The position numbers and the translations under genes are program-made. This document shows, piece by piece, positions 1-64,000 of a stretch of DNA of 64,000 nucleotides (the stretch's first letter is position 1; each line of letters begins with the position of its first letter). Below the pieces are notes generated by a model. The model was given only the letters and a program-made list of their open reading frames with translations, did not search any database and was not told the DNA's origin. Source of the stretch: Cytophagaceae bacterium (GTDB lineage: Bacteria > Bacteroidota > Bacteroidia > Cytophagales > Flexibacteraceae); contig CANGYH010000001.1 of NCBI GenBank assembly GCA_947458545.1, positions 620,001 through 684,000 on the forward strand. The letters run 5' to 3'.

Positions 1-2
1 TG

Positions 3-578
3 CTTGGCAGTCTGCATGGCCCCGGCAAGACGGTTTTTTTTCTGATGGCCTCGCACGGCCGGTACGACAAAGCCATTGCCCATTCACATCCGCTATTTGC
101 AGCCCTGGTGGCCCGCTACCAGCAGGCCGGCTGGCGGGTGGGATTGCACCCCAGCTATGGGGGCGGGCAAAACGCGCAGGCTATCAGGCAAGAGGCCAAG
201 GCCCTTGCCCCACATACACAGGATGCCATAACACAAACAAGGCATCACTATCTGCGGTGGAAGATTCCGCATACCCCGCGGCTGGTGGCAGAGTTAGGCT
301 TTACAGACGATTACTCGCCGGGGCCTGTGGTGCCGGGATTTTGGCAGGGCATCTCCGTTCCGTTTTTGTGGTATGATGTTGAGCGCGATGAGGTGTCTGG
401 CCTTACGCTGCACCCTGCCGCCTGGATGGACGTCCACTGGGCCATGCGCCCGGCAGAGGGCATAGCTACCCTGCAACGCTTGTGGGCTGCGTTAAAACCC
501 TTCGGGGGGCAACTGGTTCTTATTTGGCACAACGACTATTTTTCGGTATTCCAATCCTACGTTGGCCAGTTGAAATAG
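3..578 (+). CDS. C-terminal part of a polysaccharide deacetylase-like protein
   Basis: The reading frame is already open at the window edge, so the start lies upstream; the first internal Met is at 45. The visible 191 residues contain the pattern I associate with the Bacteroidota polysaccharide deacetylase family with an N-terminal DUF7033-type domain: 'GLHPSYGG', 'HYLRWKIPHTPRLVAELGF', 'DYSPG', a 'PWYD'-like 'FLWYDVERDE', 'LTLHP' and the terminal 'LIWHND'. These motifs carry the conserved His and Asp residues expected near a metal site. Such proteins usually lie in polysaccharide or cell-envelope loci. The catalytic N-terminal half is not in the window, so activity cannot be judged. The next gene starts 39 bases downstream on the same strand. 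Confidence 0.65.
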   Translation, partial: LGSLHGPGKTVFFLMASHGRYDKAIAHSHPLFAALVARYQQAGWRVGLHPSYGGGQNAQAIRQEAKALAPHTQDAITQTRHHYLRWKIPHTPRLVAELGFTDDYSPGPVVPGFWQGISVPFLWYDVERDEVSGLTLHPAAWMDVHWAMRPAEGIATLQRLWAALKPFGGQLVLIWHNDYFSVFQSYVGQLK

Positions 579-616
579 CATTTTAAGCATACGCTGGCCT
601 ATCTTCGGCAAAACCT

Positions 617-3600
617 ATGCGGTACCTCAGCCTGTTGCTTTGCCTGTTTGCCGCAGCCCCGGTGCTGGGGCAAGGGCGCGGCGTTCGTGTAGCCGCTGCC
701 CATAGGCACCCCACTGCCCAGTTTGTTGAGAACAACGGCCAGTGGCAGGGTGCTTTTAGTGTACAGACGCGCATACCGGGGACGCTGGCCACAGCTTTTT
801 TTGACGGGGGCGTCTGGGCATTTGTGCAGAAGATGCCGCTAAACCATGCCGACCCCACGGCGGTAGAGAAAGCCAGGCAATCCAATCTGCCGAAAGCCTT
901 TGCCTGGCGCATGCGGTTCATAAATCAGGCGCCGGGGGCCAAGGCCGTGGTTGCGGGTACGGCAGAGGCACCTATCCATTATCTGACCTCTAGGGGCAGG
1001 CAAACCGTTGTCCCCAGAGCTGAAGGGCGTGTGACAGGCCTCTACCAAGGCATAGATGCGCTTTTGTTCTATGACCAGGGTAGGCTACGTTACGACCTGC
1101 ACCTTGCCCCAAAGGCAGATCCTGCACAGATACGCTTGCGCTTTGAAGGTACAACCGCCGCGCTTGAAGGCGGTACCCTGGCTCTTGCCAACCCTTATGG
1201 CAAGGTGTATATTTCTGCTCCCAAGGCTTTCCAGATCCGGGGCCAAGACACCACGTGGGTGCGGGCTAAGTACAAGCTGGTAGCAGGGGTCGTAACGTTT
1301 GCCCTGGGCCGCTACGACACGAAGCTCCCCCTGGTGATAGACCCGCAGTTGGTGTTCTCTACCTACAGCGGGGCGTTGTCTGACAACTGGGGCTCTACGG
1401 CCACCTTCGGGCCAGACGGGGCTGTGTTTGCGGGTGGGGCTGCCTTTGGGGCTGGTTTTCCGGTTACGGTTGGCGCGCTGGATACGTCTTACAACGACAA
1501 CGTGGACATCGCCATCCAAAAGTTTAGCGCAGACGGCAGCCGGTTGGTATGGTCAACTTATCTGGGTGGCAGCAGTACGGAAAACGCCGTTAGCCTGGTG
1601 GCAGGGCCGCAAGGACAGCTTTATGTGATGGGTGTTACCAGCTCGGCCGATTACCCCACCACAGCCGGTGCGGCGCAGCGCACGTTTAGCGGCGGGCCTG
1701 TGGTAGATCCACTGGGCTACCAGTTTTACAATTACTACTTCCCCAACGGATCAGATCTGATTCTGTCTTGCATCAGCCCAGACGGCAGTACACTTACGGC
1801 ATCTACCTTTCTGGGAGGTACGGGCACCGACGGGCTATTGCTTGATGCGGCCAACAGCCCCCTGCATCGCAACTATGGCGACTGCTTCCGCGGCGAGGTT
1901 ATTCTGGATGCGGCAGGGCGACCATGCATCGCCACAAGTTCGCTTTCAGCCAATTTTACGGTAGCCAGGCGGCGGGCCGGTCGCCTGGGTACAGACGGGC
2001 AGGCTTTGCTGCTGCGGCTCTCGCCCCGGTTAGATACGCTGTTAAACAGTATTGCTTACGGGGGTAGCCAGCTAGAGTCGGCCTATGGCCTGGATCAGGA
2101 TGCGCTGGGCCGGACGTTCGTCTGTGGGGGCACCACCTCGGCCGATTTGCCACAGACGGCCGGCGGGCTGCAACCTAGGCCTGGCGGCAATACCGACGGT
2201 TATGTGGCCCGCGCCCGCGCAGACTGGGCCGGGATAGACTCGGCTACCTATCTGAGTACTGCGGGCTACGACCAAGCTTACCTGGTGCAGGTAGATGGCA
2301 ACGGGCGCCCGGTGGTAGTGGGGCAAACTTCTGGTGCCTGGCCTCGCACCGCTGGCACATGGACGCAGGGCAACGCCGGGGGGCAGTTTATACAAGGTTT
2401 GACGGCGGGGTTGACTCGCACTACGTTTTCTACCGCTTATGGTGGGCCGGCGCCAAACCTGGTGCTAACGGCCTTCTTGATAGACATCTGCAACCAGCTC
2501 TACATTGCGGGCTGGGGCGGCAATACCAACAGCCGGTTTCCGTTGCTGGGCGGCACCACCCAGGGTTTGCCCATAACGCCCGACGCTGCCCAGGCCACCA
2601 CCGATGGGTCTGACTTCCATGTGATGGTGCTAGACCCTGAGGCACGCGCCTTGAGCTATGGTACCTTTTTTGGCTCTGCAGATCCCAGCCACGGCGAACA
2701 TGTGGACGGAGGCACGAGCCGGTTCGACAGGCGCAGCATCGCTTACCAGGCCGTGTGCGGCTGCGGCGGCTCGGCTGGCAGCCTACCTACTACGCCCGGC
2801 GCTTACAGCCCGCGGAATGGGTCTTTCAACTGCAATACGGCAGCGGTTAAGTATGACTTTGCCCTGCTCAAAGCCGGAATGGAGGCCCAGAGCGGTCTTT
2901 CGGGGTGCGCGCCCTTCCGCATCAGGCTGCGCAACAAGAGCCTGTCGGCCGACTCGCTGGTGTATTCGTTGGATACACTCGGAACATTATCCAGTAGAGA
3001 TACCGTGGTGCAGTACACCTTTGAGCGGCCGGGGCGCTATCGGATCGTTCAATATGCCTACCAAACCCTGGGTTGCCTACGCCAAGACACGACGAGCATC
3101 GTTGTAACCGTATTCGGCTTTGAGCCTACCTTCCGACTGGCAGATACAACCTTGAGCATCTGCCGCTTGGGCGAGCCAATCGGGTTGCAAACACCCCTGC
3201 CGCGCCCGGGCCTGCGGGTAGCCTGGGCCCCGGCCCTGTACCTTACCGACAGCACCTTACCCAATCCCACCACTACTCCCTCGGGCAACATAGCCTACAG
3301 GGTAACCTTAACCGACGGTCAGGGATGTAGTCGGGCCCGGACGGTGCGCCTGCTAGACCGCCGCCTCAGCCTTACCACTACGCTTAAAGACACCACCGTT
3401 TGCAGCCGGTTTGCAGGAGGCTTTAAGGCCAACCTGCTGCCCGGTGGCACGGGTGCATGGCTTTTGAACGGCCAACCCATAGCCACCGGTGCAGACACAG
3501 CCACCGTTTTACTTTCAACACCAGGGCGGTACCGCTTACGGTTTGAGGCCACAAACGACACCACCTGCCAGCGCCTTGCCGCAGACTCTGCCCTCATCAC

Positions 3601-5101
3601 CGTGGTAGCACCGCCGACAGGGCGCGACACGACCTTCAGCCTCTGCCAGGCGCAGGATACGGTGGCTGTCCGGCTCGCCGTGGCGCCAGGCCTGGCGGTG
3701 CGGTGGGCCCCGGGGCGCTACCTGACGGATAGCACCTCTGCGGTTACCACTGCTATGCCGCCGGGTAACCAAGCCTATACCATCAACCTGCAAGACACCC
3801 TGGGCTGTACGGGCAACTACCGGGTACGATTTATTGACCGCCGCCTCCTGTTGAGCACCAATCTTACCGATACAGCCGGTTGCCAACAGGTAACGCTGAA
3901 CCTAGGAGCCCAGGCCACCGCAGGCACACGCCTGGCCTGGGAGCTGAATGGGCAAGCCGTAGGCTCTGGCGGGGCTTTGCCGGGCCTGCCAGTGAACCGG
4001 CCGGGTGCCAACCGGCTGGTAGTATGGGCTCAAAACGACACTACCTGCCAGGCCCGCGTGGCAGATTCGGCCACGGTAACCATCAACCTGCCCAGGCCAG
4101 CGGCCTTATATGCAGATACATCGCTGGCAACCTGCCAGGCCACCTTCGGCCTACGCGCACCCGAGCAGGGGCCTGGGTTTAGCTACCGCTGGCAAGGCGT
4201 AGGCTACCCGCCCGGCAGCTTTACCTACGACAGTACGCAACCTACCGTCAGGGCGGTGCACAACCAGGCATTGCAAGGGCAAATCCTGCTAGAGGTGCGG
4301 CAGGGTGGGTGCCTAAACCGACGGACGTACCAGATTTTGGGCGATACCGTGACGCCGGGCTTTAGCCTTAAGCTGCAGTACGACACCTGCCAAAATCTTT
4401 ACAGGCCCATCGTCCAAGCCACGAATCCGCTCAATGATAGCTGGCAGTTTAGTGGGACGGGCATTACGCCCCGTAGTCTGGCATATGGAGACTCTGCGGG
4501 GCTGGGCACCTTTGTGGGCGGTGGTGCTGCGCTGCGGCTGGTCTATCAGGTACGCAAGGGCGTTTGCGGCCTGGTGCGAGAGGCACTCTACCCCCTACCC
4601 GATGCGGATGCCAGGCCAGTAGCCAGCTTCTCGTACACGGTGCGCTACCCCGCTTGTGCAGGTACGCCCTTGGTGTCGCTTGCCGCAGGGCAGATGGCCA
4701 AAGGAAGGCTCGCCTACAAGCTAGACGATGCCTTGTTGCCTAGCCCGACCTTCAGAATGCCCGACAGCCTGCCGCACAGGTTGGTGCAGGTGGCACAAAT
4801 CGGTGGGTGTAAAGACTCTAGCCAGGTGATGGTAACGTTGCCTGCCTTGCAGGTGGGCAACGTGCTGACGCCAAACGCCGACGGCCTAAACGATGCGCTA
4901 ACCTTGCCCGCTACGGACGGCGAGCGTTGGGCACTAGAAGTTTACAGCCGCTGGGGGCAGGTCATAGGCCGGTGGGCACCTTACGTTAACGGTAGCTTTC
5001 CGCCGCAGGGCTTGCCGCCCGGCACCTACCTGTATAGGCTAAGCGGCGGTGGCCTGAGCCAGGCTTGCCGCGGGTGGATAGAGGTACTTAAGGCTCCGTA
5101 A
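617..5101 (+). CDS. Large secreted T9SS/gliding-type repeat protein
   Basis: A 1494-residue exported protein. Residues 1-19 form a signal peptide ending near 'APVLGQ'. Then comes a 'QFVENNGQW' region typical of the N-terminal domain of SBBP-repeat proteins. About residues 245-740 hold repeats of the form 'FSTYLGGS', 'TFLGGTGTDG', 'AYGGS' and 'TFFGSAD', consistent with a beta-propeller of SBBP repeats. The rest contains PKD/Ig-like modules, two of them near-duplicates with the shared phrase 'RTVRLLDRRLSL'/'YRVRFIDRRLLL'. The last 85 residues ('LTPNADGLNDAL...', 'YSRWGQ', 'PPGTYLYRL') are a gliding-motility-associated C-terminal domain, the type B signal for type IX secretion. It should be secreted or surface-attached. 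Function beyond that is unknown. Confidence 0.9.
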   Translation: MRYLSLLLCLFAAAPVLGQGRGVRVAAAHRHPTAQFVENNGQWQGAFSVQTRIPGTLATAFFDGGVWAFVQKMPLNHADPTAVEKARQSNLPKAFAWRMRFINQAPGAKAVVAGTAEAPIHYLTSRGRQTVVPRAEGRVTGLYQGIDALLFYDQGRLRYDLHLAPKADPAQIRLRFEGTTAALEGGTLALANPYGKVYISAPKAFQIRGQDTTWVRAKYKLVAGVVTFALGRYDTKLPLVIDPQLVFSTYSGALSDNWGSTATFGPDGAVFAGGAAFGAGFPVTVGALDTSYNDNVDIAIQKFSADGSRLVWSTYLGGSSTENAVSLVAGPQGQLYVMGVTSSADYPTTAGAAQRTFSGGPVVDPLGYQFYNYYFPNGSDLILSCISPDGSTLTASTFLGGTGTDGLLLDAANSPLHRNYGDCFRGEVILDAAGRPCIATSSLSANFTVARRRAGRLGTDGQALLLRLSPRLDTLLNSIAYGGSQLESAYGLDQDALGRTFVCGGTTSADLPQTAGGLQPRPGGNTDGYVARARADWAGIDSATYLSTAGYDQAYLVQVDGNGRPVVVGQTSGAWPRTAGTWTQGNAGGQFIQGLTAGLTRTTFSTAYGGPAPNLVLTAFLIDICNQLYIAGWGGNTNSRFPLLGGTTQGLPITPDAAQATTDGSDFHVMVLDPEARALSYGTFFGSADPSHGEHVDGGTSRFDRRSIAYQAVCGCGGSAGSLPTTPGAYSPRNGSFNCNTAAVKYDFALLKAGMEAQSGLSGCAPFRIRLRNKSLSADSLVYSLDTLGTLSSRDTVVQYTFERPGRYRIVQYAYQTLGCLRQDTTSIVVTVFGFEPTFRLADTTLSICRLGEPIGLQTPLPRPGLRVAWAPALYLTDSTLPNPTTTPSGNIAYRVTLTDGQGCSRARTVRLLDRRLSLTTTLKDTTVCSRFAGGFKANLLPGGTGAWLLNGQPIATGADTATVLLSTPGRYRLRFEATNDTTCQRLAADSALITVVAPPTGRDTTFSLCQAQDTVAVRLAVAPGLAVRWAPGRYLTDSTSAVTTAMPPGNQAYTINLQDTLGCTGNYRVRFIDRRLLLSTNLTDTAGCQQVTLNLGAQATAGTRLAWELNGQAVGSGGALPGLPVNRPGANRLVVWAQNDTTCQARVADSATVTINLPRPAALYADTSLATCQATFGLRAPEQGPGFSYRWQGVGYPPGSFTYDSTQPTVRAVHNQALQGQILLEVRQGGCLNRRTYQILGDTVTPGFSLKLQYDTCQNLYRPIVQATNPLNDSWQFSGTGITPRSLAYGDSAGLGTFVGGGAALRLVYQVRKGVCGLVREALYPLPDADARPVASFSYTVRYPACAGTPLVSLAAGQMAKGRLAYKLDDALLPSPTFRMPDSLPHRLVQVAQIGGCKDSSQVMVTLPALQVGNVLTPNADGLNDALTLPATDGERWALEVYSRWGQVIGRWAPYVNGSFPPQGLPPGTYLYRLSGGGLSQACRGWIEVLKAP

Positions 5102-5131
5102 GGCGTGGTGCCTGGCTAACTTCGCCACGCT

Positions 5132-6235
5132 GTGCGCAAGCCCTCTCTCGTTTACTACTACCCCAACATGGCCAGCTTTGTGCGCAAAGACATGGCCATT
5201 TTAGGCAAAGCCTATGTGGTGCATGCCCAGGCTATGCCCCATTATAAAAAGGCAGGCCTGCCATGGTGGTTTGCCCGGCAGTTTTGTCATTTGCTCTGGC
5301 ACTTGCCCACGGCCCGCATGGCTGTGGTGCAGTTTGGCGGGCACCATGCCTTGCTCCCGGCCCTGCTTTGCAGGCTGCTGGGCAAACCGCTCCTTATTGT
5401 AACAGGGGGGACGGACTGTTTCCGCATTCCTGAAATTGGCTATGGCAACTTCAACAAGGGCTTTTTGGGCAAGGTTACGGCCTTTTGCTATAAGCAAGCT
5501 CAAGCTCTAGCCCCAGTGCACCAAAGCCTGATTGAGAGCCGGTTTACCTATCTGCCAGGCCCGCCCCAACCTCAAGGCGTGTACAACCTGGTGCCTGGGC
5601 TGCAAACGCCCAATTATACCATCTACAATGGCTACGAGGCACAGCGTTTTGCCCCTACCCTAGCCCCAGAGGCACGGCCTGCCGGTACGTTCATTACCGT
5701 GGCAGGAGACCTAGATAATCCTGTTAAATACAAGCGCAAAGGGGTAGATATCATCTTAGCGGCGGCGCAAGCGCTGCCGCAGTTCAGCTTTACCATTGTG
5801 GGTACGGAGCGGCCTACCGAGGCACCTGCCAATACCACCTGGCATAAATGGCTAGAGCCTGCCCAGTTGCCGGCGTTGCTCTCTGCCCATCGGTTTTACC
5901 TGCAACTATCGGTGGCAGAAGGTTTTCCGAACGCATTGTGCGAGGCTATGCTGTGCGCTTGCGCGCCCATCGGATCTACGGTGGCGGCCATCCCCCTGAT
6001 CATTGGGCAGACAGGCCACTTGCTGCCCCGGCGAGACGCGGCCGAGCTTGCCCGGCTGCTGCAAGCGGCAGATGCAAGTTTTAACCCCGTGCAAGCAGTG
6101 CAAGCGCGCGAGCGCGTAGCGGCCCACTTTACCTTGGCTGAGCGTGAGCGGCTGCTGCTAAAACTCTGTGCCGACCTTGAAGCAAAACGCCTCCCGAGCG
6201 CTGAGGCTTGGGAGGCGTCGTTATCTATCCGGTAG
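5132..6235 (+). CDS. Glycosyltransferase, family 4-like
   Basis: A 367-residue cytoplasmic protein of the GT-B fold. The C-terminal half has the nucleotide-sugar-binding pattern of GT4 enzymes: 'FITVAGDLDNPVKYKRKGVDIILAA', 'FTIVGTE' and an E-x(7)-E-like segment 'SVAEGFPNALCEAMLCACAPIGS'. The N-terminal half carries 'GGTDCFRIPEIGYGNFNKG'. It probably transfers a sugar to an envelope polysaccharide or lipid, in keeping with the deacetylase-like gene upstream. I chose the GTG at 5132 because a TAACTTCG box resembling a -7 element ends a few bases before it; the ATG at 5168 is the alternative. The gene ends with a GC-rich inverted repeat (about 6190-6216) that may act as a terminator with the convergent lepB. 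Confidence 0.75.
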   Translation: MRKPSLVYYYPNMASFVRKDMAILGKAYVVHAQAMPHYKKAGLPWWFARQFCHLLWHLPTARMAVVQFGGHHALLPALLCRLLGKPLLIVTGGTDCFRIPEIGYGNFNKGFLGKVTAFCYKQAQALAPVHQSLIESRFTYLPGPPQPQGVYNLVPGLQTPNYTIYNGYEAQRFAPTLAPEARPAGTFITVAGDLDNPVKYKRKGVDIILAAAQALPQFSFTIVGTERPTEAPANTTWHKWLEPAQLPALLSAHRFYLQLSVAEGFPNALCEAMLCACAPIGSTVAAIPLIIGQTGHLLPRRDAAELARLLQAADASFNPVQAVQARERVAAHFTLAERERLLLKLCADLEAKRLPSAEAWEASLSIR

Positions 6236-6246
6236 GTGGCAGGGGG

Positions 6247-7359
6247 CTAGTCTATCAGGTTGAAGAAGCGGCGGAAGCGCACCTTGTCTAGAATGCTGCC
6301 TTGAGGGTCCAGGCTTAGCCATAGAATCCATGCCTTGCCTACGATGTGGTCTTCTGGCACAAAGCCCCAAAACCGGCTATCGAGCGAGTTGTGGCGGTTG
6401 TCGCCCATCATCCAGTAATAGTCTTGCTTCCAGGTGTACTCGGCCACGGCCTTGCCGTCTATGAGCAGGGTACTATCCCTTACCACAACGTTGCCGTGCC
6501 CCTCGTAGGCGCGGATGGCGGGTGCGTAGAGCAGCACGTTTTGGCGCGTCATCTTGGTGACGGCACCTTTCTTGGGCAGCCAGATGGGGCCGTAGTTGTC
6601 GGCGTTCCAGGCAAAGACCTGGGGAGCCATCGGATAGACGCGGGGGTCAGTACGATCGGGCGGTTCTACCTCAAGCACTACGTCTTTTACAAAGCCCATG
6701 GCCTTTAGCTCGGCCGCTGTTGCGGCAGGGGCGCAGATGCGGTAGCCACCCGGCATGGGGCTGTAGTCGGTAATGTCTAGCTTACGAAACACCCGCTCGT
6801 TGATGTCTTGATCTGTCAGCACGTAATAGGCGTTCTCCATCTCCGCGGGGTTTTCGGCGGGCTTGCCGTTGATGAAAACCTGCATATTGCGTACCTCGAG
6901 CGTGTCTCCGGCAATGGCCAGGCACCGCTTGATGTAGTTGGTCTTGAGGTCTGTCGGGTAGGCTGAGTCTGCCGGATAGTTGAACACCACCACATCGTTG
7001 CGCTGCACAGACGAAAAGCCCGGTAGCCTAAACTGAGGCAGTTGGATGGCCGTACTGTAGGTGGGCAGGCCAAAAAGCGACTGGTGCGTCAGCGGTAGTT
7101 GGAGGGGCGTCTTGGGTGTACGGGGCCCGTAATGGAGCTTAGAGACGATGAGGTAGTCGCCGACGAGCAGGCTCTTCTCCATAGACGATGACGGTATGGT
7201 AAAGGGCTCGGCCAGTATCCAGCGTATAAGCGTGGCAGCCACAATGGCAAAAACGGCGGCATCGAGCCATTCTCGGGTCTGGGATTTTTTCGGTTTGGCA
7301 CCCGGTGCCGCTGGGGCAGGCTTTGTAGCTTTTTCCACGTTGTGAGGTAATGCAGCCAT
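6247..7359 (-). CDS. lepB: Signal peptidase I
   Basis: This enzyme cleaves signal peptides of exported proteins at the inner membrane. With the start at 7359 the protein is 370 residues: a short Pro/Ala/Lys-rich N-terminus, one transmembrane segment (about 33-50), then the catalytic 'IPSSSM' box (nucleophile Ser59) and the general-base Lys144 in 'NYIKRCLAIAGDTL'. Box 'GDNRHNSLDSRFWG' near the C-terminus is the family's conserved terminal motif. It is longer than the E. coli protein, as usual in Bacteroidota, with an insertion in the periplasmic domain. The frame stays open to 7476, but the upstream extension lacks family character, so I place the start at 7359. It is divergent from coaD. Confidence 0.92.
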   Translation of the reverse strand: MAALPHNVEKATKPAPAAPGAKPKKSQTREWLDAAVFAIVAATLIRWILAEPFTIPSSSMEKSLLVGDYLIVSKLHYGPRTPKTPLQLPLTHQSLFGLPTYSTAIQLPQFRLPGFSSVQRNDVVVFNYPADSAYPTDLKTNYIKRCLAIAGDTLEVRNMQVFINGKPAENPAEMENAYYVLTDQDINERVFRKLDITDYSPMPGGYRICAPAATAAELKAMGFVKDVVLEVEPPDRTDPRVYPMAPQVFAWNADNYGPIWLPKKGAVTKMTRQNVLLYAPAIRAYEGHGNVVVRDSTLLIDGKAVAEYTWKQDYYWMMGDNRHNSLDSRFWGFVPEDHIVGKAWILWLSLDPQGSILDKVRFRRFFNLID

Positions 7360-7499
7360 AAAACTACTATGTGGCGGCCGCCTACTATGTACGCAAACCG
7401 CTTGGGCATATTGTGCCCGCAACTTTAGCGCCCTGCCCTGGCAAAAGCTAGTTTGCCTGGCAGGGTTCATATTCACGGCCTAGTACCCAACCCAGCCGT

Positions 7500-7949
7500 A
7501 TGCGCATAGCCGTCTTTCCGGGCTCATTTGATCCGTTTACCAAAGGCCACGAGGATGTCGTACGCCGCGCCCTTGAGGTGTTCGACAAAGTCATCGTCGG
7601 CATAGGTTACAACCCCAAAAAAGAGCGTTACTTTCCGCTTGATGTAATGCAGGCGCGTATTGAGGCAACCTTCAAAGATGAGCCTCGCGTAGAGGTTCTG
7701 GCCTACGACAACCTGACGGCCGAGTTTGCCTCTGCCCAGGGGGCCAACTTTTTGTTGCGGGGCCTGCGTAATACCACCGACTTTGAGTACGAAAACAGCA
7801 TTGCCCAAGCCAACCGCAGCGTTTACCCCGACCTGGAGACCGTCTTTCTGATTACCAGCCCTGCCCTGGCCTACATCAGTAGCTCCATCGTACGAGAGCT
7901 GCACCGGTTTGGCCGCAATGTTGATGCCTTTCTGCCCTATAAACTTTAA
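7500..7949 (+). CDS. coaD: Phosphopantetheine adenylyltransferase
   Basis: CoaD transfers AMP from ATP to 4'-phosphopantetheine, the penultimate step of coenzyme A synthesis, in the cytoplasm. At 149 residues it has the family's usual length. Visible signatures are 'FPGSFDPFTKGHEDVV' at the N-terminus, containing the nucleotidyltransferase T/HxGH motif, 'GLRNTTDFEYE' in the middle, and 'ISSSIVREL' near the end, matching the conserved ISSTxxR motif. The ATG at 7500 begins the protein exactly where the family begins. It is divergent from lepB and followed 8 bases later by a hydrolase gene, so the two may be co-transcribed. Confidence 0.95.
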   Translation: MRIAVFPGSFDPFTKGHEDVVRRALEVFDKVIVGIGYNPKKERYFPLDVMQARIEATFKDEPRVEVLAYDNLTAEFASAQGANFLLRGLRNTTDFEYENSIAQANRSVYPDLETVFLITSPALAYISSSIVRELHRFGRNVDAFLPYKL

Positions 7950-7957
7950 TTCCTGGC

Positions 7958-8980
7958 ATGTTTAGGCCCCCAGCCCAAAGCCCGCAATGGAGCAATGGCA
8001 GGTTTGTAAACCAACTGCCCACAGAGGCGGGCTCGCTGCGGAGCATAGGAGAGGTTGCCCCTCGGTATCTGCGCCGCCACAAGCAGGCAGGCAAGCCGGG
8101 CGGCCAGATTCCGGTGGTGCCCTATATACCTAACCCTACCAAAGCCAGCGGTGTGGAGATTACCTGGCTGGGCCATGCAGGGTTTGTAGTAGAACTGGAG
8201 GGTATCCGCCTTGTGCTAGACCCCATGCTGGGCCATAGGCCCAGCCCGGTACGTTTTGCCGGGCCAGCACGCCTGCACGCTCCTCCTGTTGAGCCATCAG
8301 GCCTGGTGGGGGCAGATGCCGTAATCCTAAGCCACGACCATTACGACCACTTGGATGCATATACCATCCACGTGCTGGCCTGCCTGGATACTCGATTCAT
8401 TTGCCCCATAGGGGTTGGGCCCGTATTAAAAAGGCTTGGTGTGCCCGTAGCCCATATTACAGAGTTAGACTGGTACGAGCATACCCTTGTAGGCCACATC
8501 AGGATAGATTGTCTGCCTGCCCGGCACTTTTCGGGCCGCTCCCTACTGGGCAGAGACCGTACGCTGTGGGCCAGCTACGGGCTGACGGGCCAGGGCAACA
8601 TCATATACTTTGGGGGCGATAGCGGCATTCAGCGCGAGGCATGGGGCCACATAAAGCAAACGCTAGGCCCGATAGACTATGCACTGATGCCCATCGGCGC
8701 ATACGACCCTGCCTGGCACGACATCCACTGCGATGCCACAGAGGCTGTGGCGGGTTTCGATTTGCTGGGGGCTAAGGCCATGATACCATGCCATTGGGCC
8801 ACCTTCGACCTGGCGCTTCATGGCTGGGCACACCCCGCTCTTATGCTGGAAGCCGAGGCAGATGCAAGCCAATTGCCAGTGCTATGGCCACAGGTAGGTG
8901 AAAAGGTTACAGACGTACACCAACCCATTGCACGCTGGTGGCAGCCTCTGGTAAACGCCTATAATCAAGGCGCCAGATAA
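7958..8980 (+). CDS. Metallo-beta-lactamase-fold hydrolase (UlaG/NAPE-PLD-like)
   Basis: A 340-residue protein of the metallo-beta-lactamase superfamily. The pattern is 'ITWLGHAGFVVELEG', 'LVLDPMLG', the zinc-binding HxHxDH motif as 'SHDHYDHLDAYT' (about residues 125-130), 'ARHFSGRSLLGRD', 'IIYFGGDSGIQ' and 'IPCHWATFDLALH'. This order is typical of the UlaG-like and N-acyl-phosphatidylethanolamine phospholipase D-like group (compare 'F.GR'...'RTLWASY'). The substrate cannot be read from the sequence. No signal peptide is evident, though the N-terminal 35 residues are not part of the fold. It starts 8 bases after coaD. Confidence 0.85.
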   Translation: MFRPPAQSPQWSNGRFVNQLPTEAGSLRSIGEVAPRYLRRHKQAGKPGGQIPVVPYIPNPTKASGVEITWLGHAGFVVELEGIRLVLDPMLGHRPSPVRFAGPARLHAPPVEPSGLVGADAVILSHDHYDHLDAYTIHVLACLDTRFICPIGVGPVLKRLGVPVAHITELDWYEHTLVGHIRIDCLPARHFSGRSLLGRDRTLWASYGLTGQGNIIYFGGDSGIQREAWGHIKQTLGPIDYALMPIGAYDPAWHDIHCDATEAVAGFDLLGAKAMIPCHWATFDLALHGWAHPALMLEAEADASQLPVLWPQVGEKVTDVHQPIARWWQPLVNAYNQGAR

Positions 8981-9005
8981 CCCATGCCGAGCCTGGGCTC
9001 GCGGC

Positions 9006-9482
9006 TTATTCTGGCTGGCCTTCTGCCTCTGCATCTGGTGCAGCAACCTGCAGCTCAGGATGGTCTATCTGCCCGCCCAGGGCCGAGGCATACCCCATAG
9101 AGGCAAAACTTGCCAGGCCAGAAATGGTGGCCAGCAGCAGCAAAGTGCGGGCATTGGGCAAGGCACGGCGGCTGGCGTACCAGGCGTAAGCAGCCATTAA
9201 CCCTACAACGGTAGCTATCCAGAAGGCACGCTCGGCGGCTTCTTCGTGGGCGTGGATTAGGTCGTGGCTGATGCCTGCTCGGTCTTCTACCATGTGTTCG
9301 GCCCCCTCGCCCGTGTTGGTGGCAATTAGCCCCCCAATGGCAGCTACGATAAAGAAAGCCATGGCAGCATGTTGCAGGCTGCGGTCTTTAGCCAGCAGGC
9401 CCCATAAACCTAGGGCAACGCCGCCCAGGCTGGCCAAAACAGGTACGTGGTTAATGATTAGATGCAGCTGCAGCTCGTCCAT
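9006..9482 (-). CDS. Small four-helix membrane protein
   Basis: A 158-residue predicted inner-membrane protein with four hydrophobic segments (roughly residues 12-30, 40-55, 85-105 and 115-135). The sequence contains 'LHLIINHVPVLASLGG', 'TGEGAEHMVE' and 'HEEAAERAFWIATVVGL'. The paired His residues near the start and in the loop ('LIHAHEEAAERA') resemble DUF2231-type proteins found near respiratory or heme-related genes, but no function is established. The C-terminus is acidic and ends 'AEGQPE'. It stands alone, convergent with the hydrolase to its left. Confidence 0.6.
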   Translation of the reverse strand: MDELQLHLIINHVPVLASLGGVALGLWGLLAKDRSLQHAAMAFFIVAAIGGLIATNTGEGAEHMVEDRAGISHDLIHAHEEAAERAFWIATVVGLMAAYAWYASRRALPNARTLLLLATISGLASFASMGYASALGGQIDHPELQVAAPDAEAEGQPE

Positions 9483-9592
9483 GGGTGTTTATGGTAGGAA
9501 TTTAAGTGTGGCGCAAGTTCGTTTGGAATGAGCATTAGGCCTACAGGATATGCTATAAATTTTCTTTAGTAGATTGTCTATTTTTAAGAATT

Positions 9593-9638
9593 AAGTAAAC
9601 AGGGCAAAAATTTTAAGCAAAACAGCCTCTGTTTACTT
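9593..9638. promoter_or_regulatory. Inverted repeat in the promoter region of the H1-like gene
   Basis: The AT-rich stretch 9540-9710 before the H1-like gene contains a perfect 10-bp inverted repeat, AAGTAAACAG (9593-9602) and CTGTTTACTT (9629-9638), separated by 26 bases. The spacing suits a regulator-binding site more than a transcription terminator, since no T-tract follows. Its factor is unknown. Confidence 0.4.
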
Positions 9639-9710
9639 GTGATGCCAATTTTCACTTCTATATTTCACCCGAATTCTCTACAACACCCTTAACTACCCGT
9701 TAACTCACGT

Positions 9711-9926
9711 ATGAACCGATTCAGCGAACTGAAGGACCTGGTGATGAGCCTGGAGTCTGATTTCGAAAAGTTTTACGACAAAGGCAACCAGGCTGCCGGT
9801 ACCCGTGTGCGCAAAGGCATGCAGGATCTTAAGAACCTGGCCCAGGACATTCGTCTGAAAGTGCAAGAGCAAAAGAACGCAGCGCCGGCTCCAGCCCCAG
9901 CTAAGAAAGCTGCTGGCAAGAAGTAA
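9711..9926 (+). CDS. Histone H1-like nucleoid protein
   Basis: A 71-residue protein with an amphipathic helical N-terminus ('MNRFSELKDLVMSLESDFEKFYDKGNQAAGTRVRKGMQDLKN') and a Lys/Ala/Pro-rich tail ending 'PAKKAAGKK'. This is the arrangement of the small histone H1/Hc1-like proteins that are common in Bacteroidota and thought to bind DNA through the basic tail. It is monocistronic: an AT-rich promoter region lies upstream and a strong terminator follows 25 bases after the stop. That layout suggests high, independent expression. Confidence 0.8.
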   Translation: MNRFSELKDLVMSLESDFEKFYDKGNQAAGTRVRKGMQDLKNLAQDIRLKVQEQKNAAPAPAPAKKAAGKK

Positions 9927-9951
9927 GCCTGCCCCTGGCACTCCATAGCGC

Positions 9952-9984
9952 AAAGGCCCAAGCATCTTTATTGCTTGGGCCTTT
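9952..9984. terminator. Bidirectional terminator
   Basis: Perfect 13-bp arms AAAGGCCCAAGCA and TGCTTGGGCCTTT around a 7-base loop, followed by 'GGCTTTTT'. It separates the H1-like gene from the convergent beta-barrel gene and can serve both. Confidence 0.85.
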
Positions 9985-9990
9985 GGCTTT

Positions 9991-10692
9991 TTAGGGCAGC
10001 CTGCTTAGGTTGAGGCGTAGCGCCACGGTGATGGTGCTGTTGCGCACCCCGGCACCATCAAAAATGATGTTTTGTGCAGGTACCCGTCCAATGCCCACGT
10101 TGTTGGGCAACAGCGAGTAGGTCCAGCGGGCCATGCCGGTCAGATAGGGCAGCAGCCGGTATTCGAAGCCTCCGGCGGCGCTTACGTCGTAGCGTGTCCA
10201 GCGGTAGGTTTCAATGGATTCAAAGTCGGCTTTGCTCCCTCTGGCAAGCAGCAGATGCGAGATAGCCACACCTCCGTGCAGGCTCCAGGCCGGCACGGAG
10301 GCTGGCATATAAGTTGCTAGCACGGGCAGCTCTATGTAATGCAGGCGTTGCCGCTGCATAGGGATTCCTTGGGCCTCGTCGTCTAGCGTGGTGCGGCTCC
10401 CCTTTTGGGAGTATAAGATGTCTGCCTCTAGGGCCCATTCTGGATCGAAGACATAGCGTGAGCCAAACCCTACGGCTAGCCCCGGCATATTAAAGCCCGA
10501 CAGCCCGTCTCCGTCAATCTGGCTGCCGTTAACGCCAAGTGTTACGATGCCCTCAAAGTCTCGCCGGATACGCTGGCCATCCGTCGTAACCATCTCTTTT
10601 TGCGCCAAGGCCGGAGCTGCTAACCCAAGCACGGCAAACAAGCTATAGAAAAATGGCCGGCATAGAGCCCGGCAGAAGATACAAGAAGGCAT
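9991..10692 (-). CDS. Outer-membrane beta-barrel protein (PorT-like)
   Basis: A 233-residue exported protein. The N-terminus has a signal peptide with cleavage near 'APALAQ'. The mature part alternates polar and hydrophobic/aromatic residues in the manner of an 8- to 10-strand barrel ('PGLAVGFGSRYVFDPEWALEADILYSQKGS', 'LHYIELPVLATYM') and ends with a strand 'ITVALRLNLSRL'. The 'LEADILYSQKG...YIELPVLATY' core is the usual pattern of Bacteroidota PorT-family or outer-membrane beta-barrel domain proteins. No specific ligand can be inferred. It lies 33 bases downstream of the DsbA-like gene and could be co-transcribed with it. Confidence 0.75.
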   Translation of the reverse strand: MPSCIFCRALCRPFFYSLFAVLGLAAPALAQKEMVTTDGQRIRRDFEGIVTLGVNGSQIDGDGLSGFNMPGLAVGFGSRYVFDPEWALEADILYSQKGSRTTLDDEAQGIPMQRQRLHYIELPVLATYMPASVPAWSLHGGVAISHLLLARGSKADFESIETYRWTRYDVSAAGGFEYRLLPYLTGMARWTYSLLPNNVGIGRVPAQNIIFDGAGVRNSTITVALRLNLSRLP

Positions 10693-10725
10693 GGGAGGTA
10701 AGTAGGTTGAAAAGCTTGCTACAAA

Positions 10726-11508
10726 CTACTTGCCAGTTAGCACCTGCACAATGCGCCGCTCCAGCTCGTCTTGCGGCAGGTAGCCTTCTGAGAGTTTGTG
10801 GAGCTTCTGGCCTTTCATCAAAAACGTTGTAGGAAAACCGGTAACCTTCAGGCTATCAGAGGTTCGGAACTCTTTGATGGCTTGCGCCTCTACAAGCGGA
10901 GATTTAACCTCTTTCAAAAAGTCTGCTTTTGAGACGCCATACTTTTCGGCATAGGCTGCCAAACCATCCAGGTCTGTAGGGGCCACGCCGTCGTAGTAAA
11001 TGGCGTGTTGCAGCTCGTGTGCAAAGGCCAGGGTCTTGTCTGGCGCATGCGTGCGGACTACAGCCAGGGCAAGGGCAGGCTCAAGGCTGCTGAAGATGGC
11101 CGTGCCTTTCTCAAGCGTTCCATCTAAGAATGCCTTGCCGAATTTGGTACCCGTGGCACGCTCTACGTCCTTATAGGCAGATTTGATGTAGGGGGCAACC
11201 TGCCCGATTGGCCCCACGCGGCTGCCGGTAACCATGCCGCCTGAGATGACCTCGAAGGCCAGCTTACCCTTGTACTTGGCAGCTACGTTTTGCATAACGG
11301 GCGAGAAACCATAGCACCAGCCGCAGAGGGCGTCGTACACATAGAAGAAGGTGGGCATGTCTGCCATCGGTTTGGGGGTTATTGTGGGTTTAGGGTGGGT
11401 TGGGGTTTGCTGCCCGGTGCGGCCGGCAGAAGATGGGTTGCAATCAACCAAAGAGACGAAAAGCAGGGCCAGCAGGCCCGTAGGGTGGCGCCCAAGCAAG
11501 GTTATCAT
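10726..11508 (-). CDS. DsbA/FrnE-like thiol oxidoreductase lipoprotein
   Basis: A 260-residue thioredoxin-fold protein of the DsbA superfamily. The N-terminus is a lipoprotein signal peptide with lipobox 'SLVDC' (Cys23). A Pro/Thr-rich linker follows, then the active site CGWC (Cys62, Cys65) in 'YDALCGWCYGFSP'. A long helical insertion and the cis-Pro loop 'KVTGFPTTFLM' complete the fold. The phrase 'DALCGWCYGF' and the downstream 'VISGGMVTG' are typical of the FrnE-like subgroup. It should act in the periplasm, anchored to a membrane, in disulfide exchange. The partner is unknown. Confidence 0.8.
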   Translation of the reverse strand: MITLLGRHPTGLLALLFVSLVDCNPSSAGRTGQQTPTHPKPTITPKPMADMPTFFYVYDALCGWCYGFSPVMQNVAAKYKGKLAFEVISGGMVTGSRVGPIGQVAPYIKSAYKDVERATGTKFGKAFLDGTLEKGTAIFSSLEPALALAVVRTHAPDKTLAFAHELQHAIYYDGVAPTDLDGLAAYAEKYGVSKADFLKEVKSPLVEAQAIKEFRTSDSLKVTGFPTTFLMKGQKLHKLSEGYLPQDELERRIVQVLTGK

Positions 11509-11524
11509 GCTGTGCGGTAGTGGT

Positions 11525-12751
11525 TTATTCGTCGTAAGATAGGCGGATCAGGGTGACGCGGGTCTCCTCCATACCTACAACCTCAAATCTGAAGGGTGGT
11601 GTTTCGATAACCTCGCCCTGATCGGGTAAATCTTGGTGGAGGTGGACCACAAGCCCGCCTAGCGACTCGTAGTCGCCGGTTGGCAGATCCCAGCCGTACT
11701 TTTCGTTTAGGTAATCCACCTCTAGGCGGGCAGAGAGAAGCCATGTATTACCGTCTTCTTGCTGCTCGGTTTCGGTTTGTTCGTCTAGCTCATCTTCAAT
11801 CTCGCCGAAGATTTCCTCCATCACGTCTTCCATGGTGACGACGCCGCTGGTGCCCCCATACTCGTCTATCACGATGGCCATCGACTTTTGGGCCTGGTTC
11901 ATCTCGACCAGCAACTGGCTGGCCGTCATAGACTCAGGCACGGTGAGCACATCTGACAGGATGTCTTCAATGTGCTTGGGCTTGCGGAACATGGCACTGC
12001 AATGGCAATACCCCACCACATGGTCTAGGTCATCCTTATAGACCGGAATTTTGCTGTAACCTGTTGCCAAAAATGCTTTGCGGAGCCCTTCTATACCCTC
12101 CTGCTCTTCTATGGCGGCAATGTCTGTTCTAAAGGTCATGCACTCGCGCACGCGGATAGAGCGCAGCTCTGCGGCCTTGTCGAAGATTTGCCGGTTAACG
12201 ACGGCCACATCTCGGCCATCTTCATCTTGCACCATTTGCCAGAAAGCATCAGGCGAGCCGCTCAGGCTCAGGAGCAACTCGCCGGCCTCTACGGGCTGCC
12301 GGCTGGCCTTGCGGGTTAGCTTGGCTAGCGGCAGGGCCAGAACGCGCATGGGCCAAAGGTGAGCGGCCATCCAGGGCCGTTTGCCAACAAACTGATAACT
12401 CTGCTCGCCAAGCAGGTAGCCCAGCCACCACACCAGCGTTGCCAGCAAACCGACAGGTATCACCAGCAACAAGGCGGCGGCCACCATCCTGGAGAGCATC
12501 CAGTCTGCCCTCAAGGTGTGGTACCAAGGGTTGGTTACTTGCATCCAGCCATAGGCAAACATCCAAATGCCGACGACTACGCCAAGCCTGGCGGCCAGTA
12601 CATCTGCCTCTAGTTGGGGTGGCAAGGCTACGGCCTCCTCTTTATCCTCTTGCTCAAGCTGGCTGGCCTCTGCCTGGGTCAGCAGGGCGCGCTCTTGCAG
12701 GGCGTAGGCCAGCAAAAGAACTACCCCTAAAATTAAAAAAAGAATACCCAT
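11525..12751 (-). CDS. CBS/CorC-domain membrane protein (hemolysin C/GldE-like)
   Basis: A 408-residue membrane protein. An N-terminal helix (1-16) and two further membrane segments (about 60-110) form a reduced DUF21-like region. Two CBS motifs follow ('VRECMTFRTDIAAIEEQEG' and 'LSDVLTVPESMTASQLLVEMN'), including 'SMAIVIDEYGGTSGVVTMEDVMEEIFGEIEDELDE', the hallmark of the CorC/HlyC family. The C-terminal CorC_HlyC domain begins near 'LLSARLEVDYLNEKYGWDLP'. Family members bind nucleotides and are linked to divalent cation handling; the Bacteroidota gliding protein GldE is a relative. The open frame runs on to 13261, but that part is antisense to topoisomerase, so I start at 12751. Confidence 0.82.
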   Translation of the reverse strand: MGILFLILGVVLLLAYALQERALLTQAEASQLEQEDKEEAVALPPQLEADVLAARLGVVVGIWMFAYGWMQVTNPWYHTLRADWMLSRMVAAALLLVIPVGLLATLVWWLGYLLGEQSYQFVGKRPWMAAHLWPMRVLALPLAKLTRKASRQPVEAGELLLSLSGSPDAFWQMVQDEDGRDVAVVNRQIFDKAAELRSIRVRECMTFRTDIAAIEEQEGIEGLRKAFLATGYSKIPVYKDDLDHVVGYCHCSAMFRKPKHIEDILSDVLTVPESMTASQLLVEMNQAQKSMAIVIDEYGGTSGVVTMEDVMEEIFGEIEDELDEQTETEQQEDGNTWLLSARLEVDYLNEKYGWDLPTGDYESLGGLVVHLHQDLPDQGEVIETPPFRFEVVGMEETRVTLIRLSYDE

Positions 12752-12828
12752 CAGGCTATTGCAACGGTGAAATACGCACATGGCGGCCCAATGTCTGCTA
12801 TGGGCAGGCTTTGGCCGGGCGTGGTTGG

Positions 12829-13962
12829 TCAGCCGTTTAGGGCAGCCAGGCCCTCTAGCCAAGCCACCAACCGGGCCTCTTCTGGCGTAAGGCCGGGCAT
12901 ATCTACATTGGCTATGAGCATTACATCTGGCTTGTGGCCGCCGCCTTGATAGGCCGTGAATACAGCCGGGTGGATGTAGCTCTTCTTGCAGACGGCTGGC
13001 GTATTGCCCAGGCACGCAGCCACCTGTTTGATGGTGTCTGCCACGTGTTTCTGCGTTAGCGGGCCCTCGGCGAGGCGGGCCAGGCTGTCCAGATACTGGC
13101 AGCAGAGCAGGGTACCTGCCCAGGTTCGGAAGTCTTTGGCCGTAAAAGGCCCGCTCATGGCCTGTTTCAGATATTGGTTTACATCGGCCGATCCGATGGC
13201 GGCCAGGCTGCCGTCTGGCCCCAGGTATTGAAAGAGTTGCTGGCCGGGCAGGTCTTGGCATTTTTTTATGATGCGGGCTAGCCGGGCATCCGAGAGTGTA
13301 ATGCTATGGCGCACCCCACTCTTGCCCTTAAAGGACAGCTTAATCTGACGCCCCTCTATAAAGGCGTGTTTGTCTTTGAGCGTTGTCAGGCCATAGCTCT
13401 TGTTTTCTTTCTCGTAGGCATCGTTGCCGATGCGGATATAGGTGCGCTGCAGCAAGAGGATGACGGTGGCCAACACTTTTTCTTTGGGTAAGCCGGGGGG
13501 CTTCAGGTCTGCTTCTAGCTGCGCCCGCAAGTCTGGCAGGGCCTTGGCAAAGGCAAGCATTCGGCTAAACTTGTCTTCGTCTCGGACCTGGCGCCAGTTT
13601 AGGTGGTAGCGGTATTGTAGGCGGCCTCGGGCATCGCGTCCAGTGGCTTGAAGGTGGCCTTGTGGGTCGGGGCAAATCCAGACGTCGGTGTAGCCCGGGG
13701 GGATGGCCAGCTTGCGGATGCGCTCTAGTGTGGCAGCATCTCGCACAGGCTTGCCTGAGGGATGCCGGTACGTAAAGCCATCGGCTTTGCAGCCTTGGCG
13801 GGTTATGCCCGGGTCTGCCGGATGGGCATATCGTAAGCCTGCATCGAGGGCATGGGCCTCATTAGGGCTGGGCGCTGCGGGGGCCTTGTTTTCTGTGGCG
13901 GTTTCTTTCATAACCCGATGCGGCTTGCTACGCACGTAATGGGTGTACCGTTGCTCGGCCAT
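12829..13962 (-). CDS. DNA topoisomerase IB (eukaryote/poxvirus-like)
   Basis: A 377-residue type IB topoisomerase, which relaxes supercoils through a 3'-phosphotyrosyl intermediate. The N-terminal DNA-binding domain shows 'ITRQGCKADGFTYRHPSGKPV' and 'LAIPPGYTDVWICPDPQGHLQATGRDARGRLQYRYH', the standard bacterial TopIB signature. The catalytic domain has 'RTYIRIGNDAYEKENKSYGLTTLKDKH', 'VRHSITLSD', 'KDFRTWAGTLL' and the nucleophile Tyr329 in 'VCKKSYIHP'. The first 30 residues are a linker absent from shorter homologues. Length is normal. The gene lies 77 bases upstream of the CBS-domain gene on the same strand. Confidence 0.92.
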   Translation of the reverse strand: MAEQRYTHYVRSKPHRVMKETATENKAPAAPSPNEAHALDAGLRYAHPADPGITRQGCKADGFTYRHPSGKPVRDAATLERIRKLAIPPGYTDVWICPDPQGHLQATGRDARGRLQYRYHLNWRQVRDEDKFSRMLAFAKALPDLRAQLEADLKPPGLPKEKVLATVILLLQRTYIRIGNDAYEKENKSYGLTTLKDKHAFIEGRQIKLSFKGKSGVRHSITLSDARLARIIKKCQDLPGQQLFQYLGPDGSLAAIGSADVNQYLKQAMSGPFTAKDFRTWAGTLLCCQYLDSLARLAEGPLTQKHVADTIKQVAACLGNTPAVCKKSYIHPAVFTAYQGGGHKPDVMLIANVDMPGLTPEEARLVAWLEGLAALNG

Positions 13963-13996
13963 CTGCGTATAACCTTAGGGCCTAAGCCATTCCCAA

Positions 13997-14479
13997 ATGG
14001 AGATTGACACCTACGACGACACCCACAGCTATCACCGCCACAAGCAAGGATGGCGGTTGCAGAGCATTTTCCATGTAGTGTTGCTTATGGTACTGGTACT
14101 TGGTGCTTTAGGGGTTTTTGGCAACGGTTTGTTGAGCGCGGCCATGTGCCCTTTAAGGGCTGGGGGCGCCCTGCAATACGACCGCTTTGCCCGGTTAGAG
14201 AATACGGACCCAATCCGCGTTTTGGGAGGGAGCAGGGACTCAGTACCCATATCCATCGCTTTCCCCATTACCTTCTATAAATACTATACCGTTGAGGCCG
14301 TAGAACCTAAGCCCATCAGAATCTACACGAACAAAATCTGGCAGACATACGCCTGGCCAAGCGCCGCCGCCGGCAGCGGCATTTTTTTCAGAATAAAGGC
14401 CCACAAGGCGGGCAGGCATCAATACACGCTAAATGTGCAGGGCCAGGCCTGTGCCTTTGATCAGTTTGTCTGGCCCTAA
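13997..14479 (+). CDS. Membrane-anchored protein upstream of the YetF remnant
   Basis: A 160-residue protein of unknown function. After about 25 polar, His-rich residues comes one strong membrane segment ('SIFHVVLLMVLVLGALGVFGNGLL'). The rest is an exported domain with no motif I recognise. Cys50 and Cys153 could form a disulfide. It ends 15 bases before the DUF421 pseudogene on the same strand, so the two probably formed an operon. It diverges from topoisomerase IB across a 34-base gap. Confidence 0.6.
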   Translation: MEIDTYDDTHSYHRHKQGWRLQSIFHVVLLMVLVLGALGVFGNGLLSAAMCPLRAGGALQYDRFARLENTDPIRVLGGSRDSVPISIAFPITFYKYYTVEAVEPKPIRIYTNKIWQTYAWPSAAAGSGIFFRIKAHKAGRHQYTLNVQGQACAFDQFVWP

Positions 14480-14494
14480 AAACGACTCAGTATT

Positions 14495-14947
14495 ATGAAC
14501 CCCATCATCAGAGGTGTTGCGCTCTACGTTTTTTTGTTGATTGTATTCCGCTTTGCGGGCAAGCGTACGTTGGCAGAGATCAGCACCTTTGATGCCTTGC
14601 TGCTCTTAATCATATCGGAAGCCACCCAGCAAGGGATGCTGGGCAACGACTACTCGCTCACAAATGCCTTTCTGCTTATTTTCTCGCTGGTTGGTTGCGA
14701 CATCATCTTAAACAAAATCAAGGGGCGCTGGCCACGGTTTGATGAAGCGGCCGAGTCTCTACCGATACTCTAGGTTGCAGAAGGTAAACCATTGTTGGCC
14801 CGCCTCCAAAAGCTGAACATTGAATTGGAAGACGTGCTGGAGGCCGCGCGTGTGCAGCAAGGGCTCTACCAGATCTCACAAATTCGGTATGCGTTCTTGG
14901 AGCGGTCTGGAAAAATCAGCATCATACCGGCACCGCCCGCGACTTAA
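14495..14947 (+). pseudogene. DUF421/YetF-family gene interrupted by an in-frame TAG
   Basis: The first 92 codons encode a DUF421 (YetF-like) membrane protein: two to three helices, 'RFAGKRTLAEISTFDALLLLIISEATQQGML' and 'KGRWPRFDEAAESLPIL'. Codon 93 (14771-14773) is TAG. The same frame then runs 57 more codons to TAA at 14945-14947 and encodes the expected family C-terminus: 'VAEGKPLLARLQKLNIELED', 'ARVQQGLYQISQIRYAFLER' and 'SGKISIIP'. Removing the stop gives a 150-residue protein of normal layout. Causes could be a nonsense mutation (for example from TTG, CAG or TGG) or a sequencing error. Without the C-terminal cytoplasmic domain the product is unlikely to work. Confidence 0.8.
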
Positions 14948-14954
14948 ATAAGAA

Positions 14955-14975
14955 AGCCCCTGATTTACAGGGGCT
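14955..14975. terminator. Terminator; probably the original tRNA-Ser terminator
   Basis: Arms AGCCCCTG and CAGGGGCT with a 5-base loop. On the minus strand the hairpin is followed by TTTCTT. Before the element inserted, this site would have lain directly after the tRNA-Ser gene, so it was probably that gene's own terminator. It also ends transcription of the YetF remnant. Confidence 0.7.
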
Positions 14976-14986
14976 CTTAGGAGAAA

Positions 14987-15002
14987 TTTGCAGAGAGGAA
15001 GG
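14987..15002. repeat. attL: 16-bp direct repeat
   Basis: TTTGCAGAGAGGAAGG, identical to 32978-32993. It duplicates the last 12 bases of tRNA-Ser plus 4 bases beyond. A 10-bp inverted repeat (14995-15004 with 15012-15021) overlaps its right edge. Confidence 0.85.
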
Positions 15003-15042
15003 TATTTAGACTACCTTCCTCTTTCCGTTGTATGCCAGTGGG

Positions 15043-15477
15043 TTAGGCTATGCCTACCCTAAGGATGTTGCCCGCCCATGTTGCCTGTTCCATGAAGGGA
15101 ACCGGCTTAGGGCCTGGCAGAGCAACACCCTTACGCTTTGATAGGGCTCTTTCCAACATAGCCAGTAGTTGATCAACCCTTTGGTTAAGGCGTTGTACCT
15201 CTGCCTTTAACGTTGCATTGTCGTGCTGAAGAGAGGCCATTGTGTTCTTGCGACTTTCTGTCGAAGGCGCAACCTGTAAGGTCGCATCATTGTCAATCCC
15301 TAATGCTACAGATATAGCCTTTAGGGTGCGCTTTTCTGGTACTGTTTGACCATTCTCAATGCGCAATAATGTCGCTCTTGAGATACCGGCCTTCTCAGCC
15401 AATTCAATTTGGCTAAGTTTTTTTTCCTTCCTTAATTGCCTAATAGGCAATGGATTACCAACGGTCTGTGTAAGCAT
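15043..15477 (-). CDS. XRE-family repressor with coiled coil
   Basis: A 144-residue regulator. Residues about 12-65 form an XRE/Cro-type helix-turn-helix: 'IRQLRKEKKLSQIELAEKAGISRATLLRIENG' is the classical helix 2-turn-helix 3 pattern. A Leu-rich coiled coil follows ('LQHDNATLKAEVQRLNQRVDQLLAMLERAL') and would dimerise the protein. The C-terminus is Pro-rich and lacks any LexA/CI peptidase motif, so RecA-triggered self-cleavage is unlikely. It is the leftmost element gene and diverges from the gene at 15523, the usual place for a lysogeny repressor. Two ATGTTGCC motifs lie within its 3' end. Confidence 0.8.
   Translation of the reverse strand: MLTQTVGNPLPIRQLRKEKKLSQIELAEKAGISRATLLRIENGQTVPEKRTLKAISVALGIDNDATLQVAPSTESRKNTMASLQHDNATLKAEVQRLNQRVDQLLAMLERALSKRKGVALPGPKPVPFMEQATWAGNILRVGIA
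15065..15086. repeat. Candidate integrase arm sites, left end
   Basis: ATGTTGCCC (15065-15073) and ATGTTGCCT (15078-15086), 13 bp apart and in the same orientation, lie 63-84 bp inside attL. The same 9-mer occurs three times just inside attR. Such paired arm-type repeats are typical of integrase-binding sites. Confidence 0.5.
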
Positions 15478-15522
15478 CTGTAAAAAATGGCTTAGGTATC
15501 ATTTGGAAGTGTCGCTTTTGAA

Positions 15523-15861
15523 ATGCAACATTTGGCAAACGAATTACGCATTCGCATTGCCAAAGTACGCATGAAAGGCCAACCGCGCAAAGTGACCAAA
15601 GACCTACGCACCCGAGTAAGGGATGTTGAAGACCTGTTGCCCCCCAACTATCTAGAGTGGGTAATACGCATGGAACCCCTGTGGGATACAGAGGACATGC
15701 GCCGCCATATCGTCAACGTCAAAAACGGACGAACGAGCAATGGCCATGTAACCCAAGCCTTAGAGACGGTTGCGACACAATACCAAGAGAGCCTAAAGAA
15801 GCTGGGCCAGATGAAGCTTTTTGGAGAAGCCTTTGAAGCCGCCGCCGTGCGCTCTGCCTAG
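15523..15861 (+). CDS. Element protein divergent from the repressor
   Basis: A 112-residue, mostly helical, basic N-terminus protein ('LRIRIAKVRMKGQPRKVTKDLRTRVRDVEDLLP'), followed by 'WDTEDMRRHIVNVKNGRTSNGHVTQALETVATQYQ'. I do not recognise a family. Its place opposite the repressor, with 45 bases between the two starts, suggests an early gene such as a Cro-like or antirepressor protein; that is inference from context only. CATTTGG occurs twice in the intergenic region (15500-15506, 15529-15535) and could be an operator. An ATG at 15571 is an alternative start. Confidence 0.5.
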   Translation: MQHLANELRIRIAKVRMKGQPRKVTKDLRTRVRDVEDLLPPNYLEWVIRMEPLWDTEDMRRHIVNVKNGRTSNGHVTQALETVATQYQESLKKLGQMKLFGEAFEAAAVRSA

Positions 15862-16154
15862 GCTTGCTCCTCAATACTACCAAGGTCTTCAGCAGCTATC
15901 ACCACCAAAGCTTGATAAAAATGCTCTTGCCAGTCTTTGTTCTCCTGATTGCCTTCGGCATCCATGATATACCCAAAGGTCTTGGGCATGGCAAGGGCAA
16001 AGAGTGGCAAGTCTCCGGGCGCGTCAGTACGCGTAGCCGAGTTTTTACGGAAGTAGCGCCGGGCTACGGATTGTGCTTCCTCTCTGATATCGGCCTCTTT
16101 GATGTAGAGGCCACGAGCGGCCGCAAGGGGCTCAAGGTTGTATAGGTTTTTCAT
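15858..16154 (-). CDS. Small element protein of unknown function
   Basis: A 98-residue acidic open frame ('LYNLEPLAAARGLYIKEADIREEAQSVARRYFRK...', ending 'ALVVIAAEDLGSIEEQA'). It overlaps the end of the convergent 15523 gene by four bases, as compact phage genomes often do. It diverges from the gene at 16231 across about 75 bases. No motif is recognised, and a rightward frame of similar length covers the same DNA, so the coding strand is not certain. I prefer the leftward one because its composition looks protein-like (amphipathic helices, few Cys). Confidence 0.4.
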   Translation of the reverse strand: MKNLYNLEPLAAARGLYIKEADIREEAQSVARRYFRKNSATRTDAPGDLPLFALAMPKTFGYIMDAEGNQENKDWQEHFYQALVVIAAEDLGSIEEQA

Positions 16155-16230
16155 TTCGCACCCAATATAGCCGAAAGCCCCGAGGCGGTCAAGTCAATCT
16201 GTTTTTCAACCCTTTTCCCCTTCCCCACCC

Positions 16231-16488
16231 ATGATAACGACCGTACTCTTTGTCAATCAGAATCCCGACAACACACGCCAAAGCGTGTATGATAAACTCA
16301 AATCATTAGGCATAGCCCCCACGAAAACGGCCAGCCTGAATAACGGGGTAGAGATAGCGCTCAAAGACGCTGAGGAAACAATACTTCCAATCGCTTTGGT
16401 CGTCAACGTGGCTGATGATACCATATCGGCAGAATACGACGGCGCTTCTGATCTGATGAACCGCCAAAAGTGGCCTGTGTTAAAATGA
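16231..16488 (+). CDS. Small early-operon protein
   Basis: An 85-residue protein with an alternating beta/alpha pattern ('ITTVLFVNQNP', 'SVYDKLKSLGIAP', 'ILPIALVVNVADDTISAEYDGA'). No family is recognised. It opens a chain of genes linked by ATGA start-stop overlaps: its TGA shares bases with the ATG of the next gene at 16485, which implies translational coupling. Confidence 0.5.
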   Translation: MITTVLFVNQNPDNTRQSVYDKLKSLGIAPTKTASLNNGVEIALKDAEETILPIALVVNVADDTISAEYDGASDLMNRQKWPVLK

Positions 16489-18011
16489 TACGCCTCCACC
16501 ACCACGGGCAGCCTTCCGCCACCCAACCCTCCACCCTACCCCCTAGCCAGATGCAACCCCAGTTCCCTGCAAAAGCTCACATTGCGCTACTAATGCCGCG
16601 CTACACCTTGGCTACGTCTCGCTGGCGTAGCCGTGGCAATGTGTTCACTAACAGCCCGGCCGAGTGGACGGACACGATAGCCAAGGCCACTGCCTTTCGC
16701 GCCAACCCAACGGCAGCAGGCCAAAAAAGCGGCAACGCTACAGACCGGGCTTTTCACGTTTGGCGTGGCTACCCGGCTGCAACGGGTATAGACCCAGCCG
16801 TAACGCCGAACCAATACCCTACCTATGAAGGGGAAGGCCAGATAGCGGCTGCTATGGTTTATGCCCTGACTGGCAACGTAAGCTTTGGAAATGCTGTAAA
16901 AACGGCCTTACTTGCCCAGGTGCGCCAGCGCGCCGCTGGCATGACTACAGGCTTTATAGGGGCCTATGCCGACGAGCTACCGGCCCTGCCCATCACGAAC
17001 CGCCCCGACCGCAGGCCCAATAGCTGGAGTTGGTCTAATGAAGCGGTTTGGATAAACAAGCTGGGTCAAGCCTTCTGCCTATGCCGTAGCCTCTTTACAC
17101 CGCAAGAGGAGGCCGAGTTTACCGTCTGGCATGATGCGTGGGCCAACTTCTTTGCCGGTGTGCTATCAAGCCGCCTGATCGCTTCGGTGCCCGGCTACCT
17201 GTCCTTAGACCTATCCGTGCGTACAGGCAACTTCTCTGACGCCTGGCCGGTGGGTAACGAGCCGCTTTATTACCGGGCTGATGGCACCCCAGGGCCCGGC
17301 CCCGTGGCGGTAGGAGAACGCTTTGGCAACGTGCATTGGACGTTTGTCGGTGCTCTGGCTTCTAACTATCTGCTATCTGGCAGAGGTGCAATGCTTCAGG
17401 CAATCCGGGCCTATTACAATGCCTACCTGTTTTTTGCTGTCTACCCAGACGGCACCACCACCGAGCTTATCCGCAACAACGACTACGGCAACCCTGCACG
17501 AGGCGTGTGGTACGAGCGGCTGATGCATGAAGAGGCCTGCAAGACAGAGTTGATGCTTCGGATGCGTGGCCAGACCATGCTAGATATTACCCAGATGGGC
17601 GGCTTGCCCATTAACCGCGTGCCTGTGGGTGGGCAGCCAAAGACCCTAAAGCTGGTACTGGATAGGTTCCTTACCTACTATACGGGCAGCGATATGCGCT
17701 ACGGCGCTCTACCCGTCGCTAACAACACCCGGCTATACAGCCCCTACGTGGGCCCTCCTGCCTCTGATTACGGCGACGACTTTGAGACCGGCCCACCCAG
17801 CGTGTTTGGTATGGCTTTCCAGATTTACGGAGATGCCAACTACCGGCTTGCCTCTCGCCATGGGCTTCCTGGCATGCGCCCCTTACCATCAAACGGCTAC
17901 AGCTCATCGCGTACGCTGCAATCGTGGTTTAACGGGGCCGGAAACGATATCTACCCCGGTGCCTACGGGGTATGGAGTAACCTAGACGCGCGCGCCGCTT
18001 ACGCCCTATGA
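16485..18011 (+). CDS. Polysaccharide-lyase-like (alpha/alpha-toroid) protein; candidate depolymerase
   Basis: A 508-residue protein, the second largest in the element. Helical repeats rich in Trp, Tyr and Asn look like the (alpha/alpha) toroid of alginate/heparinase-type lyases: 'EGEGQIAAAMVYALTGNVSFGNAVKTALLAQV', 'WSWSNEAVWINKLGQAFCL', 'NVHWTFVGALASNYLLSGRGAMLQAI', and 'YPDGTTTELIRNNDYGNPARGVWYERLMHEEA', where Asn, His, Tyr and Arg could be catalytic. A role as a virion spike that degrades host capsule or exopolysaccharide would fit, but its place in the early operon, not the structural one, is odd for that. No signal peptide is seen. I use the ATG at 16485, which overlaps the previous stop; GTG at 16470 is possible. 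Confidence 0.45.
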   Translation: MIRLHHHGQPSATQPSTLPPSQMQPQFPAKAHIALLMPRYTLATSRWRSRGNVFTNSPAEWTDTIAKATAFRANPTAAGQKSGNATDRAFHVWRGYPAATGIDPAVTPNQYPTYEGEGQIAAAMVYALTGNVSFGNAVKTALLAQVRQRAAGMTTGFIGAYADELPALPITNRPDRRPNSWSWSNEAVWINKLGQAFCLCRSLFTPQEEAEFTVWHDAWANFFAGVLSSRLIASVPGYLSLDLSVRTGNFSDAWPVGNEPLYYRADGTPGPGPVAVGERFGNVHWTFVGALASNYLLSGRGAMLQAIRAYYNAYLFFAVYPDGTTTELIRNNDYGNPARGVWYERLMHEEACKTELMLRMRGQTMLDITQMGGLPINRVPVGGQPKTLKLVLDRFLTYYTGSDMRYGALPVANNTRLYSPYVGPPASDYGDDFETGPPSVFGMAFQIYGDANYRLASRHGLPGMRPLPSNGYSSSRTLQSWFNGAGNDIYPGAYGVWSNLDARAAYAL

Positions 18012-18097
18012 TTACCCTTTTTGTTTCCATCCTGATTATCTGCGTTCTGTATGCAGCCACACAGCACGACAAGCATGTACCACCTTTTGGATTCTGA
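18008..18097 (+). CDS. 29-residue single-helix membrane peptide
   Basis: Starts with an ATGA overlap on the preceding gene. It encodes 'MITLFVSILIICVLYAAT' followed by 'QHDKHVPPFGF'. The first 18 residues form one membrane helix. No homologue is known to me. Its support is the start-stop coupling shared with four neighbouring gene pairs. Confidence 0.4.
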   Translation: MITLFVSILIICVLYAATQHDKHVPPFGF

Positions 18098-18101
18098 TGC
18101 T

Positions 18102-18338
18102 ATGGCAGGTCTGTTTATGATCACCCTCTTGCTGGGCGCCGCCGTCTGGTATGCCTACCGGCGCATCAAAAAGCTTCAGTCAGAGATAGAGCGCCTTAAC
18201 CGCTCCATTTGGTGGAAGGATTTGAGGCTAGACCTCAAAGACCAATTTCTAGAGTATTATAAAGAAAGAGGCCGAGCCGCAAGTACCACCCCGCGCCCGG
18301 CCCCTGAAGATGCCTCAAACCCCTTTTCTAAAGTATGA
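18102..18338 (+). CDS. Small membrane protein with coiled coil
   Basis: A 78-residue protein beginning 'MAGLFMITLLLGAAVWYAYRR', a membrane helix with a basic flank on its C-terminal side. It continues as a charged coiled coil ('IKKLQSEIERLNRS') and a Pro/Ala-rich tail. The frame is open from an ATG at 18051, but 18102 lies just after the stop of the upstream peptide and places the membrane segment at the N-terminus, so I prefer it. Function is unknown. Single-pass proteins of this kind are common in membrane-containing phages. Confidence 0.5.
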   Translation: MAGLFMITLLLGAAVWYAYRRIKKLQSEIERLNRSIWWKDLRLDLKDQFLEYYKERGRAASTTPRPAPEDASNPFSKV

Positions 18339-18466
18339 AGCAAGTAGGTAGAACGGTGTATGTGACACCGAACACGTTCCAAAGCTACGATGCGCTTTGG
18401 CGTTTCGTCGCCCGTGTGGGCAAAAGGTTTACGGTTCGCATGGTCTCTAGCCTCTCTGAAGTATGA
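18335..18466 (+). CDS. 43-residue basic peptide
   Basis: Linked by ATGA overlaps on both sides: it begins on the stop of the membrane protein and ends on the start of the gene at 18463. The product ('MKQVGRTVYVTPNTFQSYD', then 'ALWRFVARVGKRFTVRMVSS') is basic and could be DNA- or RNA-binding, but no family is recognised. Confidence 0.4.
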   Translation: MKQVGRTVYVTPNTFQSYDALWRFVARVGKRFTVRMVSSLSEV

Positions 18467-18768
18467 CCAACAGCGAAAAAATCTTGATAGCTGCCCTTTC
18501 AAAGGTCAGCCTAGGCAAGCGGCCTGGCATAGCCCGGATGTGTAACTATCTGGCTGGCCTGCTTCAGGTAGACCCTGACCGTACCCTATCGAACGGGCAG
18601 GCCGATTTTCTGTGGCAGATAGCCTATCGGTACCGTGGCCAGCTAAAGGCGCACCTAGCGCCCGAGCTATTTGCCAAGGTACTTGCCGTGCCCCAGGTGG
18701 CCCGGCCAGGCCAGGCAACGGGCATATACTACGCACTGGCAACGCCACAACAGCTAAGGCTTATCTAA
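18463..18768 (+). CDS. Small element protein, helical
   Basis: A 101-residue protein. The segment 'LLQVDPDRTLSNGQADFLWQIAYRYRGQL' resembles short phage proteins in which 'L-x-x-x-Q-x-x-x-L-x-x-I-x-x-x-Y-R-x-x-L' recurs; no function is established for those. The C-terminus is 'GIYYALATPQQLRLI'. It is the last gene of the coupled chain before the rep region. Confidence 0.5.
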   Translation: MTNSEKILIAALSKVSLGKRPGIARMCNYLAGLLQVDPDRTLSNGQADFLWQIAYRYRGQLKAHLAPELFAKVLAVPQVARPGQATGIYYALATPQQLRLI

Positions 18769-18890
18769 GCCGCCGACACCTACCCGAAGCGTAAGGGCTC
18801 TGCTGGAGAGCACCCCCCAGGAATAAGGTAGGCCCGCGCACTACTGTGCATAGGTTCTTGGCCACCTACCAAAACGGCCAACCCGGCAAA

Positions 18891-18908
18891 GGGGCACCCC
18901 GGTGCCCC
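18891..18908. promoter_or_regulatory. GC-rich palindrome upstream of rep
   Basis: GGGGCACC-CC-GGTGCCCC, a perfect 8-bp stem with a 2-base centre, in the 320-base gap before rep. The gap holds no convincing gene. It could be a terminator for the early operon (no T-tract follows) or part of the replication origin. Confidence 0.4.
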
Positions 18909-19034
18909 TGAAGCCAAAACCCCTCACAGTAGGGGCGGCCCATGCCCGAAAACTCAATAAGCGCCCCATGCGCAAGCGCCCCCATCGGGGCTATTTCCCC
19001 CATCTCATTAACCCCGGAACCGAAGAATTTGCGC

Positions 19035-19069
19035 CACTTGACCCTAGGAAGTTTAACTAGGGTCAAGTG
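19035..19069. promoter_or_regulatory. Perfect 13-bp inverted repeat before rep (candidate origin or operator)
   Basis: CACTTGACCCTAG (19035-19047) and CTAGGGTCAAGTG (19057-19069) with the loop GAAGTTTAA. It ends 22 bases before the rep start. Rolling-circle Rep proteins commonly bind or nick such hairpins close to their own gene. An autoregulatory operator is the alternative. Confidence 0.55.
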
Positions 19070-19091
19070 TACATCGGAACCTTTTTCCTCT

Positions 19092-20267
19092 ATGTACATG
19101 GAAATCGTAGACCGTATCTACACCTCTGCCTTCACCCTGGCCATTGACTGGCTAGATGTTTTCTGCTACGAAGAGCGCGAAGACCCTGCCACCAGCATTT
19201 TGCCCATCCCTTCAGAGGAGCAAAGCAGCTTTGACTATGGAGACGTAGGCCTTGTGGCACAGCCCTACGGCACCCCCTTCTATCAGGTAGCCTATCAGGT
19301 CTACGTGTACGGGGAAGAGGTGGCCACCTTGCAATGCCATCCGCGTACCCTGGGCAAGTGGAAGCCCGGTGCCGCAGCTATCAAGATGCACAATCACGTC
19401 TTGTACCGTTCCGACTGGATGGATTTACTGACGCTGATTTGCCATACCCTCAAGCTTGGTATCAACAACGTAACCCGTCTCGATATAGCCCTCGACTTTC
19501 AGACCGACGAAGATCCGCACCTGCCCGAGCTACTCAACTACTACTACAAGCAGATGCCGGGCACGTTGCAGCTGCACATGAAGGGCCGGGCCACCTTCAA
19601 CGCAAGAGATATGAACAGGGAAACAATGTGCTTTCAACAGTTCATCATTGGTTCTGCCTCGTCTGGGAAGCAAGTCAGCGTGTACAACAAGACGAAGGAG
19701 ATTGAGAAAAGCCACAAGGGGTATATAGCTGCCTTTTGGCTGGCCAATGGCCTAGACCCTCAAAGTCGTGTGTACCGTCTGGAGTTACGGCTTAAAAGCG
19801 AAGGTCTACACTGCCTTGAGGGCTTTGAGTTCACCTTGCTAGACGACCCCGCCTATCTGGCTTCCATCATCCGTACCAGCTTTGAGAGCTTCTTTGAGTT
19901 TGCAAAAGCGAACCCAGGCGACACCAACACGCGCCGTTGGGAAGAACTACAGCTATTCAACTGGGAAGCTATGGGGGCCAGTCTATTACCAAAGACCAGC
20001 GCGCCGGTTGTCAACGACTTCTACAAAGTCCGGCTCTTCTTGCACCTGGCCATAAAGCAGGCCTTGGCCACCAACGTGCACGAAAACTTAATGCGCTCAA
20101 ACCTAGAGACCGCCGTCCATCAGGTCGTTCATTATGGTGTGCAAGAGTATGCCTCAAAGCAAGCTCTAAAGCTGATCAAGAAATACCGAAAGATGTGTAA
20201 GACCCCTGACCGCATCTCATTGCTATGTCGCCTCTTTGAGGTCAACCCTCAAAGCCTGGAAGACTAG
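19092..20267 (+). CDS. Rolling-circle replication initiator (Rep_trans-like)
   Basis: A 391-residue Rep protein. It matches the pattern of the 'replication initiation factor' (Rep_trans) family: 'NNVTRLDIALDF' (metal-binding/beta-strand motif), 'KQVSVYNKTKEIEKS' with candidate nicking Tyr198, and 'SRVYRLELRLKSEG'. These proteins nick a double-strand origin and stay covalently attached, starting rolling-circle replication of plasmids and ssDNA phages. The frame is open from 18942, but the first 50 codons include the inverted repeat and have no family character; I use the ATG at 19092 (19098 also possible). An SSB gene follows 60 bases later, supporting a single-stranded intermediate. Confidence 0.8.
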   Translation: MYMEIVDRIYTSAFTLAIDWLDVFCYEEREDPATSILPIPSEEQSSFDYGDVGLVAQPYGTPFYQVAYQVYVYGEEVATLQCHPRTLGKWKPGAAAIKMHNHVLYRSDWMDLLTLICHTLKLGINNVTRLDIALDFQTDEDPHLPELLNYYYKQMPGTLQLHMKGRATFNARDMNRETMCFQQFIIGSASSGKQVSVYNKTKEIEKSHKGYIAAFWLANGLDPQSRVYRLELRLKSEGLHCLEGFEFTLLDDPAYLASIIRTSFESFFEFAKANPGDTNTRRWEELQLFNWEAMGASLLPKTSAPVVNDFYKVRLFLHLAIKQALATNVHENLMRSNLETAVHQVVHYGVQEYASKQALKLIKKYRKMCKTPDRISLLCRLFEVNPQSLED

Positions 20268-20327
20268 CCCAAGACACCCACCACTATTCAAATTCAATTT
20301 TCTCAAACCCCTTTTCTACCCTGCATT

Positions 20328-20720
20328 ATGCAGACTATCACAATCGCCGGTAACATCGGCAAAGTCAAAGTTCAAAACTCCAACGGACGGGAGTTTATCA
20401 GCTTCACGGTTGCTTGCAACGAGCGCGACAACCAAGGCAACGAAAAAACCATCTGGTATGGTTGCACCTACAACTTCGTAAAGGTGGCCGAGTACCTTAA
20501 AGCCGGAACCCGAGTTGTGTGCTCTGGCCGGTTCAACCCATCCATCTACCACGGCCAGAACGGCGCGAGCCTGGATTTGAAGGTAGCCGTCAATCAGCTT
20601 GACTTCTACAACGTCAAGAAAGACGAGGCACCCGCCGGCCATCAGCAACCTGGCGCAACAGCGCCCGATCTGCAGGACGTTCCACCGGCCCTGCCGCCCG
20701 ACGACAACACGCCCTTCTAA
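20328..20720 (+). CDS. ssb: Single-stranded DNA-binding protein
   Basis: A 130-residue SSB. The OB fold is clear: 'ITIAGNIGKVKVQNSNGREFISFTVACNERD', 'KTIWYGCTYNFVKVAEYLKAGTRVVCSGRF' and 'SLDLKVAVNQLDFY'. The tail is Pro-rich and acidic, ending 'PPDDNTPF', very like the DDxxPF tip with which bacterial SSBs recruit host replication proteins. It belongs to the element and would coat single-stranded replication intermediates or a packaged ssDNA genome. A strong terminator follows, closing the replication module. Confidence 0.93.
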   Translation: MQTITIAGNIGKVKVQNSNGREFISFTVACNERDNQGNEKTIWYGCTYNFVKVAEYLKAGTRVVCSGRFNPSIYHGQNGASLDLKVAVNQLDFYNVKKDEAPAGHQQPGATAPDLQDVPPALPPDDNTPF

Positions 20721-20740
20721 GGGCTGTTTAGGTCAAAGAA

Positions 20741-20769
20741 AAAGCCCCCTTTTGCAAGGGGGCTTTTTT
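20741..20769 (+). terminator. Rho-independent terminator after ssb
   Basis: Arms AAAGCCCCCTT and AAGGGGGCTTT, 4-base loop, then TTT. It ends the rep-ssb transcript. Confidence 0.85.
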
Positions 20770-20818
20770 GTGCCCATACAGAAGCGATATGGCAGGGATA
20801 TATATATCGACATAAAAA

Positions 20819-20877
20819 CGATTTGAGCGCGACCACGGGCAAAATATGGGCCCTCTCGAAGCGATTTGGACGCGACC
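20819..20877. repeat. Imperfect 16-bp direct repeat
   Basis: CGATTTGAGCGCGACC (20819-20834) and CGATTTGGACGCGACC (20862-20877), differing at two bases and 43 bp apart, between ssb and the DUF4248-like gene. An AT-rich run (TATATATAT) lies just left. It could be an origin iteron pair or a regulator site. Confidence 0.35.
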
Positions 20878-21075
20878 CTATTCCCATCCGTCAGGTGCGC
20901 CAAGGTGGGCAACTACTTTTTCAACTTGGGCAGGTGTCAGCAGCTTGCTTTTGTCTAAAGTCAGGTTGGGGATGCGCTTCATCCACCGCAAAAGCGTGTG
21001 CACGGTTACTCCGTATAGCTCTGCCAGGGTGGATTTAAGTAGCGGCTGCCCCTTGCGGGTAGTGCTATTTGTCAT
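20878..21075 (-). CDS. DUF4248-like helix-turn-helix protein
   Basis: A 65-residue protein: 'LLKSTLAELYGVTVHTLLRWMKRIPNL' forms a helix-turn-helix, and 'LLTPAQVEKVVAHLGAPDGWE' is the typical C-terminal helix-plus-'LG.P' ending of DUF4248-type proteins found in Bacteroidota phages and mobile elements. The frame is open to 21189, but the ATG at 21075 gives the family-sized protein. It diverges from the structural operon, with a perfect 14-bp palindrome between the two starts, so it may regulate late genes. Confidence 0.65.
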   Translation of the reverse strand: MTNSTTRKGQPLLKSTLAELYGVTVHTLLRWMKRIPNLTLDKSKLLTPAQVEKVVAHLGAPDGWE

Positions 21076-21119
21076 TAGAGCGGGGTGGTAAGCTGTAAAG
21101 ATAGCGTGAAATGTGAAGG

Positions 21120-21133
21120 GATATGTACATATC
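21120..21133. promoter_or_regulatory. Palindromic operator candidate
   Basis: GATATGTACATATC is a perfect 14-bp palindrome in the intergenic region between the DUF4248-like regulator and the start of the long rightward operon. Its place suggests control of the late promoter. Confidence 0.5.
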
Positions 21134-21187
21134 TGAACAGCGCTCTTGGCCAGCGGAAAAAGATTTGGGCTCCTATTCGCTGAAGCC

Positions 21188-21472
21188 ATGCCCGTTGCAG
21201 TACCCTACACCCCTCCGCAGTCTGTTGCTATAGTCGCACCTGCTGCACAGCGCACCCCGGTGCCATCTGCCCAAGGTCTGCTGAACTCTACCAAAGAGGC
21301 GGGCACTTCAGCACCTAAAGAAAAGAGATGGTTGGGCGATCAACGATACCCAGCCAACCGCCAAGAACGCCGCACCGGATACCTGCCAAAAGGTACGCCT
21401 CTGCCCCAACGTCTGGCCTTTCTGCAAAACACGCTTCATTCTTGCTTTTGCCGCCCTATTGAGGGCCGCTAG
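21188..21472 (+). CDS. First protein of the structural operon
   Basis: A 94-residue, Pro- and basic-rich protein with no recognised motif ('PYTPPQSVAIVAPAAQRTPVPSAQ', then 'KEKRWLGDQRYPANRQERRTGYLPKG'). The frame extends to 21146, but the ATG at 21188 gives a sensible start. It lies 112 bases from the divergent regulator and 10 bases before the next gene. A small virion or scaffolding protein is possible; nothing in the sequence proves it. Confidence 0.45.
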   Translation: MPVAVPYTPPQSVAIVAPAAQRTPVPSAQGLLNSTKEAGTSAPKEKRWLGDQRYPANRQERRTGYLPKGTPLPQRLAFLQNTLHSCFCRPIEGR

Positions 21473-21482
21473 GCCAAAGCCT

Positions 21483-22046
21483 ATGTCTTTTCAACTTCTC
21501 GCCCTAGCCGCTGGAGGCCTTATTGCTTTCAGAGCATTACGTAAAGGGGTAAATGCAACTTCTATCAATGCCGAGATAGTAGGCATTGAAGCCCTAAATC
21601 CGGCTGGCCTAACCGAGTTTGTCGCAAGGGTGCGTGTGCGCTTCACCAACCCTACAGGCTCTCAATACCGCGTGCGTAACGCCTTCTTTCAGTTGCTTAA
21701 AAACGGTAGTCAGTTTGGCACCGTCAACAGCACCGAACCTGTTGAGATACTGCCTACCTCTACCAAAGAGGCCATCTTTTCAACACGTCTTAGCACTCTG
21801 GACATGTTAAGCCTAGGTGGCGATTTGTGGCGCACAGGTTCAACCAAGGTGGACACCAAAGGGCGTATTGAGTTCTTTGACTTCCCAGCCGTGCCAGTAG
21901 GTTCTTCATTCAATTGGCAGCTACCCGGCTGGCTTACCAGCCTTCTTAACATGGGTGGGCGCACCAATGATAAGACCCAAAAAAAAGGCAAGCAAGGCCG
22001 CAAAGGTCAAGGCCTCAACTACGGTACTAGCTCTTACAACGCATAG
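21483..22046 (+). CDS. Membrane-anchored LEA14/WHy-like beta-sandwich protein
   Basis: A 187-residue protein. Residues 1-20 are a membrane anchor ('FQLLALAAGGLIAFRALRKG'). The central part, 'INAEIVGIEALNPAGLTEFVARVRVRFTNPTGSQYRVRN', with 'EPVEILPTSTKEAIFSTRLS', has the alternating strands and 'NP' turns of LEA14-like (WHy) beta-sandwich domains. The C-terminal tail is Lys/Gly-rich. It probably sits on or in a membrane as a virion component. The stop TAG overlaps the GTG start of the next gene. Confidence 0.5.
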   Translation: MSFQLLALAAGGLIAFRALRKGVNATSINAEIVGIEALNPAGLTEFVARVRVRFTNPTGSQYRVRNAFFQLLKNGSQFGTVNSTEPVEILPTSTKEAIFSTRLSTLDMLSLGGDLWRTGSTKVDTKGRIEFFDFPAVPVGSSFNWQLPGWLTSLLNMGGRTNDKTQKKGKQGRKGQGLNYGTSSYNA

Positions 22047-23569
22047 TGGTAACTCTTGCCCAAGCGCGCGCGCTAATGCCTGCCGCAACCGGTCAGCGCA
22101 CACTAATCAAGGCTGACGGCATCACGTCTGAAATCGTGCAAGCCGTCTTGTCAACCTTCAGGCAAAGCCACAGCCAGGCCTTTCCGCTATCCCAGCTACT
22201 CAAAGGTGTAAATGCCCAGGACACGGCCCGGCGCGTCTTTGACTTAATAAAACACAACATCCGCTACGTGCTTGATACGGCAGGTCAGCAGGATATACCC
22301 ACCCCGTCCCGTGTCGTTGGCCAGGGGTTTTCAGACTGCAAAGGGTACGCCATCCTGGCCGTGTCCTTGCTCAAAGGGGCAGGCGTTGACGGTGGCTTTC
22401 GCTTCGTTAGCTACAAAAAGTCCGACACACGCCCGACCCACGTCTATGCCTTCGCAAAGCTCTCGAATGGACAGACCCTCACCATAGACCCGTGTATGCC
22501 GGGCTTTAACCAAGAGCAAACCTATCAGCACAAACAAGACTACCCCATGTCAGCTATCTACGCCATCAGTGGGCCAGACGACGAGCTAGAACGTATCGCC
22601 TCGCCCAACTTAGACCCTGAAATGCACGGCCCAATGGCCGACCTGCAACTTATGCGCGAAGCCGCTGCCTTGGAAGGGGCAATAGCTTCAACCATCAGCG
22701 GCCCCGATGCCATCGCCTTGCAACGCGCTTCAGAAGAGGCCGTGGCTGATTACGATGCTGCTATACGAGCCTTGGCCGAAGGCAACCTAGACCGCCTTGA
22801 GTACCTGGGTGAAGGCATCATTCAACGCGATGCTGCCGCTGCCGTTGGCCGCCGCCGGCGCAACACCAAAACCCGCCGTGCGCGTCGAGGCAAGTTGATC
22901 AAGAATGTAGCCAGAGCCACAAAGCGCGCAGGCCGTGGGGCTCTAAGGTTTGCAAAGCGTGCCGTTACCGCACCCGTCCGACTGGCCGCCACAGCTGCAT
23001 TGCGTCTGCTTGGCCGCCAGGTAGCGCCTGCCTTCCTTTACATTTTCATCACCAACCCAAAGACGGTAGAGGCCTTGCCCGAGAAGGTGAAGCGCAAGCG
23101 CAACCGGCAGCTAGCCATCATGCGTGTCTTTACCCAAAAGCTAGGGGTATCTGAAGGCCGCTTCCGCACCATCGTGGCAAACGGCATCAAACGCAAGATG
23201 CGCCAAACGCCGCAGCAGGTTCTTTCCCGTGTGGTTACCGGGCCAATCAGTGGCATTGGCGTTGCACCTGCTGCCCTTGCCTTTCTGCCGCAGTTGCTAG
23301 AGCTTATTCAAAAGATTCTAGGTGGCGGCAAAGCCCCTATGGGCAAAGACGATGGTGCTGACCCTGAAGGCGACTTCTTTTCTGCCACCCCCAGGCAAAG
23401 GCGCATGGTTCGTGCCTCAATGCAACGTTCAACGCCGCAAGACCGAGCCGAAGAGCCTACGACCTATGAAGAGGAAAGCGAGCTTCAAACCCGCCAGATG
23501 CGTTCGGTTGAAGCCGTAGAGCAAGAGCCCGAAGACACCCCCGAAGAAGCGCCGCTTCCCGACAACTGA
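22046..23569 (+). CDS. Transglutaminase-fold (papain-like) protein with basic and acidic tails
   Basis: A 507-residue protein. Residues 60-150 hold a transglutaminase-like cysteine protease core with the triad Cys98 ('GFSDCKGYA'), His132 ('PTHVYAF') and Asp148 ('TLTIDPC'). A very basic stretch follows (about 270-315: 'RRRRNTKTRRARRGKLIKN', then 'RATKRAGRGALRFAKRA') and could bind nucleic acid. Next comes a helical region and an acidic C-terminus. Roles could be maturation protease, internal nucleoprotein or entry enzyme; the combination is unusual. The GTG start at 22046 overlaps the previous TAG. It precedes a run of small membrane proteins and the candidate capsid genes. Confidence 0.65.
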   Translation: MVTLAQARALMPAATGQRTLIKADGITSEIVQAVLSTFRQSHSQAFPLSQLLKGVNAQDTARRVFDLIKHNIRYVLDTAGQQDIPTPSRVVGQGFSDCKGYAILAVSLLKGAGVDGGFRFVSYKKSDTRPTHVYAFAKLSNGQTLTIDPCMPGFNQEQTYQHKQDYPMSAIYAISGPDDELERIASPNLDPEMHGPMADLQLMREAAALEGAIASTISGPDAIALQRASEEAVADYDAAIRALAEGNLDRLEYLGEGIIQRDAAAAVGRRRRNTKTRRARRGKLIKNVARATKRAGRGALRFAKRAVTAPVRLAATAALRLLGRQVAPAFLYIFITNPKTVEALPEKVKRKRNRQLAIMRVFTQKLGVSEGRFRTIVANGIKRKMRQTPQQVLSRVVTGPISGIGVAPAALAFLPQLLELIQKILGGGKAPMGKDDGADPEGDFFSATPRQRRMVRASMQRSTPQDRAEEPTTYEEESELQTRQMRSVEAVEQEPEDTPEEAPLPDN

Positions 23570-23599
23570 AAGCGACAAGGCTCCGGGGAGACCCAAAGG

Positions 23600-23776
23600 A
23601 TGCAATCACGCATGGCAGCCGATGGGCCAGACGGCTCCGACCCCGACCTAAGCGCCCAAAGCTCAAAGACTACTGAAGACGGCCAAAACGAGGGCGGCCA
23701 AGCTTCAGCTACCGGCCTGAATAAGCTCCTGATTCCAGGGCTGATAGGGTTCGGGATATACAAAGCCCTCTCTTAA
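23600..23776 (+). CDS. 58-residue membrane protein
   Basis: Starts at ATG 23600 ('MQSRMAADGPDGSDPDLSAQ'; a second ATG at 23612 is possible). An acidic, Ser/Gln-rich N-terminus leads to one hydrophobic C-terminal segment ('LLIPGLIGFGIYKALS'). It fills the gap between the transglutaminase-like gene and the coiled-coil gene. A single-pass virion membrane protein is plausible. Confidence 0.5.
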   Translation: MQSRMAADGPDGSDPDLSAQSSKTTEDGQNEGGQASATGLNKLLIPGLIGFGIYKALS

Positions 23777-23791
23777 CCTGTAAACGCCCCT

Positions 23792-23965
23792 ATGGCAAAA
23801 TCACAGATCGGAAGCCTTAGCTCCAGACTCCGCAAGGAAGAGGCTAAACAGCGCAAGCTGGAAAAAACGCTGGAGAAAAAGAAAGCGGTAGAGGCCATGC
23901 AGAAAAAGCTGGAGACCGCCAAAAAGAGCACCGCCACCCTTCGCAAGAAGGTCTCTGGCCGGTAG
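23792..23965 (+). CDS. 57-residue Lys-rich coiled-coil protein
   Basis: Starts at ATG 23792 and runs to TAG at 23963. The product is a single charged helix: 'LSSRLRKEEAKQRKLEKTLE', 'KKKAVEAMQKKLETAKKS', ending 'TLRKKVSGR'. It is strongly basic and heptad-like, so it may oligomerise or bind nucleic acid. The opposite strand also has an open frame here, but the operon runs rightward. Confidence 0.5.
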   Translation: MAKSQIGSLSSRLRKEEAKQRKLEKTLEKKKAVEAMQKKLETAKKSTATLRKKVSGR

Positions 23966-23992
23966 GCTAAACCCTAGCACACCCCACAAAAA

Positions 23993-24430
23993 GTGAAAAA
24001 GCTAGACTTTTCTAAAATCGGCAAACGGGCTGCTGGCCTGGCTGTCGGTACGGCCCTTTCGGGCTTTTTGAACAAGACCTTGGAGAAGACCAACGCCCAG
24101 GGTCAGCCGATGATCAACCAAGAGATGCGAGGCCTGATTATGGTCGGAGCCGGTGCATTTCTACCAGGGCTCATTAGCAAAAAGCAAGACGATATGATTG
24201 AGGCCGTAGGTGCCGGTATCATGTCAAAAGGTGTCGACACGCTCTTGCGCCGGTTTGTCCCCAGCATGGTATCAGGCATTGACGGCACCGATGAAGGTGT
24301 TTTTGGTGCCTACGATTCGCCTGAAAGCTTGGGCGAAGTAAACGGCGTGTATGGCACTGATGACGGGGTATTTGGCTCCGATGAAGGTGTCTTCGGCGCT
24401 GAAGAACCAAGTTCAATCAACGTCATGTAG
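23993..24430 (+). CDS. Hydrophobic protein with GVFG repeats
   Basis: A 145-residue protein beginning at GTG 23993 ('MKKLDFSKIGKRAAGLAVGTALSGFLN'). It has two hydrophobic stretches (about 12-25 and 48-62), then a C-terminal tail with a short repeat: 'TDEGVFGAYDSPE', 'GEVNGVYGTDDGVFGSDEGVFGAEE'. The motif D-[ED/DD]-G-V-F-G occurs three times. The tail could bind the capsid, as short tandem motifs do in scaffold or minor membrane proteins; this is speculative. It immediately precedes the main capsid candidate. Confidence 0.5.
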   Translation: MKKLDFSKIGKRAAGLAVGTALSGFLNKTLEKTNAQGQPMINQEMRGLIMVGAGAFLPGLISKKQDDMIEAVGAGIMSKGVDTLLRRFVPSMVSGIDGTDEGVFGAYDSPESLGEVNGVYGTDDGVFGSDEGVFGAEEPSSINVM

Positions 24431-24474
24431 GCACCGGCCTACTCCCTATCAACTCCCATTCACAAACCCAAAAA

Positions 24475-25170
24475 GTGAAAAACAACTTCCCCATTTCTGA
24501 AGACAAGGCAAGGAACGTCTACAATGCACTAACCTTGCCAGTCAACCAAGGTGGCCGCTTTGGCTACGCAAAAGAGAAGGTACAGGCTAGCTTCTTGCGT
24601 CAGGAACTTCCGCTGCGCAACAACCAAAGCACCTATGCCTTTGACTTTCAGCCCAAAAACGGCTCAAAGCCTACCGAGCGTCTGTTGCAGCGCACGGACA
24701 ACTTCCACATGCTAGGCCTTGGCCTGCTGCTGGCCGTTGAAAACAAAAACAAACCCGGCTCTGCGCCTCTGCTGGCCTACCCCCAGCTTTTTGAAGTGCA
24801 GAAGCTGATCGCTTCAGGTACTGCCATCGGTGGCATCGCAGACCCAGACGTGCGCGACCTGAATGCCATCTACAACGGCATCTTGGCCATCAAGCAAGTC
24901 AGCACCGAGGTAGTATCAGACGTAGATACCCGCCGCTTCTATGTTGTGCCTAGCACGCAAGAAAACGGTATCAACGACCGCAGTGAGGCCAACTATGCCG
25001 ATGGCATCATCAGCATTGAACCCCAGCCAATCTTGGTTGGCAAGGACAGCAATGCGCTCACTGTTACAATCCCTACCTGGCCAGGCATCGCGCTCCAGTC
25101 TAACCGGGCCGACTGGGAAATCAACCTGGTAGCCTACGCTGTTGGCTACCGGATTTTGGGTGTGAACTAA
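24475..25170 (+). CDS. Candidate major capsid protein (beta-rich)
   Basis: A 231-residue protein starting at GTG 24475. After a helical N-terminus ('EDKARNVYNALTLPV') come segments typical of jelly-roll viral proteins: 'ASFLRQELPLRNNQSTYAFDF', 'ERLLQRTDNFHMLGLGLLLAV', 'DTRRFYVVPSTQ', and a final 'WEINLVAYAVGYRILGVN'. It lies in the middle of the structural operon and is followed by a strong hairpin, a common way to raise capsid mRNA over downstream genes. No homologue can be searched here. It might be one of two single-jelly-roll capsid proteins with the 25683 product, or a reduced double jelly roll. Moderate to low confidence in the exact role. Confidence 0.5.
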   Translation: MKNNFPISEDKARNVYNALTLPVNQGGRFGYAKEKVQASFLRQELPLRNNQSTYAFDFQPKNGSKPTERLLQRTDNFHMLGLGLLLAVENKNKPGSAPLLAYPQLFEVQKLIASGTAIGGIADPDVRDLNAIYNGILAIKQVSTEVVSDVDTRRFYVVPSTQENGINDRSEANYADGIISIEPQPILVGKDSNALTVTIPTWPGIALQSNRADWEINLVAYAVGYRILGVN

Positions 25171-25201
25171 GCGCGCCACCACCCCCGCGCCCTGTAGTAA
25201 T

Positions 25202-25238
25202 GGCCCCGCCCGCCCTTGGTTTGGTGTGGGGCGGGGCC
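25202..25238 (+). terminator. Strong hairpin after the candidate capsid gene
   Basis: Arms GGCCCCGCCC and GGGCGGGGCC with a 17-base loop, then TTCTACTTT. It lies inside the operon, so it probably acts as a partial terminator or an mRNA stabiliser. Confidence 0.65.
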
Positions 25239-25273
25239 TTCTACTTTAACCCACCTGCCAACACTCAACTTAT

Positions 25274-25681
25274 ATGGCACTCACAACCCGCGCCGCTACG
25301 GTAATCGCCAACATCAAGGCACTCACGCAAGCAGAGATGGCAGTTGCATCGGCGGCCCTTTTTCGCAACCCCAACCGACTGTTTAGGCAGTTTACAGCTA
25401 CCTTCTTAGCCGCCAAAATAGCCTGGAGGCCCAGCACATACGCTAACCTCTTTCGCACAACAGACGGCAACACGATTGCAAACACCCATCCTGTTGCCAA
25501 GATTTTTCGCACCAACCTGACAAGCTTTGGTCAGGAGGACGCAGATAGCCTGGTAGAGGCCCTCTATAAAGACAAAGCCAACCGCAATGTGCTTTGGGGC
25601 CTACGCCGTGGCAACGCTGCCCTTGCCAATAGCACCGCCCAGGTGCCCATCAATCAACCTCCTGTAGTCGCAGCTAGCTAG
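25274..25681 (+). CDS. Helical structural-operon protein
   Basis: A 135-residue protein with an Ala-rich helical N-terminus ('RAATVIANIKALTQAEMAVASAALFRNPNRL'), a central basic/aromatic region and a low-complexity Ala/Pro C-terminus. No family is recognised. It lies between the two beta-rich capsid candidates and, with the second, between two strong hairpins, so it may be produced at a similar level. One base separates its stop from the next start. Confidence 0.5.
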   Translation: MALTTRAATVIANIKALTQAEMAVASAALFRNPNRLFRQFTATFLAAKIAWRPSTYANLFRTTDGNTIANTHPVAKIFRTNLTSFGQEDADSLVEALYKDKANRNVLWGLRRGNAALANSTAQVPINQPPVVAAS

Positions 25682-25682
25682 T

Positions 25683-26072
25683 ATGCAGATACGCCCCATC
25701 ACCCGCACCACGTCTGTTGAAGTAGTCTTCGACGGCGTTCGCAATCAGTATGTATTTCCAGAAATGGCCGAGCTACGAGGCAAGACCATCTACGGTGTGC
25801 ATGCTGACTTTGACAGCACCCGCACGCCCAACAATCAAACGGTGCATGGCACCGCTATGCAGTCAGGTGGCTTTTTGACCTTGGTCAATCAAGACAACAA
25901 AGCCATGATAGACAATGTGCCGCTTGCCCTCTTGCGCCAAATGCGCGACCAAGGCAACCTGACACCTTTTGAGGTTCAAAATGTGTCCTTCAACCGAAGC
26001 TTTATCAAGGTGGCTGATACTTCTATCATCCAAACAGGTAGGGCATTGGCCTTTACAATCGTTCACAATTAA
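25683..26072 (+). CDS. Candidate single-jelly-roll virion protein
   Basis: A 129-residue, almost entirely beta protein: 'SVEVVFDGVRNQYVFPEMAE', 'LRGKTIYGVHADFDS', 'GGFLTLVNQDNKAMIDNVPL', 'LLRQMRDQGNLTPFEVQNV', 'NRSFIKVADTS', 'ALAFTIVHN'. The order 'FPE...LRGKTI', 'FLTLVN', 'I-x-N-x-P-L', 'RSFIKV' recalls a pattern I associate with small virion proteins of tailless Bacteroidota phages; I cannot verify this here. It would suit a second coat protein or a penton/spike base. A 12-bp hairpin terminator follows directly. Confidence 0.45.
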   Translation: MQIRPITRTTSVEVVFDGVRNQYVFPEMAELRGKTIYGVHADFDSTRTPNNQTVHGTAMQSGGFLTLVNQDNKAMIDNVPLALLRQMRDQGNLTPFEVQNVSFNRSFIKVADTSIIQTGRALAFTIVHN

Positions 26073-26073
26073 T

Positions 26074-26102
26074 AGGTGGGGCGCTTACGCAGCGCCCCAC
26101 CT
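26074..26102 (+). terminator. Strong hairpin terminator
   Basis: Perfect 12-bp arms AGGTGGGGCGCT and AGCGCCCCACCT with a 5-base loop. There is only a weak T-tract (TTAA). It closes the capsid-candidate segment; downstream genes must rely on read-through or another promoter. Confidence 0.7.
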
Positions 26103-26122
26103 TAACAATCTCAAAACCCAAA

Positions 26123-26863
26123 ATGGAACCCGTAATAGCCATTGAGAGCCACTTTGAAAATGCCAACGCGGCATTTTTCAAAATCCGTGGGGCAGGCATC
26201 GAACTGCGAAGCCCAGAAGTGGAAGGCATGACACCTAACAACCTTGCTGGACACTTCGGCAAGATGTATGAAACCCTGCCAGGTGGCAGGCAATACGAGG
26301 TGATTTTTTGGGAAAAGCCTAACGGTGGCAAATCCGCTCAAAAGTGGTCGTTCTGGAAGCCTGCCGACCCAAACACCGTGGCGGCCATATCTGGCCCTGG
26401 CACTCAAAGCTCTGAAATCATGAACCTGCATTTGAAGATGCGTGATATGGAGCACCAACAAGAGCTAGAGCGCATCAGGCGCGAGCACGAAGCCAAGACG
26501 GCCAAAAAAGAGGAAAGCGGCTTCTCTGAAGCTGGCTTGCTTTCGGCCATCGGCAAGGTGGCCGAAGTGCTTGATAAAGTCGCTGCCCTACGTGGCTCTG
26601 CGGTATCTGGCCCAGCCAAGCCGCGGCAGCCCCAGACGCGCCCCCAGGCGTTGCCGGCGCAACCCCAACCTGGCTATGTGGCTACCACTCAAGACCCAGA
26701 CGAGGCAGACGGTTTAGGCCAAGTGGCTGACCACCTAAGCGCCTTGCAAGACGCGCTAGGCCCTGAAGAGCTTATTGGGGTGCTGGCCACCTTAGCTGAA
26801 GCCGGACGGCGCGACCCAGACAATCTAAGAGAGAAAATCTCCCTTGCCAAAAACCTTCTGTAG
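26123..26863 (+). CDS. Structural-operon protein with coiled coil
   Basis: A 246-residue protein. The first 85 residues are compact and mixed alpha/beta ('VIAIESHFENANAAFFKIRGAGIELRSPE', 'YEVIFWEKPNG'). A charged coiled coil follows ('LHLKMRDMEHQQELERIRRE', 'HEAKTAKKEES'), then a Pro/Gln-rich linker and a helical C-terminus. The GGKS in 'PNGGKSAQKW' is not a Walker A motif because the upstream Gly and spacing are wrong. Function is unknown; the shape suggests an adaptor or scaffold. Confidence 0.5.
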   Translation: MEPVIAIESHFENANAAFFKIRGAGIELRSPEVEGMTPNNLAGHFGKMYETLPGGRQYEVIFWEKPNGGKSAQKWSFWKPADPNTVAAISGPGTQSSEIMNLHLKMRDMEHQQELERIRREHEAKTAKKEESGFSEAGLLSAIGKVAEVLDKVAALRGSAVSGPAKPRQPQTRPQALPAQPQPGYVATTQDPDEADGLGQVADHLSALQDALGPEELIGVLATLAEAGRRDPDNLREKISLAKNLL

Positions 26864-26866
26864 GCT

Positions 26867-27628
26867 ATGTACTACGTTCTTGACCCTACCAAATCAGGGC
26901 CTACCCAAAAGGGTAAGCCTGCCCCAGTGCCACCGGGCGGGGTTGCCAACAATCAATTTGCTGGTATAACCATTGCGCCCATGGCCAACCCTGGCTTTTT
27001 TAACGCGCGCCGCGAACCTAACCTTAATAGCCAAGTTGCCATCCAAGTAAAAAAAGGCACCCGAGCCACCGGCATCATCGTGCCTGAAGGCAGCCGCTTT
27101 TGGATTCAGCTAGATACGCCTGCTGGTATAGCTTACGTGCGTAGCGATGTAGCTAGTTGGCCAGGTAAAAAGAACAGCAAAACCCCAACCGCCACAGGCG
27201 GGAAAGAAAGTGGAGAGGCTGTAAAAAAATGGAGGCCCGATCTTAAAGACCGCCCGGTCGGCTGGCTGGCTGCTGCCCCAACCGTCAATGTGCGTAAAGG
27301 GCCCAGCGTGTCAGCTGAAGTGCTACGTGTAGCAACCAACCCCGGCTTTGGGTATCAACGCTTGGGCAGCCTTACTGGCCAAACCGTAGAGGTCGGGAAA
27401 ACGCTGTGGCTAGAGGTTGAGCAACGTGGCCAAGTCGGCTGGGTGCGCTCTGATGTGGTGTGGTGGAAAGGCAGCCGCACCATTACCGAACGTGTGGTAG
27501 AGCCTGTAAAAGAGGCTGCCAAAGACGTTGCCGAGGCTACCAAGTCAGCCTTCAACTGGGTAACCAACGCTGCCCTAATCGTGGGTGGAGGCTACCTCCT
27601 TATCAAGCTTTCAGAAAACAGCAAGTAA
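26867..27628 (+). CDS. Two-SH3b-domain protein with C-terminal membrane anchor
   Basis: A 253-residue protein with two bacterial SH3-like domains: about 35-95 ('FFNARREPNLNSQVAIQVKKG', 'RFWIQLDTPAGIAYVRSDVA') and about 132-200 ('VNVRKGPSVSAEVLRV', 'LWLEVEQRGQVGWVRSDVV'). The C-terminus carries one membrane helix ('AALIVGGGYLLIKLSENSK'). SH3b domains bind peptidoglycan, so the protein may help dock the virion or lysis machinery to the cell wall. It directly precedes the lytic-enzyme-like gene. Confidence 0.65.
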   Translation: MYYVLDPTKSGPTQKGKPAPVPPGGVANNQFAGITIAPMANPGFFNARREPNLNSQVAIQVKKGTRATGIIVPEGSRFWIQLDTPAGIAYVRSDVASWPGKKNSKTPTATGGKESGEAVKKWRPDLKDRPVGWLAAAPTVNVRKGPSVSAEVLRVATNPGFGYQRLGSLTGQTVEVGKTLWLEVEQRGQVGWVRSDVVWWKGSRTITERVVEPVKEAAKDVAEATKSAFNWVTNAALIVGGGYLLIKLSENSK

Positions 27629-27630
27629 TC

Positions 27631-28146
27631 ATGGCTAGAACCTTCTTAGGCCGCCGAGACGTGCCCCTTGGCATACGCAACAACAACCCCGGCAACCTGC
27701 GCCCCGGCGACAAATGGCAGGGCCGTACAGAGGCAGGGCAGGCCGGTGGCTTTGTCCAGTTCCAAAACATGGCTTGGGGCATCCGGGCCATGCTCATCGA
27801 CCTATCGAACAAAATCCGCAAGGGGCGCAATACAGTGCGCCGGATTATCTCCGCATGGGCACCGCCCACCGAAAACAACACGGATGCCTATATCCGCTTT
27901 GTAGCCCGGTCTATGGGTGTAGATGCCGATGCTGCTTTGACGGCAAGCAAAGGCACCCTCTTTGCCTTGGCCTCCGCTATTGCCATCAAAGAGAATGGCA
28001 AGAAGTGGGCTCTGCCCTCTGAAGAACTCGAAGCCGGCTGGAACCTTATGCCCAGCCGCACCAAAAAGGTAGTGGCCGCCGCAGGTGGCAGCGCAGCCCT
28101 GTTTTTTATAGGGCTTGGCATTTACTTCTATACCCGTATGTCCTAA
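27631..28146 (+). CDS. Virion-associated lytic/'GIRNNNPGN' protein
   Basis: A 171-residue protein beginning at ATG 27631. The N-terminal 'PLGIRNNNPGNLRPGDKWQG', then 'GFVQFQNMAWGIRAM', 'ISAWAPPTENNTDAYIRFV' are the hallmarks of phage 'structural protein/transglycosylase-like' proteins often annotated as peptidoglycan-active virion proteins. The C-terminus has a membrane helix ('AAAGGSAALFFIGLGIYFYT'), so the enzyme would sit in a membrane, as expected for a virus that punctures the cell wall by membrane fusion or tube formation. It precedes the next gene with a TAATG overlap. Confidence 0.75.
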   Translation: MARTFLGRRDVPLGIRNNNPGNLRPGDKWQGRTEAGQAGGFVQFQNMAWGIRAMLIDLSNKIRKGRNTVRRIISAWAPPTENNTDAYIRFVARSMGVDADAALTASKGTLFALASAIAIKENGKKWALPSEELEAGWNLMPSRTKKVVAAAGGSAALFFIGLGIYFYTRMS

Positions 28147-28397
28147 TGGCCAAAGCCCGCATATCGACCCAACAGGTCAACACCCCAGGCCGGTACCGCT
28201 TCTCTGACGAGTGCATCTCTGTGGCCTTCATCAACACTGGCAACGCCCTTGCCTACGTGGCCGGTGTCCCCGTTCCTGCCGGTGGCTCAATAGCCTATGC
28301 CAGTCAGCAATCAGGCGTTTTTATCGGTGATGATGTTGCCGTCTCTTTTGGAGCCGGAAGCCTCCCCATGTTGCACGTAACAGAATTGAGCCTATGA
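28146..28397 (+). CDS. Small beta-rich virion-protein candidate
   Basis: An 83-residue protein made of short strands ('TPGRYRFSDECISVAFINTGN', 'ALAYVAGVPVPAGGSIAYA', 'VFIGDDVAVSFG'). It resembles small phage fibre- or spike-associated domains with the pattern 'NTG-x-A-x-V-x-G-V-P-V-x-A-G', but no family is certain. Its stop overlaps the ATG of the next gene. Confidence 0.45.
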   Translation: MAKARISTQQVNTPGRYRFSDECISVAFINTGNALAYVAGVPVPAGGSIAYASQQSGVFIGDDVAVSFGAGSLPMLHVTELSL

Positions 28398-29065
28398 TTC
28401 AGTTTGCCACGCCTGTTAGCGTAAGAGAAAGCCCTATCCCTGACCTTGCGCAAGTGCTAAGTCAAGGTAGTGAGGCTAGTACTTCTCTATCAATCACTGA
28501 CGAGGCCGGTAATTTATCGGAAGTGTCAGACTTCTATCTAGCCCAGCAGATGATTGATAATGATAAAACTTATTCGTCTATTATAAGAGGCAAAAGCCAA
28601 TCCTATCAGGTCTCCGTAGATGGTCAGATAGATGGATCGCTAGTAATAGCGCCCGCAGAGTTCGATCTTATCGAAAGCCCTTACCCAAGCCAAGATGTAA
28701 CCTACCACAAGCTTACACTGCCATTTACAACCGGCACCCTGGCGATTAGAGAGACCTTGCCAATTGTCCCTCGTCTGGTACTGACAGTTGATCCCAATCT
28801 AATTGGGGTAGTTCAAAACACGCACAATATTGACCTTACCGGTATGACTATCGTCAACCCGCAAGTAGGAAATTATGCCATTCATATTCCTTCAATCTCT
28901 ACAGTGTTAAGCTTTACTTTAACTTGTCTAGAATCGCAGCCATTTTTCTTTACCCGCGTCTCTACAGGGGTTATAGATTTTAACTGCTACGACCCACTAA
29001 ATGGCTTTCAACCAACCGACAGTTGGTCTCGGGTGCAAATCATCATCGACTGTATACCCCTCTAA
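28394..29065 (+). CDS. AT-richer beta protein, candidate spike
   Basis: A 223-residue protein rich in Ser, Thr and Ile, with many predicted strands ('SLSITDEAGNLSEVSDFYL', 'SYQVSVDGQIDGSLVIAP', 'LSFTLTCLESQPFFFTRVS'). The DNA here is visibly more AT-rich than its neighbours, and codon choice differs (for example TTA and ATA appear). Such local composition is typical of receptor-binding proteins that are exchanged between phages. It starts with an ATGA overlap on the preceding gene. The family is not recognised. Confidence 0.45.
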   Translation: MIQFATPVSVRESPIPDLAQVLSQGSEASTSLSITDEAGNLSEVSDFYLAQQMIDNDKTYSSIIRGKSQSYQVSVDGQIDGSLVIAPAEFDLIESPYPSQDVTYHKLTLPFTTGTLAIRETLPIVPRLVLTVDPNLIGVVQNTHNIDLTGMTIVNPQVGNYAIHIPSISTVLSFTLTCLESQPFFFTRVSTGVIDFNCYDPLNGFQPTDSWSRVQIIIDCIPL

Positions 29066-29067
29066 AC

Positions 29068-29304
29068 ATGCACCACCACCAACCCATACTGCAAGCAACT
29101 GGCTTCAGTACGGCGGTATCTACGCTGTTCTATTGGTCTATTGCCCATAATCTACATGTAGTGCCCGTCTCTGCTTTCCTCTCTGCCGTGGTGGGCTTCA
29201 TTACGGCCAAAGGGCTAGGGGCCACATGGGACTATTTCGCCCAGCGCATCACCAAAGCAGACGGTGCCATTATCTACCGAGCCAACCGCCCAATTAAGCC
29301 ATGA
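29068..29304 (+). CDS. Small membrane protein, holin-like
   Basis: A 78-residue protein starting at ATG 29068 ('MHHHQPILQATGFSTAVSTL'). Two hydrophobic segments ('FSTAVSTLFYWSIAHNL' and 'VPVSAFLSAVVGFITAKGLG') and a basic C-terminus ('RITKADGAIIYRANRPIKP') fit a small holin-like protein. The stop TGA overlaps the ATG of the next gene. Confidence 0.45.
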   Translation: MHHHQPILQATGFSTAVSTLFYWSIAHNLHVVPVSAFLSAVVGFITAKGLGATWDYFAQRITKADGAIIYRANRPIKP

Positions 29305-29609
29305 AGCCCCGCAATCCCCGTACCCGTCGTGTGCGCAAGGCCAAGGATATGACCTTGAAGGAACGCTACAACGCGCCAACTCCCCGGCTCTTCAGGCGCA
29401 TAGCTCTGGCCGGGGAGGTTGCTACCTGGCTGGCCGGTGTGGCCGGGGCCGTGGTGGCCATTGCAGGCCTGCCCGTGACTGGCCCCATTGCCATTGCCGC
29501 CGGTGTGCTGGCCATTACCGGCCAGACGGCGCATAAGGTGGCCAAGCTTGTTGTAGATGAAGACCATCTACAGCCCCAAGCCCAACCCGTGCCCGAGCCT
29601 GCCCCATGA
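29301..29609 (+). CDS. Small membrane protein with basic N-terminus
   Basis: A 102-residue protein. The first 33 residues are highly basic ('MKPRNPRTRRVRKAKDMTLK'). A hydrophobic hairpin follows ('EVATWLAGVAGAVVAIAGLPV' region, then 'IAIAAGVLAITGQTA'). The tail is Pro/Gln/Glu-rich. A holin, spanin-like or virion membrane protein is possible. It is coupled to both neighbours by 4-base ATGA overlaps. Confidence 0.45.
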   Translation: MKPRNPRTRRVRKAKDMTLKERYNAPTPRLFRRIALAGEVATWLAGVAGAVVAIAGLPVTGPIAIAAGVLAITGQTAHKVAKLVVDEDHLQPQAQPVPEPAP

Positions 29610-31450
29610 CGCGCAAGCAAATCTCTGCCCTTACTTACGATCAGTTTTTAGCCCGCTTCCGTGGGCTTTCCTATTTCACCCAGGTCAGGTTGCAGGGTGA
29701 AGCTGGCTTTTCCATAGCATACGACGACTGGCAGGCCATGCGCCGCGCCAAAGCCATTGCTCTTGGCTTAGACCCAGATGCCTCTACCGAGCTTGTTATC
29801 TACTATGCACTAGGGGGCAAAGACGGTATAGCGGCAGTTGGCAAACCCAGCATTCGCCTGGAGTTTGCTACCAACGAAGACCTCTTGACCTTTCAAGAGC
29901 GCATGGCCACCGTAGAAGTGGATACTATCCCTACCAAGGCATTGCCCAGGTATGATGATGAAACCAAGCCGCGCCGCACCCGCAAGCAAGCCGCTACCCC
30001 GCCTGCCCAAGCTTATGCCGGCGTAGAGCTTTTGCCGATTGATGACGTGCACGAGGCAAGGGGCCTGTTTCAGAACCGGGCCGAAGCCTTCAGCTCTGAA
30101 AGCGTAGAGCGCATCTTGGCAGACGTGGAAGCCGGGCAATTCCGGTGGGCCATGTTTGACCCCATCACCGTTTGGCGCAATCCTGAAGACGGCAGGTACT
30201 ACATCTTGAGTGGCCACTCACGCACGGAAGCCTTCAGACGGCTGGCCGCCCAGGGCGCCACAGCCGAAGGCCGAACCTTTGACCAAATACCTGTGAAGGT
30301 GGCGGACGTTGATTTGGAAGAGGCCAAGCGCCTGGCCCGCACGTCCAACAACCTAAGCACCAAAGAGACCGACACCGAGCGCGCCGCCTACTACCGTGCC
30401 AAGCTGGAAGAGGGCACCCCGAAAAAAGAGGTGGAGGCCGAAGCCAAAAAGCTGGAGGGCCGCAATGCCAACTACATCTTAAACCTAGCCGCCCTTGCCC
30501 CCACGTCTCAGGCCTTCACCCTTGCCCAGGCCATGGAAGGGGCAGCCGAGAGCCAAAACGCCGTGCTGGCCCGCGCCCTGGCTGATTGGATAGGGGAAGG
30601 GGTGCGCCGGTTCAAACTCACACGCGCCCAGCAGGACGAAGCCCATGCCTATCTATCTAGGCAGTATGGCAAGGCCTACACAAGCAAAGGGCAATGGCTA
30701 GAGAGGCTTGATAACGTCATTACCAAGCAACGCTTGCTAGGTGAAGAGGGGCAGGCCTTGAACCTTGAAAACCGCACCATGAAGTCTGTTGACGAAATGG
30801 ACTGGGATGCGACTTTGGAGGATTTACGGCAGCAACTCAAAGAGGCCGAAAAGAACCTGAAAACAGCGCGCGAAGGGCTGATTCGTAATGGCTACAGCGG
30901 TGAAAAGCTAGACCACTACCTTTCAGAGCACGAGGGCCGGATACGGGCCATCAGCAGAAAGATTGTAGAGCACATGGATACCAAAGGGGCCATGCGCGAA
31001 GCGGCCCGGTCGCAGCTGGCCATCTTTGGCCTAAATCGATTAGAAGATTTTGTTGCCAAGGCACTTGCTAGAAAAGAAGGCAATAAGTTGTATCTAGACC
31101 TAGGCCCAGTCAATGAAGAGCTAATTGATGCATTCAAAAAGTATTGGCAAAGGGATGTAAAAGACTTCACCCTTGTGTTTGATGAATCATCGGTTAGGCA
31201 TATTCACAAGGAACATGGCAACCCAGAAGCCGAAATCAGCAGAGGCAACATGCCTTTCACATTTAAAGATTATCTCGCTTTACCCAAAGCTATCAATAAT
31301 AGTCTTGTAATCCTACCCGGAGACGATCTATCAAAAGTTCAGATTATATCTGAATCAGAAGGATACTTGTATATCATACTAGTCGAAAGAGCTCAACGAA
31401 AAAAGCTTGCCATTAACACCGCCTATAAAAAGAAAACCCGGCCTAGATAG
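29606..31450 (+). CDS. Polyvalent-type protein: ParB-like domain plus C-terminal PBECR nuclease
   Basis: A 614-residue multidomain protein. About 136-260 is ParB/Srx-like: 'LLPIDDVHEARGLFQNR', 'FDPITVWRNPEDGRYYILSG', 'HSRTEAFRRLAAQG', 'VKVADVDLEEAKRLARTSN'. A long helical region follows with coiled coil (about 395-440). The last ~110 residues match the phage Barnase-EndoU-ColicinE5/D-RelE-like nuclease pattern: 'FTLVFDESSVRHIHKEHG', 'FTFKDYLALPKAINNS', 'SEGYLYIILVE', 'KKLAINTAYKKKT'. Proteins joining ParB-like and PBECR domains are described as polyvalent proteins that enter the new host with phage or plasmid DNA. The DNA of the C-terminal domain is AT-richer than the rest, suggesting module exchange. 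Confidence 0.75.
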   Translation: MTRKQISALTYDQFLARFRGLSYFTQVRLQGEAGFSIAYDDWQAMRRAKAIALGLDPDASTELVIYYALGGKDGIAAVGKPSIRLEFATNEDLLTFQERMATVEVDTIPTKALPRYDDETKPRRTRKQAATPPAQAYAGVELLPIDDVHEARGLFQNRAEAFSSESVERILADVEAGQFRWAMFDPITVWRNPEDGRYYILSGHSRTEAFRRLAAQGATAEGRTFDQIPVKVADVDLEEAKRLARTSNNLSTKETDTERAAYYRAKLEEGTPKKEVEAEAKKLEGRNANYILNLAALAPTSQAFTLAQAMEGAAESQNAVLARALADWIGEGVRRFKLTRAQQDEAHAYLSRQYGKAYTSKGQWLERLDNVITKQRLLGEEGQALNLENRTMKSVDEMDWDATLEDLRQQLKEAEKNLKTAREGLIRNGYSGEKLDHYLSEHEGRIRAISRKIVEHMDTKGAMREAARSQLAIFGLNRLEDFVAKALARKEGNKLYLDLGPVNEELIDAFKKYWQRDVKDFTLVFDESSVRHIHKEHGNPEAEISRGNMPFTFKDYLALPKAINNSLVILPGDDLSKVQIISESEGYLYIILVERAQRKKLAINTAYKKKTRPR

Positions 31451-31458
31451 CCGGGTTT
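31434..31458 (+). terminator. Terminator at the end of the late operon
   Basis: Arms AAACCCGGC and GCCGGGTTT, 7-base loop, overlapping the stop codon of the polyvalent protein and followed by TTTACCCTTT. Confidence 0.75.
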
Positions 31459-31557
31459 ACCCTTTAACTAAGTGCTTAGGTTGCTTTCACCTTGCTGACG
31501 TACTAAACGTGCTAGTCCCAAGGGCAATGCAAATAACGCATTATAAATAGGAAAGTT

Positions 31558-31586
31558 GCAAGCCCCACCCCACCGGTGGGGCTTGC
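31558..31586. terminator. Bidirectional hairpin between late operon and integrase
   Basis: Perfect 12-bp arms GCAAGCCCCACC and GGTGGGGCTTGC around CCACC. It lies in the 236-base gap that separates the convergent late operon and integrase. The rest of that gap holds no gene. Confidence 0.6.
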
Positions 31587-31604
31587 TTGTATCCTTCAAA
31601 ATCT

Positions 31605-31625
31605 AACAATTTGTGTCAAATTGTT
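31605..31625. promoter_or_regulatory. AT-rich perfect inverted repeat
   Basis: AACAATTTG-TGT-CAAATTGTT, 9-bp arms, in an AT-rich stretch 62 bases beyond the integrase stop. It is followed by TGATTTTATG, so it could be a weak terminator; a regulator site is the alternative. Confidence 0.4.
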
Positions 31626-31686
31626 TGATTTTATGATAGGTATCTCAAGCAAACTAAAGCACGCTATCGCTCAAAATGGCGCAAAA

Positions 31687-32829
31687 TCACGAACGTTGCG
31701 CTATTCTTAACATTTGCCCTACCACCACATTAAGCCCCGGTTGCACGTAGTGGCGTTGGGTGGTTCGTATGTCGGAGTGGCTAAGGGCCGCTGCCACTGC
31801 CTCTAAGCTGTAGCCCACATCTACCAAGTTTTGGCCGAACGAGCGCCTCGCCCAATGCATGGTAACCTTTTCCCAGGCTGCTATATCTGCTTTGGCGCAG
31901 GCCTTCTTTATGTTGCGATTGGCCTCTACATTGCTCATCTTACGGTCTAGGTGGTATCCGTCTTCCCACAGGCTTTGCAGGATGGGCCCAACCGGCACCC
32001 AGGCAGGGTTACCCGTCTTAGTGGCCAGGTAATGTAGTACGGGCCTGCCCTTTACGGTAATCACGTTTTCGGGCCGTATCTGGCCCCAGTCCGAGTATCG
32101 CGCGCCGCTAAAGGCCAACAGCAAAAACAACCGCCGCGCCCGATCTACAGGCCCATCAGCTTTGAGCCCGAGCAAAGCCGCAAGGTCTTCTGCAGAAAGC
32201 TGGTGGCGCGCCGGCTGCTTCTTTGCCAGCCGCAGCCCGGCACAAGGGTTGGCCACGACCAAGCCTTGCTCCATACCTGATTTGTAGGCCGTCCGCAGCA
32301 ACTTCATCACCTGCCTGGCTGTAGAGCTGTCAAGCTTTTGGCAAAGTACCTTGTACACCTTTAGTACCTCATCGGCAGTTAGGCCGGTGGCCGGGCCATG
32401 CAAGTACCCGGTAGCAGCCAAATGGGCCATGTGCCTACGGTACACCTGAAGCGTAGAGGTGGCTACACCCCGTAGCTCCGCCATCTGTATAGTGTGGGCC
32501 ACAAGGTCAGCCACCGAGTAGTAATGCCGGTGGGTAGCCATCAGGTCAGCCAGGGCCGCAAGGCTTGGCGCCGGTTGCTTGGCTACGGTTGCCCAGGTAG
32601 CCAGCAAGCGCCGCTCCCATTCCATCAGGGCCAGTTTGTCGGCCATGGCCAAGGGCAGCTTACGCCCGGTGTCCCAATCGATTTCAGCAATCAGCAGGCC
32701 GGTGGCCAGCACCTTGCGGCTACGCAGGTAGGTCAGTTTGCAAACGATGTAGCATCGGCCTTGACTGGCTGGCCGCTTCATAAACAGGTAGTGCATAAAG
32801 TCAATAGGGTAAGCGGCAAAGCTTGCCAT
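31687..32829 (-). CDS. int: Tyrosine recombinase (integrase)
   Basis: A 380-residue site-specific recombinase. The N-terminal part is the arm-binding/SAM-like region; the catalytic domain has the full set: Arg in 'AFSGARYSDWGQIRP', Lys in 'LATKTGNPAWVP', His325/Arg328 in 'MHWARRSF', His351 in 'ALSHSDIRTT' and nucleophile Tyr361 in 'RHYVQPG'. This is the arrangement of Bacteroidota phage and conjugative-element integrases. It should integrate and excise the element at the tRNA-Ser 3' end. It is transcribed away from attR. Three ATGTTGCCT motifs lie in the 45 bases just upstream of its start, so integrase binding may also control its own promoter. Confidence 0.92.
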   Translation of the reverse strand: MASFAAYPIDFMHYLFMKRPASQGRCYIVCKLTYLRSRKVLATGLLIAEIDWDTGRKLPLAMADKLALMEWERRLLATWATVAKQPAPSLAALADLMATHRHYYSVADLVAHTIQMAELRGVATSTLQVYRRHMAHLAATGYLHGPATGLTADEVLKVYKVLCQKLDSSTARQVMKLLRTAYKSGMEQGLVVANPCAGLRLAKKQPARHQLSAEDLAALLGLKADGPVDRARRLFLLLAFSGARYSDWGQIRPENVITVKGRPVLHYLATKTGNPAWVPVGPILQSLWEDGYHLDRKMSNVEANRNIKKACAKADIAAWEKVTMHWARRSFGQNLVDVGYSLEAVAAALSHSDIRTTQRHYVQPGLNVVVGQMLRIAQRS

Positions 32830-32831
32830 CC

Positions 32832-32873
32832 ATGTTGCCTAGCGTTTGTGCATGTTGCCTGCCAATGTTGCCT
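32832..32873. repeat. Candidate integrase arm sites, right end
   Basis: ATGTTGCCT occurs at 32832-32840, 32852-32860 and 32865-32873, all in the same orientation, between the integrase start and attR. The same motif occurs twice just inside attL. Confidence 0.55.
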
Positions 32874-32926
32874 AGGTGCGTAAACCTTGTTATGGGGCAA
32901 TCCGTAGGTGGCCTTCAGACACGTAA

Positions 32927-32953
32927 AAAGCCCACCTTGGCAGGGTGGGCTTT
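32927..32953 (-). terminator. Element-borne terminator for tRNA-Ser
   Basis: Arms AAAGCCCACC and GGTGGGCTTT with a 7-base loop. Read leftward it ends in TTTTTACG. It lies 29 bases beyond the tRNA 3' end and inside the element, so the element supplies a new terminator to the tRNA it occupies. Confidence 0.75.
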
Positions 32954-32977
32954 GCTGATTATTGGCACACAACGGCT

Positions 32978-32993
32978 TTTGCAGAGAGGAAGG
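32978..32993. repeat. attR: 16-bp direct repeat within the tRNA-Ser 3' end
   Basis: TTTGCAGAGAGGAAGG, identical to 14987-15002. The flanking bases differ at both ends, so the shared core is exactly 16 bp. Twelve of these bases belong to the tRNA (acceptor strand, discriminator and part of the T-stem). Confidence 0.85.
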
Positions 32994-33069
32994 GATTCGA
33001 ACCCTCGATACCCTTTTGGGGTATACACACTTTCCAGGCGTGCTCCTTCGACCACTCGGACACCTCTCT
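32982..33069 (-). tRNA. tRNA-Ser(GGA)
   Basis: Read on the minus strand the gene is 88 nt with acceptor stem AGAGAGG/CCTCTCT, D-arm GTGGTCGAAGG, anticodon loop CTGGAAA (anticodon GGA), a long variable arm (TATACCCC/GGGTAT) as required for tRNA-Ser, T-loop GGTTCGAATCC and discriminator G. CCA is not encoded. Its 3' end is the attachment site of the integrated element and remains intact, because the element's att core restores the sequence. Confidence 0.95.
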
Positions 33070-33120
33070 GTGTAAAAGGAACGCGAAGATAGGATGCAAC
33101 GTACATGTATGCCACTACGG

Positions 33121-34428
33121 CTATGACGGCCCCAGGTTGAACCTGACCACCAGCTCGATGCTGAGGCTGCGTACACGGCTACCGGTGACGGTCAGGTCTG
33201 GCGCAAAAAACGTGGCTCCGCCGGGGCTGACGAATGGGCGCTGCGGATCGGTGTAAAACTGCACGAAGCGCACAAACCGGGCATTGCGGTACTGGGCCAT
33301 TAACTGCACCACGTTGCCGCTGCGCCATTGATACCCCAGGCCGCCGCCAAGCTGATAAAACCAGGTTGAACTGCTGGAGCGTACGGTGGCCCCGTTTTGG
33401 TAAAACTGCAAAGTAGGCGAATTATCAAACTGGGGGCCGCCTATCAACTGCACCCACGGTACTAAGCCTGGCCTGCGGCCCCATGGCATCCAGGCCAGGC
33501 CGTAGTGCAGAGAAAAGGTAGTATGGCTCGGTGCAGAGTTATCGGCCAGGCGCACGAGGCTGGTGCTGTCGGCATAGTTGTGGATGGCATAGTTGAAACC
33601 GACAAGGTGCATCAGCGGTGGGCTGATGCGTTTGCCTGCGGGAAAGTTGAGGTCTAGCCCCATCGTAAACCCGTCTCGCAAAGCGCGGCGGATGCGGCCA
33701 GACTCGGCCAGCCCCTTGTAGCCTGCGCTGAAGGAAACGAAATAGGAGCTGTCTCGCCTGTCGGCCAGCATACCGTTGCTGAGGCTGCCAAAGGGCCCCG
33801 GGCCGCACCAGAGCGGCAAGCTTATGTAGCGCCCTTTGGGCTCGCGCTCTAGCTTAAACCCATACCAAAGCGTACGATGCAGACGAACGCTGGGGTTGCT
33901 CCGCTTGTAGGCATGGTACCACATGGCAGGCAGGTAAGCCTGTTGAAAATGGTAAGCCAGCCCGTCGCTCAACGTCAGGATCTGTGCCGTGTTAATGCCT
34001 TCTGAGGTTTGGGTAAACTCGGCCCCTCGTTGCTGGAAAAGTCGGTTTTCTTCAAGACCCACGCTGTCAGAAAAGGTGAGGCCCAGCGGCAACGCTCCCC
34101 TGAACTGACGGTACGTGGCACCGCTATGCGGAATGCTGTCGTTGAAAAGGCGTATCTCTGTGACTACGCCCGCTGAAGTCCGCAACAGCACGCCTTGCTG
34201 AGGCATGGCTATCAAAGGCAGTTTGACGGATTCTGGCCGAATGGCAATACCATGCGACAGGAAGGCTTCGCGCACGGCGGGGTCTGTAAGCGGACGGCCC
34301 AAGAGCTGAAGCATACAATCGGGCTGCGCAACGGTACCCAGGGCCTGTGCCTGGCCTAACCCGGGAGCCAAGAGGCAAGCCATCATGCCCAGAAACAGGC
34401 AACTGCGCACCCAAAGGAAAATCTTCAT
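33121..34428 (-). CDS. Exported outer-membrane beta-barrel protein
   Basis: A 435-residue protein from the Met at 34428, with a signal peptide 'FLWVRSCLFLGMMACLLAPGLGQAQA'. The first ~190 mature residues are a soluble domain ('DCMLQLLGRPLTDPAVREAFLSHG', 'GLTFSDSV'). The rest reads as a barrel with alternating aromatic strands and ends 'LSIELVVRFNLGPS', with a C-terminal aromatic residue two positions into the last strand. The barrel part loosely resembles acyloxyacyl hydrolase/PagL-like or general outer-membrane proteins; I cannot fix the family. It diverges from leuS and lies 51 bases from the tRNA-Ser 5' end. Confidence 0.6.
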   Translation of the reverse strand: MKIFLWVRSCLFLGMMACLLAPGLGQAQALGTVAQPDCMLQLLGRPLTDPAVREAFLSHGIAIRPESVKLPLIAMPQQGVLLRTSAGVVTEIRLFNDSIPHSGATYRQFRGALPLGLTFSDSVGLEENRLFQQRGAEFTQTSEGINTAQILTLSDGLAYHFQQAYLPAMWYHAYKRSNPSVRLHRTLWYGFKLEREPKGRYISLPLWCGPGPFGSLSNGMLADRRDSSYFVSFSAGYKGLAESGRIRRALRDGFTMGLDLNFPAGKRISPPLMHLVGFNYAIHNYADSTSLVRLADNSAPSHTTFSLHYGLAWMPWGRRPGLVPWVQLIGGPQFDNSPTLQFYQNGATVRSSSSTWFYQLGGGLGYQWRSGNVVQLMAQYRNARFVRFVQFYTDPQRPFVSPGGATFFAPDLTVTGSRVRSLSIELVVRFNLGPS

Positions 34429-34496
34429 GCTGAAGCAAGAAAACGACATACACAAGGATCAGTTTTGGCCCCGGCAGCCCAGCCCGCCCAGCAAGG

Positions 34497-34504
34497 TAGA
34501 TTTG
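34497..34504 (+). promoter_or_regulatory. -7 promoter box of leuS
   Basis: TAGATTTG matches the Bacteroidota -7 consensus TAnnTTTG and ends 9 bases before the leuS ATG. No clear -33 TTTG lies at the usual distance. Confidence 0.45.
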
Positions 34505-34513
34505 TACCCGGTT

Positions 34514-37390
34514 ATGAGCAAGCTGCAACCCGACTACAAACCCCAGGGCATAGAGCAAAAATGGCAAGCCTGGTGGCACGGCCAAGGTACCTACAAAACA
34601 GAGACCACATCGGGCAAACCCAAGTATTATGTGCTGGATATGTTTCCGTACCCCAGTGGTGCGGGCCTGCACGTGGGCCATCCGCTGGGCTATATAGCCA
34701 GCGACATCTTTGCCCGCTACAAGCGGCTGCGGGGCTATAATGTGCTGCACCCCATGGGGTTTGATGCTTTTGGCCTACCGGCCGAGCAGTATGCCATCCA
34801 AACGGGGCAGCACCCGGCCGTGACGACCAAGGCCAATACCGAGCGCTACCGGCAACAGCTCGACAACCTGGGCTTCAGCTACGACTGGGAGCGGCAGGTG
34901 AGCACAGCAGACCCGGCCTACTACCGTTGGACGCAGTGGATATTCATCCAGCTCTTCCACCACGGGTACGACCATAAGGCGCAAAAAGCCCGGCCCATAG
35001 CCGAGCTGGAGGCCCTGCTGGCCACCCAAGGCTCTGCCGAGCTTGCCTGGGCCTGCGACGAGGACACGCCTGCCATAACAGCAGAGGCTTTTGCCGCCCT
35101 GGATGCACAGGCACGCGAAGCTTACTTGCAGCACTACCGCCTGGCCTTTACCAGCGAGGCCTTTGTGAACTGGTGCCCGGCCCTGGGCACGGTGCTGGCC
35201 AACGACGAGGTTAAGGACGGCTTCTCTGAGCGGGGGGGCTACCCGGTAGAGCGCAAAAAGATGCGGCAGTTTATGCTCCGCATCACGGCGTATGCCGACA
35301 GGTTGCTGGAAGGTTTGGACGGGCTGGACTGGTCAGAATCCATCAAAGAGCAGCAGCGCAACTGGATTGGGCGCAGCACCGGCGCTACTGTGCAGTTTGC
35401 CGTTGAGGGCCTGGCCGAGCCGCTGACCGTCTTTACCACCCGGCCCGACACGCTGTATGGCGTCAGCTTTATGGTGCTGGCCCCGGAGCATGAGGCCGTG
35501 GCCCAACTGACTACCCCGGGCCAGAAGGCCGAGATTGACACCTATGTAGAAGCAACGGCCCGCCGCTCTGAGCTAGACCGCAAGGCCGACACCAAGCGGG
35601 TATCAGGTGCTTTTACCGGTAGCTATGCCCGGCATCCGCTGACGGGCCAACCCGTACCCATCTGGATTGCCGACTATGTGCTGGCAGGCTACGGCACCGG
35701 AGCGGTGATGGGTGTGCCCAGCTCGGACACGCGGGATTATGCCTTTGCCACGCACTTTGGGCTGCCCATCGTGCAGGTGCAGGCGGGGCCGCAGACCGAC
35801 ATCGCCGCCGCCGACTTTGACCCCAAGGCTGGGACGCTGATCAACTCGCCCCTGTGGGACGGGCAGCCGGTGGCGCAGGCCATCGAGACGGCCATCGGCA
35901 TTCTGGAGGCACGAGGGCTGGGCCAGCGCCGGACGCAGTATCGCCTGCGCGATGCCGTCTTCGGGCGGCAGCGGTATTGGGGCGAGCCGATTCCGGTTTA
36001 CTACAAAGACGGCGTGCCGCATACGCTGCCCGAGTCTGAACTGCCGCTGCTGCTGCCGGAGGTAGATAAGTTTCTGCCCACGGCAGAAGGCGAGCCTCCC
36101 CTAGCCCGGGCCCAAGATTGGACCTACCAAGGCTACCCGCTGGAGACAACCACCATGCCCGGCTGGGCAGGCTCTAGCTGGTACTTTTTGCGGTATGCCG
36201 GCCCAACCAATACCCAAGGGCTGGCCTCAGCGCAGGCGCTGGACTACTGGGGCCAGGTGGACCTCTACCTGGGCGGCAGCGAGCACGCCACGGGGCACCT
36301 GCTCTATGCCCGTTTCTGGAACAAGTTTCTGAAAGACCTGGGCCTGGTGGCCCACGAAGAGCCCTTCCAGAAGCTGGTGAATCAGGGGATGATACAGGGG
36401 GTGAGCGAGAAGGTTCTGGCCGTGCCTGCGACCCAGTATCCTGGGTATGCTACTGACCCTAAACGGTTTGAGGGCGTCACCCGCGTATTCTTCTCGGCCA
36501 ACCGCGAGCTTCGCTATGCCGGGGCTGAAGGCTTCAACGTGCCCATCCATGCGGTAGAAAATGGGCAGTTGGATTTTTCCAAAGCACAGAAAGAGAGCGG
36601 GTACCTGTTTGAAAATGCGCTGGTGGAGCTACCAAATGGCCAGCTTGTACCTGTTAGCCAAGCCTTGGAGGCCCAAGGCTTCACCACTGTTCAAGAGGTG
36701 GAGAAGATGTCCAAGTCTAAGCTGAACGTCGTCAACCCAGACGACATCGTGGCGCGGTATGGGGCAGACACCTTGCGGCTTTACGAGATGTTCCTGGGCC
36801 CGCTGGAGCAGTCTAAGCCTTGGAACACGAGCGGCATCGAAGGGGTGGCCAAGTTTCTGCGGAAGTTTTACCGACTCTTCGTCTCAGACCAAGGGCAGGT
36901 GCTGCTGGCCGACGGCGAGCCTGGCAAAGCCGAGCTGAAGGTGCTGCATAAAACCCTGCACAAGGTGGCCGACGACATCGAGAAGCTGAGCTTCAACACG
37001 ATCGTGTCTGCCTTCATGATTGCCGTCAACGAGCTGTCGGATCTGAAGTGCCACCACCGGGCCGTGCTGGAGCCGCTGACGATAGCCCTGGCCCCGCTGG
37101 CCCCCCACCTGGCCGAAGAACTCTGGCAAAACGGGTTGGGCCACACCACCTCGGTACATCACCAAAGCTATCCGGAGGTGAACCCGGCCTATCTGGTAGA
37201 TGATACGGTGCAGTATCCGGTGAGCTTCAACGGCAAAACCCGGGTGAAGCTAGACCTGCCGGCCGACTTCACCAACCAACAGGTGGAAGAAGCCGTGCTG
37301 GCCGACGAGCAGGTACAGAGGTACCTGGCAGGTGCTACGCCCAAAAAGGTGATTGTGGTGCCGAAGCGGATGGTGAATCTGGTTGTGTAG
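34514..37390 (+). CDS. leuS: Leucyl-tRNA synthetase
   Basis: LeuRS charges tRNA-Leu with leucine. From the ATG at 34514 the protein is 958 residues. It begins with 'DYKPQGIEQKWQAWW', the family start. The class I HIGH motif appears as 'YPSGAGLHVGHPLGY' and the KMSKS loop as 'VEKMSKSKLNVVNPDD'. The editing domain has 'VFTTRPDTLYGVSFMVLAPEH' and 'YGTGAVMGVPSSDTRDYAFA'. The length is larger than in E. coli because of insertions between about residues 155 and 215 and before KMSKS, which I believe are common in Bacteroidota. The frame is open from 34385, but that part overlaps the divergent gene and has no family match. Confidence 0.96.
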   Translation: MSKLQPDYKPQGIEQKWQAWWHGQGTYKTETTSGKPKYYVLDMFPYPSGAGLHVGHPLGYIASDIFARYKRLRGYNVLHPMGFDAFGLPAEQYAIQTGQHPAVTTKANTERYRQQLDNLGFSYDWERQVSTADPAYYRWTQWIFIQLFHHGYDHKAQKARPIAELEALLATQGSAELAWACDEDTPAITAEAFAALDAQAREAYLQHYRLAFTSEAFVNWCPALGTVLANDEVKDGFSERGGYPVERKKMRQFMLRITAYADRLLEGLDGLDWSESIKEQQRNWIGRSTGATVQFAVEGLAEPLTVFTTRPDTLYGVSFMVLAPEHEAVAQLTTPGQKAEIDTYVEATARRSELDRKADTKRVSGAFTGSYARHPLTGQPVPIWIADYVLAGYGTGAVMGVPSSDTRDYAFATHFGLPIVQVQAGPQTDIAAADFDPKAGTLINSPLWDGQPVAQAIETAIGILEARGLGQRRTQYRLRDAVFGRQRYWGEPIPVYYKDGVPHTLPESELPLLLPEVDKFLPTAEGEPPLARAQDWTYQGYPLETTTMPGWAGSSWYFLRYAGPTNTQGLASAQALDYWGQVDLYLGGSEHATGHLLYARFWNKFLKDLGLVAHEEPFQKLVNQGMIQGVSEKVLAVPATQYPGYATDPKRFEGVTRVFFSANRELRYAGAEGFNVPIHAVENGQLDFSKAQKESGYLFENALVELPNGQLVPVSQALEAQGFTTVQEVEKMSKSKLNVVNPDDIVARYGADTLRLYEMFLGPLEQSKPWNTSGIEGVAKFLRKFYRLFVSDQGQVLLADGEPGKAELKVLHKTLHKVADDIEKLSFNTIVSAFMIAVNELSDLKCHHRAVLEPLTIALAPLAPHLAEELWQNGLGHTTSVHHQSYPEVNPAYLVDDTVQYPVSFNGKTRVKLDLPADFTNQQVEEAVLADEQVQRYLAGATPKKVIVVPKRMVNLVV

Positions 37391-37440
37391 GAGTTTTATA
37401 AACCGCATCTCCCCGCTGGCCAAAAATCTCTTACAGGGGA

Positions 37441-37509
37441 GTACCCCCTCTCCCCCCAGCCCCCTCTCCCCCCCCAGCCCCCTCTCCCCCTCCAGGGGAG
37501 AGGGGGTAC
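37441..37509. repeat. C-rich repeats within a 15-bp inverted repeat
   Basis: GTACCCCCTCTCCCC (37441-37455) pairs perfectly with GGGGAGAGGGGGTAC (37495-37509). Between them 'AGCCCCCTCTCCCC' is repeated twice. It lies between the convergent leuS and FKBP genes and could form a long hairpin. It may be a terminator for both genes or a dispersed intergenic repeat. Confidence 0.6.
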
Positions 37510-37544
37510 ATTTAATTGCTTACAAGAAAGCCCTCATTCGCCAA

Positions 37545-38048
37545 CTATTGTACCCGCAGGATTTTGATGTCGAACACCAGGATCTGGTTGGCGGGTATGC
37601 GGGCATTGCCCGTGGCCCCATAGGCCAGCCCCGATGGGATGAACATCCGCCCCCGCTCGCCTGGCCTGAAGTATTTGATGGCATCTTGCCAGCCATTGAT
37701 AACAAGGCCCGACTGCCCTACGATAAACGAGAACAACGGCTGGGTGGCCACGGTATTGCTGTCGAAGGCGGTAGCCTCGGTGCCGGGGAAGTAGCCCCTG
37801 TACCGTAGAAAAACGAATTGCCCGTTGCGGATTAGCGGGGCCGCCGGTTGGGCAGAGTCTATAACCACGTAAGTGCCAGCATTAGAGCGCGCATAGTTTA
37901 CGACGCCTTTAGCTGCCAGGTAGTCACGGATCTTTTGGTCATCGTTTACGGCGCGCTCGTCTGTGGTAAGGGCAACCTCTACGCGCTGGCAGGCCTGCGT
38001 CGCCAAAACAGCCATAAGGCCCGCGATGATCCAAAACGTTTTTCGCAT
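37545..38048 (-). CDS. FKBP-type peptidyl-prolyl isomerase lipoprotein
   Basis: A 167-residue protein with a lipoprotein signal peptide ('IIAGLMAVLATQAC', lipobox Cys20). The C-terminal 95 residues are an FKBP domain: 'VFLRYRGYFPGTEATAFDS', 'SFIVGQSGLVINGWQDAIKYFRPGERGRMFIPSGLAYG', 'IPANQILVFDIKIL'. This matches FKBP catalytic strands, including the GW-x-x-A and 'IP-x-x-x-x-L-x-F-x-I' signatures. It should act as a periplasmic foldase or chaperone, anchored in a membrane. Two such lipoproteins accompany gliding or T9SS systems in other Bacteroidota, but no such gene adjoins it here. Confidence 0.88.
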   Translation of the reverse strand: MRKTFWIIAGLMAVLATQACQRVEVALTTDERAVNDDQKIRDYLAAKGVVNYARSNAGTYVVIDSAQPAAPLIRNGQFVFLRYRGYFPGTEATAFDSNTVATQPLFSFIVGQSGLVINGWQDAIKYFRPGERGRMFIPSGLAYGATGNARIPANQILVFDIKILRVQ

Positions 38049-38126
38049 CTTTCAGTGTCTGGCACAAAAGTAACCGATTGCCGCGGGGCTGCACCTTTGT
38101 GCACGCAGGACCGGCACCCATCGCAT

Positions 38127-38975
38127 TTGCTACCGATAACGGAGATAGCGCCTAGTTTCTTGCCCGGCATGCAGCTCAGTCTGCTGCGGGCAGACCTGCT
38201 GCATCCGCAGGTGGCGGGCCCTAAGTACATACGCCTTGCTGCCTGGTTGGCTATGGCCAAAGCTCAAGGATACAGTAAAGTGGTGTCGGCCGGAGGTATG
38301 CACAGCAACCACTTGCATGCACTGGCTATGCTGGCGCCTAAGTTTGGCTTAGCGGCAGAGGCTTATGTACGGGGTTTGGCACATGCCAAACCTTCACCTT
38401 TGTTGGCAGAGGCCCAGGCTGCGGGCATGGTGCTACATCCGCTCGCCAAGGCTGATTATGCATCCTTGTTGCTGGATACGGCAACACCTACCCTTGCGCT
38501 TCCCCCAGATGCGCTGTTCATTCCTATGGGAGGTGATGGTAGTGTTGGGCAAGCGGCATTAGACGTGTGGGCCGCGCAGTTATGGAGCCAACTTGCTGCC
38601 GGCACACAGCTGGCATTAACGGCAGGTACAGGCAGCACACTGCAGGCCTTTGCGGCTACCCTGCCACCGCAAAGCAGGCTTTGGGTGGCGGCCCCTTTCA
38701 AAGATGCATCGTTCTTGTGGAATCGAGTACCAGCTCCATATCGTAACCAGATCACGCTGTGGCCTAGCCGCATGCGCTTTGGTAAAACTGATGAGTTGGC
38801 CACCCTATACGGAAGGCTTTTTGTGGAAGAGACCGGGGTCAGGGTAGATAACTTGTACATGCCACACCTAATGGCCAGCCTAGCCCAAGCGAGGCTACGT
38901 GCAGAACTGCCGCTCGGCACACCTTGGGCCCTGCTACACTGTGGGGGGCAGTCTGCTAATATTCTTGCTGGCTAA
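38127..38975 (+). CDS. PLP enzyme of the ACC deaminase/D-cysteine desulfhydrase family
   Basis: A fold-type II PLP-dependent enzyme of about 282 residues. The family pattern is clear: 'LSLLRADLLHPQVAGPKYIRL' (PLP-binding Lys), 'VVSAGGMHSNHLHALAM', 'FIPMGGDGSVGQAAL', 'LALTAGTGSTLQAF' (phosphate-binding loop) and 'LLHCGGQSANI'. It probably deaminates or desulfurates a small amino acid; the substrate cannot be told. The start is uncertain: TTG at 38127 preserves the family's N-terminus ('ITEIAPSFLPG'); ATG at 38169 would remove it. A CACCTTTG box lies at 38092-38099. The open frame continues upstream into the divergent FKBP gene and is not credible there. Confidence 0.78.
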   Translation: MLPITEIAPSFLPGMQLSLLRADLLHPQVAGPKYIRLAAWLAMAKAQGYSKVVSAGGMHSNHLHALAMLAPKFGLAAEAYVRGLAHAKPSPLLAEAQAAGMVLHPLAKADYASLLLDTATPTLALPPDALFIPMGGDGSVGQAALDVWAAQLWSQLAAGTQLALTAGTGSTLQAFAATLPPQSRLWVAAPFKDASFLWNRVPAPYRNQITLWPSRMRFGKTDELATLYGRLFVEETGVRVDNLYMPHLMASLAQARLRAELPLGTPWALLHCGGQSANILAG

Positions 38976-39242
38976 ACCGTATTAGATTTATTATTTATCT
39001 AAAGAAACGGTAATCAGATTAAGGATTTTGCAATCCATCTTTGCAGCGAACTTTCAGGGCTAGGTAAGATAGCCAATCTTTAAATTAGCTTAAAACAGCA
39101 CATGTGTGGTACTGAAGCCCAACAGCGTACCATACCTAGGTGTTGCATCCTACTAGCTTTGGCTCATCAAGATGCTAACAGCTGCAAGGTTGTCAGGTCC
39201 TGAAAATGGTTAAAAAGGTTTAGTTAGTTTTTTCATGTGCGG
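38976..39242. other. Intergenic stretch without a gene
   Basis: AT-richer than its surroundings, with no open frame of family character on either strand. No RNA fold was recognised by eye. A terminator follows at 39243. Confidence 0.5.
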
Positions 39243-39273
39243 CAAAGCGAGGTACCCCTGGTACCTCGCTTTG
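39243..39273. terminator. Bidirectional terminator
   Basis: Perfect 14-bp arms CAAAGCGAGGTACC and GGTACCTCGCTTTG with a 3-base loop, followed by TTTTT. It lies 28 bases beyond the tpiA stop (leftward). Confidence 0.85.
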
Positions 39274-39301
39274 TTTTTGGCCCGCACCACAGCAGGTGGC
39301 T

Positions 39302-40069
39302 TTAGGCCCGCATGGCCTTCACGATATTGGTAAACTCCCGGCTTTGGAGGCTGGCTCCGCCTACCAAGCCGCCGTCAATGTCGGGCTGTGCGAAGAGCTC
39401 TTCGGCGTTGCTTGCCTTAACGCTGCCACCGTAGAGGATGGGTGTGGCCTGGGCCAGTTCGTCACCAAAATGCGTAGCTATGGCCTTGCGGATAACGGCG
39501 TGGATGTCTTGCGCCTGGGCCGGTGTGGCCGTAAGCCCCGTTCCGATGGCCCAGACAGGCTCGTATGCGATCACGACCTGGGCCATCTCGGCCGGGGTCA
39601 GTTTGTAGAGCACGTCGGCCACCTGGCCGCGGACGAAATCGTCTTGCGTGCCAGCCTCGCGGATGTCTTGTGTCTCGCCCAGGCAGAAGATGGGTTTTAG
39701 GCCTGCGGCCAGTGCGGCCTGCACTTTGGAAAGCAGCAGGGCGGCACCTTCGGCAAAGTACTGGCGGCGCTCGCTGTGGCCCAAGATCACGTACTGTGCA
39801 CCGGTGCTGGCCACTTGGGTAACGCTCACCTCGCCGGTGTAGGCGCCCTCGGTAGCTTGGTGGCAGTTCTGGGCAGCAACGCTAATGCGTGCCACACCTG
39901 CCACCTGCCGGGCAACCGCATACAAGTGGATGTAGGGCGTGCCCAGTACGACTTCTACCTGGCCGTGTACTTCGTCTTGCACCATGTGCGCCACCTCGCT
40001 GGCAAGCTCCAGGCCCTGGGCGTAGGTTTTGAACATCTTCCAGTTGCCGGCTACGATTTTTTTCCGCAT
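39302..40069 (-). CDS. tpiA: Triosephosphate isomerase
   Basis: A 255-residue TIM barrel that interconverts dihydroxyacetone phosphate and glyceraldehyde 3-phosphate in glycolysis. Catalytic residues are visible: Lys in 'VAGNWKMFK', His in 'YVILGHSERRQYF' and Glu in 'VIAYEPVWAIGTGLTATPAQ', the PROSITE-type TIM signature. The phosphate loop is 'ILYGGSVKASNAEEL' with 'DGGLVGGASL'. Length and start ('MRKKIVAGNWKM') are standard. It is transcribed alone, leftward. Confidence 0.97.
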   Translation of the reverse strand: MRKKIVAGNWKMFKTYAQGLELASEVAHMVQDEVHGQVEVVLGTPYIHLYAVARQVAGVARISVAAQNCHQATEGAYTGEVSVTQVASTGAQYVILGHSERRQYFAEGAALLLSKVQAALAAGLKPIFCLGETQDIREAGTQDDFVRGQVADVLYKLTPAEMAQVVIAYEPVWAIGTGLTATPAQAQDIHAVIRKAIATHFGDELAQATPILYGGSVKASNAEELFAQPDIDGGLVGGASLQSREFTNIVKAMRA

Positions 40070-40218
40070 GATTTTGTCTCGAACGTTGGGGAGTTGAAGG
40101 CTTCAAAGGTAGCCGAATAGGTTACTTTGCTTTGGGTTTTGCCTAGCGCCTGGGCCGTGCCAATCCATGTGGGTTGCACGGCGATGCTGCCCTTTAGACC
40201 CTCCTACCCTTGATACCC

Positions 40219-41598
40219 ATGACGACAACCTACCCTGCCTACATCGAGCAGAACAAAGACCGGTTTATTGCCGAGCTTTTTGATCTGCTGCGCATACCCT
40301 CCATCTCTGCAGACTCAAAATATGCCCCTGATGTACGCCGCACGGCTGAGTGGGTGGCCCAAAGCCTGCGCCTGGCCGGTGCAGACAATGTGGAAGTGAT
40401 GCCCACCGGCGGCCACCCGATGGTGTACGGCGAGAAGATTACCGACCTCTCTAAGCCTACGGTGCTGGTGTATGGGCACTACGACGTGCAACCGCCCGAC
40501 CCCATTGACCTATGGCATAGCCCTCCCTTTGAGCCAGTGCTGAAAGACGGCAAAATCTACGCCCGCGGCGCCTGCGACGACAAGGGCCAGATGTTTATGC
40601 ACATCAAGGCGCTGGAGATGCTGATGCACAGCGGCGAGCCCTTGCCCGTGAACCTGAAGTTCATGATCGAAGGCGAGGAAGAGGTAGGCTCTGAAAACCT
40701 GGGGCGTTTCCTCGAAGAGAACCGCGCCAAGCTGCGGGCAGACGTGATTTTGGTCTCAGACACGGGCATTCTATCCAACGAGCATCCTTCTATCTGCGTA
40801 GGCCTGCGTGGGCTTGCGTACATGTTTGTAGATGTGACAGGGCCCAACCGTGATCTGCACTCGGGCATGTATGGCGGCGCTGTCGCAAACCCCATCAACG
40901 TGCTGTGCGACATGATCAGCAGCCTGCATGATGAGAAGCGCCGGGTGACCGTACCCGGCTTCTATGATCGCGTGGTGGAGCTGACTAACGCTGAGCGGGC
41001 GGCTATGGGCCAGGCACCCTTCTCTGAGGCAGAATTTCTGCAAGAGCTGGATATGGCCGCCCCCATGGGTGAGGAAGGCTACACCACGCTGGAGCGCAAG
41101 TCTATCCGCCCGACGTTGGACGTGAACGGCATCTGGGGTGGCTACACCGGCGAAGGTGCCAAGACGGTGATTGCCTCTGAGGCGCACGCCAAAATCTCTA
41201 TGCGCCTGGTGCCAGACCAAGACCCAGAGGAAATTGCCCAACTGTTCCAGAAACATTTTGAGAGCCTGGCGCCTGCGTCTGTAAAGGTGAAGGTAACCGC
41301 CCACCACGGTGGCTGGCCTGCCGTGACCCCTACCGACTCTGTGGCCTACCAAGCCGCAGCCAAAGCGTTTGAGCAAGCCTGGGGCAAAACGCCCATCCCC
41401 ATGCGCGAAGGCGGGTCTATCCCCATCGTGGCTTTGTTTGAGAAAGTGCTGGGCCTGAAGACGGTGCTGCTGGGCTTCGGGCTAGACAGTGATGCCATAC
41501 ACAGCCCCAATGAGCACTACGGCGTTTTCAACTTTCTAAAGGGTATCGAGACGATTGCTGCCTTCCACAAGAACTTCGGCGCCATGCCGCAAGCCTAG
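40219..41598 (+). CDS. M20-family dipeptidase
   Basis: A 459-residue zinc peptidase of the M20 family, the group often annotated as dipeptidase or CNDP-like. Metal and catalytic residues are in 'VLVYGHYDVQPPDPIDLW', 'IYARGACDDKGQMFMHIKA', 'FMIEGEEEVGSENL', 'VSDTGIL' and the C-terminal 'DSDAIHSPNEHYGVFNF'. A lid/dimerisation domain lies in the middle ('GPNRDLHSGMYGGAVANP'). It has no signal peptide and so is cytoplasmic. I use ATG 40219 over TTG 40210. A strong terminator follows 22 bases after the stop. Confidence 0.9.
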   Translation: MTTTYPAYIEQNKDRFIAELFDLLRIPSISADSKYAPDVRRTAEWVAQSLRLAGADNVEVMPTGGHPMVYGEKITDLSKPTVLVYGHYDVQPPDPIDLWHSPPFEPVLKDGKIYARGACDDKGQMFMHIKALEMLMHSGEPLPVNLKFMIEGEEEVGSENLGRFLEENRAKLRADVILVSDTGILSNEHPSICVGLRGLAYMFVDVTGPNRDLHSGMYGGAVANPINVLCDMISSLHDEKRRVTVPGFYDRVVELTNAERAAMGQAPFSEAEFLQELDMAAPMGEEGYTTLERKSIRPTLDVNGIWGGYTGEGAKTVIASEAHAKISMRLVPDQDPEEIAQLFQKHFESLAPASVKVKVTAHHGGWPAVTPTDSVAYQAAAKAFEQAWGKTPIPMREGGSIPIVALFEKVLGLKTVLLGFGLDSDAIHSPNEHYGVFNFLKGIETIAAFHKNFGAMPQA

Positions 41599-41619
41599 GG
41601 CTAACGCTCTGGCCTAAAC

Positions 41620-41650
41620 AAAAAGGCTGGCCCGCAAGGCCAGCCTTTTT
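41620..41650. terminator. Terminator between the dipeptidase and recQ
   Basis: Arms AAAAAGGCTGGCC and GGCCAGCCTTTTT around CGCAA. It can serve both converging genes. Confidence 0.9.
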
Positions 41651-41674
41651 TATGGCTGATGCGATTCGACAGCC

Positions 41675-43864
41675 CTAGTTGGCGTGCTGGCTGAAGAATT
41701 TGATGCGCATAAGGCGGATCTCTTCTTCGGTGTATTCCTCCCCCAGCTCGTTGAGGGCGTGGTGCAGGTTGTCCGTTTCGCTAGACATGAAGTAGTCTTC
41801 AATCTCGGCCTGGCGGTCGTTATCGAGCACAGAGTCGAGGTAATACTCCAGGTTTAGCTTGGTGCCGGCAAAGCAGATGTTCTCGATTTCAGTCAGCAAA
41901 TCGTTCATCGTCAGGCGGGCGCGCTCGCAGATTTCCTCCAGGGCGATCTTGCGGTCAATCTGAGAGATGATTTCAATCTTCTGCTTAGACTTGTTGGCGT
42001 TAGACTTGATAACGACCTCATTGGCCGTTTCGATGTCGTTTTCCTCTACATACAGCTTAATGCAGGCCAAGAACGGAGCGCCAAATTTTTTGACTTTACC
42101 CATCCCTACCCCTACGATCTGGCTCAGCTCCTGCTCGGTAGTTGGGTAGAGTGTAGCCATCTCTTGCAGGCTAGGCTCTTGGAAGATGACGTAGGGCGGC
42201 AGGTTTTTGTCTTTGGCCACCTTGCGTACCAAGGCCTTGAGTTGGGCAAAGAGGCCCTCGTCGTAGCTGCGTGTTTTGGGGGCAAAGTCTTGGGCGTTGT
42301 TGTCGTCGTCTTCGGCTTCTGTGTTAGAGAAGTCGTGGTCGGCCACGAAGGTCATGCCGTGGGGGGATGCCAGGTAAGCCTCACCCTTGGCCGTTACACG
42401 GAGCACGGTCTGGTTGTCTACGTCGCGCTCCAGCAGTCCGTTGATGGTAGCCTGGCGCAGCAGGCTATACCAATAGTCTCCGTCTTTGTCGGCACCCTTA
42501 CCAAAGATGGGCAGTTTGTAGTGCTCGTAGCTTTCTACATACTCGTTGCGTACGCCCGTAATAACGTCGCAGATATGGCGTGCGCCAAACCGCTCTTCGG
42601 CCGCCTTCACGGCCTCTAGTGCAATGGCTACCTCGCGCTCTACACGGGTTTTGGCGGTGGGCTTCTGGCAGTTGTCGCAGAAGCCGCAATCGGCATCTAA
42701 CGCCTCGCCAAAGTAGTGGAGCAGCTGCCTGCGGCGGCATACGCCGCTTTCGGCGTAGTCGGTCATCTCGGCCAGCAGGTGGCGTGCGTTGTCGCGCTCG
42801 GTTACGGGTTTGTCTTTATTGAATTTCTCTAGCTTGGCAATATCGGCCTCGGCATAGAACATGAGGCAGTGGCCCTCGAGCCCGTCTCGGCCGCCGCGGC
42901 CGGTCTCTTGGTAGTAGCCTTCAAGCGACTTGGGTGCATCGTAGTGGATTACGAAGCGCACGTCTGGCTTGTCTATCCCCATGCCGAAGGCGATCGTTGC
43001 CACCACCACATCCACCTCCTCGTTCAGAAAGGCATCTTGGTTGCGCATGCGCGTGGCAGACTCCAGCCCGGCGTGGTAAGGCAGTGCCTTCACATCGTTC
43101 ACGCGCAGAAACTCGGCAATCTCCTCTACTTTTTTGCGGCTCAGGCAGTAGATGATGCCACTCTCGCCCTGGCGCTGTTTAATGAACCGGATAAGCTGCC
43201 TGCGTGTGTCTCGCTTGGGTTGTACCTCGTAAAAGAGGTTGTGCCGGTTAAAGCTACTCTTGAACAGCGAGGCATCCTCCATAGAGAGGTTCTTCTGGAT
43301 GTCTTGCTGCACCTTGGGCGTGGCGGTGGCCGTCAGGGCGACGAGGGGTAGGTCTCCCAGCATCTCTACGATGCTGCGGATGCGGCGATACTCTGGCCGA
43401 AAGTCATGCCCCCATTCAGAGATGCAGTGGGCTTCGTCTATGGCCACAAAGCTCACGTTGGCTTTCTTGAGGAAGGCTATGTTCTCCTCTTTGGTGAGCG
43501 ACTCTGGGGCTACATAGAGCAGCTTGGTATCTCCGGCCAGCACACCGTTTTTGACGCGGGTCATCTCGGCCTTGTTGAGGGTAGAGTTTAGGAACTCTGC
43601 CGGAATGCCGACGGCGTTCATCTGATCTACCTGATTTTTCATCAAGGCAATCAGTGGTGATATCACCACCGCCGTACCTGGCTGCACGATAGCGGGTAGT
43701 TGGTAGCAAAGCGATTTGCCTGCTCCCGTAGGCATGATCACAAATGTGTTGCGCCCGGCCAGGATGTTACAGATGATGGCCTCTTGATTTCCCCTGAATT
43801 GGGTGTACCCGAATACTTCTTTGAGTTTAGACCTGAGTTCGGTTTGTATGTCTTCGGCAACCAT
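41675..43864 (-). CDS. recQ: ATP-dependent DNA helicase RecQ
   Basis: A 729-residue 3'-5' helicase of the RecQ family, acting in recombination and replication restart. Motifs in order: Walker A 'IMPTGAGKSLCYQLPAIV', DEAH in 'VAIDEAHCISEWGHDFRPEY', 'VALTATATPKVQQDI', 'GIIYCLSRKKVEEIA', motif VI 'YYQETGRGGRDG'. A zinc-binding region follows ('CRRRQLLHYFGEALDADCGFCDNCQ'), then winged helix and HRDC ('LFAQLKALVRKVAKDKNLPPYVIF'). A C-terminal extension of about 115 residues, basic then acidic, is longer than in E. coli RecQ; I believe this is usual in Bacteroidota. Confidence 0.96.
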   Translation of the reverse strand: MVAEDIQTELRSKLKEVFGYTQFRGNQEAIICNILAGRNTFVIMPTGAGKSLCYQLPAIVQPGTAVVISPLIALMKNQVDQMNAVGIPAEFLNSTLNKAEMTRVKNGVLAGDTKLLYVAPESLTKEENIAFLKKANVSFVAIDEAHCISEWGHDFRPEYRRIRSIVEMLGDLPLVALTATATPKVQQDIQKNLSMEDASLFKSSFNRHNLFYEVQPKRDTRRQLIRFIKQRQGESGIIYCLSRKKVEEIAEFLRVNDVKALPYHAGLESATRMRNQDAFLNEEVDVVVATIAFGMGIDKPDVRFVIHYDAPKSLEGYYQETGRGGRDGLEGHCLMFYAEADIAKLEKFNKDKPVTERDNARHLLAEMTDYAESGVCRRRQLLHYFGEALDADCGFCDNCQKPTAKTRVEREVAIALEAVKAAEERFGARHICDVITGVRNEYVESYEHYKLPIFGKGADKDGDYWYSLLRQATINGLLERDVDNQTVLRVTAKGEAYLASPHGMTFVADHDFSNTEAEDDDNNAQDFAPKTRSYDEGLFAQLKALVRKVAKDKNLPPYVIFQEPSLQEMATLYPTTEQELSQIVGVGMGKVKKFGAPFLACIKLYVEENDIETANEVVIKSNANKSKQKIEIISQIDRKIALEEICERARLTMNDLLTEIENICFAGTKLNLEYYLDSVLDNDRQAEIEDYFMSSETDNLHHALNELGEEYTEEEIRLMRIKFFSQHAN

Positions 43865-44057
43865 GTGGGCAAAGGCTGTAGCCTTAGTTAGACAAAGGCG
43901 CAGACCAAGTGCTCTGCGCTATTGAAATTCTAAATTATAGCATGGGCCGGGCATTTCTGCCCGCCCTTCGGGCAATTGTGCTCACATTCCGGCTAAAAAA
44001 GTTAAAAAGACGATTGGCCCCTTTAGAACACTGCCTTATTTCCAGATAATGGAAAAT

Positions 44058-44077
44058 AGAAGCCTGTCCAGGCTTCT
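44058..44077 (-). terminator. Terminator of the BtuF-like gene
   Basis: Arms AGAAGCCTG and CAGGCTTCT with a 2-base loop, overlapping the stop of the leftward gene and followed on that strand by TATTTTCC. The 190 bases between it and recQ hold small GC-rich hairpins but no gene. Confidence 0.75.
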
Positions 44078-44873
44078 AATCTGCCAGCGCAGTAGCAATC
44101 TTGAGCCGCAGCTCTTTACCATAGGCAAGCCCTGCAGCCGTCAGGGTGCCGTACCAGCTCAAGAGCTGGCCATCTACCAGATAAGCGGGCAGGCCGGTTT
44201 CTATCTGCAAGGCCTCGGCATGCTTTGCCTTAAAGGGATAAGGCTCAGAGCTCAGCAAAAGGGCTTGCGGCTTGTAGATGCGCACGGCATCTGCCAGGTC
44301 TATGGCCGGATAGCGGCGCCAGCCGGGGTTGGGCAAGGCAAAACCTGTATGGTGCAGCATGTCTGCTATATAGGTATCGAGGCCCACGGTCATGTACGGG
44401 TCTTGCCAGATCAGATACAGTGCCCTTATCCTCTCTGCCTCTGCCGGGTGCTCCATAGCTGCTAGCGCGGCCTGGCGTAAGATGGCCCAGCCTTCACCGT
44501 CGCCGCCTAGCAATTGGCAGAGGTAATCTGCACAGGCTAGGCCGTGTTGCACGGTGGCGATGTCGAACACGATCACCGGTATGTCTGCTGCCAGGGCCTG
44601 GGCATCGGCAAGGTTATTCTCTTCTTTTACGGTGAGCACGAGGTCTGGCTGTAGGGCTCGGATCTTGCCGAGGTCTGGCGTTTTGGTGCCCCCTACCCTT
44701 GCCACCCCACCAAGCAGCCCCGGAGAGCTGGTGCAAAACCGCGTTCGTCCCACCAGCAAATGGGCCAGGCCCAGGCCCGCCAGCGTCTCTGTAAGCGAGG
44801 GCACCAGGCTGACGATACGCCTGTAAGGCCTTGGCGGCAGCGTATCGGGCGTGTAGAGCAAGAGGGCAGACAT
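44076..44873 (-). CDS. BtuF-like metal/cobalamin-binding protein
   Basis: A 265-residue protein of the helical-backbone metal receptor family. 'RRIVSLVPSLTETLAGLGLAHLLVGRTRFC' is the classical start of BtuF/FhuD-like periplasmic receptors, followed by 'VGGTKTPDLGKIRALQPDLVLT' and 'EENNLADAQAL'. The C-terminal half has 'DPYMTVGLDTYIADMLHHTGF'. It lacks a visible signal peptide, so it may be cytoplasmic or exported in another way; that form occurs in this family. No transporter genes adjoin. The start at 44873 ('MSALLLYTPDTLPPRPYRRI') is preferred over 44897 since PolX starts close by on the other strand. Confidence 0.8.
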   Translation of the reverse strand: MSALLLYTPDTLPPRPYRRIVSLVPSLTETLAGLGLAHLLVGRTRFCTSSPGLLGGVARVGGTKTPDLGKIRALQPDLVLTVKEENNLADAQALAADIPVIVFDIATVQHGLACADYLCQLLGGDGEGWAILRQAALAAMEHPAEAERIRALYLIWQDPYMTVGLDTYIADMLHHTGFALPNPGWRRYPAIDLADAVRIYKPQALLLSSEPYPFKAKHAEALQIETGLPAYLVDGQLLSWYGTLTAAGLAYGKELRLKIATALAD

Positions 44874-44904
44874 CGGCACAAAAATGCGGTAAAACAAGCT
44901 GCCT

Positions 44905-44912
44905 TACCTTTG
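44905..44912 (+). promoter_or_regulatory. -7 promoter box of polX
   Basis: TACCTTTG matches TAnnTTTG and ends 8 bases before the polX ATG, implying a very short or absent leader. Confidence 0.45.
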
Positions 44913-44920
44913 AGCCCGTT

Positions 44921-46600
44921 ATGCTGACGAATGCCGAGCTGGCCTCTTGGTTTGAGAAAATTGCCGAGCTAAAAGAGCTGGCAGGCGAGAATGCCTTTGC
45001 CGCCAATGCCTACCGACGGGCCGGCCAGGTGTTGGAACGTACCGCCCAACCAGTCGCCGAGATGGAGCCTGCCCTACGCGAGCAAACCCTGGGCAAGGGT
45101 ATGGCAGCCAAGGCAACCTATTGGTTGGCACTGGGCAGCGCCCCAGAGTTGGAAGAACTGGAGGCCACCATCCCCGAAGGTGTGCTACGCATGCTGGAGG
45201 TGCCCGGCTTTGGGGTAAAGAAGGTGGGCACTCTATGGCGTGAGCATAAAATTGAAGACTTTGAAGAGCTTGTGGCCCGAGCCGAGGCCGGCACCCTGGC
45301 CCAACTGCCCGGCTTTGGCAAAGGCACCCAAGAGGCTTTTCTGAAGCACCTGGCTACGGTAAGAGAGCAAGAAGGCAAATGGTGGCTCCATAAAGCCACG
45401 GCCGCTGCAGACGAAGCCATAGATGCTTTGCTGCCATTGCCTTCCGTGGCAGATGCCGTAGTGGTAGGCCAATTGGCCCGCAGTTGCGAAGTGGTAGAAG
45501 AGGTGGCCGTGCTCGCAGGCCTATCGGCAGACACCCCGAGCCATACGTTGCTGGAAGCCATGCCCCTTTTTTCTCTAGACCGTAGCCGCTCTGGCCCCGG
45601 TATCTATAAAGGAACCTGGGGCGGGCGTGGGCATTTTGCACTCTATACCTGCCCGGCTGCGCAAATGGCGCAAGAGCAGGTTTTGCTGACGGGGCCTGCC
45701 ACCTTTTTGGCCCGTGCCGCCAAAGGCGGCGGCACCATTGCCGCAGCCATCCGCAAGGGCGAGGCGGGTATAGGCGAGTTTGAGCGCGTAACCGCCGCCT
45801 GGGGCACCTACCTGGAGCCCGAGCTTAGAGATACCCCAGAGGCTGCCCCGGCTGATGGCGGCAGACTGGTTGAGCTGGCCGACATCAAGGGCATCCTCCA
45901 CTGCCACTCCAACTACAGCGATGGGCAGAACAGCCTGCAAGAGATGGCTGCCCATTGCCAAGCCTTGGGCTATGCCTACTTCGGCATTGCAGACCATAGC
46001 CAGACGGCAAGCTATGCCAACGGGCTTTCGGAAGAGCGACTGTTGCGCCAGTGGGAGGAGATAGACCGGCTCAATGAGCAAATGGCACCCTTTAAGATTC
46101 TTAAGGGTATAGAATCGGATATCTTGCCCGACGGAAGCCTGGACTATCCTGACCGGATCCTGGCACAGTTCGACTATGTGGTGGCGTCTGTCCATGCCGG
46201 GCTGCGCATGAGCGCAGACAAGGCCACTGAGCGCCTTCTGCGGGCCATTCAGAATCCTTACACCACCATATTAGGCCATGCAACAGGTAGGCTGCTGTTA
46301 AAGCGAGAGGGCTATCCGCTAGACATGGAGGCCATCATAGAAACAGCGGCCCGCCACAAGGTGAGCATCGAAATAAACGCCAACCCCCACCGGCTAGACC
46401 TAGACTGGCGCTTTGTGTACCAGGCCACCCAAGCCGGGGTACTGCTGTCCATCAATCCAGACGCGCACAAGCTGGCCGGGTTTGACGATATGCGCTACGG
46501 CGTAGCCGTGGCCCGCAAAGGGGGGCTGCAACCCGCCGCCTGCCTGAACACCCTACACCTCCCGGATTTTATGGCGTGGCTAGCCGGGCGCAGGCCCTAA
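44921..46600 (+). CDS. polX: PolX-family protein with intact PHP nuclease and degenerate polymerase site
   Basis: A 559-residue protein. The N-terminus is the PolX 8-kDa-like/HhH region ('AFAANAYRRAGQVLERT', 'VPGFGVKKVGTLWRE', 'LPGFGKGTQEAFLKHL'). The palm should hold a GS-x-R-R...D-x-D motif; here the equivalent stretch is 'VVGQLARSCEVVEEVAVLAG', with Ser replaced by Gln and the two Asp by Glu and Ala. The C-terminal PHP domain is complete: 'LHCHSNYSDGQN', 'FGIADHSQTASYANG', 'KGIESDIL', 'VVASVHAGL', 'ILGHATGRLLLKREGYP', 'LSINPDAH'. I infer a metal-dependent exonuclease or phosphoesterase without polymerase activity. Start ATG 44921 follows a -7 box by 8 bases. Confidence 0.85.
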   Translation: MLTNAELASWFEKIAELKELAGENAFAANAYRRAGQVLERTAQPVAEMEPALREQTLGKGMAAKATYWLALGSAPELEELEATIPEGVLRMLEVPGFGVKKVGTLWREHKIEDFEELVARAEAGTLAQLPGFGKGTQEAFLKHLATVREQEGKWWLHKATAAADEAIDALLPLPSVADAVVVGQLARSCEVVEEVAVLAGLSADTPSHTLLEAMPLFSLDRSRSGPGIYKGTWGGRGHFALYTCPAAQMAQEQVLLTGPATFLARAAKGGGTIAAAIRKGEAGIGEFERVTAAWGTYLEPELRDTPEAAPADGGRLVELADIKGILHCHSNYSDGQNSLQEMAAHCQALGYAYFGIADHSQTASYANGLSEERLLRQWEEIDRLNEQMAPFKILKGIESDILPDGSLDYPDRILAQFDYVVASVHAGLRMSADKATERLLRAIQNPYTTILGHATGRLLLKREGYPLDMEAIIETAARHKVSIEINANPHRLDLDWRFVYQATQAGVLLSINPDAHKLAGFDDMRYGVAVARKGGLQPAACLNTLHLPDFMAWLAGRRP

Positions 46601-46646
46601 GGTGCACCCTATCTCCTGATATTGCTCAACACCAATATTCGTAAAC

Positions 46647-47561
46647 GTGATACCTCAACCAACAGAAAGCACGGCCATTGATCCATCGGCCCTAAGCCTG
46701 GGGCATTTGCACCATACGCTGTTAAGCCTGGTGGCGCCGCGGCCGATCGCCTTTGCCAGCACGGTAGATGCTGAAGGCAGGCCAAATCTGTCGCCGTTCA
46801 GCTACTTCAACGTGTTTGGCATAAATCCGCCGGTGCTGATCTTCTCGCCGGCGCGGTCTGTCCGGAACCTGGCCCATAAAGACACGACTGCCAATGTACA
46901 CGAGGTGCCCGAAGTGGTTATCAACCTGGTGGATATGGACATCGTCGAGCAGGCAAGCCTGGCCAGTTGCCCGTATCCCAAGGGGGTAAACGAGTTTGAG
47001 AAGGCAGGGCTGCAAATGCTACCCTCTGACCTGGTGAAGCCTCCGCGGGTAGCCGCCGCCCCCGCATCGTTTGAGTGTGCCGTGGATCAGATTATACCCG
47101 TTGGCAACGAGGGGGGCAGCGGCAACCTTGTCATCTGCCGGGTGCTGCGCATCCACGTGCGGCAAGACCTGCTGCTGCCAGATAACCGCATCAACCTGGA
47201 GGCGCTGCGCATGGTAGGCCGCATGGGTGGCAACTATTATGTAAACGCCAGCGGGGCAGCCCTCTTCGAGATTGAAAAGCCCAACGAGAAGCTAGGCATA
47301 GGCTTCGACAACCTGCCTGCGGCCTTGCGAGAGAGCGCCTACCTGAGCGGCGCTGAGCTGGCCCGCCTGGCCAACGTGAGCCAGATACCTGAGCCAGACA
47401 CGGAAACAGCCGCCCGGTTAGAAACTTACGTGGGTACCCAGCAGCAGGCAGAAGCCGGTTATTACCCTGCAGATGCGCCTACCTGGGTAGTTGGTGTTAA
47501 AAACTTGCTAGCACAAAGCAAGGTTGCCGAGGCCTGGCAATGGTACTTAAAACACGCCTGA
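46647..47561 (+). CDS. Flavin reductase-like protein
   Basis: A 304-residue protein of the flavin reductase/FMN-binding split-barrel family. Recognisable segments are 'HTLLSLVAPRPIAFASTVDAEGRPNLSPFSYFNVFGINPPVLIFSPA', 'VINLVDMDIVEQASLASCPYPKGVNEFEKAGL' and 'AAAPASFECAVDQIIPVG'. These proteins bind FMN and either reduce flavins or carry out related oxidations; the substrate is unknown. The start is a GTG at 46647; no ATG lies earlier in frame. The C-terminal 80 residues extend beyond the core domain. Confidence 0.82.
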   Translation: MIPQPTESTAIDPSALSLGHLHHTLLSLVAPRPIAFASTVDAEGRPNLSPFSYFNVFGINPPVLIFSPARSVRNLAHKDTTANVHEVPEVVINLVDMDIVEQASLASCPYPKGVNEFEKAGLQMLPSDLVKPPRVAAAPASFECAVDQIIPVGNEGGSGNLVICRVLRIHVRQDLLLPDNRINLEALRMVGRMGGNYYVNASGAALFEIEKPNEKLGIGFDNLPAALRESAYLSGAELARLANVSQIPEPDTETAARLETYVGTQQQAEAGYYPADAPTWVVGVKNLLAQSKVAEAWQWYLKHA

Positions 47562-47767
47562 CGGCTTTGAAAACGGCCTTTGGTGCATTGCCAGCAAAAT
47601 GGCCTTAACACCGCCCTTAGGCCAAAACTTACAGATGCGGGGAATGCGCGCAACTGGATTAAGCCCCGCAACGTGCCTACTGGCAACTTTGTTCTGCGCC
47701 CAGCGCTGAGCCTCCGTCCTAATCCGTAGGCGGCCAATCAGCAGATTACCCAGGCGCTAGACGAAGT

Positions 47768-48256
47768 ATGTTAACCGCATTCTCATACTATTGGCTCCTC
47801 TTCCCCGAGGCTGTTCTTTTTATCGGCTTGGGCCTGATGGTTTCGGCCATTTGGCGGCAAAGCACCAGCCGCATCCGGGCCGGGATGTTTACCATTTTGG
47901 GCGCTGGCTTGGTAGGGTTGCTGTTGTTTATCTACCGTATTCTGAACGCTGACCAGCTCTCGCCTTCGGACGCTGCCATGCTTGCACTCGGTGTACTGTC
48001 CTTGGCCAGTGTGGGGCTGGGCATCGTGTACTCGTCTATCCATAGGGTGCTGCCCGACTTCTTTGTGAACAGCTCTTTGGCCACCTCTGTCGGCCTGTTG
48101 ATCACGATCGGTATCGTTTTCAACCTAGAGACCGAGCCAGAGGCCGACCGCAACAACGCACACCGCTTTGTTGAAAGCCAAGAGTATCAGCTAAAAGAGG
48201 CACGCTCGCAGGCTAGTTTTGCCAGCAACGTGCAGGTTACGGCACTGCCGCAATAA
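47768..48256 (+). CDS. Four-helix inner-membrane protein
   Basis: A 162-residue protein with four predicted membrane helices (about 10-28, 38-56, 67-86 and 102-118) and a hydrophilic C-terminus ('ESQEYQLKEARSQASFASN'). No motif is recognised. It stands alone, rightward, with a 206-base gap before it that holds no gene, and converges with menF. Confidence 0.5.
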   Translation: MLTAFSYYWLLFPEAVLFIGLGLMVSAIWRQSTSRIRAGMFTILGAGLVGLLLFIYRILNADQLSPSDAAMLALGVLSLASVGLGIVYSSIHRVLPDFFVNSSLATSVGLLITIGIVFNLETEPEADRNNAHRFVESQEYQLKEARSQASFASNVQVTALPQ

Positions 48257-48262
48257 AGCAGC

Positions 48263-49270
48263 CTAGGAAAGGTAAGGCATCAAGACCTGGAGCTTTGCCT
48301 CTGTCTCTTGCCACTCGGCCAGCGGGTCAGACTCTGGCAGGATGCCACCACCCGCAAAAAGCGTTGGTTGGCCGGCCGTGAGGCACGCGCACCGAAGGTG
48401 CACATACAGGCTGGCATCTGCCTTTTGCGCAGGCAGATAGCCTACATAACCGGCATAAAGGCCACGGTGGCCACCCTCAAAACCATGCATCAGGCGCAGG
48501 GCAGCCTCTAAGGGCAACCCACCCACGGCGGGCGTAGGATGCAAGGCCGAGGCCACCTGCTGCAGGCTAAACTCCCCTGTAAATGAAATCTTAGTCTGCA
48601 AATGGGCAACAGCACCGGCCTGCACGGTTTGGGGCCCCGCTACGTTTAAATCTTGCGCGCCGAGCAGATCCAATTGAGCAATGATGGCCCCCGTCACCAG
48701 GTCTTGCTCCCTGTATTCTTTGGCAAGCCAGGGTGTTGAGTCAGCAAGGGCCCGTGTCCCGGCCAGAGACATTGTCTCAAAAGTGGTGCCTACTTGCCTA
48801 CAGAGTGTTTCGGGCGTTGCGGCTACCCATGTGCCAAGGGTGGGTATAGACACCAGGCTACAGAAGGCCTTGGGGTATGCCCGGCATAAACGCCAAAATG
48901 CAGCCGTGGCCTCCTCCATTGAGAAAGGCTGCCTAGGCAAAGTGGCCTTGCGGCAGATCACCACCTTCTTTGCGGCGCCGGCTTTCAGTGCATCAACAAG
49001 CGCCTGCAAACGAGCCAGATAAGTATCCTTATCTATGGCATGGAAAACAGGCCCAGGATGCAAGGGCCAATCCGCTGGCAAACGGCTATCTGGAGGGCAG
49101 CTTTGGGGCTGGCCTTGTATCACCAGGGGTGCTTGAGCCTCAAAAGGCTGCACCCAATAGCCGGCGGCCTGTATGTTGCCCGTCTGCGGCATAACCGGGC
49201 CATGGAGTGCCCACGCCTGCGCCTCGCCAGGCTCGCGCCAAAGGGCCCAGCCAGTAAAACCAGCCATCAT
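48263..49270 (-). CDS. menF: Isochorismate synthase-like enzyme
   Basis: A 335-residue chorismate-binding enzyme. The C-terminal domain has the family pattern: 'KVVICRKATLP', 'FCSLVSIPTLGTWVAATPETL', 'SLAGTRAL', 'YREQDLVTGAI', 'LHPTPAVGGLPLEAAL', 'YAGYVGYLPAQKADASLYVHLRCA', 'LFAGGGILPESDPLAEWQETEAK'. 'HPTPAVGG' and 'GGGI-x-x-x-S-D-P-x-x-E-W' mark isochorismate/anthranilate synthases; with menA 1.7 kb away, the menaquinone enzyme is most likely. It is shorter than E. coli MenF, lacking part of the N-terminal domain, as often in Bacteroidota. Its ATG overlaps the pyrC stop by 4 bases, so translation is coupled. Confidence 0.87.
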   Translation of the reverse strand: MMAGFTGWALWREPGEAQAWALHGPVMPQTGNIQAAGYWVQPFEAQAPLVIQGQPQSCPPDSRLPADWPLHPGPVFHAIDKDTYLARLQALVDALKAGAAKKVVICRKATLPRQPFSMEEATAAFWRLCRAYPKAFCSLVSIPTLGTWVAATPETLCRQVGTTFETMSLAGTRALADSTPWLAKEYREQDLVTGAIIAQLDLLGAQDLNVAGPQTVQAGAVAHLQTKISFTGEFSLQQVASALHPTPAVGGLPLEAALRLMHGFEGGHRGLYAGYVGYLPAQKADASLYVHLRCACLTAGQPTLFAGGGILPESDPLAEWQETEAKLQVLMPYLS

Positions 49271-50604
49271 CGGGCAAACGTCAGCCGCATGCCCGGGCGC
49301 TCGAAAAAGGTACCTTGCTGGTAAGCCTTGTGCCCACTAACCCATACCGTGCCAGGCATCCAGTCGAAGGTTTCGCCCTCAAAAGGAGACCAACCTACTT
49401 TATGGAAGATATTCTCTTTGGATACGGTCAGCTGGCGCTCGTCTAGTAATACCAGATCTGCCCAGGCGCCTTCGTCGGCATAGCCGCGGCCCTCCACATC
49501 AAAAAGGCTGGCAGGCTTGTGGCACATGTAATCTACCAGTTCTGGCAGAGACAACCTGCCCTGGCGTACCCAGCGGAGCCCTATCATGAGCGCATGTTGC
49601 ACCAACGGCAGCCCTGCGGGTGCCTTTCGGTAGCCCTGGGCTTTCTCTTCGGCCGTATGTGGGGCGTGGTCTGTGGCCATTACATCAATTCGCCCTTCTT
49701 TAAGGGCTTGCCATAGGGCATCCTGGTCGGTTTGGGTTTTAATGGCCGGGTTGCACTTGATCTTGTCGCCCAGGCGTGGGTAGTCTTTGTCGGTAAAGCT
49801 CAGGTGGTGTACGCAGACCTCGCTCGTGATGCGCTTGGGGTGCTGCCTAAAGTCTCCAGGCTCAAAGAGTTGTGTCTCTGCTGCCGTGGTGATGTGCAGC
49901 ACATGCAGCCTGGTGCCAAGCCGCTTGGCCCGCTCCACTGCTTGAGAGCTAGAGCGGTAGCAAGCCTCTACCGGGCGAATGCGCGGGTGAATATCTGGTG
50001 GCAGCTGGTCTTCGGGTACGTCGGCCCACTGGGCCTCAAATGCTTTAACGGTGCCCTCATCTTCGGCATGGATGGCTATCAAGGCAGGGGCCTCGGCAAA
50101 GAGGCGCTCTATGGCCGCCTCGTTATCTATGAGCATATTGCCGGTGCTAGAGCCCAAGAATGCCTTTATGCCGCAAACGTGGCGGTAGTCCACCTTCAAA
50201 ACCTCGGCTAGGTTTTGGTTGCTGGCCCCCATAAAGAAGCTATAGTTGCCCAGGCTGGTGCGGGCGGCAATGGCGTACTTGTCTTCCAGCAGATCCACCG
50301 TCAGCGCATTAGGTACGGTGTTGGGCATCTCCATAAAGGTGGTGGTACCTCCGGCCACGGCAGCCCGGCTCTCTGTGGCGATGTTGGCCTTGTGCGTAAG
50401 GCCAGGCTCGCGGAAGTGCACCTGATCATCCACAACGCCGGGCATCAGAAAGCGGCCTTCGCCTGCCACTTCTTCCACGGCATGGTCGGTTTGCAATCCC
50501 TGGCCGATCTTCTGAATGCGGCCGTCTTTTATAAGCACGTCTACCTCTTGCGTTAGGCCCCGGTTAACCAGTTTTACCTCTTTAATCAAGTAGCTTGCTG
50601 CCAT
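49267..50604 (-). CDS. pyrC: Dihydroorotase
   Basis: A 445-residue amidohydrolase of pyrimidine synthesis that cyclises carbamoyl aspartate. Metal ligands are in 'LMPGVVDDQVHFREPGLTHKA' (here D-x-x-V-H-F in place of D-x-H-V-H) and the later His residues in 'ALIAIHAEDEGT' and 'RLHVLHITTAAE'; the catalytic Asp is in 'VMATDHAPHTAEEKAQGY'. 'AGVPLVQH'-type 'AGLPLVQHALMIGLRWV' is standard. The first metal His is replaced (Asp-Gln-Val-His in 'DDQVHF'), which is a known variation in Bacteroidota-type dihydroorotases but worth confirming. The frame opens at 50703; I start at ATG 50604 ('MAASYLIKEVKLVNRG'). Confidence 0.88.
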   Translation of the reverse strand: MAASYLIKEVKLVNRGLTQEVDVLIKDGRIQKIGQGLQTDHAVEEVAGEGRFLMPGVVDDQVHFREPGLTHKANIATESRAAVAGGTTTFMEMPNTVPNALTVDLLEDKYAIAARTSLGNYSFFMGASNQNLAEVLKVDYRHVCGIKAFLGSSTGNMLIDNEAAIERLFAEAPALIAIHAEDEGTVKAFEAQWADVPEDQLPPDIHPRIRPVEACYRSSSQAVERAKRLGTRLHVLHITTAAETQLFEPGDFRQHPKRITSEVCVHHLSFTDKDYPRLGDKIKCNPAIKTQTDQDALWQALKEGRIDVMATDHAPHTAEEKAQGYRKAPAGLPLVQHALMIGLRWVRQGRLSLPELVDYMCHKPASLFDVEGRGYADEGAWADLVLLDERQLTVSKENIFHKVGWSPFEGETFDWMPGTVWVSGHKAYQQGTFFERPGMRLTFAR

Positions 50605-50644
50605 ATCACCATGCCGGCAATATTGCGCCGGTCTGCCCACAAAT

Positions 50645-50995
50645 ATGAGCAATCCGTCTCCTACCCTGGCCCAGATACAGGCCCAAACCGATGCTTGGAT
50701 CAAGACGGTCGGCGTCCGTTACTTCTCTGAGCTTACCAATATGGCCATCTTGACGGAAGAGGTAGGCGAGCTGGCCAGGTTGATGGCTCGCACGTATGGA
50801 GACCAGTCTTTTAAGTCATCTGACCTTAACCGAGACCTGGGCGAGGAAATGGCCGATGTCCTTTGGGTACTCGTTTGCCTGGCCAACCAGACGGGCATAG
50901 ACTTGACCGACGCCTGGGCCAAACGCATGGAAGCAAAAACCCAGCGAGACGCCACCCGGCATCTAAACAACCCAAAGCTGGGCCCCGCCCAGTAG
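50645..50995 (+). CDS. MazG-like nucleotide pyrophosphohydrolase
   Basis: A 116-residue all-alpha NTP pyrophosphohydrolase. The MazG motif E-x-x-E-x12-28-E-x-x-D is visible: 'MAILTEEVGELARLMAR' (EExxE) and 'DLGEEMADVLWVLVCLANQTG' (ExxD). Family members hydrolyse nucleoside triphosphates to monophosphates, cleansing the pool. The length is typical of the single-domain type. It diverges from pyrC (41 bases between starts) and converges with menA. Confidence 0.88.
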   Translation: MSNPSPTLAQIQAQTDAWIKTVGVRYFSELTNMAILTEEVGELARLMARTYGDQSFKSSDLNRDLGEEMADVLWVLVCLANQTGIDLTDAWAKRMEAKTQRDATRHLNNPKLGPAQ

Positions 50996-51001
50996 CCGGC
51001 C

Positions 51002-51934
51002 CTAAAAACCCAGCCCTGCCGGGTACCGCTGCGCCAGCACATAACCCAGGCCCAGAGCCAGGTCTGAGGCCAGTGCCATCAGGGCAAGCTGTTTTAGGTA
51101 AGGGTCTGCCTCGGCAGGTGTAGCCAGCTTATAAATGGAGATGGCATGGCACACCAACCCTATGGCGGGGATCATCCACAAGTATAGATATGGGCTGTGG
51201 CCGGGCGCACTTGCCGTAAACAGCAGGTTGGCAATCAATGCGCCGCCTACCAGGCAAGCATGGTAGCGTTTGCCGCCTGCATAGCCCAACCGCACGGGTA
51301 TGGAGTATTTGCCTGCTGCCTTGTCGGAGATTACGTCTCGCAAGTTGTTTATGTTGAGCACACCCGTAGCCAGCAAACCGGCCGATACAGCTGCCCAGCC
51401 TACCTGTGCCTCTAGCCTGGCCCCGTAGAGCGTGTAGGTACCCAGCACCCCTACCCAACCAAAAAAGACAAAGACAGAAATGTCTCCCAGCCCGGCGTAG
51501 CCATAGGGCCGCTTGCCGTTGGTATAGAGAATAGCTGCCGCTATACACAGCAGCCCCAGCCCCAAAAACGTAAGCAGTTGCGCCCAATCGGTAAAGGCTA
51601 CCCAAAGCAAGCCAATACCAGCCCCCAAGGCTACAACGGAAGTAATAACAACTGCGCGGCGCATCTGCCCGGCAGAGATGGTGCCCTGTTGCACAGCACG
51701 CTGCGGCCCCTGCCTGCCTGCATGATCTGCACCATGGAGGGTGTCGCCCAGGTCGTTGGCGTAGTTAGATAGTACTTGCAACGCCAGGGTGGTTAGCAAG
51801 GCCAAGGCCAGAATGTCTGCCCGGAAAAGCCCCCGCCCTTCTGCCAGCAGGCTGCCGAGCAAAATGCTGGCAAAGGCCAAGGGTAGGGTGCGCAAGCGGG
51901 CGGCTTCTATCCAAACGCGTAGGGGTGCTGCCAT
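51002..51934 (-). CDS. menA: 1,4-dihydroxy-2-naphthoate polyprenyltransferase
   Basis: A 310-residue UbiA-family membrane enzyme that attaches the isoprenoid chain in menaquinone synthesis. It has about eight to nine membrane helices. The first Asp-rich motif is 'LQVLSNYANDLGDTLHGADH' (N-x-x-x-D-x-x-x-D type) followed by 'RQGPQRAVQQGTIS', the MenA signature. The second is 'LNINNLRDVISDKAAGKYSIPVRLG'. The start at 51934 ('MAAPLRVWIEAARLRTLP') matches the family. With menF nearby it supports a menaquinone-based respiratory chain. Confidence 0.93.
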   Translation of the reverse strand: MAAPLRVWIEAARLRTLPLAFASILLGSLLAEGRGLFRADILALALLTTLALQVLSNYANDLGDTLHGADHAGRQGPQRAVQQGTISAGQMRRAVVITSVVALGAGIGLLWVAFTDWAQLLTFLGLGLLCIAAAILYTNGKRPYGYAGLGDISVFVFFGWVGVLGTYTLYGARLEAQVGWAAVSAGLLATGVLNINNLRDVISDKAAGKYSIPVRLGYAGGKRYHACLVGGALIANLLFTASAPGHSPYLYLWMIPAIGLVCHAISIYKLATPAEADPYLKQLALMALASDLALGLGYVLAQRYPAGLGF

Positions 51935-52098
51935 TGCGCACAAAGGTATTGCAACAAGCAAGGCACCTGGCCGAAACGCCCTGCAGATGCCGCATGCTTT
52001 GCAATGGTGTTAATGTTAGGTCAATTTTTATGAACTTTTAGCAGACTATGGGGCTTTCAGCCATTACATTCGCAATCTTTGCACAATCGATAGATTGT

Positions 52099-52269
52099 AT
52101 GCGCTTTCCTGCCCAATCGTCTTACCCTGCCCGGCCTTCGGGCATCAGCCTGCGGTTTTTGGTAGGCATGGCTCTGTTGAGCATCATGCTGATTTTCTAT
52201 TGCCTTTGGCCACCTCAAACATCCGTGGCAAGGCACCAGCCTGCGCGCCGCAACATGATGGTTAAATAA
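52099..52269 (+). CDS. Small single-pass membrane protein
   Basis: A 56-residue protein ('MRFPAQSSYPARPSGISLRF', then 'LVGMALLSIMLIFYCLWPP') with one membrane helix and a basic C-terminal tail. The frame is open to 52048, but the stretch before 52099 is AT-rich promoter-like DNA. No function is known. It precedes obgE by 57 bases on the same strand. Confidence 0.4.
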   Translation: MRFPAQSSYPARPSGISLRFLVGMALLSIMLIFYCLWPPQTSVARHQPARRNMMVK

Positions 52270-52314
52270 AGGGGAAGCCCCGCCCCAAAAGCAAGTTGGG
52301 CAGCGCAAGGGCTG

Positions 52315-52322
52315 CAACTTTG
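52315..52322 (+). promoter_or_regulatory. -7-like box before obgE
   Basis: CAACTTTG, one base off TAnnTTTG, ends 4 bases before the GTG start. A TTGG (52296-52299) lies about 16 bases upstream. Confidence 0.35.
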
Positions 52323-52326
52323 GGGT

Positions 52327-53355
52327 GTGGCTTCAGACAACTTCATAGATTACGTCAAAATCTTCTTGCGCTCAGGTGCGGGAGGGGCGGGCTCCAGGCA
52401 CTTTTTCAGGGCTAAGGGATTACCCAATGGCGGGCCAGACGGCGGCAACGGTGGCAAGGGCGGCAGCATCATCGTGCGGGCCAACCCGCAGCTTTGGACG
52501 CTGCTGCACCTCAAATACACCAAGCACATCCACGCAGAGGGTGGCCAAGGCGGCGGAGAAAACAACAAGACCGGGGCCGACGGCCAAAGCCGGCTGTTAG
52601 AAGTACCGGTGGGCACCGTTATCAAAAACGCCGAGACGGGCGAGATTGTGGCCGAAGCCGACAAGCCCGGCCAAGACCTTGTAGTACTGCCCGGCGGCCG
52701 GGGTGGCCTGGGCAATACCAATTTCAAAACCAGCACCAACCAGGCCCCAGACTACGCCCAGCCCGGCGAGCCCTACCAAGAGGGATGGTATGTCTTTGAG
52801 CTTAAACTGCTGGCAGACGTAGGCCTGGTGGGCTTTCCGAACGCGGGCAAAAGCACCTTGCTGGCCGCCGTATCTGAAGCCAAGCCCAAGATTGCAGACT
52901 ATCCCTTTACCACTATTACGCCCAACCTGGGCGTGGTGGCCGTACGCGGCTACACCACGTTTGTGATGGCTGACATCCCCGGCATCATAGAAGGTGCCAG
53001 CGAGGGCAAGGGTCTGGGGCTGCGCTTTTTGCGCCATATTGAGCGCAATGCCGTACTGCTGTTTCTGATTCCGGCAGACGAGCCAGACTATGCCCAGGCC
53101 TACCAGATTTTGATGAACGAGCTGGAGGCCCACAACCCAGACTTGGTGACAAAGCCGCGGCTGGTGGCCATCAGCAAGGGAGACCTTATGACCGAAGAGG
53201 GCGAGGCCCAACTGGCAGCCTTGCGCAAGCAAGGGCACGTGGCTGTCTTTTCTGCGGCTACGGGCCAAGGTATTCAGGCGTTAAAAGACTTGTTATGGCA
53301 GGCCCTGCAAGCGGGCGGAAAAAAATCTGCAGAAGATTTAAGCGACGAAGGGTAG
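52327..53355 (+). CDS. obgE: GTPase ObgE/CgtA
   Basis: A 342-residue Obg-family GTPase linked to ribosome assembly and stress control. The Gly-rich Obg domain covers about 1-157 ('FIDYVKIFLRSGAGGAGSRHF', 'PDGGNGGKGG', 'LPGGRGGLGN'). The G domain follows: G1 'VGFPNAGKST', G2 'YPFTTITPNLG', G3 'MADIPGIIEGA', G4 'VAISKGD' (Ser in place of the usual Asn of NKxD) and G5-like 'FSAAT'. There is no C-terminal OCT domain, as in many bacteria. GTG is the only sensible start. Confidence 0.95.
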   Translation: MASDNFIDYVKIFLRSGAGGAGSRHFFRAKGLPNGGPDGGNGGKGGSIIVRANPQLWTLLHLKYTKHIHAEGGQGGGENNKTGADGQSRLLEVPVGTVIKNAETGEIVAEADKPGQDLVVLPGGRGGLGNTNFKTSTNQAPDYAQPGEPYQEGWYVFELKLLADVGLVGFPNAGKSTLLAAVSEAKPKIADYPFTTITPNLGVVAVRGYTTFVMADIPGIIEGASEGKGLGLRFLRHIERNAVLLFLIPADEPDYAQAYQILMNELEAHNPDLVTKPRLVAISKGDLMTEEGEAQLAALRKQGHVAVFSAATGQGIQALKDLLWQALQAGGKKSAEDLSDEG

Positions 53356-53393
53356 GCCAGTTGTCTTACGTGCAGAATCCTGATTAACAAAAC

Positions 53394-53401
53394 CACCTTT
53401 G
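53394..53401 (+). promoter_or_regulatory. -7-like box before the lipoprotein gene
   Basis: CACCTTTG ends 6 bases before the ATG at 53408, the same layout as at obgE, leuS and polX. Confidence 0.35.
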
Positions 53402-53407
53402 CCGCCT

Positions 53408-53770
53408 ATGCCCGCCGCCCTAAACCACCTGAGCCGCATGCTGTTTGCCTTGGGCCTGGCCGTGGCCTCAGGACCTTGGGCAGGCTGTACAGACCTGGCC
53501 GCGCCCACACCGCAGCCCACGCCTGCAGACTCTCTGCCTGCACTACTTGTAACCCAGCCCGGTTTTTGGCTAGGGCCCGTATTGCCCCCCGGCCGGGCCT
53601 TTACGCTGGAGTTTACCGGGCTAGACAGCGGCCTGGTGCGCCCCTTGCAGGCCGACAGCCTGCGCTACGAGCCACGCTACAACCGCCTGCCGCGCCAAGA
53701 CGAAGGCCACTATAAAATATGCGCCGAGAACCGTTGCCAGGTAGGGCGCATCGTTTTCGCCTTGCGATAG
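53408..53770 (+). CDS. Small lipoprotein
   Basis: A 120-residue protein with a lipoprotein signal peptide: 'RMLFALGLAVASGPWAGC' with the candidate lipidated Cys after 'PWAG'. The mature part is Pro-rich and then a small beta domain ('GFWLGPVLPPGRAFTLEFTG') with a Cys pair near the end ('YKICAENRCQVG'). No family is recognised. It lies 46 bases before the sigma factor gene and may share its transcript. Confidence 0.55.
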   Translation: MPAALNHLSRMLFALGLAVASGPWAGCTDLAAPTPQPTPADSLPALLVTQPGFWLGPVLPPGRAFTLEFTGLDSGLVRPLQADSLRYEPRYNRLPRQDEGHYKICAENRCQVGRIVFALR

Positions 53771-53816
53771 GCGCCTTACTTTAACCCATCCTTCCTTTTG
53801 CATTAATCCAAACAGC

Positions 53817-54374
53817 ATGCGTACGGAGGCCGAGCTTGTACATGATTGCCTGAAAGGCAACCGGGCTGCCGAGCGCGAATTGTTTGACCGCTTTGCCGGC
53901 CGGATGGCTGCCGTTTGTAGGCGCTACACGACCTCGCCCGACGATGCGCAAGACTTGCTGCAAGAGGGATTTATCAAGGTTTATGCCAAGCTTGGCACCT
54001 GGCAAGGCGGCTCGCTAGAGGGTTGGATGCGTAAGATTTTTATCCACCAGTGCCTCAATGCTTACCACAGCAGGCAACGGCGGCTGGCCCTTATAGAGCA
54101 ACAGACCGAAGCCCAAGACGATATAGCCCTGCACGAGGGCTTTTACGACTTTCTGGCAACAGAAGCCATCCTGGCGGCCATTGATACACTGCCAGAAGGT
54201 GCCAGGGTCATCTTCAATCTCTTTGCCATAGAAGGCTATGCCCATACCGAGATCGCCCAGATGCTCAACCTCTCTGAGGGAGCCTGCCGCTCTCAACTCA
54301 CACGCGCCCGCAAGCTGCTGCAAGAGCGCCTCGGGCAAAAAAAACGCACTACACCAACCCCGCACCACCCATGA
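53817..54374 (+). CDS. ECF-type RNA polymerase sigma factor
   Basis: A 185-residue sigma-70-family factor of the extracytoplasmic-function class. Region 2 is 'TEAELVHDCLKGNRAAEREL...', with 'YTTSPDDAQDLLQEGFIKVYAKLGTWQGGSLEGWMRKI'. Region 4 is 'IDTLPEGARVIFNLFAIEGYAHTEIAQMLNLSEGACRSQLTRARKLLQERL'. The next gene starts within its stop (ATGA overlap) and encodes a membrane protein that could be its regulator. Confidence 0.92.
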   Translation: MRTEAELVHDCLKGNRAAERELFDRFAGRMAAVCRRYTTSPDDAQDLLQEGFIKVYAKLGTWQGGSLEGWMRKIFIHQCLNAYHSRQRRLALIEQQTEAQDDIALHEGFYDFLATEAILAAIDTLPEGARVIFNLFAIEGYAHTEIAQMLNLSEGACRSQLTRARKLLQERLGQKKRTTPTPHHP

Positions 54375-55819
54375 GCGAGCGAACATTCGGGCAAGGGTTT
54401 TTAGCCGACAGGCTCTATAACCTTGAGGATCCTATACCCTCGGGCACCTTCGACGCTATCCGGCGCAAGCGTCGCAAGCGGCCAGTCTTCTGGCTATGGC
54501 TGCTGCCCTTGGCCCTGTCCTTAGGCGGACTGAGCCTTTACCTTTCCCGCCAATCGGAAGGCTCCGCAAGCCAAGGCACAACCACCTTGGCATCAGCAGC
54601 ACACAGTGGGAGCCAAGGCCATGCGCAACCTGAGGCTCCGGCTCCAAGCAGCGACCATGGCCATGCAACCGGCCAAACCAGCCGAGAGCGCCTCACCCTA
54701 TCTGGAAATGAGCCCTCATCCGCACCTGCCGGGCCTGATCTTACCCAAGCGATTGCCGCCGATGGCGAATCCGGCGCCCTTTCTTCGGAAAAAAATGGTG
54801 GCAAGTCTGCCAGAGTACGCAAGCAGAATCGCACTTCCTACCTTAAGGGGCGGTTTGCAGGGGCACGAACCTTAAACCGGAGGATTGGGCCTACCGGCTC
54901 AATTGAAGGCGCGGAGCGGCAAGAAATGCATGATGCAGTCGGCAGCGCATATCCAGATGATTTGGTCGCATCTGAAAAAGAAACGGCAGCCGATGCGAGC
55001 GCCTCCGCCCAGGCACCAGAGCTGGCATTCTTTGCGGCAGAAGGTAGCAGCCTCGCTCCTGATATGATGCAGACACGACTGCCCAGCCTAGCTTTCTCAG
55101 CGCACAGGTTAGACTTAGGCGAAGTCTGGCCCGTTGCCGTGGGCAAACCGCGGCCCTTCAGCCTGGGCCGGTCAGAGGTACTTGTTTCGTTGGGCCCGAT
55201 GGCGTTGTTGCAACAAACCAGCCTCACCGCGAGCAACGCACCAGGCGCCGAGCCTGGCATGCAATACCAGGCTGACTATTTGCAACCAGGCATCGGGCTA
55301 GAAGCCTCCGTTTCGGTGCGGACGGCGCTCTCACCCAGCCTGGCCTTATTGGCCGGGGCCAGCAGCCTGGCCCTTTGGCAAGCGGCCACGGGCACGGCCA
55401 TACCTACCCAGCGCCCACAGCATAGCTACCAGGCCAGCGGTATAGACAACCTGCTTTACGGCACCCCGGTGTCAGGCCGGCCCTTTACGGCCAAATCACT
55501 GGTATGGATGCCCGTTGCGCCCCAGTGCCTGTTAGAGGCCCGCCTGCCACGGGCTAGTTGGGGCATTGCCGCCGGTGCCTACCTGGTAGCCGCCACCCAG
55601 ACGTTTACCAGCACCACAGGAGCCTCTCTAGCGGCCGAGGCCTTCGCCACCAGCCAGCCGCTGCAACCTATGGCACAGTTTTGGGCCGAGGCCACGCGTA
55701 CCCGCATCGCCGTCACGGCGCGGCGCATTCAGGGTCAAAACCTGCTGCCCTACCCCGCACCTACCCAATCTACGGGCTGGGCCATCAGCGCAAGCATGAG
55801 CTATCGTTTGGGTTGGTAA
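54371..55819 (+). CDS. Membrane protein coupled to the sigma factor, with C-terminal barrel-like region
   Basis: A 482-residue protein. The N-terminal 40 residues are cytoplasmic and resemble the short region before the helix in Bacteroidota anti-sigma proteins ('LYNLEDPIPSGTFDAIRRKRR'). One membrane helix follows ('PVFWLWLLPLALSLGGLSLYL'). A low-complexity Ser/Ala/Gln-rich linker covers about 65-200. The last ~230 residues look like an outer-membrane barrel ('RSEVLVSLGPMALLQQTSL', 'GIGLEASVSVRTAL', ending 'WAISASMSYRLGW' with terminal Trp). Such a protein could span the periplasm and link the surface to the sigma factor. This role is inferred from coupling and layout only. Confidence 0.6.
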   Translation: MSERTFGQGFLADRLYNLEDPIPSGTFDAIRRKRRKRPVFWLWLLPLALSLGGLSLYLSRQSEGSASQGTTTLASAAHSGSQGHAQPEAPAPSSDHGHATGQTSRERLTLSGNEPSSAPAGPDLTQAIAADGESGALSSEKNGGKSARVRKQNRTSYLKGRFAGARTLNRRIGPTGSIEGAERQEMHDAVGSAYPDDLVASEKETAADASASAQAPELAFFAAEGSSLAPDMMQTRLPSLAFSAHRLDLGEVWPVAVGKPRPFSLGRSEVLVSLGPMALLQQTSLTASNAPGAEPGMQYQADYLQPGIGLEASVSVRTALSPSLALLAGASSLALWQAATGTAIPTQRPQHSYQASGIDNLLYGTPVSGRPFTAKSLVWMPVAPQCLLEARLPRASWGIAAGAYLVAATQTFTSTTGASLAAEAFATSQPLQPMAQFWAEATRTRIAVTARRIQGQNLLPYPAPTQSTGWAISASMSYRLGW

Positions 55820-55835
55820 AAGCCAAAAAAAGACC

Positions 55836-55852
55836 CTTGGCACGTTGCCAAG
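55836..55852 (+). terminator. Terminator of the sigma-factor operon
   Basis: Arms CTTGGCA and TGCCAAG with a 3-base loop, preceded by an A-run and followed by AGCCTTTTGG. It lies 17 bases after the stop. Confidence 0.65.
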
Positions 55853-55865
55853 AGCCTTTTGGTGA

Positions 55866-55940
55866 TGGTAGCCGCGCCGGGAATCGAACCCAGATCAAAC
55901 GTTTAGGAAACGTCTATTCTATCCGTTGAACTACGCAGCC
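55866..55940 (-). tRNA. tRNA-Arg(CCU)
   Basis: Read on the minus strand the gene is 75 nt including an encoded CCA. Acceptor GGCTGCG pairs with CGCGGCT through two wobble pairs. D-arm GTTCAACGGATAGAAT, anticodon loop TTCCTAA (anticodon CCT), T-loop GGTTCGATTCC, discriminator A. CCU reads the rare AGG codon. Confidence 0.93.
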
Positions 55941-56020
55941 AGATGCAAATTGCGGCCGCAAAGATAGAAATAGCAGCCAGCGTTCTAAACCCATACGGTA
56001 GCAATCTGGTTTTATCGGTT

Positions 56021-56752
56021 ATGACAGAGGCACCAATACCCGCCCACCTGGCCCCCGCCCCGCCCCGTGGCGAAGGTGTCTGGATCGGGCTCGTCATAAT
56101 GGGGTTGTGGGCCTGCAAGCTGGCCGTAGCGTTGGCAATGCCTATCGACTGGGCTTCGCCTTGGACGTATGTATTGGTGTTGTTGCTTACCCACTTATAC
56201 ACGGGTATGTTCATCACCGCGCACGACGCCATGCATGGCTTGGTGTCTGCCGCCAAGGGGCTTAACCGGGCCATAGGAACTTTGGCCGCCCTGTTGTTTG
56301 CCTACAACTGGTACCCTACCCTGCTGGCTAATCACCAAAAGCACCACGCCTACGCCGCGCAGTCTCAAGACCCAGATTGGCACCCTGGTGGGTTTTGGGT
56401 ATGGTACCTCAGCTTTGCCAGGCACTACATCACCTGGTGGCAAATAGCAGCCATGGCCGTTACCTACAACCTGGCAAAACTGTGGCTGCCCGCCGAAAAC
56501 CTGATTCTGTTTTGGATGGTACCTGCGGTGGCCAGCACTTTCCAGCTCTTTTACTTTGGCACATACCTGCCGCACAAAGGCGACCACGCCCCAGCAGACC
56601 CACACCGTGCCCGCAGCCAGGGCCTGGGCCACGCGTGGGCTTTTGCTACATGCTATTTCTTTGGCTACCACCACGAGCACCACGCTATGCCCTGGCTGCC
56701 ATGGTATAAACTGCCTAGCGCCCGGGCATTTACGGCCCAGGCAGAAGCATAG
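56021..56752 (+). CDS. crtW: Beta-carotene ketolase-like enzyme (CrtW-like)
   Basis: A 243-residue integral membrane di-iron enzyme of the fatty acid desaturase/carotenoid oxygenase superfamily. Four or more helices hold the His clusters: 'GMFITAHDAMHGLVSA', 'LLANHQKHHAYAAQSQDPDWHPG' and 'FATCYFFGYHHEHHAMPWLPWYKLP'. 'QLFYFGTYLPHKGDHAPADPHRA' is characteristic of CrtW, which adds 4-keto groups to beta-carotene. The frame opens at 55943, right beside the tRNA, but the CrtW-like sequence begins at ATG 56021. No other carotenoid gene is in the window. A related hydroxylase cannot be fully excluded. Confidence 0.8.
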   Translation: MTEAPIPAHLAPAPPRGEGVWIGLVIMGLWACKLAVALAMPIDWASPWTYVLVLLLTHLYTGMFITAHDAMHGLVSAAKGLNRAIGTLAALLFAYNWYPTLLANHQKHHAYAAQSQDPDWHPGGFWVWYLSFARHYITWWQIAAMAVTYNLAKLWLPAENLILFWMVPAVASTFQLFYFGTYLPHKGDHAPADPHRARSQGLGHAWAFATCYFFGYHHEHHAMPWLPWYKLPSARAFTAQAEA

Positions 56753-56812
56753 GGCATCTTAGAGGTCGCCATCTGCGTAAGTTCTAGCTTTACCCTGTTT
56801 CTTTGGGGCTCT

Positions 56813-57595
56813 ATGTTTTTGACGCCGGCCGTCCGCAATCTATTGTTAGCCAACGTGGGGCTGCTGCTGATACCCAACCTACTGGGCCGGGCAGGTTTTT
56901 TTAAAGAGGTGCTTGGCCTGCATTTTTTGCAGTCTCCGCTGTTTTCGCCCTATCAGTTGGGTACCTACATGTTTATGCATGATGGCTTTATGCATCTGCT
57001 TTTCAACATGTTGGGGTTGGTCTTTTTCGGTAGCTGGTTAGAGCGTGCCTGGGGGTTGCAGCGTTTTTTGATGTTCTACTTCGTTTGTGGCATCGGTGCC
57101 GGGCTGCTGTATATGGGTGTCAACTATTGGGAGCTTCATGGCATGCTGGCAGACCAGGCCGCCTTTATGGAAAGCCCTACGGCCGATGGCTTCTTAGACT
57201 TCGTCCGTCAGTACTACCATTCGTACAGAGACTATCTTCCATTTGCCGATAAGCTCTCGGCCAACCCGTCTAACGCCACCTTGCTAGACGCCGCCCGGAT
57301 GCAAGTAAACGCCATTGTGCAGGCGCGGTTGGCAGGTAGCATGATTGGGGCCTCGGGCGCGGTGTATGGCATCATTCTGGCGTTTGGGCTGCTTTTTCCT
57401 AACGCAGAAATGTTCTTTTTTCCGCTGCCTTTTCCTGTAAAGGCCAAGTATGTGGTTCTGTTTTATGGGGCCACGGCCGTTTACGGCGTTATCAGGCAGG
57501 CAGAGGGCGACAACGTCGCCCATTTAGCGCACCTGGGTGGCATGCTCTTCGGTTGGCTCATGGTGCGCGTGTACGACGGCCAGGCCGGGCGGTAA
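56813..57595 (+). CDS. Rhomboid-family intramembrane serine protease
   Basis: A 260-residue rhomboid. It begins 'TPAVRNLLLANVGLLLIPNLL'. The catalytic Ser is in 'MIGASGAVYGIILAFGL' and the His in 'DNVAHLAHLGGMLFGWLMV'. 'YMFMHDGFMHLLFNMLGLVFFGSWLERAWG' contains the conserved His-x-x-x-N of helix 2. About six helices are predicted, with a 60-residue loop (about 110-170). It cleaves membrane proteins within the bilayer; the substrate is unknown. It is followed 113 bases later by a second rhomboid. Confidence 0.92.
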   Translation: MFLTPAVRNLLLANVGLLLIPNLLGRAGFFKEVLGLHFLQSPLFSPYQLGTYMFMHDGFMHLLFNMLGLVFFGSWLERAWGLQRFLMFYFVCGIGAGLLYMGVNYWELHGMLADQAAFMESPTADGFLDFVRQYYHSYRDYLPFADKLSANPSNATLLDAARMQVNAIVQARLAGSMIGASGAVYGIILAFGLLFPNAEMFFFPLPFPVKAKYVVLFYGATAVYGVIRQAEGDNVAHLAHLGGMLFGWLMVRVYDGQAGR

Positions 57596-57708
57596 CCTAA
57601 GTGTCAAGGCGGCTCACGCTTACAACTTGCCACTTGCTGCGCCGTTATCAAGTCTGTATTTTAGAGTAAGTTTTCGGCCCACCACTACCTCCCCCGATTC
57701 TCATAGAT

Positions 57709-58668
57709 ATGAGCCAAATTTTAGACGATATCCGCAACGTCTTCAGGCGCAAAGACGATACCCTGGCCCAGTTGCTGGTGGTCAACATGGCCGTATTCGT
57801 GCTAATCAACTTCGTAAAGGTCGGTCTCTTTTTGTTGGGGCTAGATGCCGTTACCAAAGAGGCTTTTGCATCGGGTATGTTCCGACAACTGGCCATTTCT
57901 GCCTGGCTGCCCCAACTGCTGACACATCCGTGGACACTCCTGACCTACTTCGTCTCGCACGAGAACTTCTTCCACCTCTTCTTTAACCTGCTGTTTTTGT
58001 ATTGGTTTGGCCAACTAATTCAAGAGTACCTGGGCTCTGTCAGGCTATTGGTGCTTTACGTTTTGGGCGGGCTGGCAGGGGGGGCGGCTTATGTGTTGGC
58101 CTATAATACCATCCCGGTTTTTGAGGCCAGTGTAGAGGGCAGCCAGATGATTGGCGCCAGCGGTGCGGTATATGGCGTGGTGGTGGGAGCTGCTACGCTG
58201 CTGCCTAATTACACCTTCAACCTGCTGTTCATCGGCACGGTACGCATTGTTTACATAGCGGCCGCCTATGTGCTGCTCAGCTTTTTCGAGATCAGCGGCG
58301 GCAATCCTGGGGGCAACATCGCCCACCTAGGGGGCGCGTTAATGGGCTACGTCTACATTACACAACTGCGCCAGGGCCGAGACCTGGGCGCGCCGATTGC
58401 TTACGTCGTCAATAGCCTGCGCAACTTGCGCCTTCGCAGGCAAAAGCGAACCATCAGCCCCGCCAGCCGCAACCGCTCTTACGAGACGGTGGCCTCTGCG
58501 CCGGCCAACCGCACCAAAGCCAACCAGCCAGCCCCCGCCAAAACAGCGGCCGAAGTCCGCCAAGAAGAAGTGGACGCCATCCTGGATAAGATGCTCGTCT
58601 CAGGCTACAATTCGCTTACAATAGAAGAGAAGCGCAAGCTGGACGCCGCCGGCCAGTCGGGCAACTAG
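57709..58668 (+). CDS. Second rhomboid-family protease with C-terminal cytoplasmic tail
   Basis: A 319-residue rhomboid. The catalytic Ser is in 'QMIGASGAVYGVVVGAAT' and the His in 'GGNIAHLGGALMGYVYI'; helix 2 has 'LFYLVSHENFFHLFFNLLFLYWFG'-like sequence (here 'LTYFVSHENFFHLFFNLLFL'). After the last helix is an 85-residue basic/Ala-rich linker and a terminal helix, 'EEVDAILDKMLVSGYNSLTIEEKRKLDAAG', a small domain common at the end of Bacteroidota rhomboids. It overlaps hemH by four bases, stop to stop. Confidence 0.92.
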   Translation: MSQILDDIRNVFRRKDDTLAQLLVVNMAVFVLINFVKVGLFLLGLDAVTKEAFASGMFRQLAISAWLPQLLTHPWTLLTYFVSHENFFHLFFNLLFLYWFGQLIQEYLGSVRLLVLYVLGGLAGGAAYVLAYNTIPVFEASVEGSQMIGASGAVYGVVVGAATLLPNYTFNLLFIGTVRIVYIAAAYVLLSFFEISGGNPGGNIAHLGGALMGYVYITQLRQGRDLGAPIAYVVNSLRNLRLRRQKRTISPASRNRSYETVASAPANRTKANQPAPAKTAAEVRQEEVDAILDKMLVSGYNSLTIEEKRKLDAAGQSGN

Positions 58669-59741
58669 ACCACCACAGGGGCCTGTCTGCCTTGGCTGTA
58701 TTTGCGCACGATACCTGCGAGGGCATCAACCCAGGGGGCAGAGTCGTTAAGGCTGGGTATGAGTTGCCAATGTTGGCCGCCAAGCTCCTCAAAAAGCTCC
58801 TTATACTCATCACCAATCTCCAGAATGGTCTCCAGGCAATCGGCCACAAAGGCCGGAGACATCACAGCTACGTGGTTGACGCCCTCTTTGCGCAACTGCT
58901 TGATGGTATCGTCGGTGTACGGCTGTATCCAAGGGTCGCGGCCGAGCCTGCTTTGGAAGGTGGTCTGGTACATCCCCTCTGGCAAATCAAGTGCCTTGGC
59001 CAGCAGCCTTGTAGTGGCAAAGCACTGGGCCCGGTAGCACCATTGGTTCTTTGCGGTAAATGCATTGCAGCAGGTACCTAGCTTGCAATGGGCCTGCGTG
59101 TCGCCTTTGCGGATGTGGCGCTCAGGCACGCCGTGGTAGCTGAAGAGCACCCGCTCGTAAGCATGGGCCTGCAGGTAAGGCCGAGCAACCTGGGCAAAGG
59201 CATCAATAAAGGCGGGCTCGTCAAAAAACCGGTTCACAAAACGCACGTCTGGTATTGTCTGCCAGCCTTTTAAAACATCACCCACAGCCTCTACCACAGA
59301 GCCTGTGGTGGCCGATGCGTATTGCGGAAAAAGCGGCACCACCACTAGCTGGCTCAAAGGCAACCTTTGCAGCTCTGCCATCACTGCCGGGATAGACGGG
59401 TTTTGGTATCGCATAGCCAGCCGCACCACAAAGCCATCGCCCAGCGAGGCCTGCAAGAGGCGTTCTACCTGGAGACCGTAGTGCTTGAGGGGTGAGCCTG
59501 TCTGCGCATCCCACAACTCTTTGTAGGCCTTGGCGCTCTTGGGTGCGCGGAAGGGGGCAATGATGCCGTTTACCAGCAACTGGCGTGGCAAAGCGGGGAT
59601 ATCTATAACCCGGGCATCTAGCAGAAACTGCCGCAGATAGCGCCGGACGTCGCCCACGGAGGGAGAGTCTGGCGTGCCCAGGTTTACAATCAATATGCCC
59701 GTAAGGCCAACGTTTGCAGAGCCTTGTTCCATCATAGCCAT
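58665..59741 (-). CDS. hemH: Ferrochelatase
   Basis: A 358-residue enzyme that inserts iron into protoporphyrin IX in the last step of haem synthesis. Family features: 'ILIVNLGTPDSPSVGDVRRYLRQFLLD', 'GSPLKHYGLQVERLLQ', 'VVVPLFPQYASATTGSV', catalytic His in 'VLFSYHGVPERHIRKGD', then 'CKLGTCCNAF' and 'YQTTFQSRLGRDPWIQPYT', and Glu in 'SPAFVADCLETILEIGDEYKELF'. The Cys-rich stretch 'HCKLGTCC' does not by itself show an iron-sulfur cluster. The frame opens at 59930, but the family N-terminus begins near 59741. Confidence 0.95.
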   Translation of the reverse strand: MAMMEQGSANVGLTGILIVNLGTPDSPSVGDVRRYLRQFLLDARVIDIPALPRQLLVNGIIAPFRAPKSAKAYKELWDAQTGSPLKHYGLQVERLLQASLGDGFVVRLAMRYQNPSIPAVMAELQRLPLSQLVVVPLFPQYASATTGSVVEAVGDVLKGWQTIPDVRFVNRFFDEPAFIDAFAQVARPYLQAHAYERVLFSYHGVPERHIRKGDTQAHCKLGTCCNAFTAKNQWCYRAQCFATTRLLAKALDLPEGMYQTTFQSRLGRDPWIQPYTDDTIKQLRKEGVNHVAVMSPAFVADCLETILEIGDEYKELFEELGGQHWQLIPSLNDSAPWVDALAGIVRKYSQGRQAPVVV

Positions 59742-59890
59742 GGCGCAAAGTTCTGCAAAGTGGCCGCTACGCCAAGGCAGAACTTGGCTTGGCAGGCGCT
59801 TTTCCGTATTTTTGAGGGCATTACAGCAGAAACAAAGATTTTTCTTACCACTCTTTGTGCTTCTGCCAACAAAGAGGCAACCACAACACA

Positions 59891-60682
59891 ATGCAAAGCA
59901 GCCTGACTGCGGGCAACTTAGCCTACACAAGCGCCGGAGAGGGACTACCTGTGGTATTGCTGCATGGCTTCTGCGAAAACAGGTCTATCTGGCAAGACTT
60001 TATTCCTGAGCTAGCCAAGCGCTGCCGGGTATTAGCCATAGATCTGCCAGGGCACGGAGAGAACGAGGCCATATCTCAGCCGCTGACGATAGCTGATATG
60101 GCCGAGGCCCTATATCATTTTCTGCATCAGCAGGGCATAGAGCAATGCGTACTTATTGGCCGCTCTTTGGGCGGTTACGTGGCGCTGGCATTCGGAGAGA
60201 AGTTTCAGCAGCGGCTATTGGGCTTGGGGCTCTTCAACTCAACGGCCTACGCCGACAGCTTAGAGAAAAAGCAAGGCCGCACCAAGTCTTTGGAGTTTGT
60301 AGAAAAATACGGGGTAGATGAGTTCGTAGAAGAGTTTTTGGCCCCGCTCTTCTACGAAGGCCGCCGAAAAGAACTACACACCGCTATACGCCGCGTGGTA
60401 GAAGACGGAAAGCGCACCCCAAAATCTACCGTAATGGAAGTCATCAAGGCCATGCGCGACCGTAAAGACCGCTCTAAAGTGCTAGAGAAAGCTACCTACC
60501 CGGTGCTATTCATTAGCAGCAAAAACGACTCGGCCGTCAACTTTGCCACCTCTGTCAACCAGTTTTGGTTGCCGGCTTCGGCAACCATCCATGTCCTGTC
60601 TAACACAGGCCACATGGCCTTGCTAGAGCGCCCAGCGGAGACGCTTCTAATGGTGCAGCATTTTCTGGAAGATATTGGTTAA
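59891..60682 (+). CDS. Alpha/beta hydrolase
   Basis: A 263-residue alpha/beta-fold hydrolase. The triad is visible: nucleophile Ser in 'LIGRSLGGYVALAF', acid in 'LFISSKNDSAVNF' and His in 'LSNTGHMALLERP'. The oxyanion loop is 'VVLLHGFCENRSIW' and 'AIDLPGHGENE' follows. The substrate cannot be read from sequence; esterase or peptidase activities are typical. Start ATG 59891 gives the normal length. Confidence 0.88.
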   Translation: MQSSLTAGNLAYTSAGEGLPVVLLHGFCENRSIWQDFIPELAKRCRVLAIDLPGHGENEAISQPLTIADMAEALYHFLHQQGIEQCVLIGRSLGGYVALAFGEKFQQRLLGLGLFNSTAYADSLEKKQGRTKSLEFVEKYGVDEFVEEFLAPLFYEGRRKELHTAIRRVVEDGKRTPKSTVMEVIKAMRDRKDRSKVLEKATYPVLFISSKNDSAVNFATSVNQFWLPASATIHVLSNTGHMALLERPAETLLMVQHFLEDIG

Positions 60683-60757
60683 TAACATCTTGCAAACGTA
60701 CATTTAGCCCTAACTAACGCCCACACGCAACCTTTTACCTTTTTTCTCTGAGTTCAA

Positions 60758-61285
60758 ATGATGAGACTTCTCTCATATACGGCCTGCTTGCTGTTGTCGG
60801 CATGCCTGTTTGCTTTTAAGGGTGCGCCCGCTCCCAACAGCCTGCTCACCTTCCAAACCGGCCAGGGGCCTGTATCGCTTAGCTCTAATGGCGTGCTTGT
60901 AGAGGTGCAAAGCAATGGCCCTGCCTTCCGCCTCCGGTTCAAACCAGACGTGTTTGCCGAGGGCCAGCAGGCAGATAAAAAGAAACTGTTGCCCATTTTG
61001 ATGGCAGATGCCTACGGTGTGGTAGAGTTTAGTGGCAACCTTGCCAAAGCCCCCTCTACGCTTGCCGTTGGCAAGGCTACCACGGTTGTAGCCACGGGTA
61101 CGCTCAATCTGTTTGGGCAGCGCATGCAGCAGCAGATACCCGTCACCATCACACGCAAAAAGGATGGTTCGCTGGCTTACGCCTGCACGCTCTTGCTAGA
61201 CATCGATAAGGACGCCACAGCCAAGCAAAGGGCGGCAGGCCTGGGCGTATCAGGGCCGGTTGTATTAAAAGTAACCCAACTCTAG
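60758..61285 (+). CDS. YceI-like exported protein
   Basis: A 175-residue exported protein. A signal peptide ends near 'LSACLFAFKGAPAP'; the Cys in 'LLLSAC' could be a lipobox. The mature part is a beta barrel-like domain with 'VVATGTLNLFGQRMQQQIPVTITRKKDGSLAYACTLLLDIDKD', recalling the 'G-x-L-x-x-x-G' core of YceI/lipocalin-like isoprenoid-binding proteins. The match is partial. The next gene begins 19 bases later, so the two may be co-transcribed. Confidence 0.55.
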   Translation: MMRLLSYTACLLLSACLFAFKGAPAPNSLLTFQTGQGPVSLSSNGVLVEVQSNGPAFRLRFKPDVFAEGQQADKKKLLPILMADAYGVVEFSGNLAKAPSTLAVGKATTVVATGTLNLFGQRMQQQIPVTITRKKDGSLAYACTLLLDIDKDATAKQRAAGLGVSGPVVLKVTQL

Positions 61286-61304
61286 AGCGCAGACTGATAA
61301 ACAC

Positions 61305-63623
61305 ATGAAAAAGCTTCTCTTTATTGCGTTTTGTTGCTTGGCATCTCTGGTTGGCTGGGCCCAGCCAACCAACTGCCCTCCGGGTTATGTGCCCCGCCCC
61401 CAGCAAGACTGCCCGGGTGCCATCCGCTTGTGCAGCATCCGCAACTTTATTCCCAACGACGCACTCTGTGGCCGTGGTGCCGTTAACGACTCCTTTCAGG
61501 GCTCTTGCGGTACGCGCGAGAACATCACTACCTTCTACCAGTTTACAGCCCAGCGCGACGGTATCCTTCAGTTTGTGATTGTACCCACAGACGTGGACAC
61601 ACTCAACTGCGCAGACTGGGGTGAAGCTTGCGGTAGTACGGTAGACTACGACTTTGTGCTTTACCGCCTGCCTACCGGCATCAACGGGGTATCGCCACAG
61701 GTATGCCGCCTCATCAACCGGGCAGGCAGCTTTGGCACACCTAACCCCTTGCAGGTTCGGTGCGACTTTTCTGGCTTGCGTGGCATTACGGGCTGTATGG
61801 ACTCTGCCCAGGTAAACGCCACCCCCGATATTTCTAAATTTGACAGTACCCTCTTCGTACGCCGGGGCGAGACCTTCGTGCTGGCTGTTGACAACTGGTC
61901 AAACAATCCGCAGGTTGGCTACACCATCATCTTCGGAGATCCTGACGCCAACAGCCGCCTGACGGATGTGCGAAATTCCATTTTGCCAGAGATGGAGGCC
62001 GTCATCCGCAATCCGAACTGTTACAACGACACCCTGCTGCTGCGCTTCAACACAGAGATTCTCTGTAATCAGGTCAATACGCAAACGTTCGAGATCCGCA
62101 ACAGCGAGCCTCGTCTGGCCGGGCAGTTGTTCCCGATACGCTACATCGCACCTGCTACGCCCTGCGGCTCAAATGCAAGCGGCGCAAACCTTTGGAAGGT
62201 TGTCTTCGGCAACATGGTAGCTTCAGACAGCTTTACCATAGGTCTACGCGGAACGATTCAAAACCTCTGCGGCCGCTCTCAAGACCGTGGCCGGGTACCG
62301 TTCAAACTCCCCTTCCTCTCGTCTGAGGCACGGGTAGGCTCTGTGCTTAGCTCTCAAATACTGCAAGACTCTGTCTGCGTGGGCAATCGCATCTCGGTAC
62401 GCGCTGTGCTCGATGATTCTGTACGCCGCTTTGGCGAGGGTGTTTTTGCTTATGCCTTTTATGAGCGAGACCCCATTACCGGAGCGCTCGTCGCCATGCC
62501 TGCCAACGGATTTAACCGAGACAGCCTGCGCATTATAAGCTCATTCCCTCAGGCACCCGTCAAAACCATCCGCAACTTCGTCATCATCGGCACGCCCAAC
62601 GGCCCCAACCCCAACGGTTGCGTAGATACCGCATACCAGGCCATCCGGGTGTTGCCCATACCTGAGCCTCCTACGCTGGGCGTGCCGCCGCTCTGCTTCG
62701 GTGAGAGCTTCACGCTCAACGTCCACGCGCCCGAAGAGCAAAGCAAATACGCCTACACCTGGACAACATCTGTACCCAACACCGGCGCTACTGACGTTAC
62801 CCCCAGGCTGTCGTTGTCTGGTACAATCACCTTCATCGGAGATACGACGAACGCCGTCAATACAGAAGGCACAGAAGTGCGCCGTGGCGAGACGGACGGC
62901 ATCACCTTCGAGGTGCAATACAAGCGGCAGTTTGGTGGCTGCCGTTACTACAGGCAGGTTGGTACCACACGGCAGTTCGTTTTCCCAGACACTATCCGTG
63001 TTGGTGCCTACGCCAGGCCACAGTTCAGCTACGACTCCATCATACGCCCAGGCAAGGCTAGGCCAACCTTCATCTTGCCGCTGCTGAGCTTCTACGACGA
63101 GTCTGTCGTCCGCACTGTAAACAACGGCAACCGCGTGGCAGGCACCCTGCCCCAAACCTGGACGTTCTTCAGCAATACCAATAACCAGTTGGTCAACACG
63201 GCGTTCTTCCCCCGGGCGCCTCGTCAGCAAGATTCCGTTGTGCAAGACTTCCGCCGGCCGTTTGGCGAAGGGAACTACACCGTTACCCAGATCTACCGCG
63301 ACACCGTGACCAATGCCAAGGTATGCGAGTACCGTTATGCCGCCTCTTTCGAGATGGTGCTGCCAGACGTGCCCAACGTCATGTCTCGCAACAACGACAA
63401 CCTGAACGACTACTTCGAAATACCTGATATCATCAAGGTGTACCAGTATCGCCTGACGGTTTTCAACCGCTGGGGACGCAAGGTGTACGAGCAGGCCAAC
63501 TACGACAACACCTTCAACGGTACGGATCTGGAAGATGGCGTGTACTTCTACAACCTGAAGCCAGAAAACGGCCCTGGCCGCGAGTACCGTGGATGGTTGG
63601 AGCTCCGCAACCAAAGCAAATAG
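61305..63623 (+). CDS. Secreted T9SS/gliding-type surface protein
   Basis: A 772-residue exported protein. The signal peptide is 'KKLLFIAFCCLASLVGWAQ'. The N-terminal domain is Cys-rich ('CPGAIRLCSIRNFIPNDALCG', 'SCGTRENITTFYQFTA'), with the Gly/Asn-rich feature of proteins that precede PKD-like domains in Bacteroidota. The final 85 residues are a gliding-motility-associated (type B) T9SS signal: 'NVMSRNNDNLNDYFEIPDI', 'YRLTVFNRWGRKVYEQANYD', 'LEDGVYFYNLKP'. Normally this motif reads 'T-P-N-x-D-G-x-N-D'; here 'SRNNDNLND' is a variant. A strong terminator follows. Confidence 0.88.
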   Translation: MKKLLFIAFCCLASLVGWAQPTNCPPGYVPRPQQDCPGAIRLCSIRNFIPNDALCGRGAVNDSFQGSCGTRENITTFYQFTAQRDGILQFVIVPTDVDTLNCADWGEACGSTVDYDFVLYRLPTGINGVSPQVCRLINRAGSFGTPNPLQVRCDFSGLRGITGCMDSAQVNATPDISKFDSTLFVRRGETFVLAVDNWSNNPQVGYTIIFGDPDANSRLTDVRNSILPEMEAVIRNPNCYNDTLLLRFNTEILCNQVNTQTFEIRNSEPRLAGQLFPIRYIAPATPCGSNASGANLWKVVFGNMVASDSFTIGLRGTIQNLCGRSQDRGRVPFKLPFLSSEARVGSVLSSQILQDSVCVGNRISVRAVLDDSVRRFGEGVFAYAFYERDPITGALVAMPANGFNRDSLRIISSFPQAPVKTIRNFVIIGTPNGPNPNGCVDTAYQAIRVLPIPEPPTLGVPPLCFGESFTLNVHAPEEQSKYAYTWTTSVPNTGATDVTPRLSLSGTITFIGDTTNAVNTEGTEVRRGETDGITFEVQYKRQFGGCRYYRQVGTTRQFVFPDTIRVGAYARPQFSYDSIIRPGKARPTFILPLLSFYDESVVRTVNNGNRVAGTLPQTWTFFSNTNNQLVNTAFFPRAPRQQDSVVQDFRRPFGEGNYTVTQIYRDTVTNAKVCEYRYAASFEMVLPDVPNVMSRNNDNLNDYFEIPDIIKVYQYRLTVFNRWGRKVYEQANYDNTFNGTDLEDGVYFYNLKPENGPGREYRGWLELRNQSK

Positions 63624-63647
63624 CTGCCCAAGCTCTATTTGGCAGCA

Positions 63648-63676
63648 CAAAAGCCAGGCACATTGCCTGGCTTTTG
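63648..63676 (+). terminator. Rho-independent terminator
   Basis: Perfect 13-bp arms CAAAAGCCAGGCA and TGCCTGGCTTTTG around CAT, 24 bases after the stop of the T9SS cargo gene. Confidence 0.88.
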
Positions 63677-63807
63677 TGCTTTATCAAGGTAAGAGCTAGC
63701 GATAAACAAAGAAAATTTCTTACATCTATTAGGCATCTGTTACCTTTAGAGCCATTCTAACATGCCTGCAGAAGGCAACACCTACCTCCCTTTACTTTTT
63801 CGCGTTC

Positions 63808-64000
63808 ATGTCTAAGCTTTGGACCGTGGCCTTATCCCTGCTTTGCTTGGGGCTGGCCGCTTTTTCGGGGCCAGAAAAGAATCTGGCAAAATTCACGCTT
63901 TCATCGGCTGCGGGTACTGCCCTCTACAAAACAGATGCCGTGGCCGTCTTTTATGAGCCAGCAAATGGCAAAACGGTATTTTACTTTAAGCTAGACATTG
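63808..64000 (+). CDS. N-terminal part of an exported protein
   Basis: The gene runs off the window. The visible 64 residues start 'MSKLWTVALSLLCLGLAAFS', a signal peptide, followed by 'LAKFTLSSAAGTALYKTDAV' and 'FYEPANGKTVFYFKLDI'. The opening layout resembles the YceI-like protein at 60758 (signal peptide, then short strands), and could be a paralogue, but too little is visible to be sure. The 130 bases before it are AT-rich and promoter-like. Confidence 0.6.
   Translation, partial: MSKLWTVALSLLCLGLAAFSGPEKNLAKFTLSSAAGTALYKTDAVAVFYEPANGKTVFYFKLDI

Follow-up and report, generated by a model that had tools for sequence, protein, structure and literature searches.

Tailless bacterial phages with single-jelly-roll capsid proteins are represented by very few isolates. 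In the available text of two reports, these are Thermus phages and the Salisaeta membrane phage SSIP-1, which is described there as having two major capsid proteins (MCPs) (PMC6356626, PMC4958249). SPV1 (Portogloboviridae) has an archaeal host (Saccharolobus). Its VP4 hexamers and VP10 pentamers, both single jelly rolls, surround a membrane according to the accessible part of one source (PMC8459092), and an excerpt of another describes the virus as having no packaging ATPase (PMC8812541). HHIV-2 (Sphaerolipoviridae) has haloarchaeal hosts and a 30-kb linear genome. Its genes follow the order VP12, VP7 (185 aa), VP4 (232 aa). VP12 is the major membrane protein in the portion of the source at hand (PMC5332951), and VP7 and VP4 are the two MCPs. 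An FtsK/HerA-type packaging ATPase is a trait of the Sphaerolipoviridae and Helvetiavirae. The lipid-containing ssDNA Flavobacterium phages phiCjT23 and FLiP possess double-jelly-roll MCPs. The phiCjT23 MCP fits two barrels into 239 residues, and phiCjT23-like prophages lie at dif by Xer, as the available sections state (PMC9719478). FLiP is reported, in the text available, to have no packaging ATPase (PMC5894146).

The window analyzed here is a 64-kb stretch of DNA from a bacterium of the order Cytophagales. It contains an integrated element that can be placed at 14987-32993 (18.0 kb). Its putative ends are 16-bp direct repeats, attL (14987-15002) and attR (32978-32993), of which attR overlaps the 3' end of a tRNA-Ser gene (32981-33069, minus strand). 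The attL repeat was the sole exact match of at least 13 bp when 32781-33150 was compared with the 32.7 kb to the left. The element thus differs from the dif-integrated phiCjT23-like prophages, since it sits at tRNA-Ser beside a gene for a tyrosine integrase (31687-32829, minus strand; PF00589 E 6.9e-11, phrog_1 E 1.7e-25). All other genes named below are on the plus strand. Pfam and PHROGs were each used to scan 20 window proteins, leaving out a few ORFs below 100 aa. No terminase, portal or tail family of the Caudoviricetes was matched, the sole exception being domain-level tail and head matches of a lytic enzyme. Judged from its genes, the element is most likely a dormant tailless virus carried by a Cytophagales-type bacterium.

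Two neighboring genes link it to phiCjT23. The rolling-circle replication initiator (Rep_trans; 18942-20267, 441 aa, PF02486 E 2e-8) is related to the phiCjT23 Rep (phmmer E 5.9e-11), and its tblastn matches were phiCjT23 and 11 Cellulophaga phage records. The transglycosylase-like lytic protein (27631-28146, phrog_873 E 1.6e-44), which has a C-terminal hydrophobic segment by hydropathy, is related to phiCjT23 gp10 (E 4.5e-24). This enzyme was rejected as a diagnostic of kinship, since 789 phage records match it; those listed are tailed phages, judged by name, or unannotated. A single-strand DNA-binding protein (SSB; 20328-20720, 130 aa, Pfam SSB E 2e-9, phrog_44 E 1.1e-12) follows the initiator. 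The two proteins would be compatible with a circular ssDNA virion genome, a trait of the Finnlakeviridae/phiCjT23 group.

Other genes point to SSIP-1, whose genome is larger (43.8 kb vs 18.0 kb). A transglutaminase-like protein (22046-23569, 507 aa, PF04473/PF01841) is related to SSIP-1 gp34 (34% identity over 97 aa, tblastn E 2e-7), which is annotated as structural in its record. The p614 protein (29606-31450), with a ParB-like domain and a PBECR3 nuclease-like C-terminus by domain matches, is related to the ParB-domain gp43 (E 1.9e-34, calculated over few targets). The remaining genes include p195 (21459-22046), which is weakly LEA_2-like (PF03168 E 3.8e-4, below cutoff) and has relatives in other elements, and p145 (23993-24430), which has relatives in seven of nine elements by clustering. 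The latter lies directly upstream of p231 and is a candidate membrane-associated or minor virion protein; a hydropathy scan gave no segment above the cut-off. Downstream of p129 are p246 (26123-26863), which has same-position relatives in some elements, and an SH3-domain protein (26867-27628, 253 aa, PF08239 E 4e-8).

The original prediction singled out two beta-rich proteins of 231 and 129 residues as capsid candidates, and both reading frames are in place. The p231 gene extends from 24475 to 25170 with a GTG start, and the p129 gene from 25683 to 26072. They were found paired, in the same order and on the same strand and 48-512 nt apart, in nine of nine elements from the genomes sampled. The relatives' hosts are bacteria named Hymenobacter and Cytophagales, of the same order as the genome of the window; Hymenobacter strains CA2-7 and ASUV-10 are among them. 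Five weak matches of the p231 profile (G131, G171, G292, G320 and G597; E 0.0016-0.0064 over 37-64 residues) were not counted as relatives. The p129 profile found seven of 291 genomes of the order, the same seven as p231 and with no orphan; it contains all seven by construction. Identity across the nine elements is only 19-36% for p231 and 16-22% for p129. Clustering also placed relatives of the transglutaminase-like protein in all nine, the copy in L015 being a contig-end fragment. It appears that these elements are a small, undescribed family of tailless viruses. An alternative is that the element is decayed or is non-viral, such as an integrative plasmid whose surface proteins are beta-rich. 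Replication and lysis genes do vary between the nine elements, and L012 has a split transglutaminase-like gene. To our knowledge, no virus particle has been found for any of the nine. However, both p231 and p129 remain open in every element despite their low identity, and relatives of SSIP-1 structural proteins are present, so we regard this explanation as extremely improbable.

Sequence searches miss the family. No tblastn match to p231 at E<=1 was found in 50,697 phage records, HHIV-2 included, and p129 gave one chance match there (24 aa, E 0.9). Thus, no MCP of the Sphaerolipoviridae or Helvetiavirae showed sequence kinship with either protein. Neither p231 nor its relative in L013 was found in phage or plasmid records, and p129 had zero matches in plasmid records. 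No relatives appeared among the viral contigs of IMG/VR, where the queries were p231 alone, two p231 alignments and one transglutaminase alignment. This absence is weak evidence because the degenerate-peptide method is insensitive at such divergence. For neither p231 nor p129 did NCBIfam, Pfam or PHROGs provide a usable family. In a PHROGs scan of the nine members of each family, a single p231 relative matched an uncharacterized family (E 0.0066). Phage records, hhalign and PDB profile searches likewise gave no sequence similarity to known capsid proteins, and SPV1 proteins were absent from the listed PDB profile matches. WD-40 matches of the p129 profile in the PDB were rejected, as no stretch passed alone and the targets are repeat proteins. 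Profile comparison was also negative for kinship of p231 or p129 with proteins of FLiP and phiCjT23 or with SSIP-1 gp45 and gp46 (210 and 211 aa). The latter two were taken as capsid candidates from their size and structural annotation, and hhalign gave a probability of 0.3% for both families against a two-row target profile.

AlphaFold models were made for p231 and p129. The original reading of the pair as jelly-roll capsid proteins gains support from the structural neighbors of both models, together with the constant pairing and the missing tail and terminase families among the 20 scanned proteins; the p231 model itself is weak (pLDDT 54.4, pTM 0.57). Neither model reached E 0.001 in Foldseek against the PDB. 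In VIA-align all Z values for both were below 8, which according to the tool may indicate just a common arrangement, and a family missing from its lists is not thereby excluded. For p231, 49 of the 50 best Foldseek matches come from virus capsids and include many close relatives of one another (query TM-scores 0.15-0.30, all E>0.001). In VIA-align, 42 of the best 50 are capsid, scaffold or cement proteins, led by SPMV (Z 7.7, rmsd 3.1, 123 aligned). Among the best 50 in BFVD, 22 are named and 17 of these are capsid or coat proteins. The unnamed I1ZBH9 (211 aa) gave TM-scores of 0.48/0.52, whereas the next-best query TM-score in that list was 0.35. Its length equals that of SSIP-1 gp46 and of ORF35, and its accession series hints that it may be an SSIP-1 protein; it is left out of the evidence for the capsid reading.

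The p231 protein could instead be a double-barrel MCP as in phiCjT23 and FLiP. The Rep and lytic-enzyme kinship with phiCjT23, the short two-barrel MCP of that phage and the fact that no ATPase was recognized, as reported for FLiP, would be in keeping with this. However, the low-confidence model shows roughly nine strands, which would suffice for a single barrel, and an N-terminal helix. In addition, hhalign gave p231 and the phiCjT23 MCP a probability of 0.1%. The FLiP MCP was outside the eight best FLiP proteins, the top one being another protein (336 aa, 3.4%). A double barrel is therefore very unlikely.

The p129 model is confident (pLDDT 82.4, pTM 0.77). The capsid protein that matches it with the highest TM-score, 0.47, is the penton of HHIV-2 (chain 6h82_b), with a Foldseek E of only 0.30 (rank 23) and, in VIA-align, Z 6.2 and rmsd 3.3 over 105 aligned residues. 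The VP7 chains gave 0.29-0.30 (6h82_E and 6h82_D) and 0.27 (6h82_I, assigned to VP7 by length). In VIA-align, 27 of the best 50 matches of p129 are non-capsid and tied with capsid proteins. Ena fibers are at the top (Z 6.8), and seipin, GOLD domains, TasA and ligand-gated channels also occur. In Foldseek, the cement protein of KHP40 heads the list (E 0.015). This match could suggest that p231 and p129 are accessory virion proteins (cement, spike or fiber) and that the true capsid protein is encoded by another gene of the operon, where other genes are uncharacterized and the structure models cover only these two. Against this, the pair and the transglutaminase-like protein are kept in all nine elements, more widely than other small proteins, and shell proteins dominate the neighbors of p231. 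An accessory role for both is quite unlikely.

The predicted hairpins are perfect. The first has a 10-bp stem (25202-25238) with a loop of 17, 31 nt past the p231 stop, and the second a 12-bp stem (26074-26102) with a loop of 5, 1 nt past the p129 stop. As RNA, the first folds at -32.8 kcal/mol (z -3.9) and the second at -25.3 kcal/mol (z -6.6), and 0 of 200 dinucleotide shuffles folded as well in either case. Of the idea that such hairpins raise capsid gene expression, the part concerning p231 is consistent with conservation. In seven of nine elements, the stretch past p231 is first or second among the post-stop regions compared (random-rank p 1.5e-6), with approximate ranks from 60 first-order Markov resamples each and greedy gene calls. 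L013 has a rank-1 value without a real stem, and placing it at the median gave p 8.6e-5. No hairpin recurs after p129, where one of eight relatives has an intergenic counterpart. The first hairpin is thus a candidate terminator-like or mRNA 3'-end element.

The two options originally offered for the pair were a coat plus a penton and a Sphaerolipoviridae-type pair of MCPs. The former is favored because p129 is nearer to the HHIV-2 penton than to VP7 and because the recurrent hairpin follows p231 only. With slightly more confidence than doubt, we propose from the models that p231 and p129 form the core of the capsid of a temperate phage inserted at the tRNA-Ser gene. Its particle would be icosahedral and tailless and would probably enclose a membrane. 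The single jelly roll of p231 would build the shell capsomers, and p129, a smaller single jelly roll, would plug the fivefold corners. The hairpin past p231 could be a partial terminator or 3'-end stabilizer. The shell would take hundreds of p231 molecules, and such a hairpin would raise p231 output above that of the penton, membrane and lysis proteins encoded downstream. Replication would use the rolling-circle initiator and SSB of the element.

Alternatively, p231 and p129 could be co-major proteins in mixed pseudo-hexameric capsomers like those of VP4 and VP7, with another protein as the penton. As in HHIV-2, a candidate membrane protein gene precedes the capsid genes in a row, and p145, p231 and p129 resemble VP12, VP7 and VP4. 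The p231 protein is about as long as VP4, the pairing is constant, and the two-MCP virus SSIP-1 has the related transglutaminase-like structural protein. HHIV-2 VP7 and SPV1 chains are among the structural matches of p129, and the p231 model is too weak to argue against a two-MCP capsid or a second barrel. On the other hand, p129 is smaller than VP7 and nearer the penton chain, the recurrent hairpin lies between the genes and not after both, and no packaging ATPase was recognized in the element. Two co-major proteins are possible but rather doubtful.

For the ATPase, there was no Walker-A pattern in any element ORF of at least 60 aa, and neither Pfam nor PHROGs recognized an ATPase in the 20 scanned proteins. 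An AAA_25 protein in L028 escaped the Walker-A pattern, and a diverged ATPase could therefore do the same. The pattern also matched a few ORFs in relatives and one in FLiP, which look like chance. Because no ATPase is recognizable, packaging by the proposed shell-and-penton phage may go without a phage-encoded motor.

SPV1 chains are among the structural matches of both models. A more specific version, unlikely as a whole, is that the element is a bacterial phage on the Portogloboviridae plan. It would be a temperate, rolling-circle, ATPase-less and perhaps ssDNA phage with one vertical single-jelly-roll shell protein, a related single-jelly-roll penton and a replication module common to ssDNA flavobacterial phages. 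If true, this is the kind of capsid proposed to precede the duplication behind the two-MCP viruses. It will be interesting to determine if two-MCP capsids arose from an ancestor with one shell protein and if such capsids can package DNA without a phage ATPase. The nine-member family, from an order with culturable Hymenobacter, would be a tractable system for both questions.

Strong hairpins are common elsewhere in the window as well, because perfect stems far exceed eight first-order Markov resamples (15 vs a mean of 1.75 for at least 10 bp; 10 vs 0.125 for at least 12 bp). A small gene from the ORF list, p135 (25274-25681), is absent from the original account of the pair. It sits between p231 and p129, and thus the first hairpin divides p231 from p135. 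No usable family match to p135 was found in Pfam or PHROGs. Its position is occupied by an unrelated-looking ORF in some relatives and by a gap of 48-89 nt in others.

The 231-aa (p231, 24475-25170) and 129-aa (p129, 25683-26072) open reading frames of the original prediction are both present, as are the 10-bp hairpin that follows the first (25202-25238) and the 12-bp hairpin that follows the second (26074-26102). Between them lies another gene, p135 (25274-25681), that the prediction did not mention. The pair lies in a putative integrated element of 18,007 bp, counted with the 16-bp direct repeats at its two ends (14987-15002 and 32978-32993), of which the right one overlaps the 3' end of a tRNA-Ser; a tyrosine integrase adjoins. 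In addition to p231 and p129, the element encodes a Rep_trans replication initiator, an SSB, a transglutaminase-like protein, an SH3 protein, a transglycosylase-like enzyme, and a ParB/PBECR3 protein (p614). Overall, it is quite probable that p231 and p129 are capsid proteins.

The genes, the hairpins, the conservation, and the neighboring genes were observed; the two folds are predicted, and not equally well, and the roles and stoichiometry of the pair are inferred. AlphaFold models were built from four-row alignments and reached pLDDT 82.4 and pTM 0.77 for p129, and pLDDT 54.4 and pTM 0.57 for p231. The expectation of jelly rolls is supported by the neighbors of the p231 model, which are dominated by capsid proteins, although its pLDDT is low. 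Of its best 50 Foldseek PDB rows (E 0.002-0.023, query TM 0.15-0.30), 49 are virus capsid proteins and the remaining one is an Ena fibre. With VIA-align, the SPMV coat ranks first (Z 7.7, rmsd 3.1, 123 aligned). Capsid, scaffold, or cement proteins make up 42 of the 50 rows listed, with repeated entries of one protein (D13, STMV) among them, and the others are HDT, PHM, and Kex2 chains. Among 50 BFVD rows listed, 28 are unnamed and 17 of the 22 named ones are capsid or coat proteins; the other named rows include plant-virus proteins of other function. The p129 neighbors lend support as well but are mixed. VIA-align places Ena fibres, which are not capsid proteins, at the top (Z 6.8), and 27 of the 50 rows listed are not of capsid type. 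The other 23 are capsid, scaffold, or cement proteins, including those of HHIV-2, PRD1 (P3), STIV, SPV1, plant viruses, and KHP40.

The highest-TM capsid row listed for p129 is 6h82_b (TM 0.47/0.46, Foldseek E 0.30, rank 23; VIA-align Z 6.2, rmsd 3.3, 105 aligned). This chain is HHIV-2 gene 22, whose product is described as the penton (PMC6414509). A p231 shell with p129 as its penton has a little better than an even chance of being correct. The two could instead be co-major capsid proteins, as VP4 and VP7 are in HHIV-2 of the Sphaerolipoviridae. HHIV-2 is among the p129 neighbors, and its VP7 chains score TM 0.30 (6h82_D) and 0.29 (6h82_E) against the p129 model. A co-major pair is considered less likely. 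The HCIV-1 chain 6h9c_I (167 residues) aligns to p129 with Z 5.1 in VIA-align.

Of 291 genomes sampled from the order, 7 carry a p231 relative (profile search, E<=1e-5), with the window counted and genome G034 already in the query profile. Two further genomes were found in a class sample of 395, and a phylum sample of 395 contained none besides the window itself. Carriers include Hymenobacter sp. CA2-7, Hymenobacter sp. ASUV-10, and a Cytophagales MAG; as they share the window's order, its host probably belongs to the Cytophagales too. In all nine elements a p129 relative lies 3' of p231 on the same strand, 48-512 nt away. Compared with the window's proteins, the p231 relatives are 19-36% identical and the p129 relatives 16-22%. 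The p129 profile, in which all seven genomes of the order were included, recovers these seven and no other. Clustered relatives of the transglutaminase-like protein are present in 9/9 elements, as a contig-end fragment in L015 and split in L012, the Hymenobacter CA2-7 element, where two adjacent ORFs encode 197 and 430 aa (L012:5736-7622). In the L013 element it is fused to an N-terminus like that of p195, a weakly LEA_2-like protein. The gene just upstream of p231, p145, has clustered relatives in seven of the nine. Its C-terminus contains three copies of a 26-nt repeat (24284-24399) that encode an acidic, glycine-rich motif. Replication genes vary, with Rep_trans in the window and L014, VapE in L017, and a Toprim primase and a Rep_1 match below cutoff in L013. 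Lysis genes vary also, and glucosaminidase, M23, or GH108 enzymes lie near the module in other elements. Small tailless viruses are described as having this same pattern of a stable capsid core with swapped replication and lysis modules (PMC5894146).

Perfect stems of at least 10 bp number 15 in the whole window against 1.75 expected; their mere presence after p231 and p129 is therefore weak evidence, and more weight falls on whether they recur in relatives. Recurrence was found after p231 but not after p129. A perfect stem of at least 8 bp follows p231 in seven of nine elements; L017 has a 5-bp GC stem and a T run, and L013 has no stem of at least 7 bp. When ranked against post-stop regions of other called same-strand genes within 8 kb, the post-p231 region is in the top two in 7/9 elements, L013 taking rank 1 without a real stem, against 1.09 expected (p 1.5e-6 by random ranks, 8.6e-5 with L013 at the median). 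In the window the rank is 4 of 19, and in L017 it is 7 of 14. The same test places the post-p129 region in the top two in 3/9 elements (p 0.10), and an intergenic hairpin follows p129 only in the window and L015. Ending or processing of the transcript after p231 in most elements would suit a shell protein that must be made in far greater amounts than p129.

In a search of 50,697 phage records, the only match of the transglutaminase-like protein is gp34 of the Salisaeta phage SSIP-1 (two copies of one record), a protein annotated as structural. Rep has 12 matches, phiCjT23 and 11 Cellulophaga phage records; three of the matched Cellulophaga phages are named as ssDNA (PMC9719478). In the same records p231 has no match and p129 no credible match. 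These matches make the element a mosaic of SSIP-1-type virion genes, flavobacterial ssDNA-phage replication genes, and a capsid pair of its own. The p614 protein (29606-31450), with a ParB-like domain and a PBECR3 nuclease-like C-terminus, has a relative in SSIP-1, the 2319-aa structural protein gp43, and may be a polyvalent protein that is delivered together with the DNA.

No terminase, portal, or tail families were detected among 20 proteins scanned with Pfam and PHROGs, domain-level hits of the lytic enzyme excepted. A Walker-A pattern is absent from element ORFs of at least 60 aa. An ATPase is likely missing, but this is not firm because the same pattern failed to catch an AAA_25 protein in the relative L028. 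That protein lies downstream in the G439 element (L028:9011-10081; PF13481, E 3.3e-8). SSIP-1 gp40 contains the Walker-A pattern. Either protein may be a packaging or a replication ATPase. Transmembrane-like stretches occur in 5 of 21 element proteins tested. The proposed phage probably has an internal membrane and may have an ssDNA genome.

The closest plan to the proposed capsid, known here from genes and models, is that of the Portogloboviridae, in which VP4 hexamers and VP10 pentamers are both single jelly rolls (PMC8459092) and which are reported to be without a packaging ATPase (PMC8812541). The element is filed here in no family because at least one tested feature does not fit for any of Sphaerolipoviridae, Portogloboviridae, the SSIP-1-like phages, or Caudoviricetes. 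As to the double jelly roll of the Finnlakeviridae, the low-confidence p231 model has about nine strands, and hhalign gave no signal to the major capsid protein of phiCjT23 or FLiP. Singelaviria was created for single vertical jelly-roll viruses in the ICTV 2025 changes, whose text does not mention Salisaeta (PMC12714852). No publication on a jelly-roll prophage of Hymenobacter or a tailless prophage capsid of Cytophagales was found in the open-licence literature, and no such element was among the matches listed from wider related open-licence papers.

Of the seven 2-kb bins between 16001 and 30000, six have a GC skew of -0.07 to -0.11 and one of -0.02, and AT skew there is mostly positive. 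On either side of the element GC skew stays near zero, over 15 kb on the left and some 20 kb on the right, and it is negative again in some bins past 54 kb. Such a strand bias would fit past single-stranded replication or packaging. Near the left end, a 513-aa ORF (16470-18011) has a weak PHROG of unknown function as its sole match, with none in Pfam, NCBIfam, or PDB; it perhaps serves as cargo or in host recognition. A perfect 11-bp hairpin (14994-15022) overlaps attL, and perfect hairpins at 32927-32953, near attR, and 20739-20768 resemble each other.
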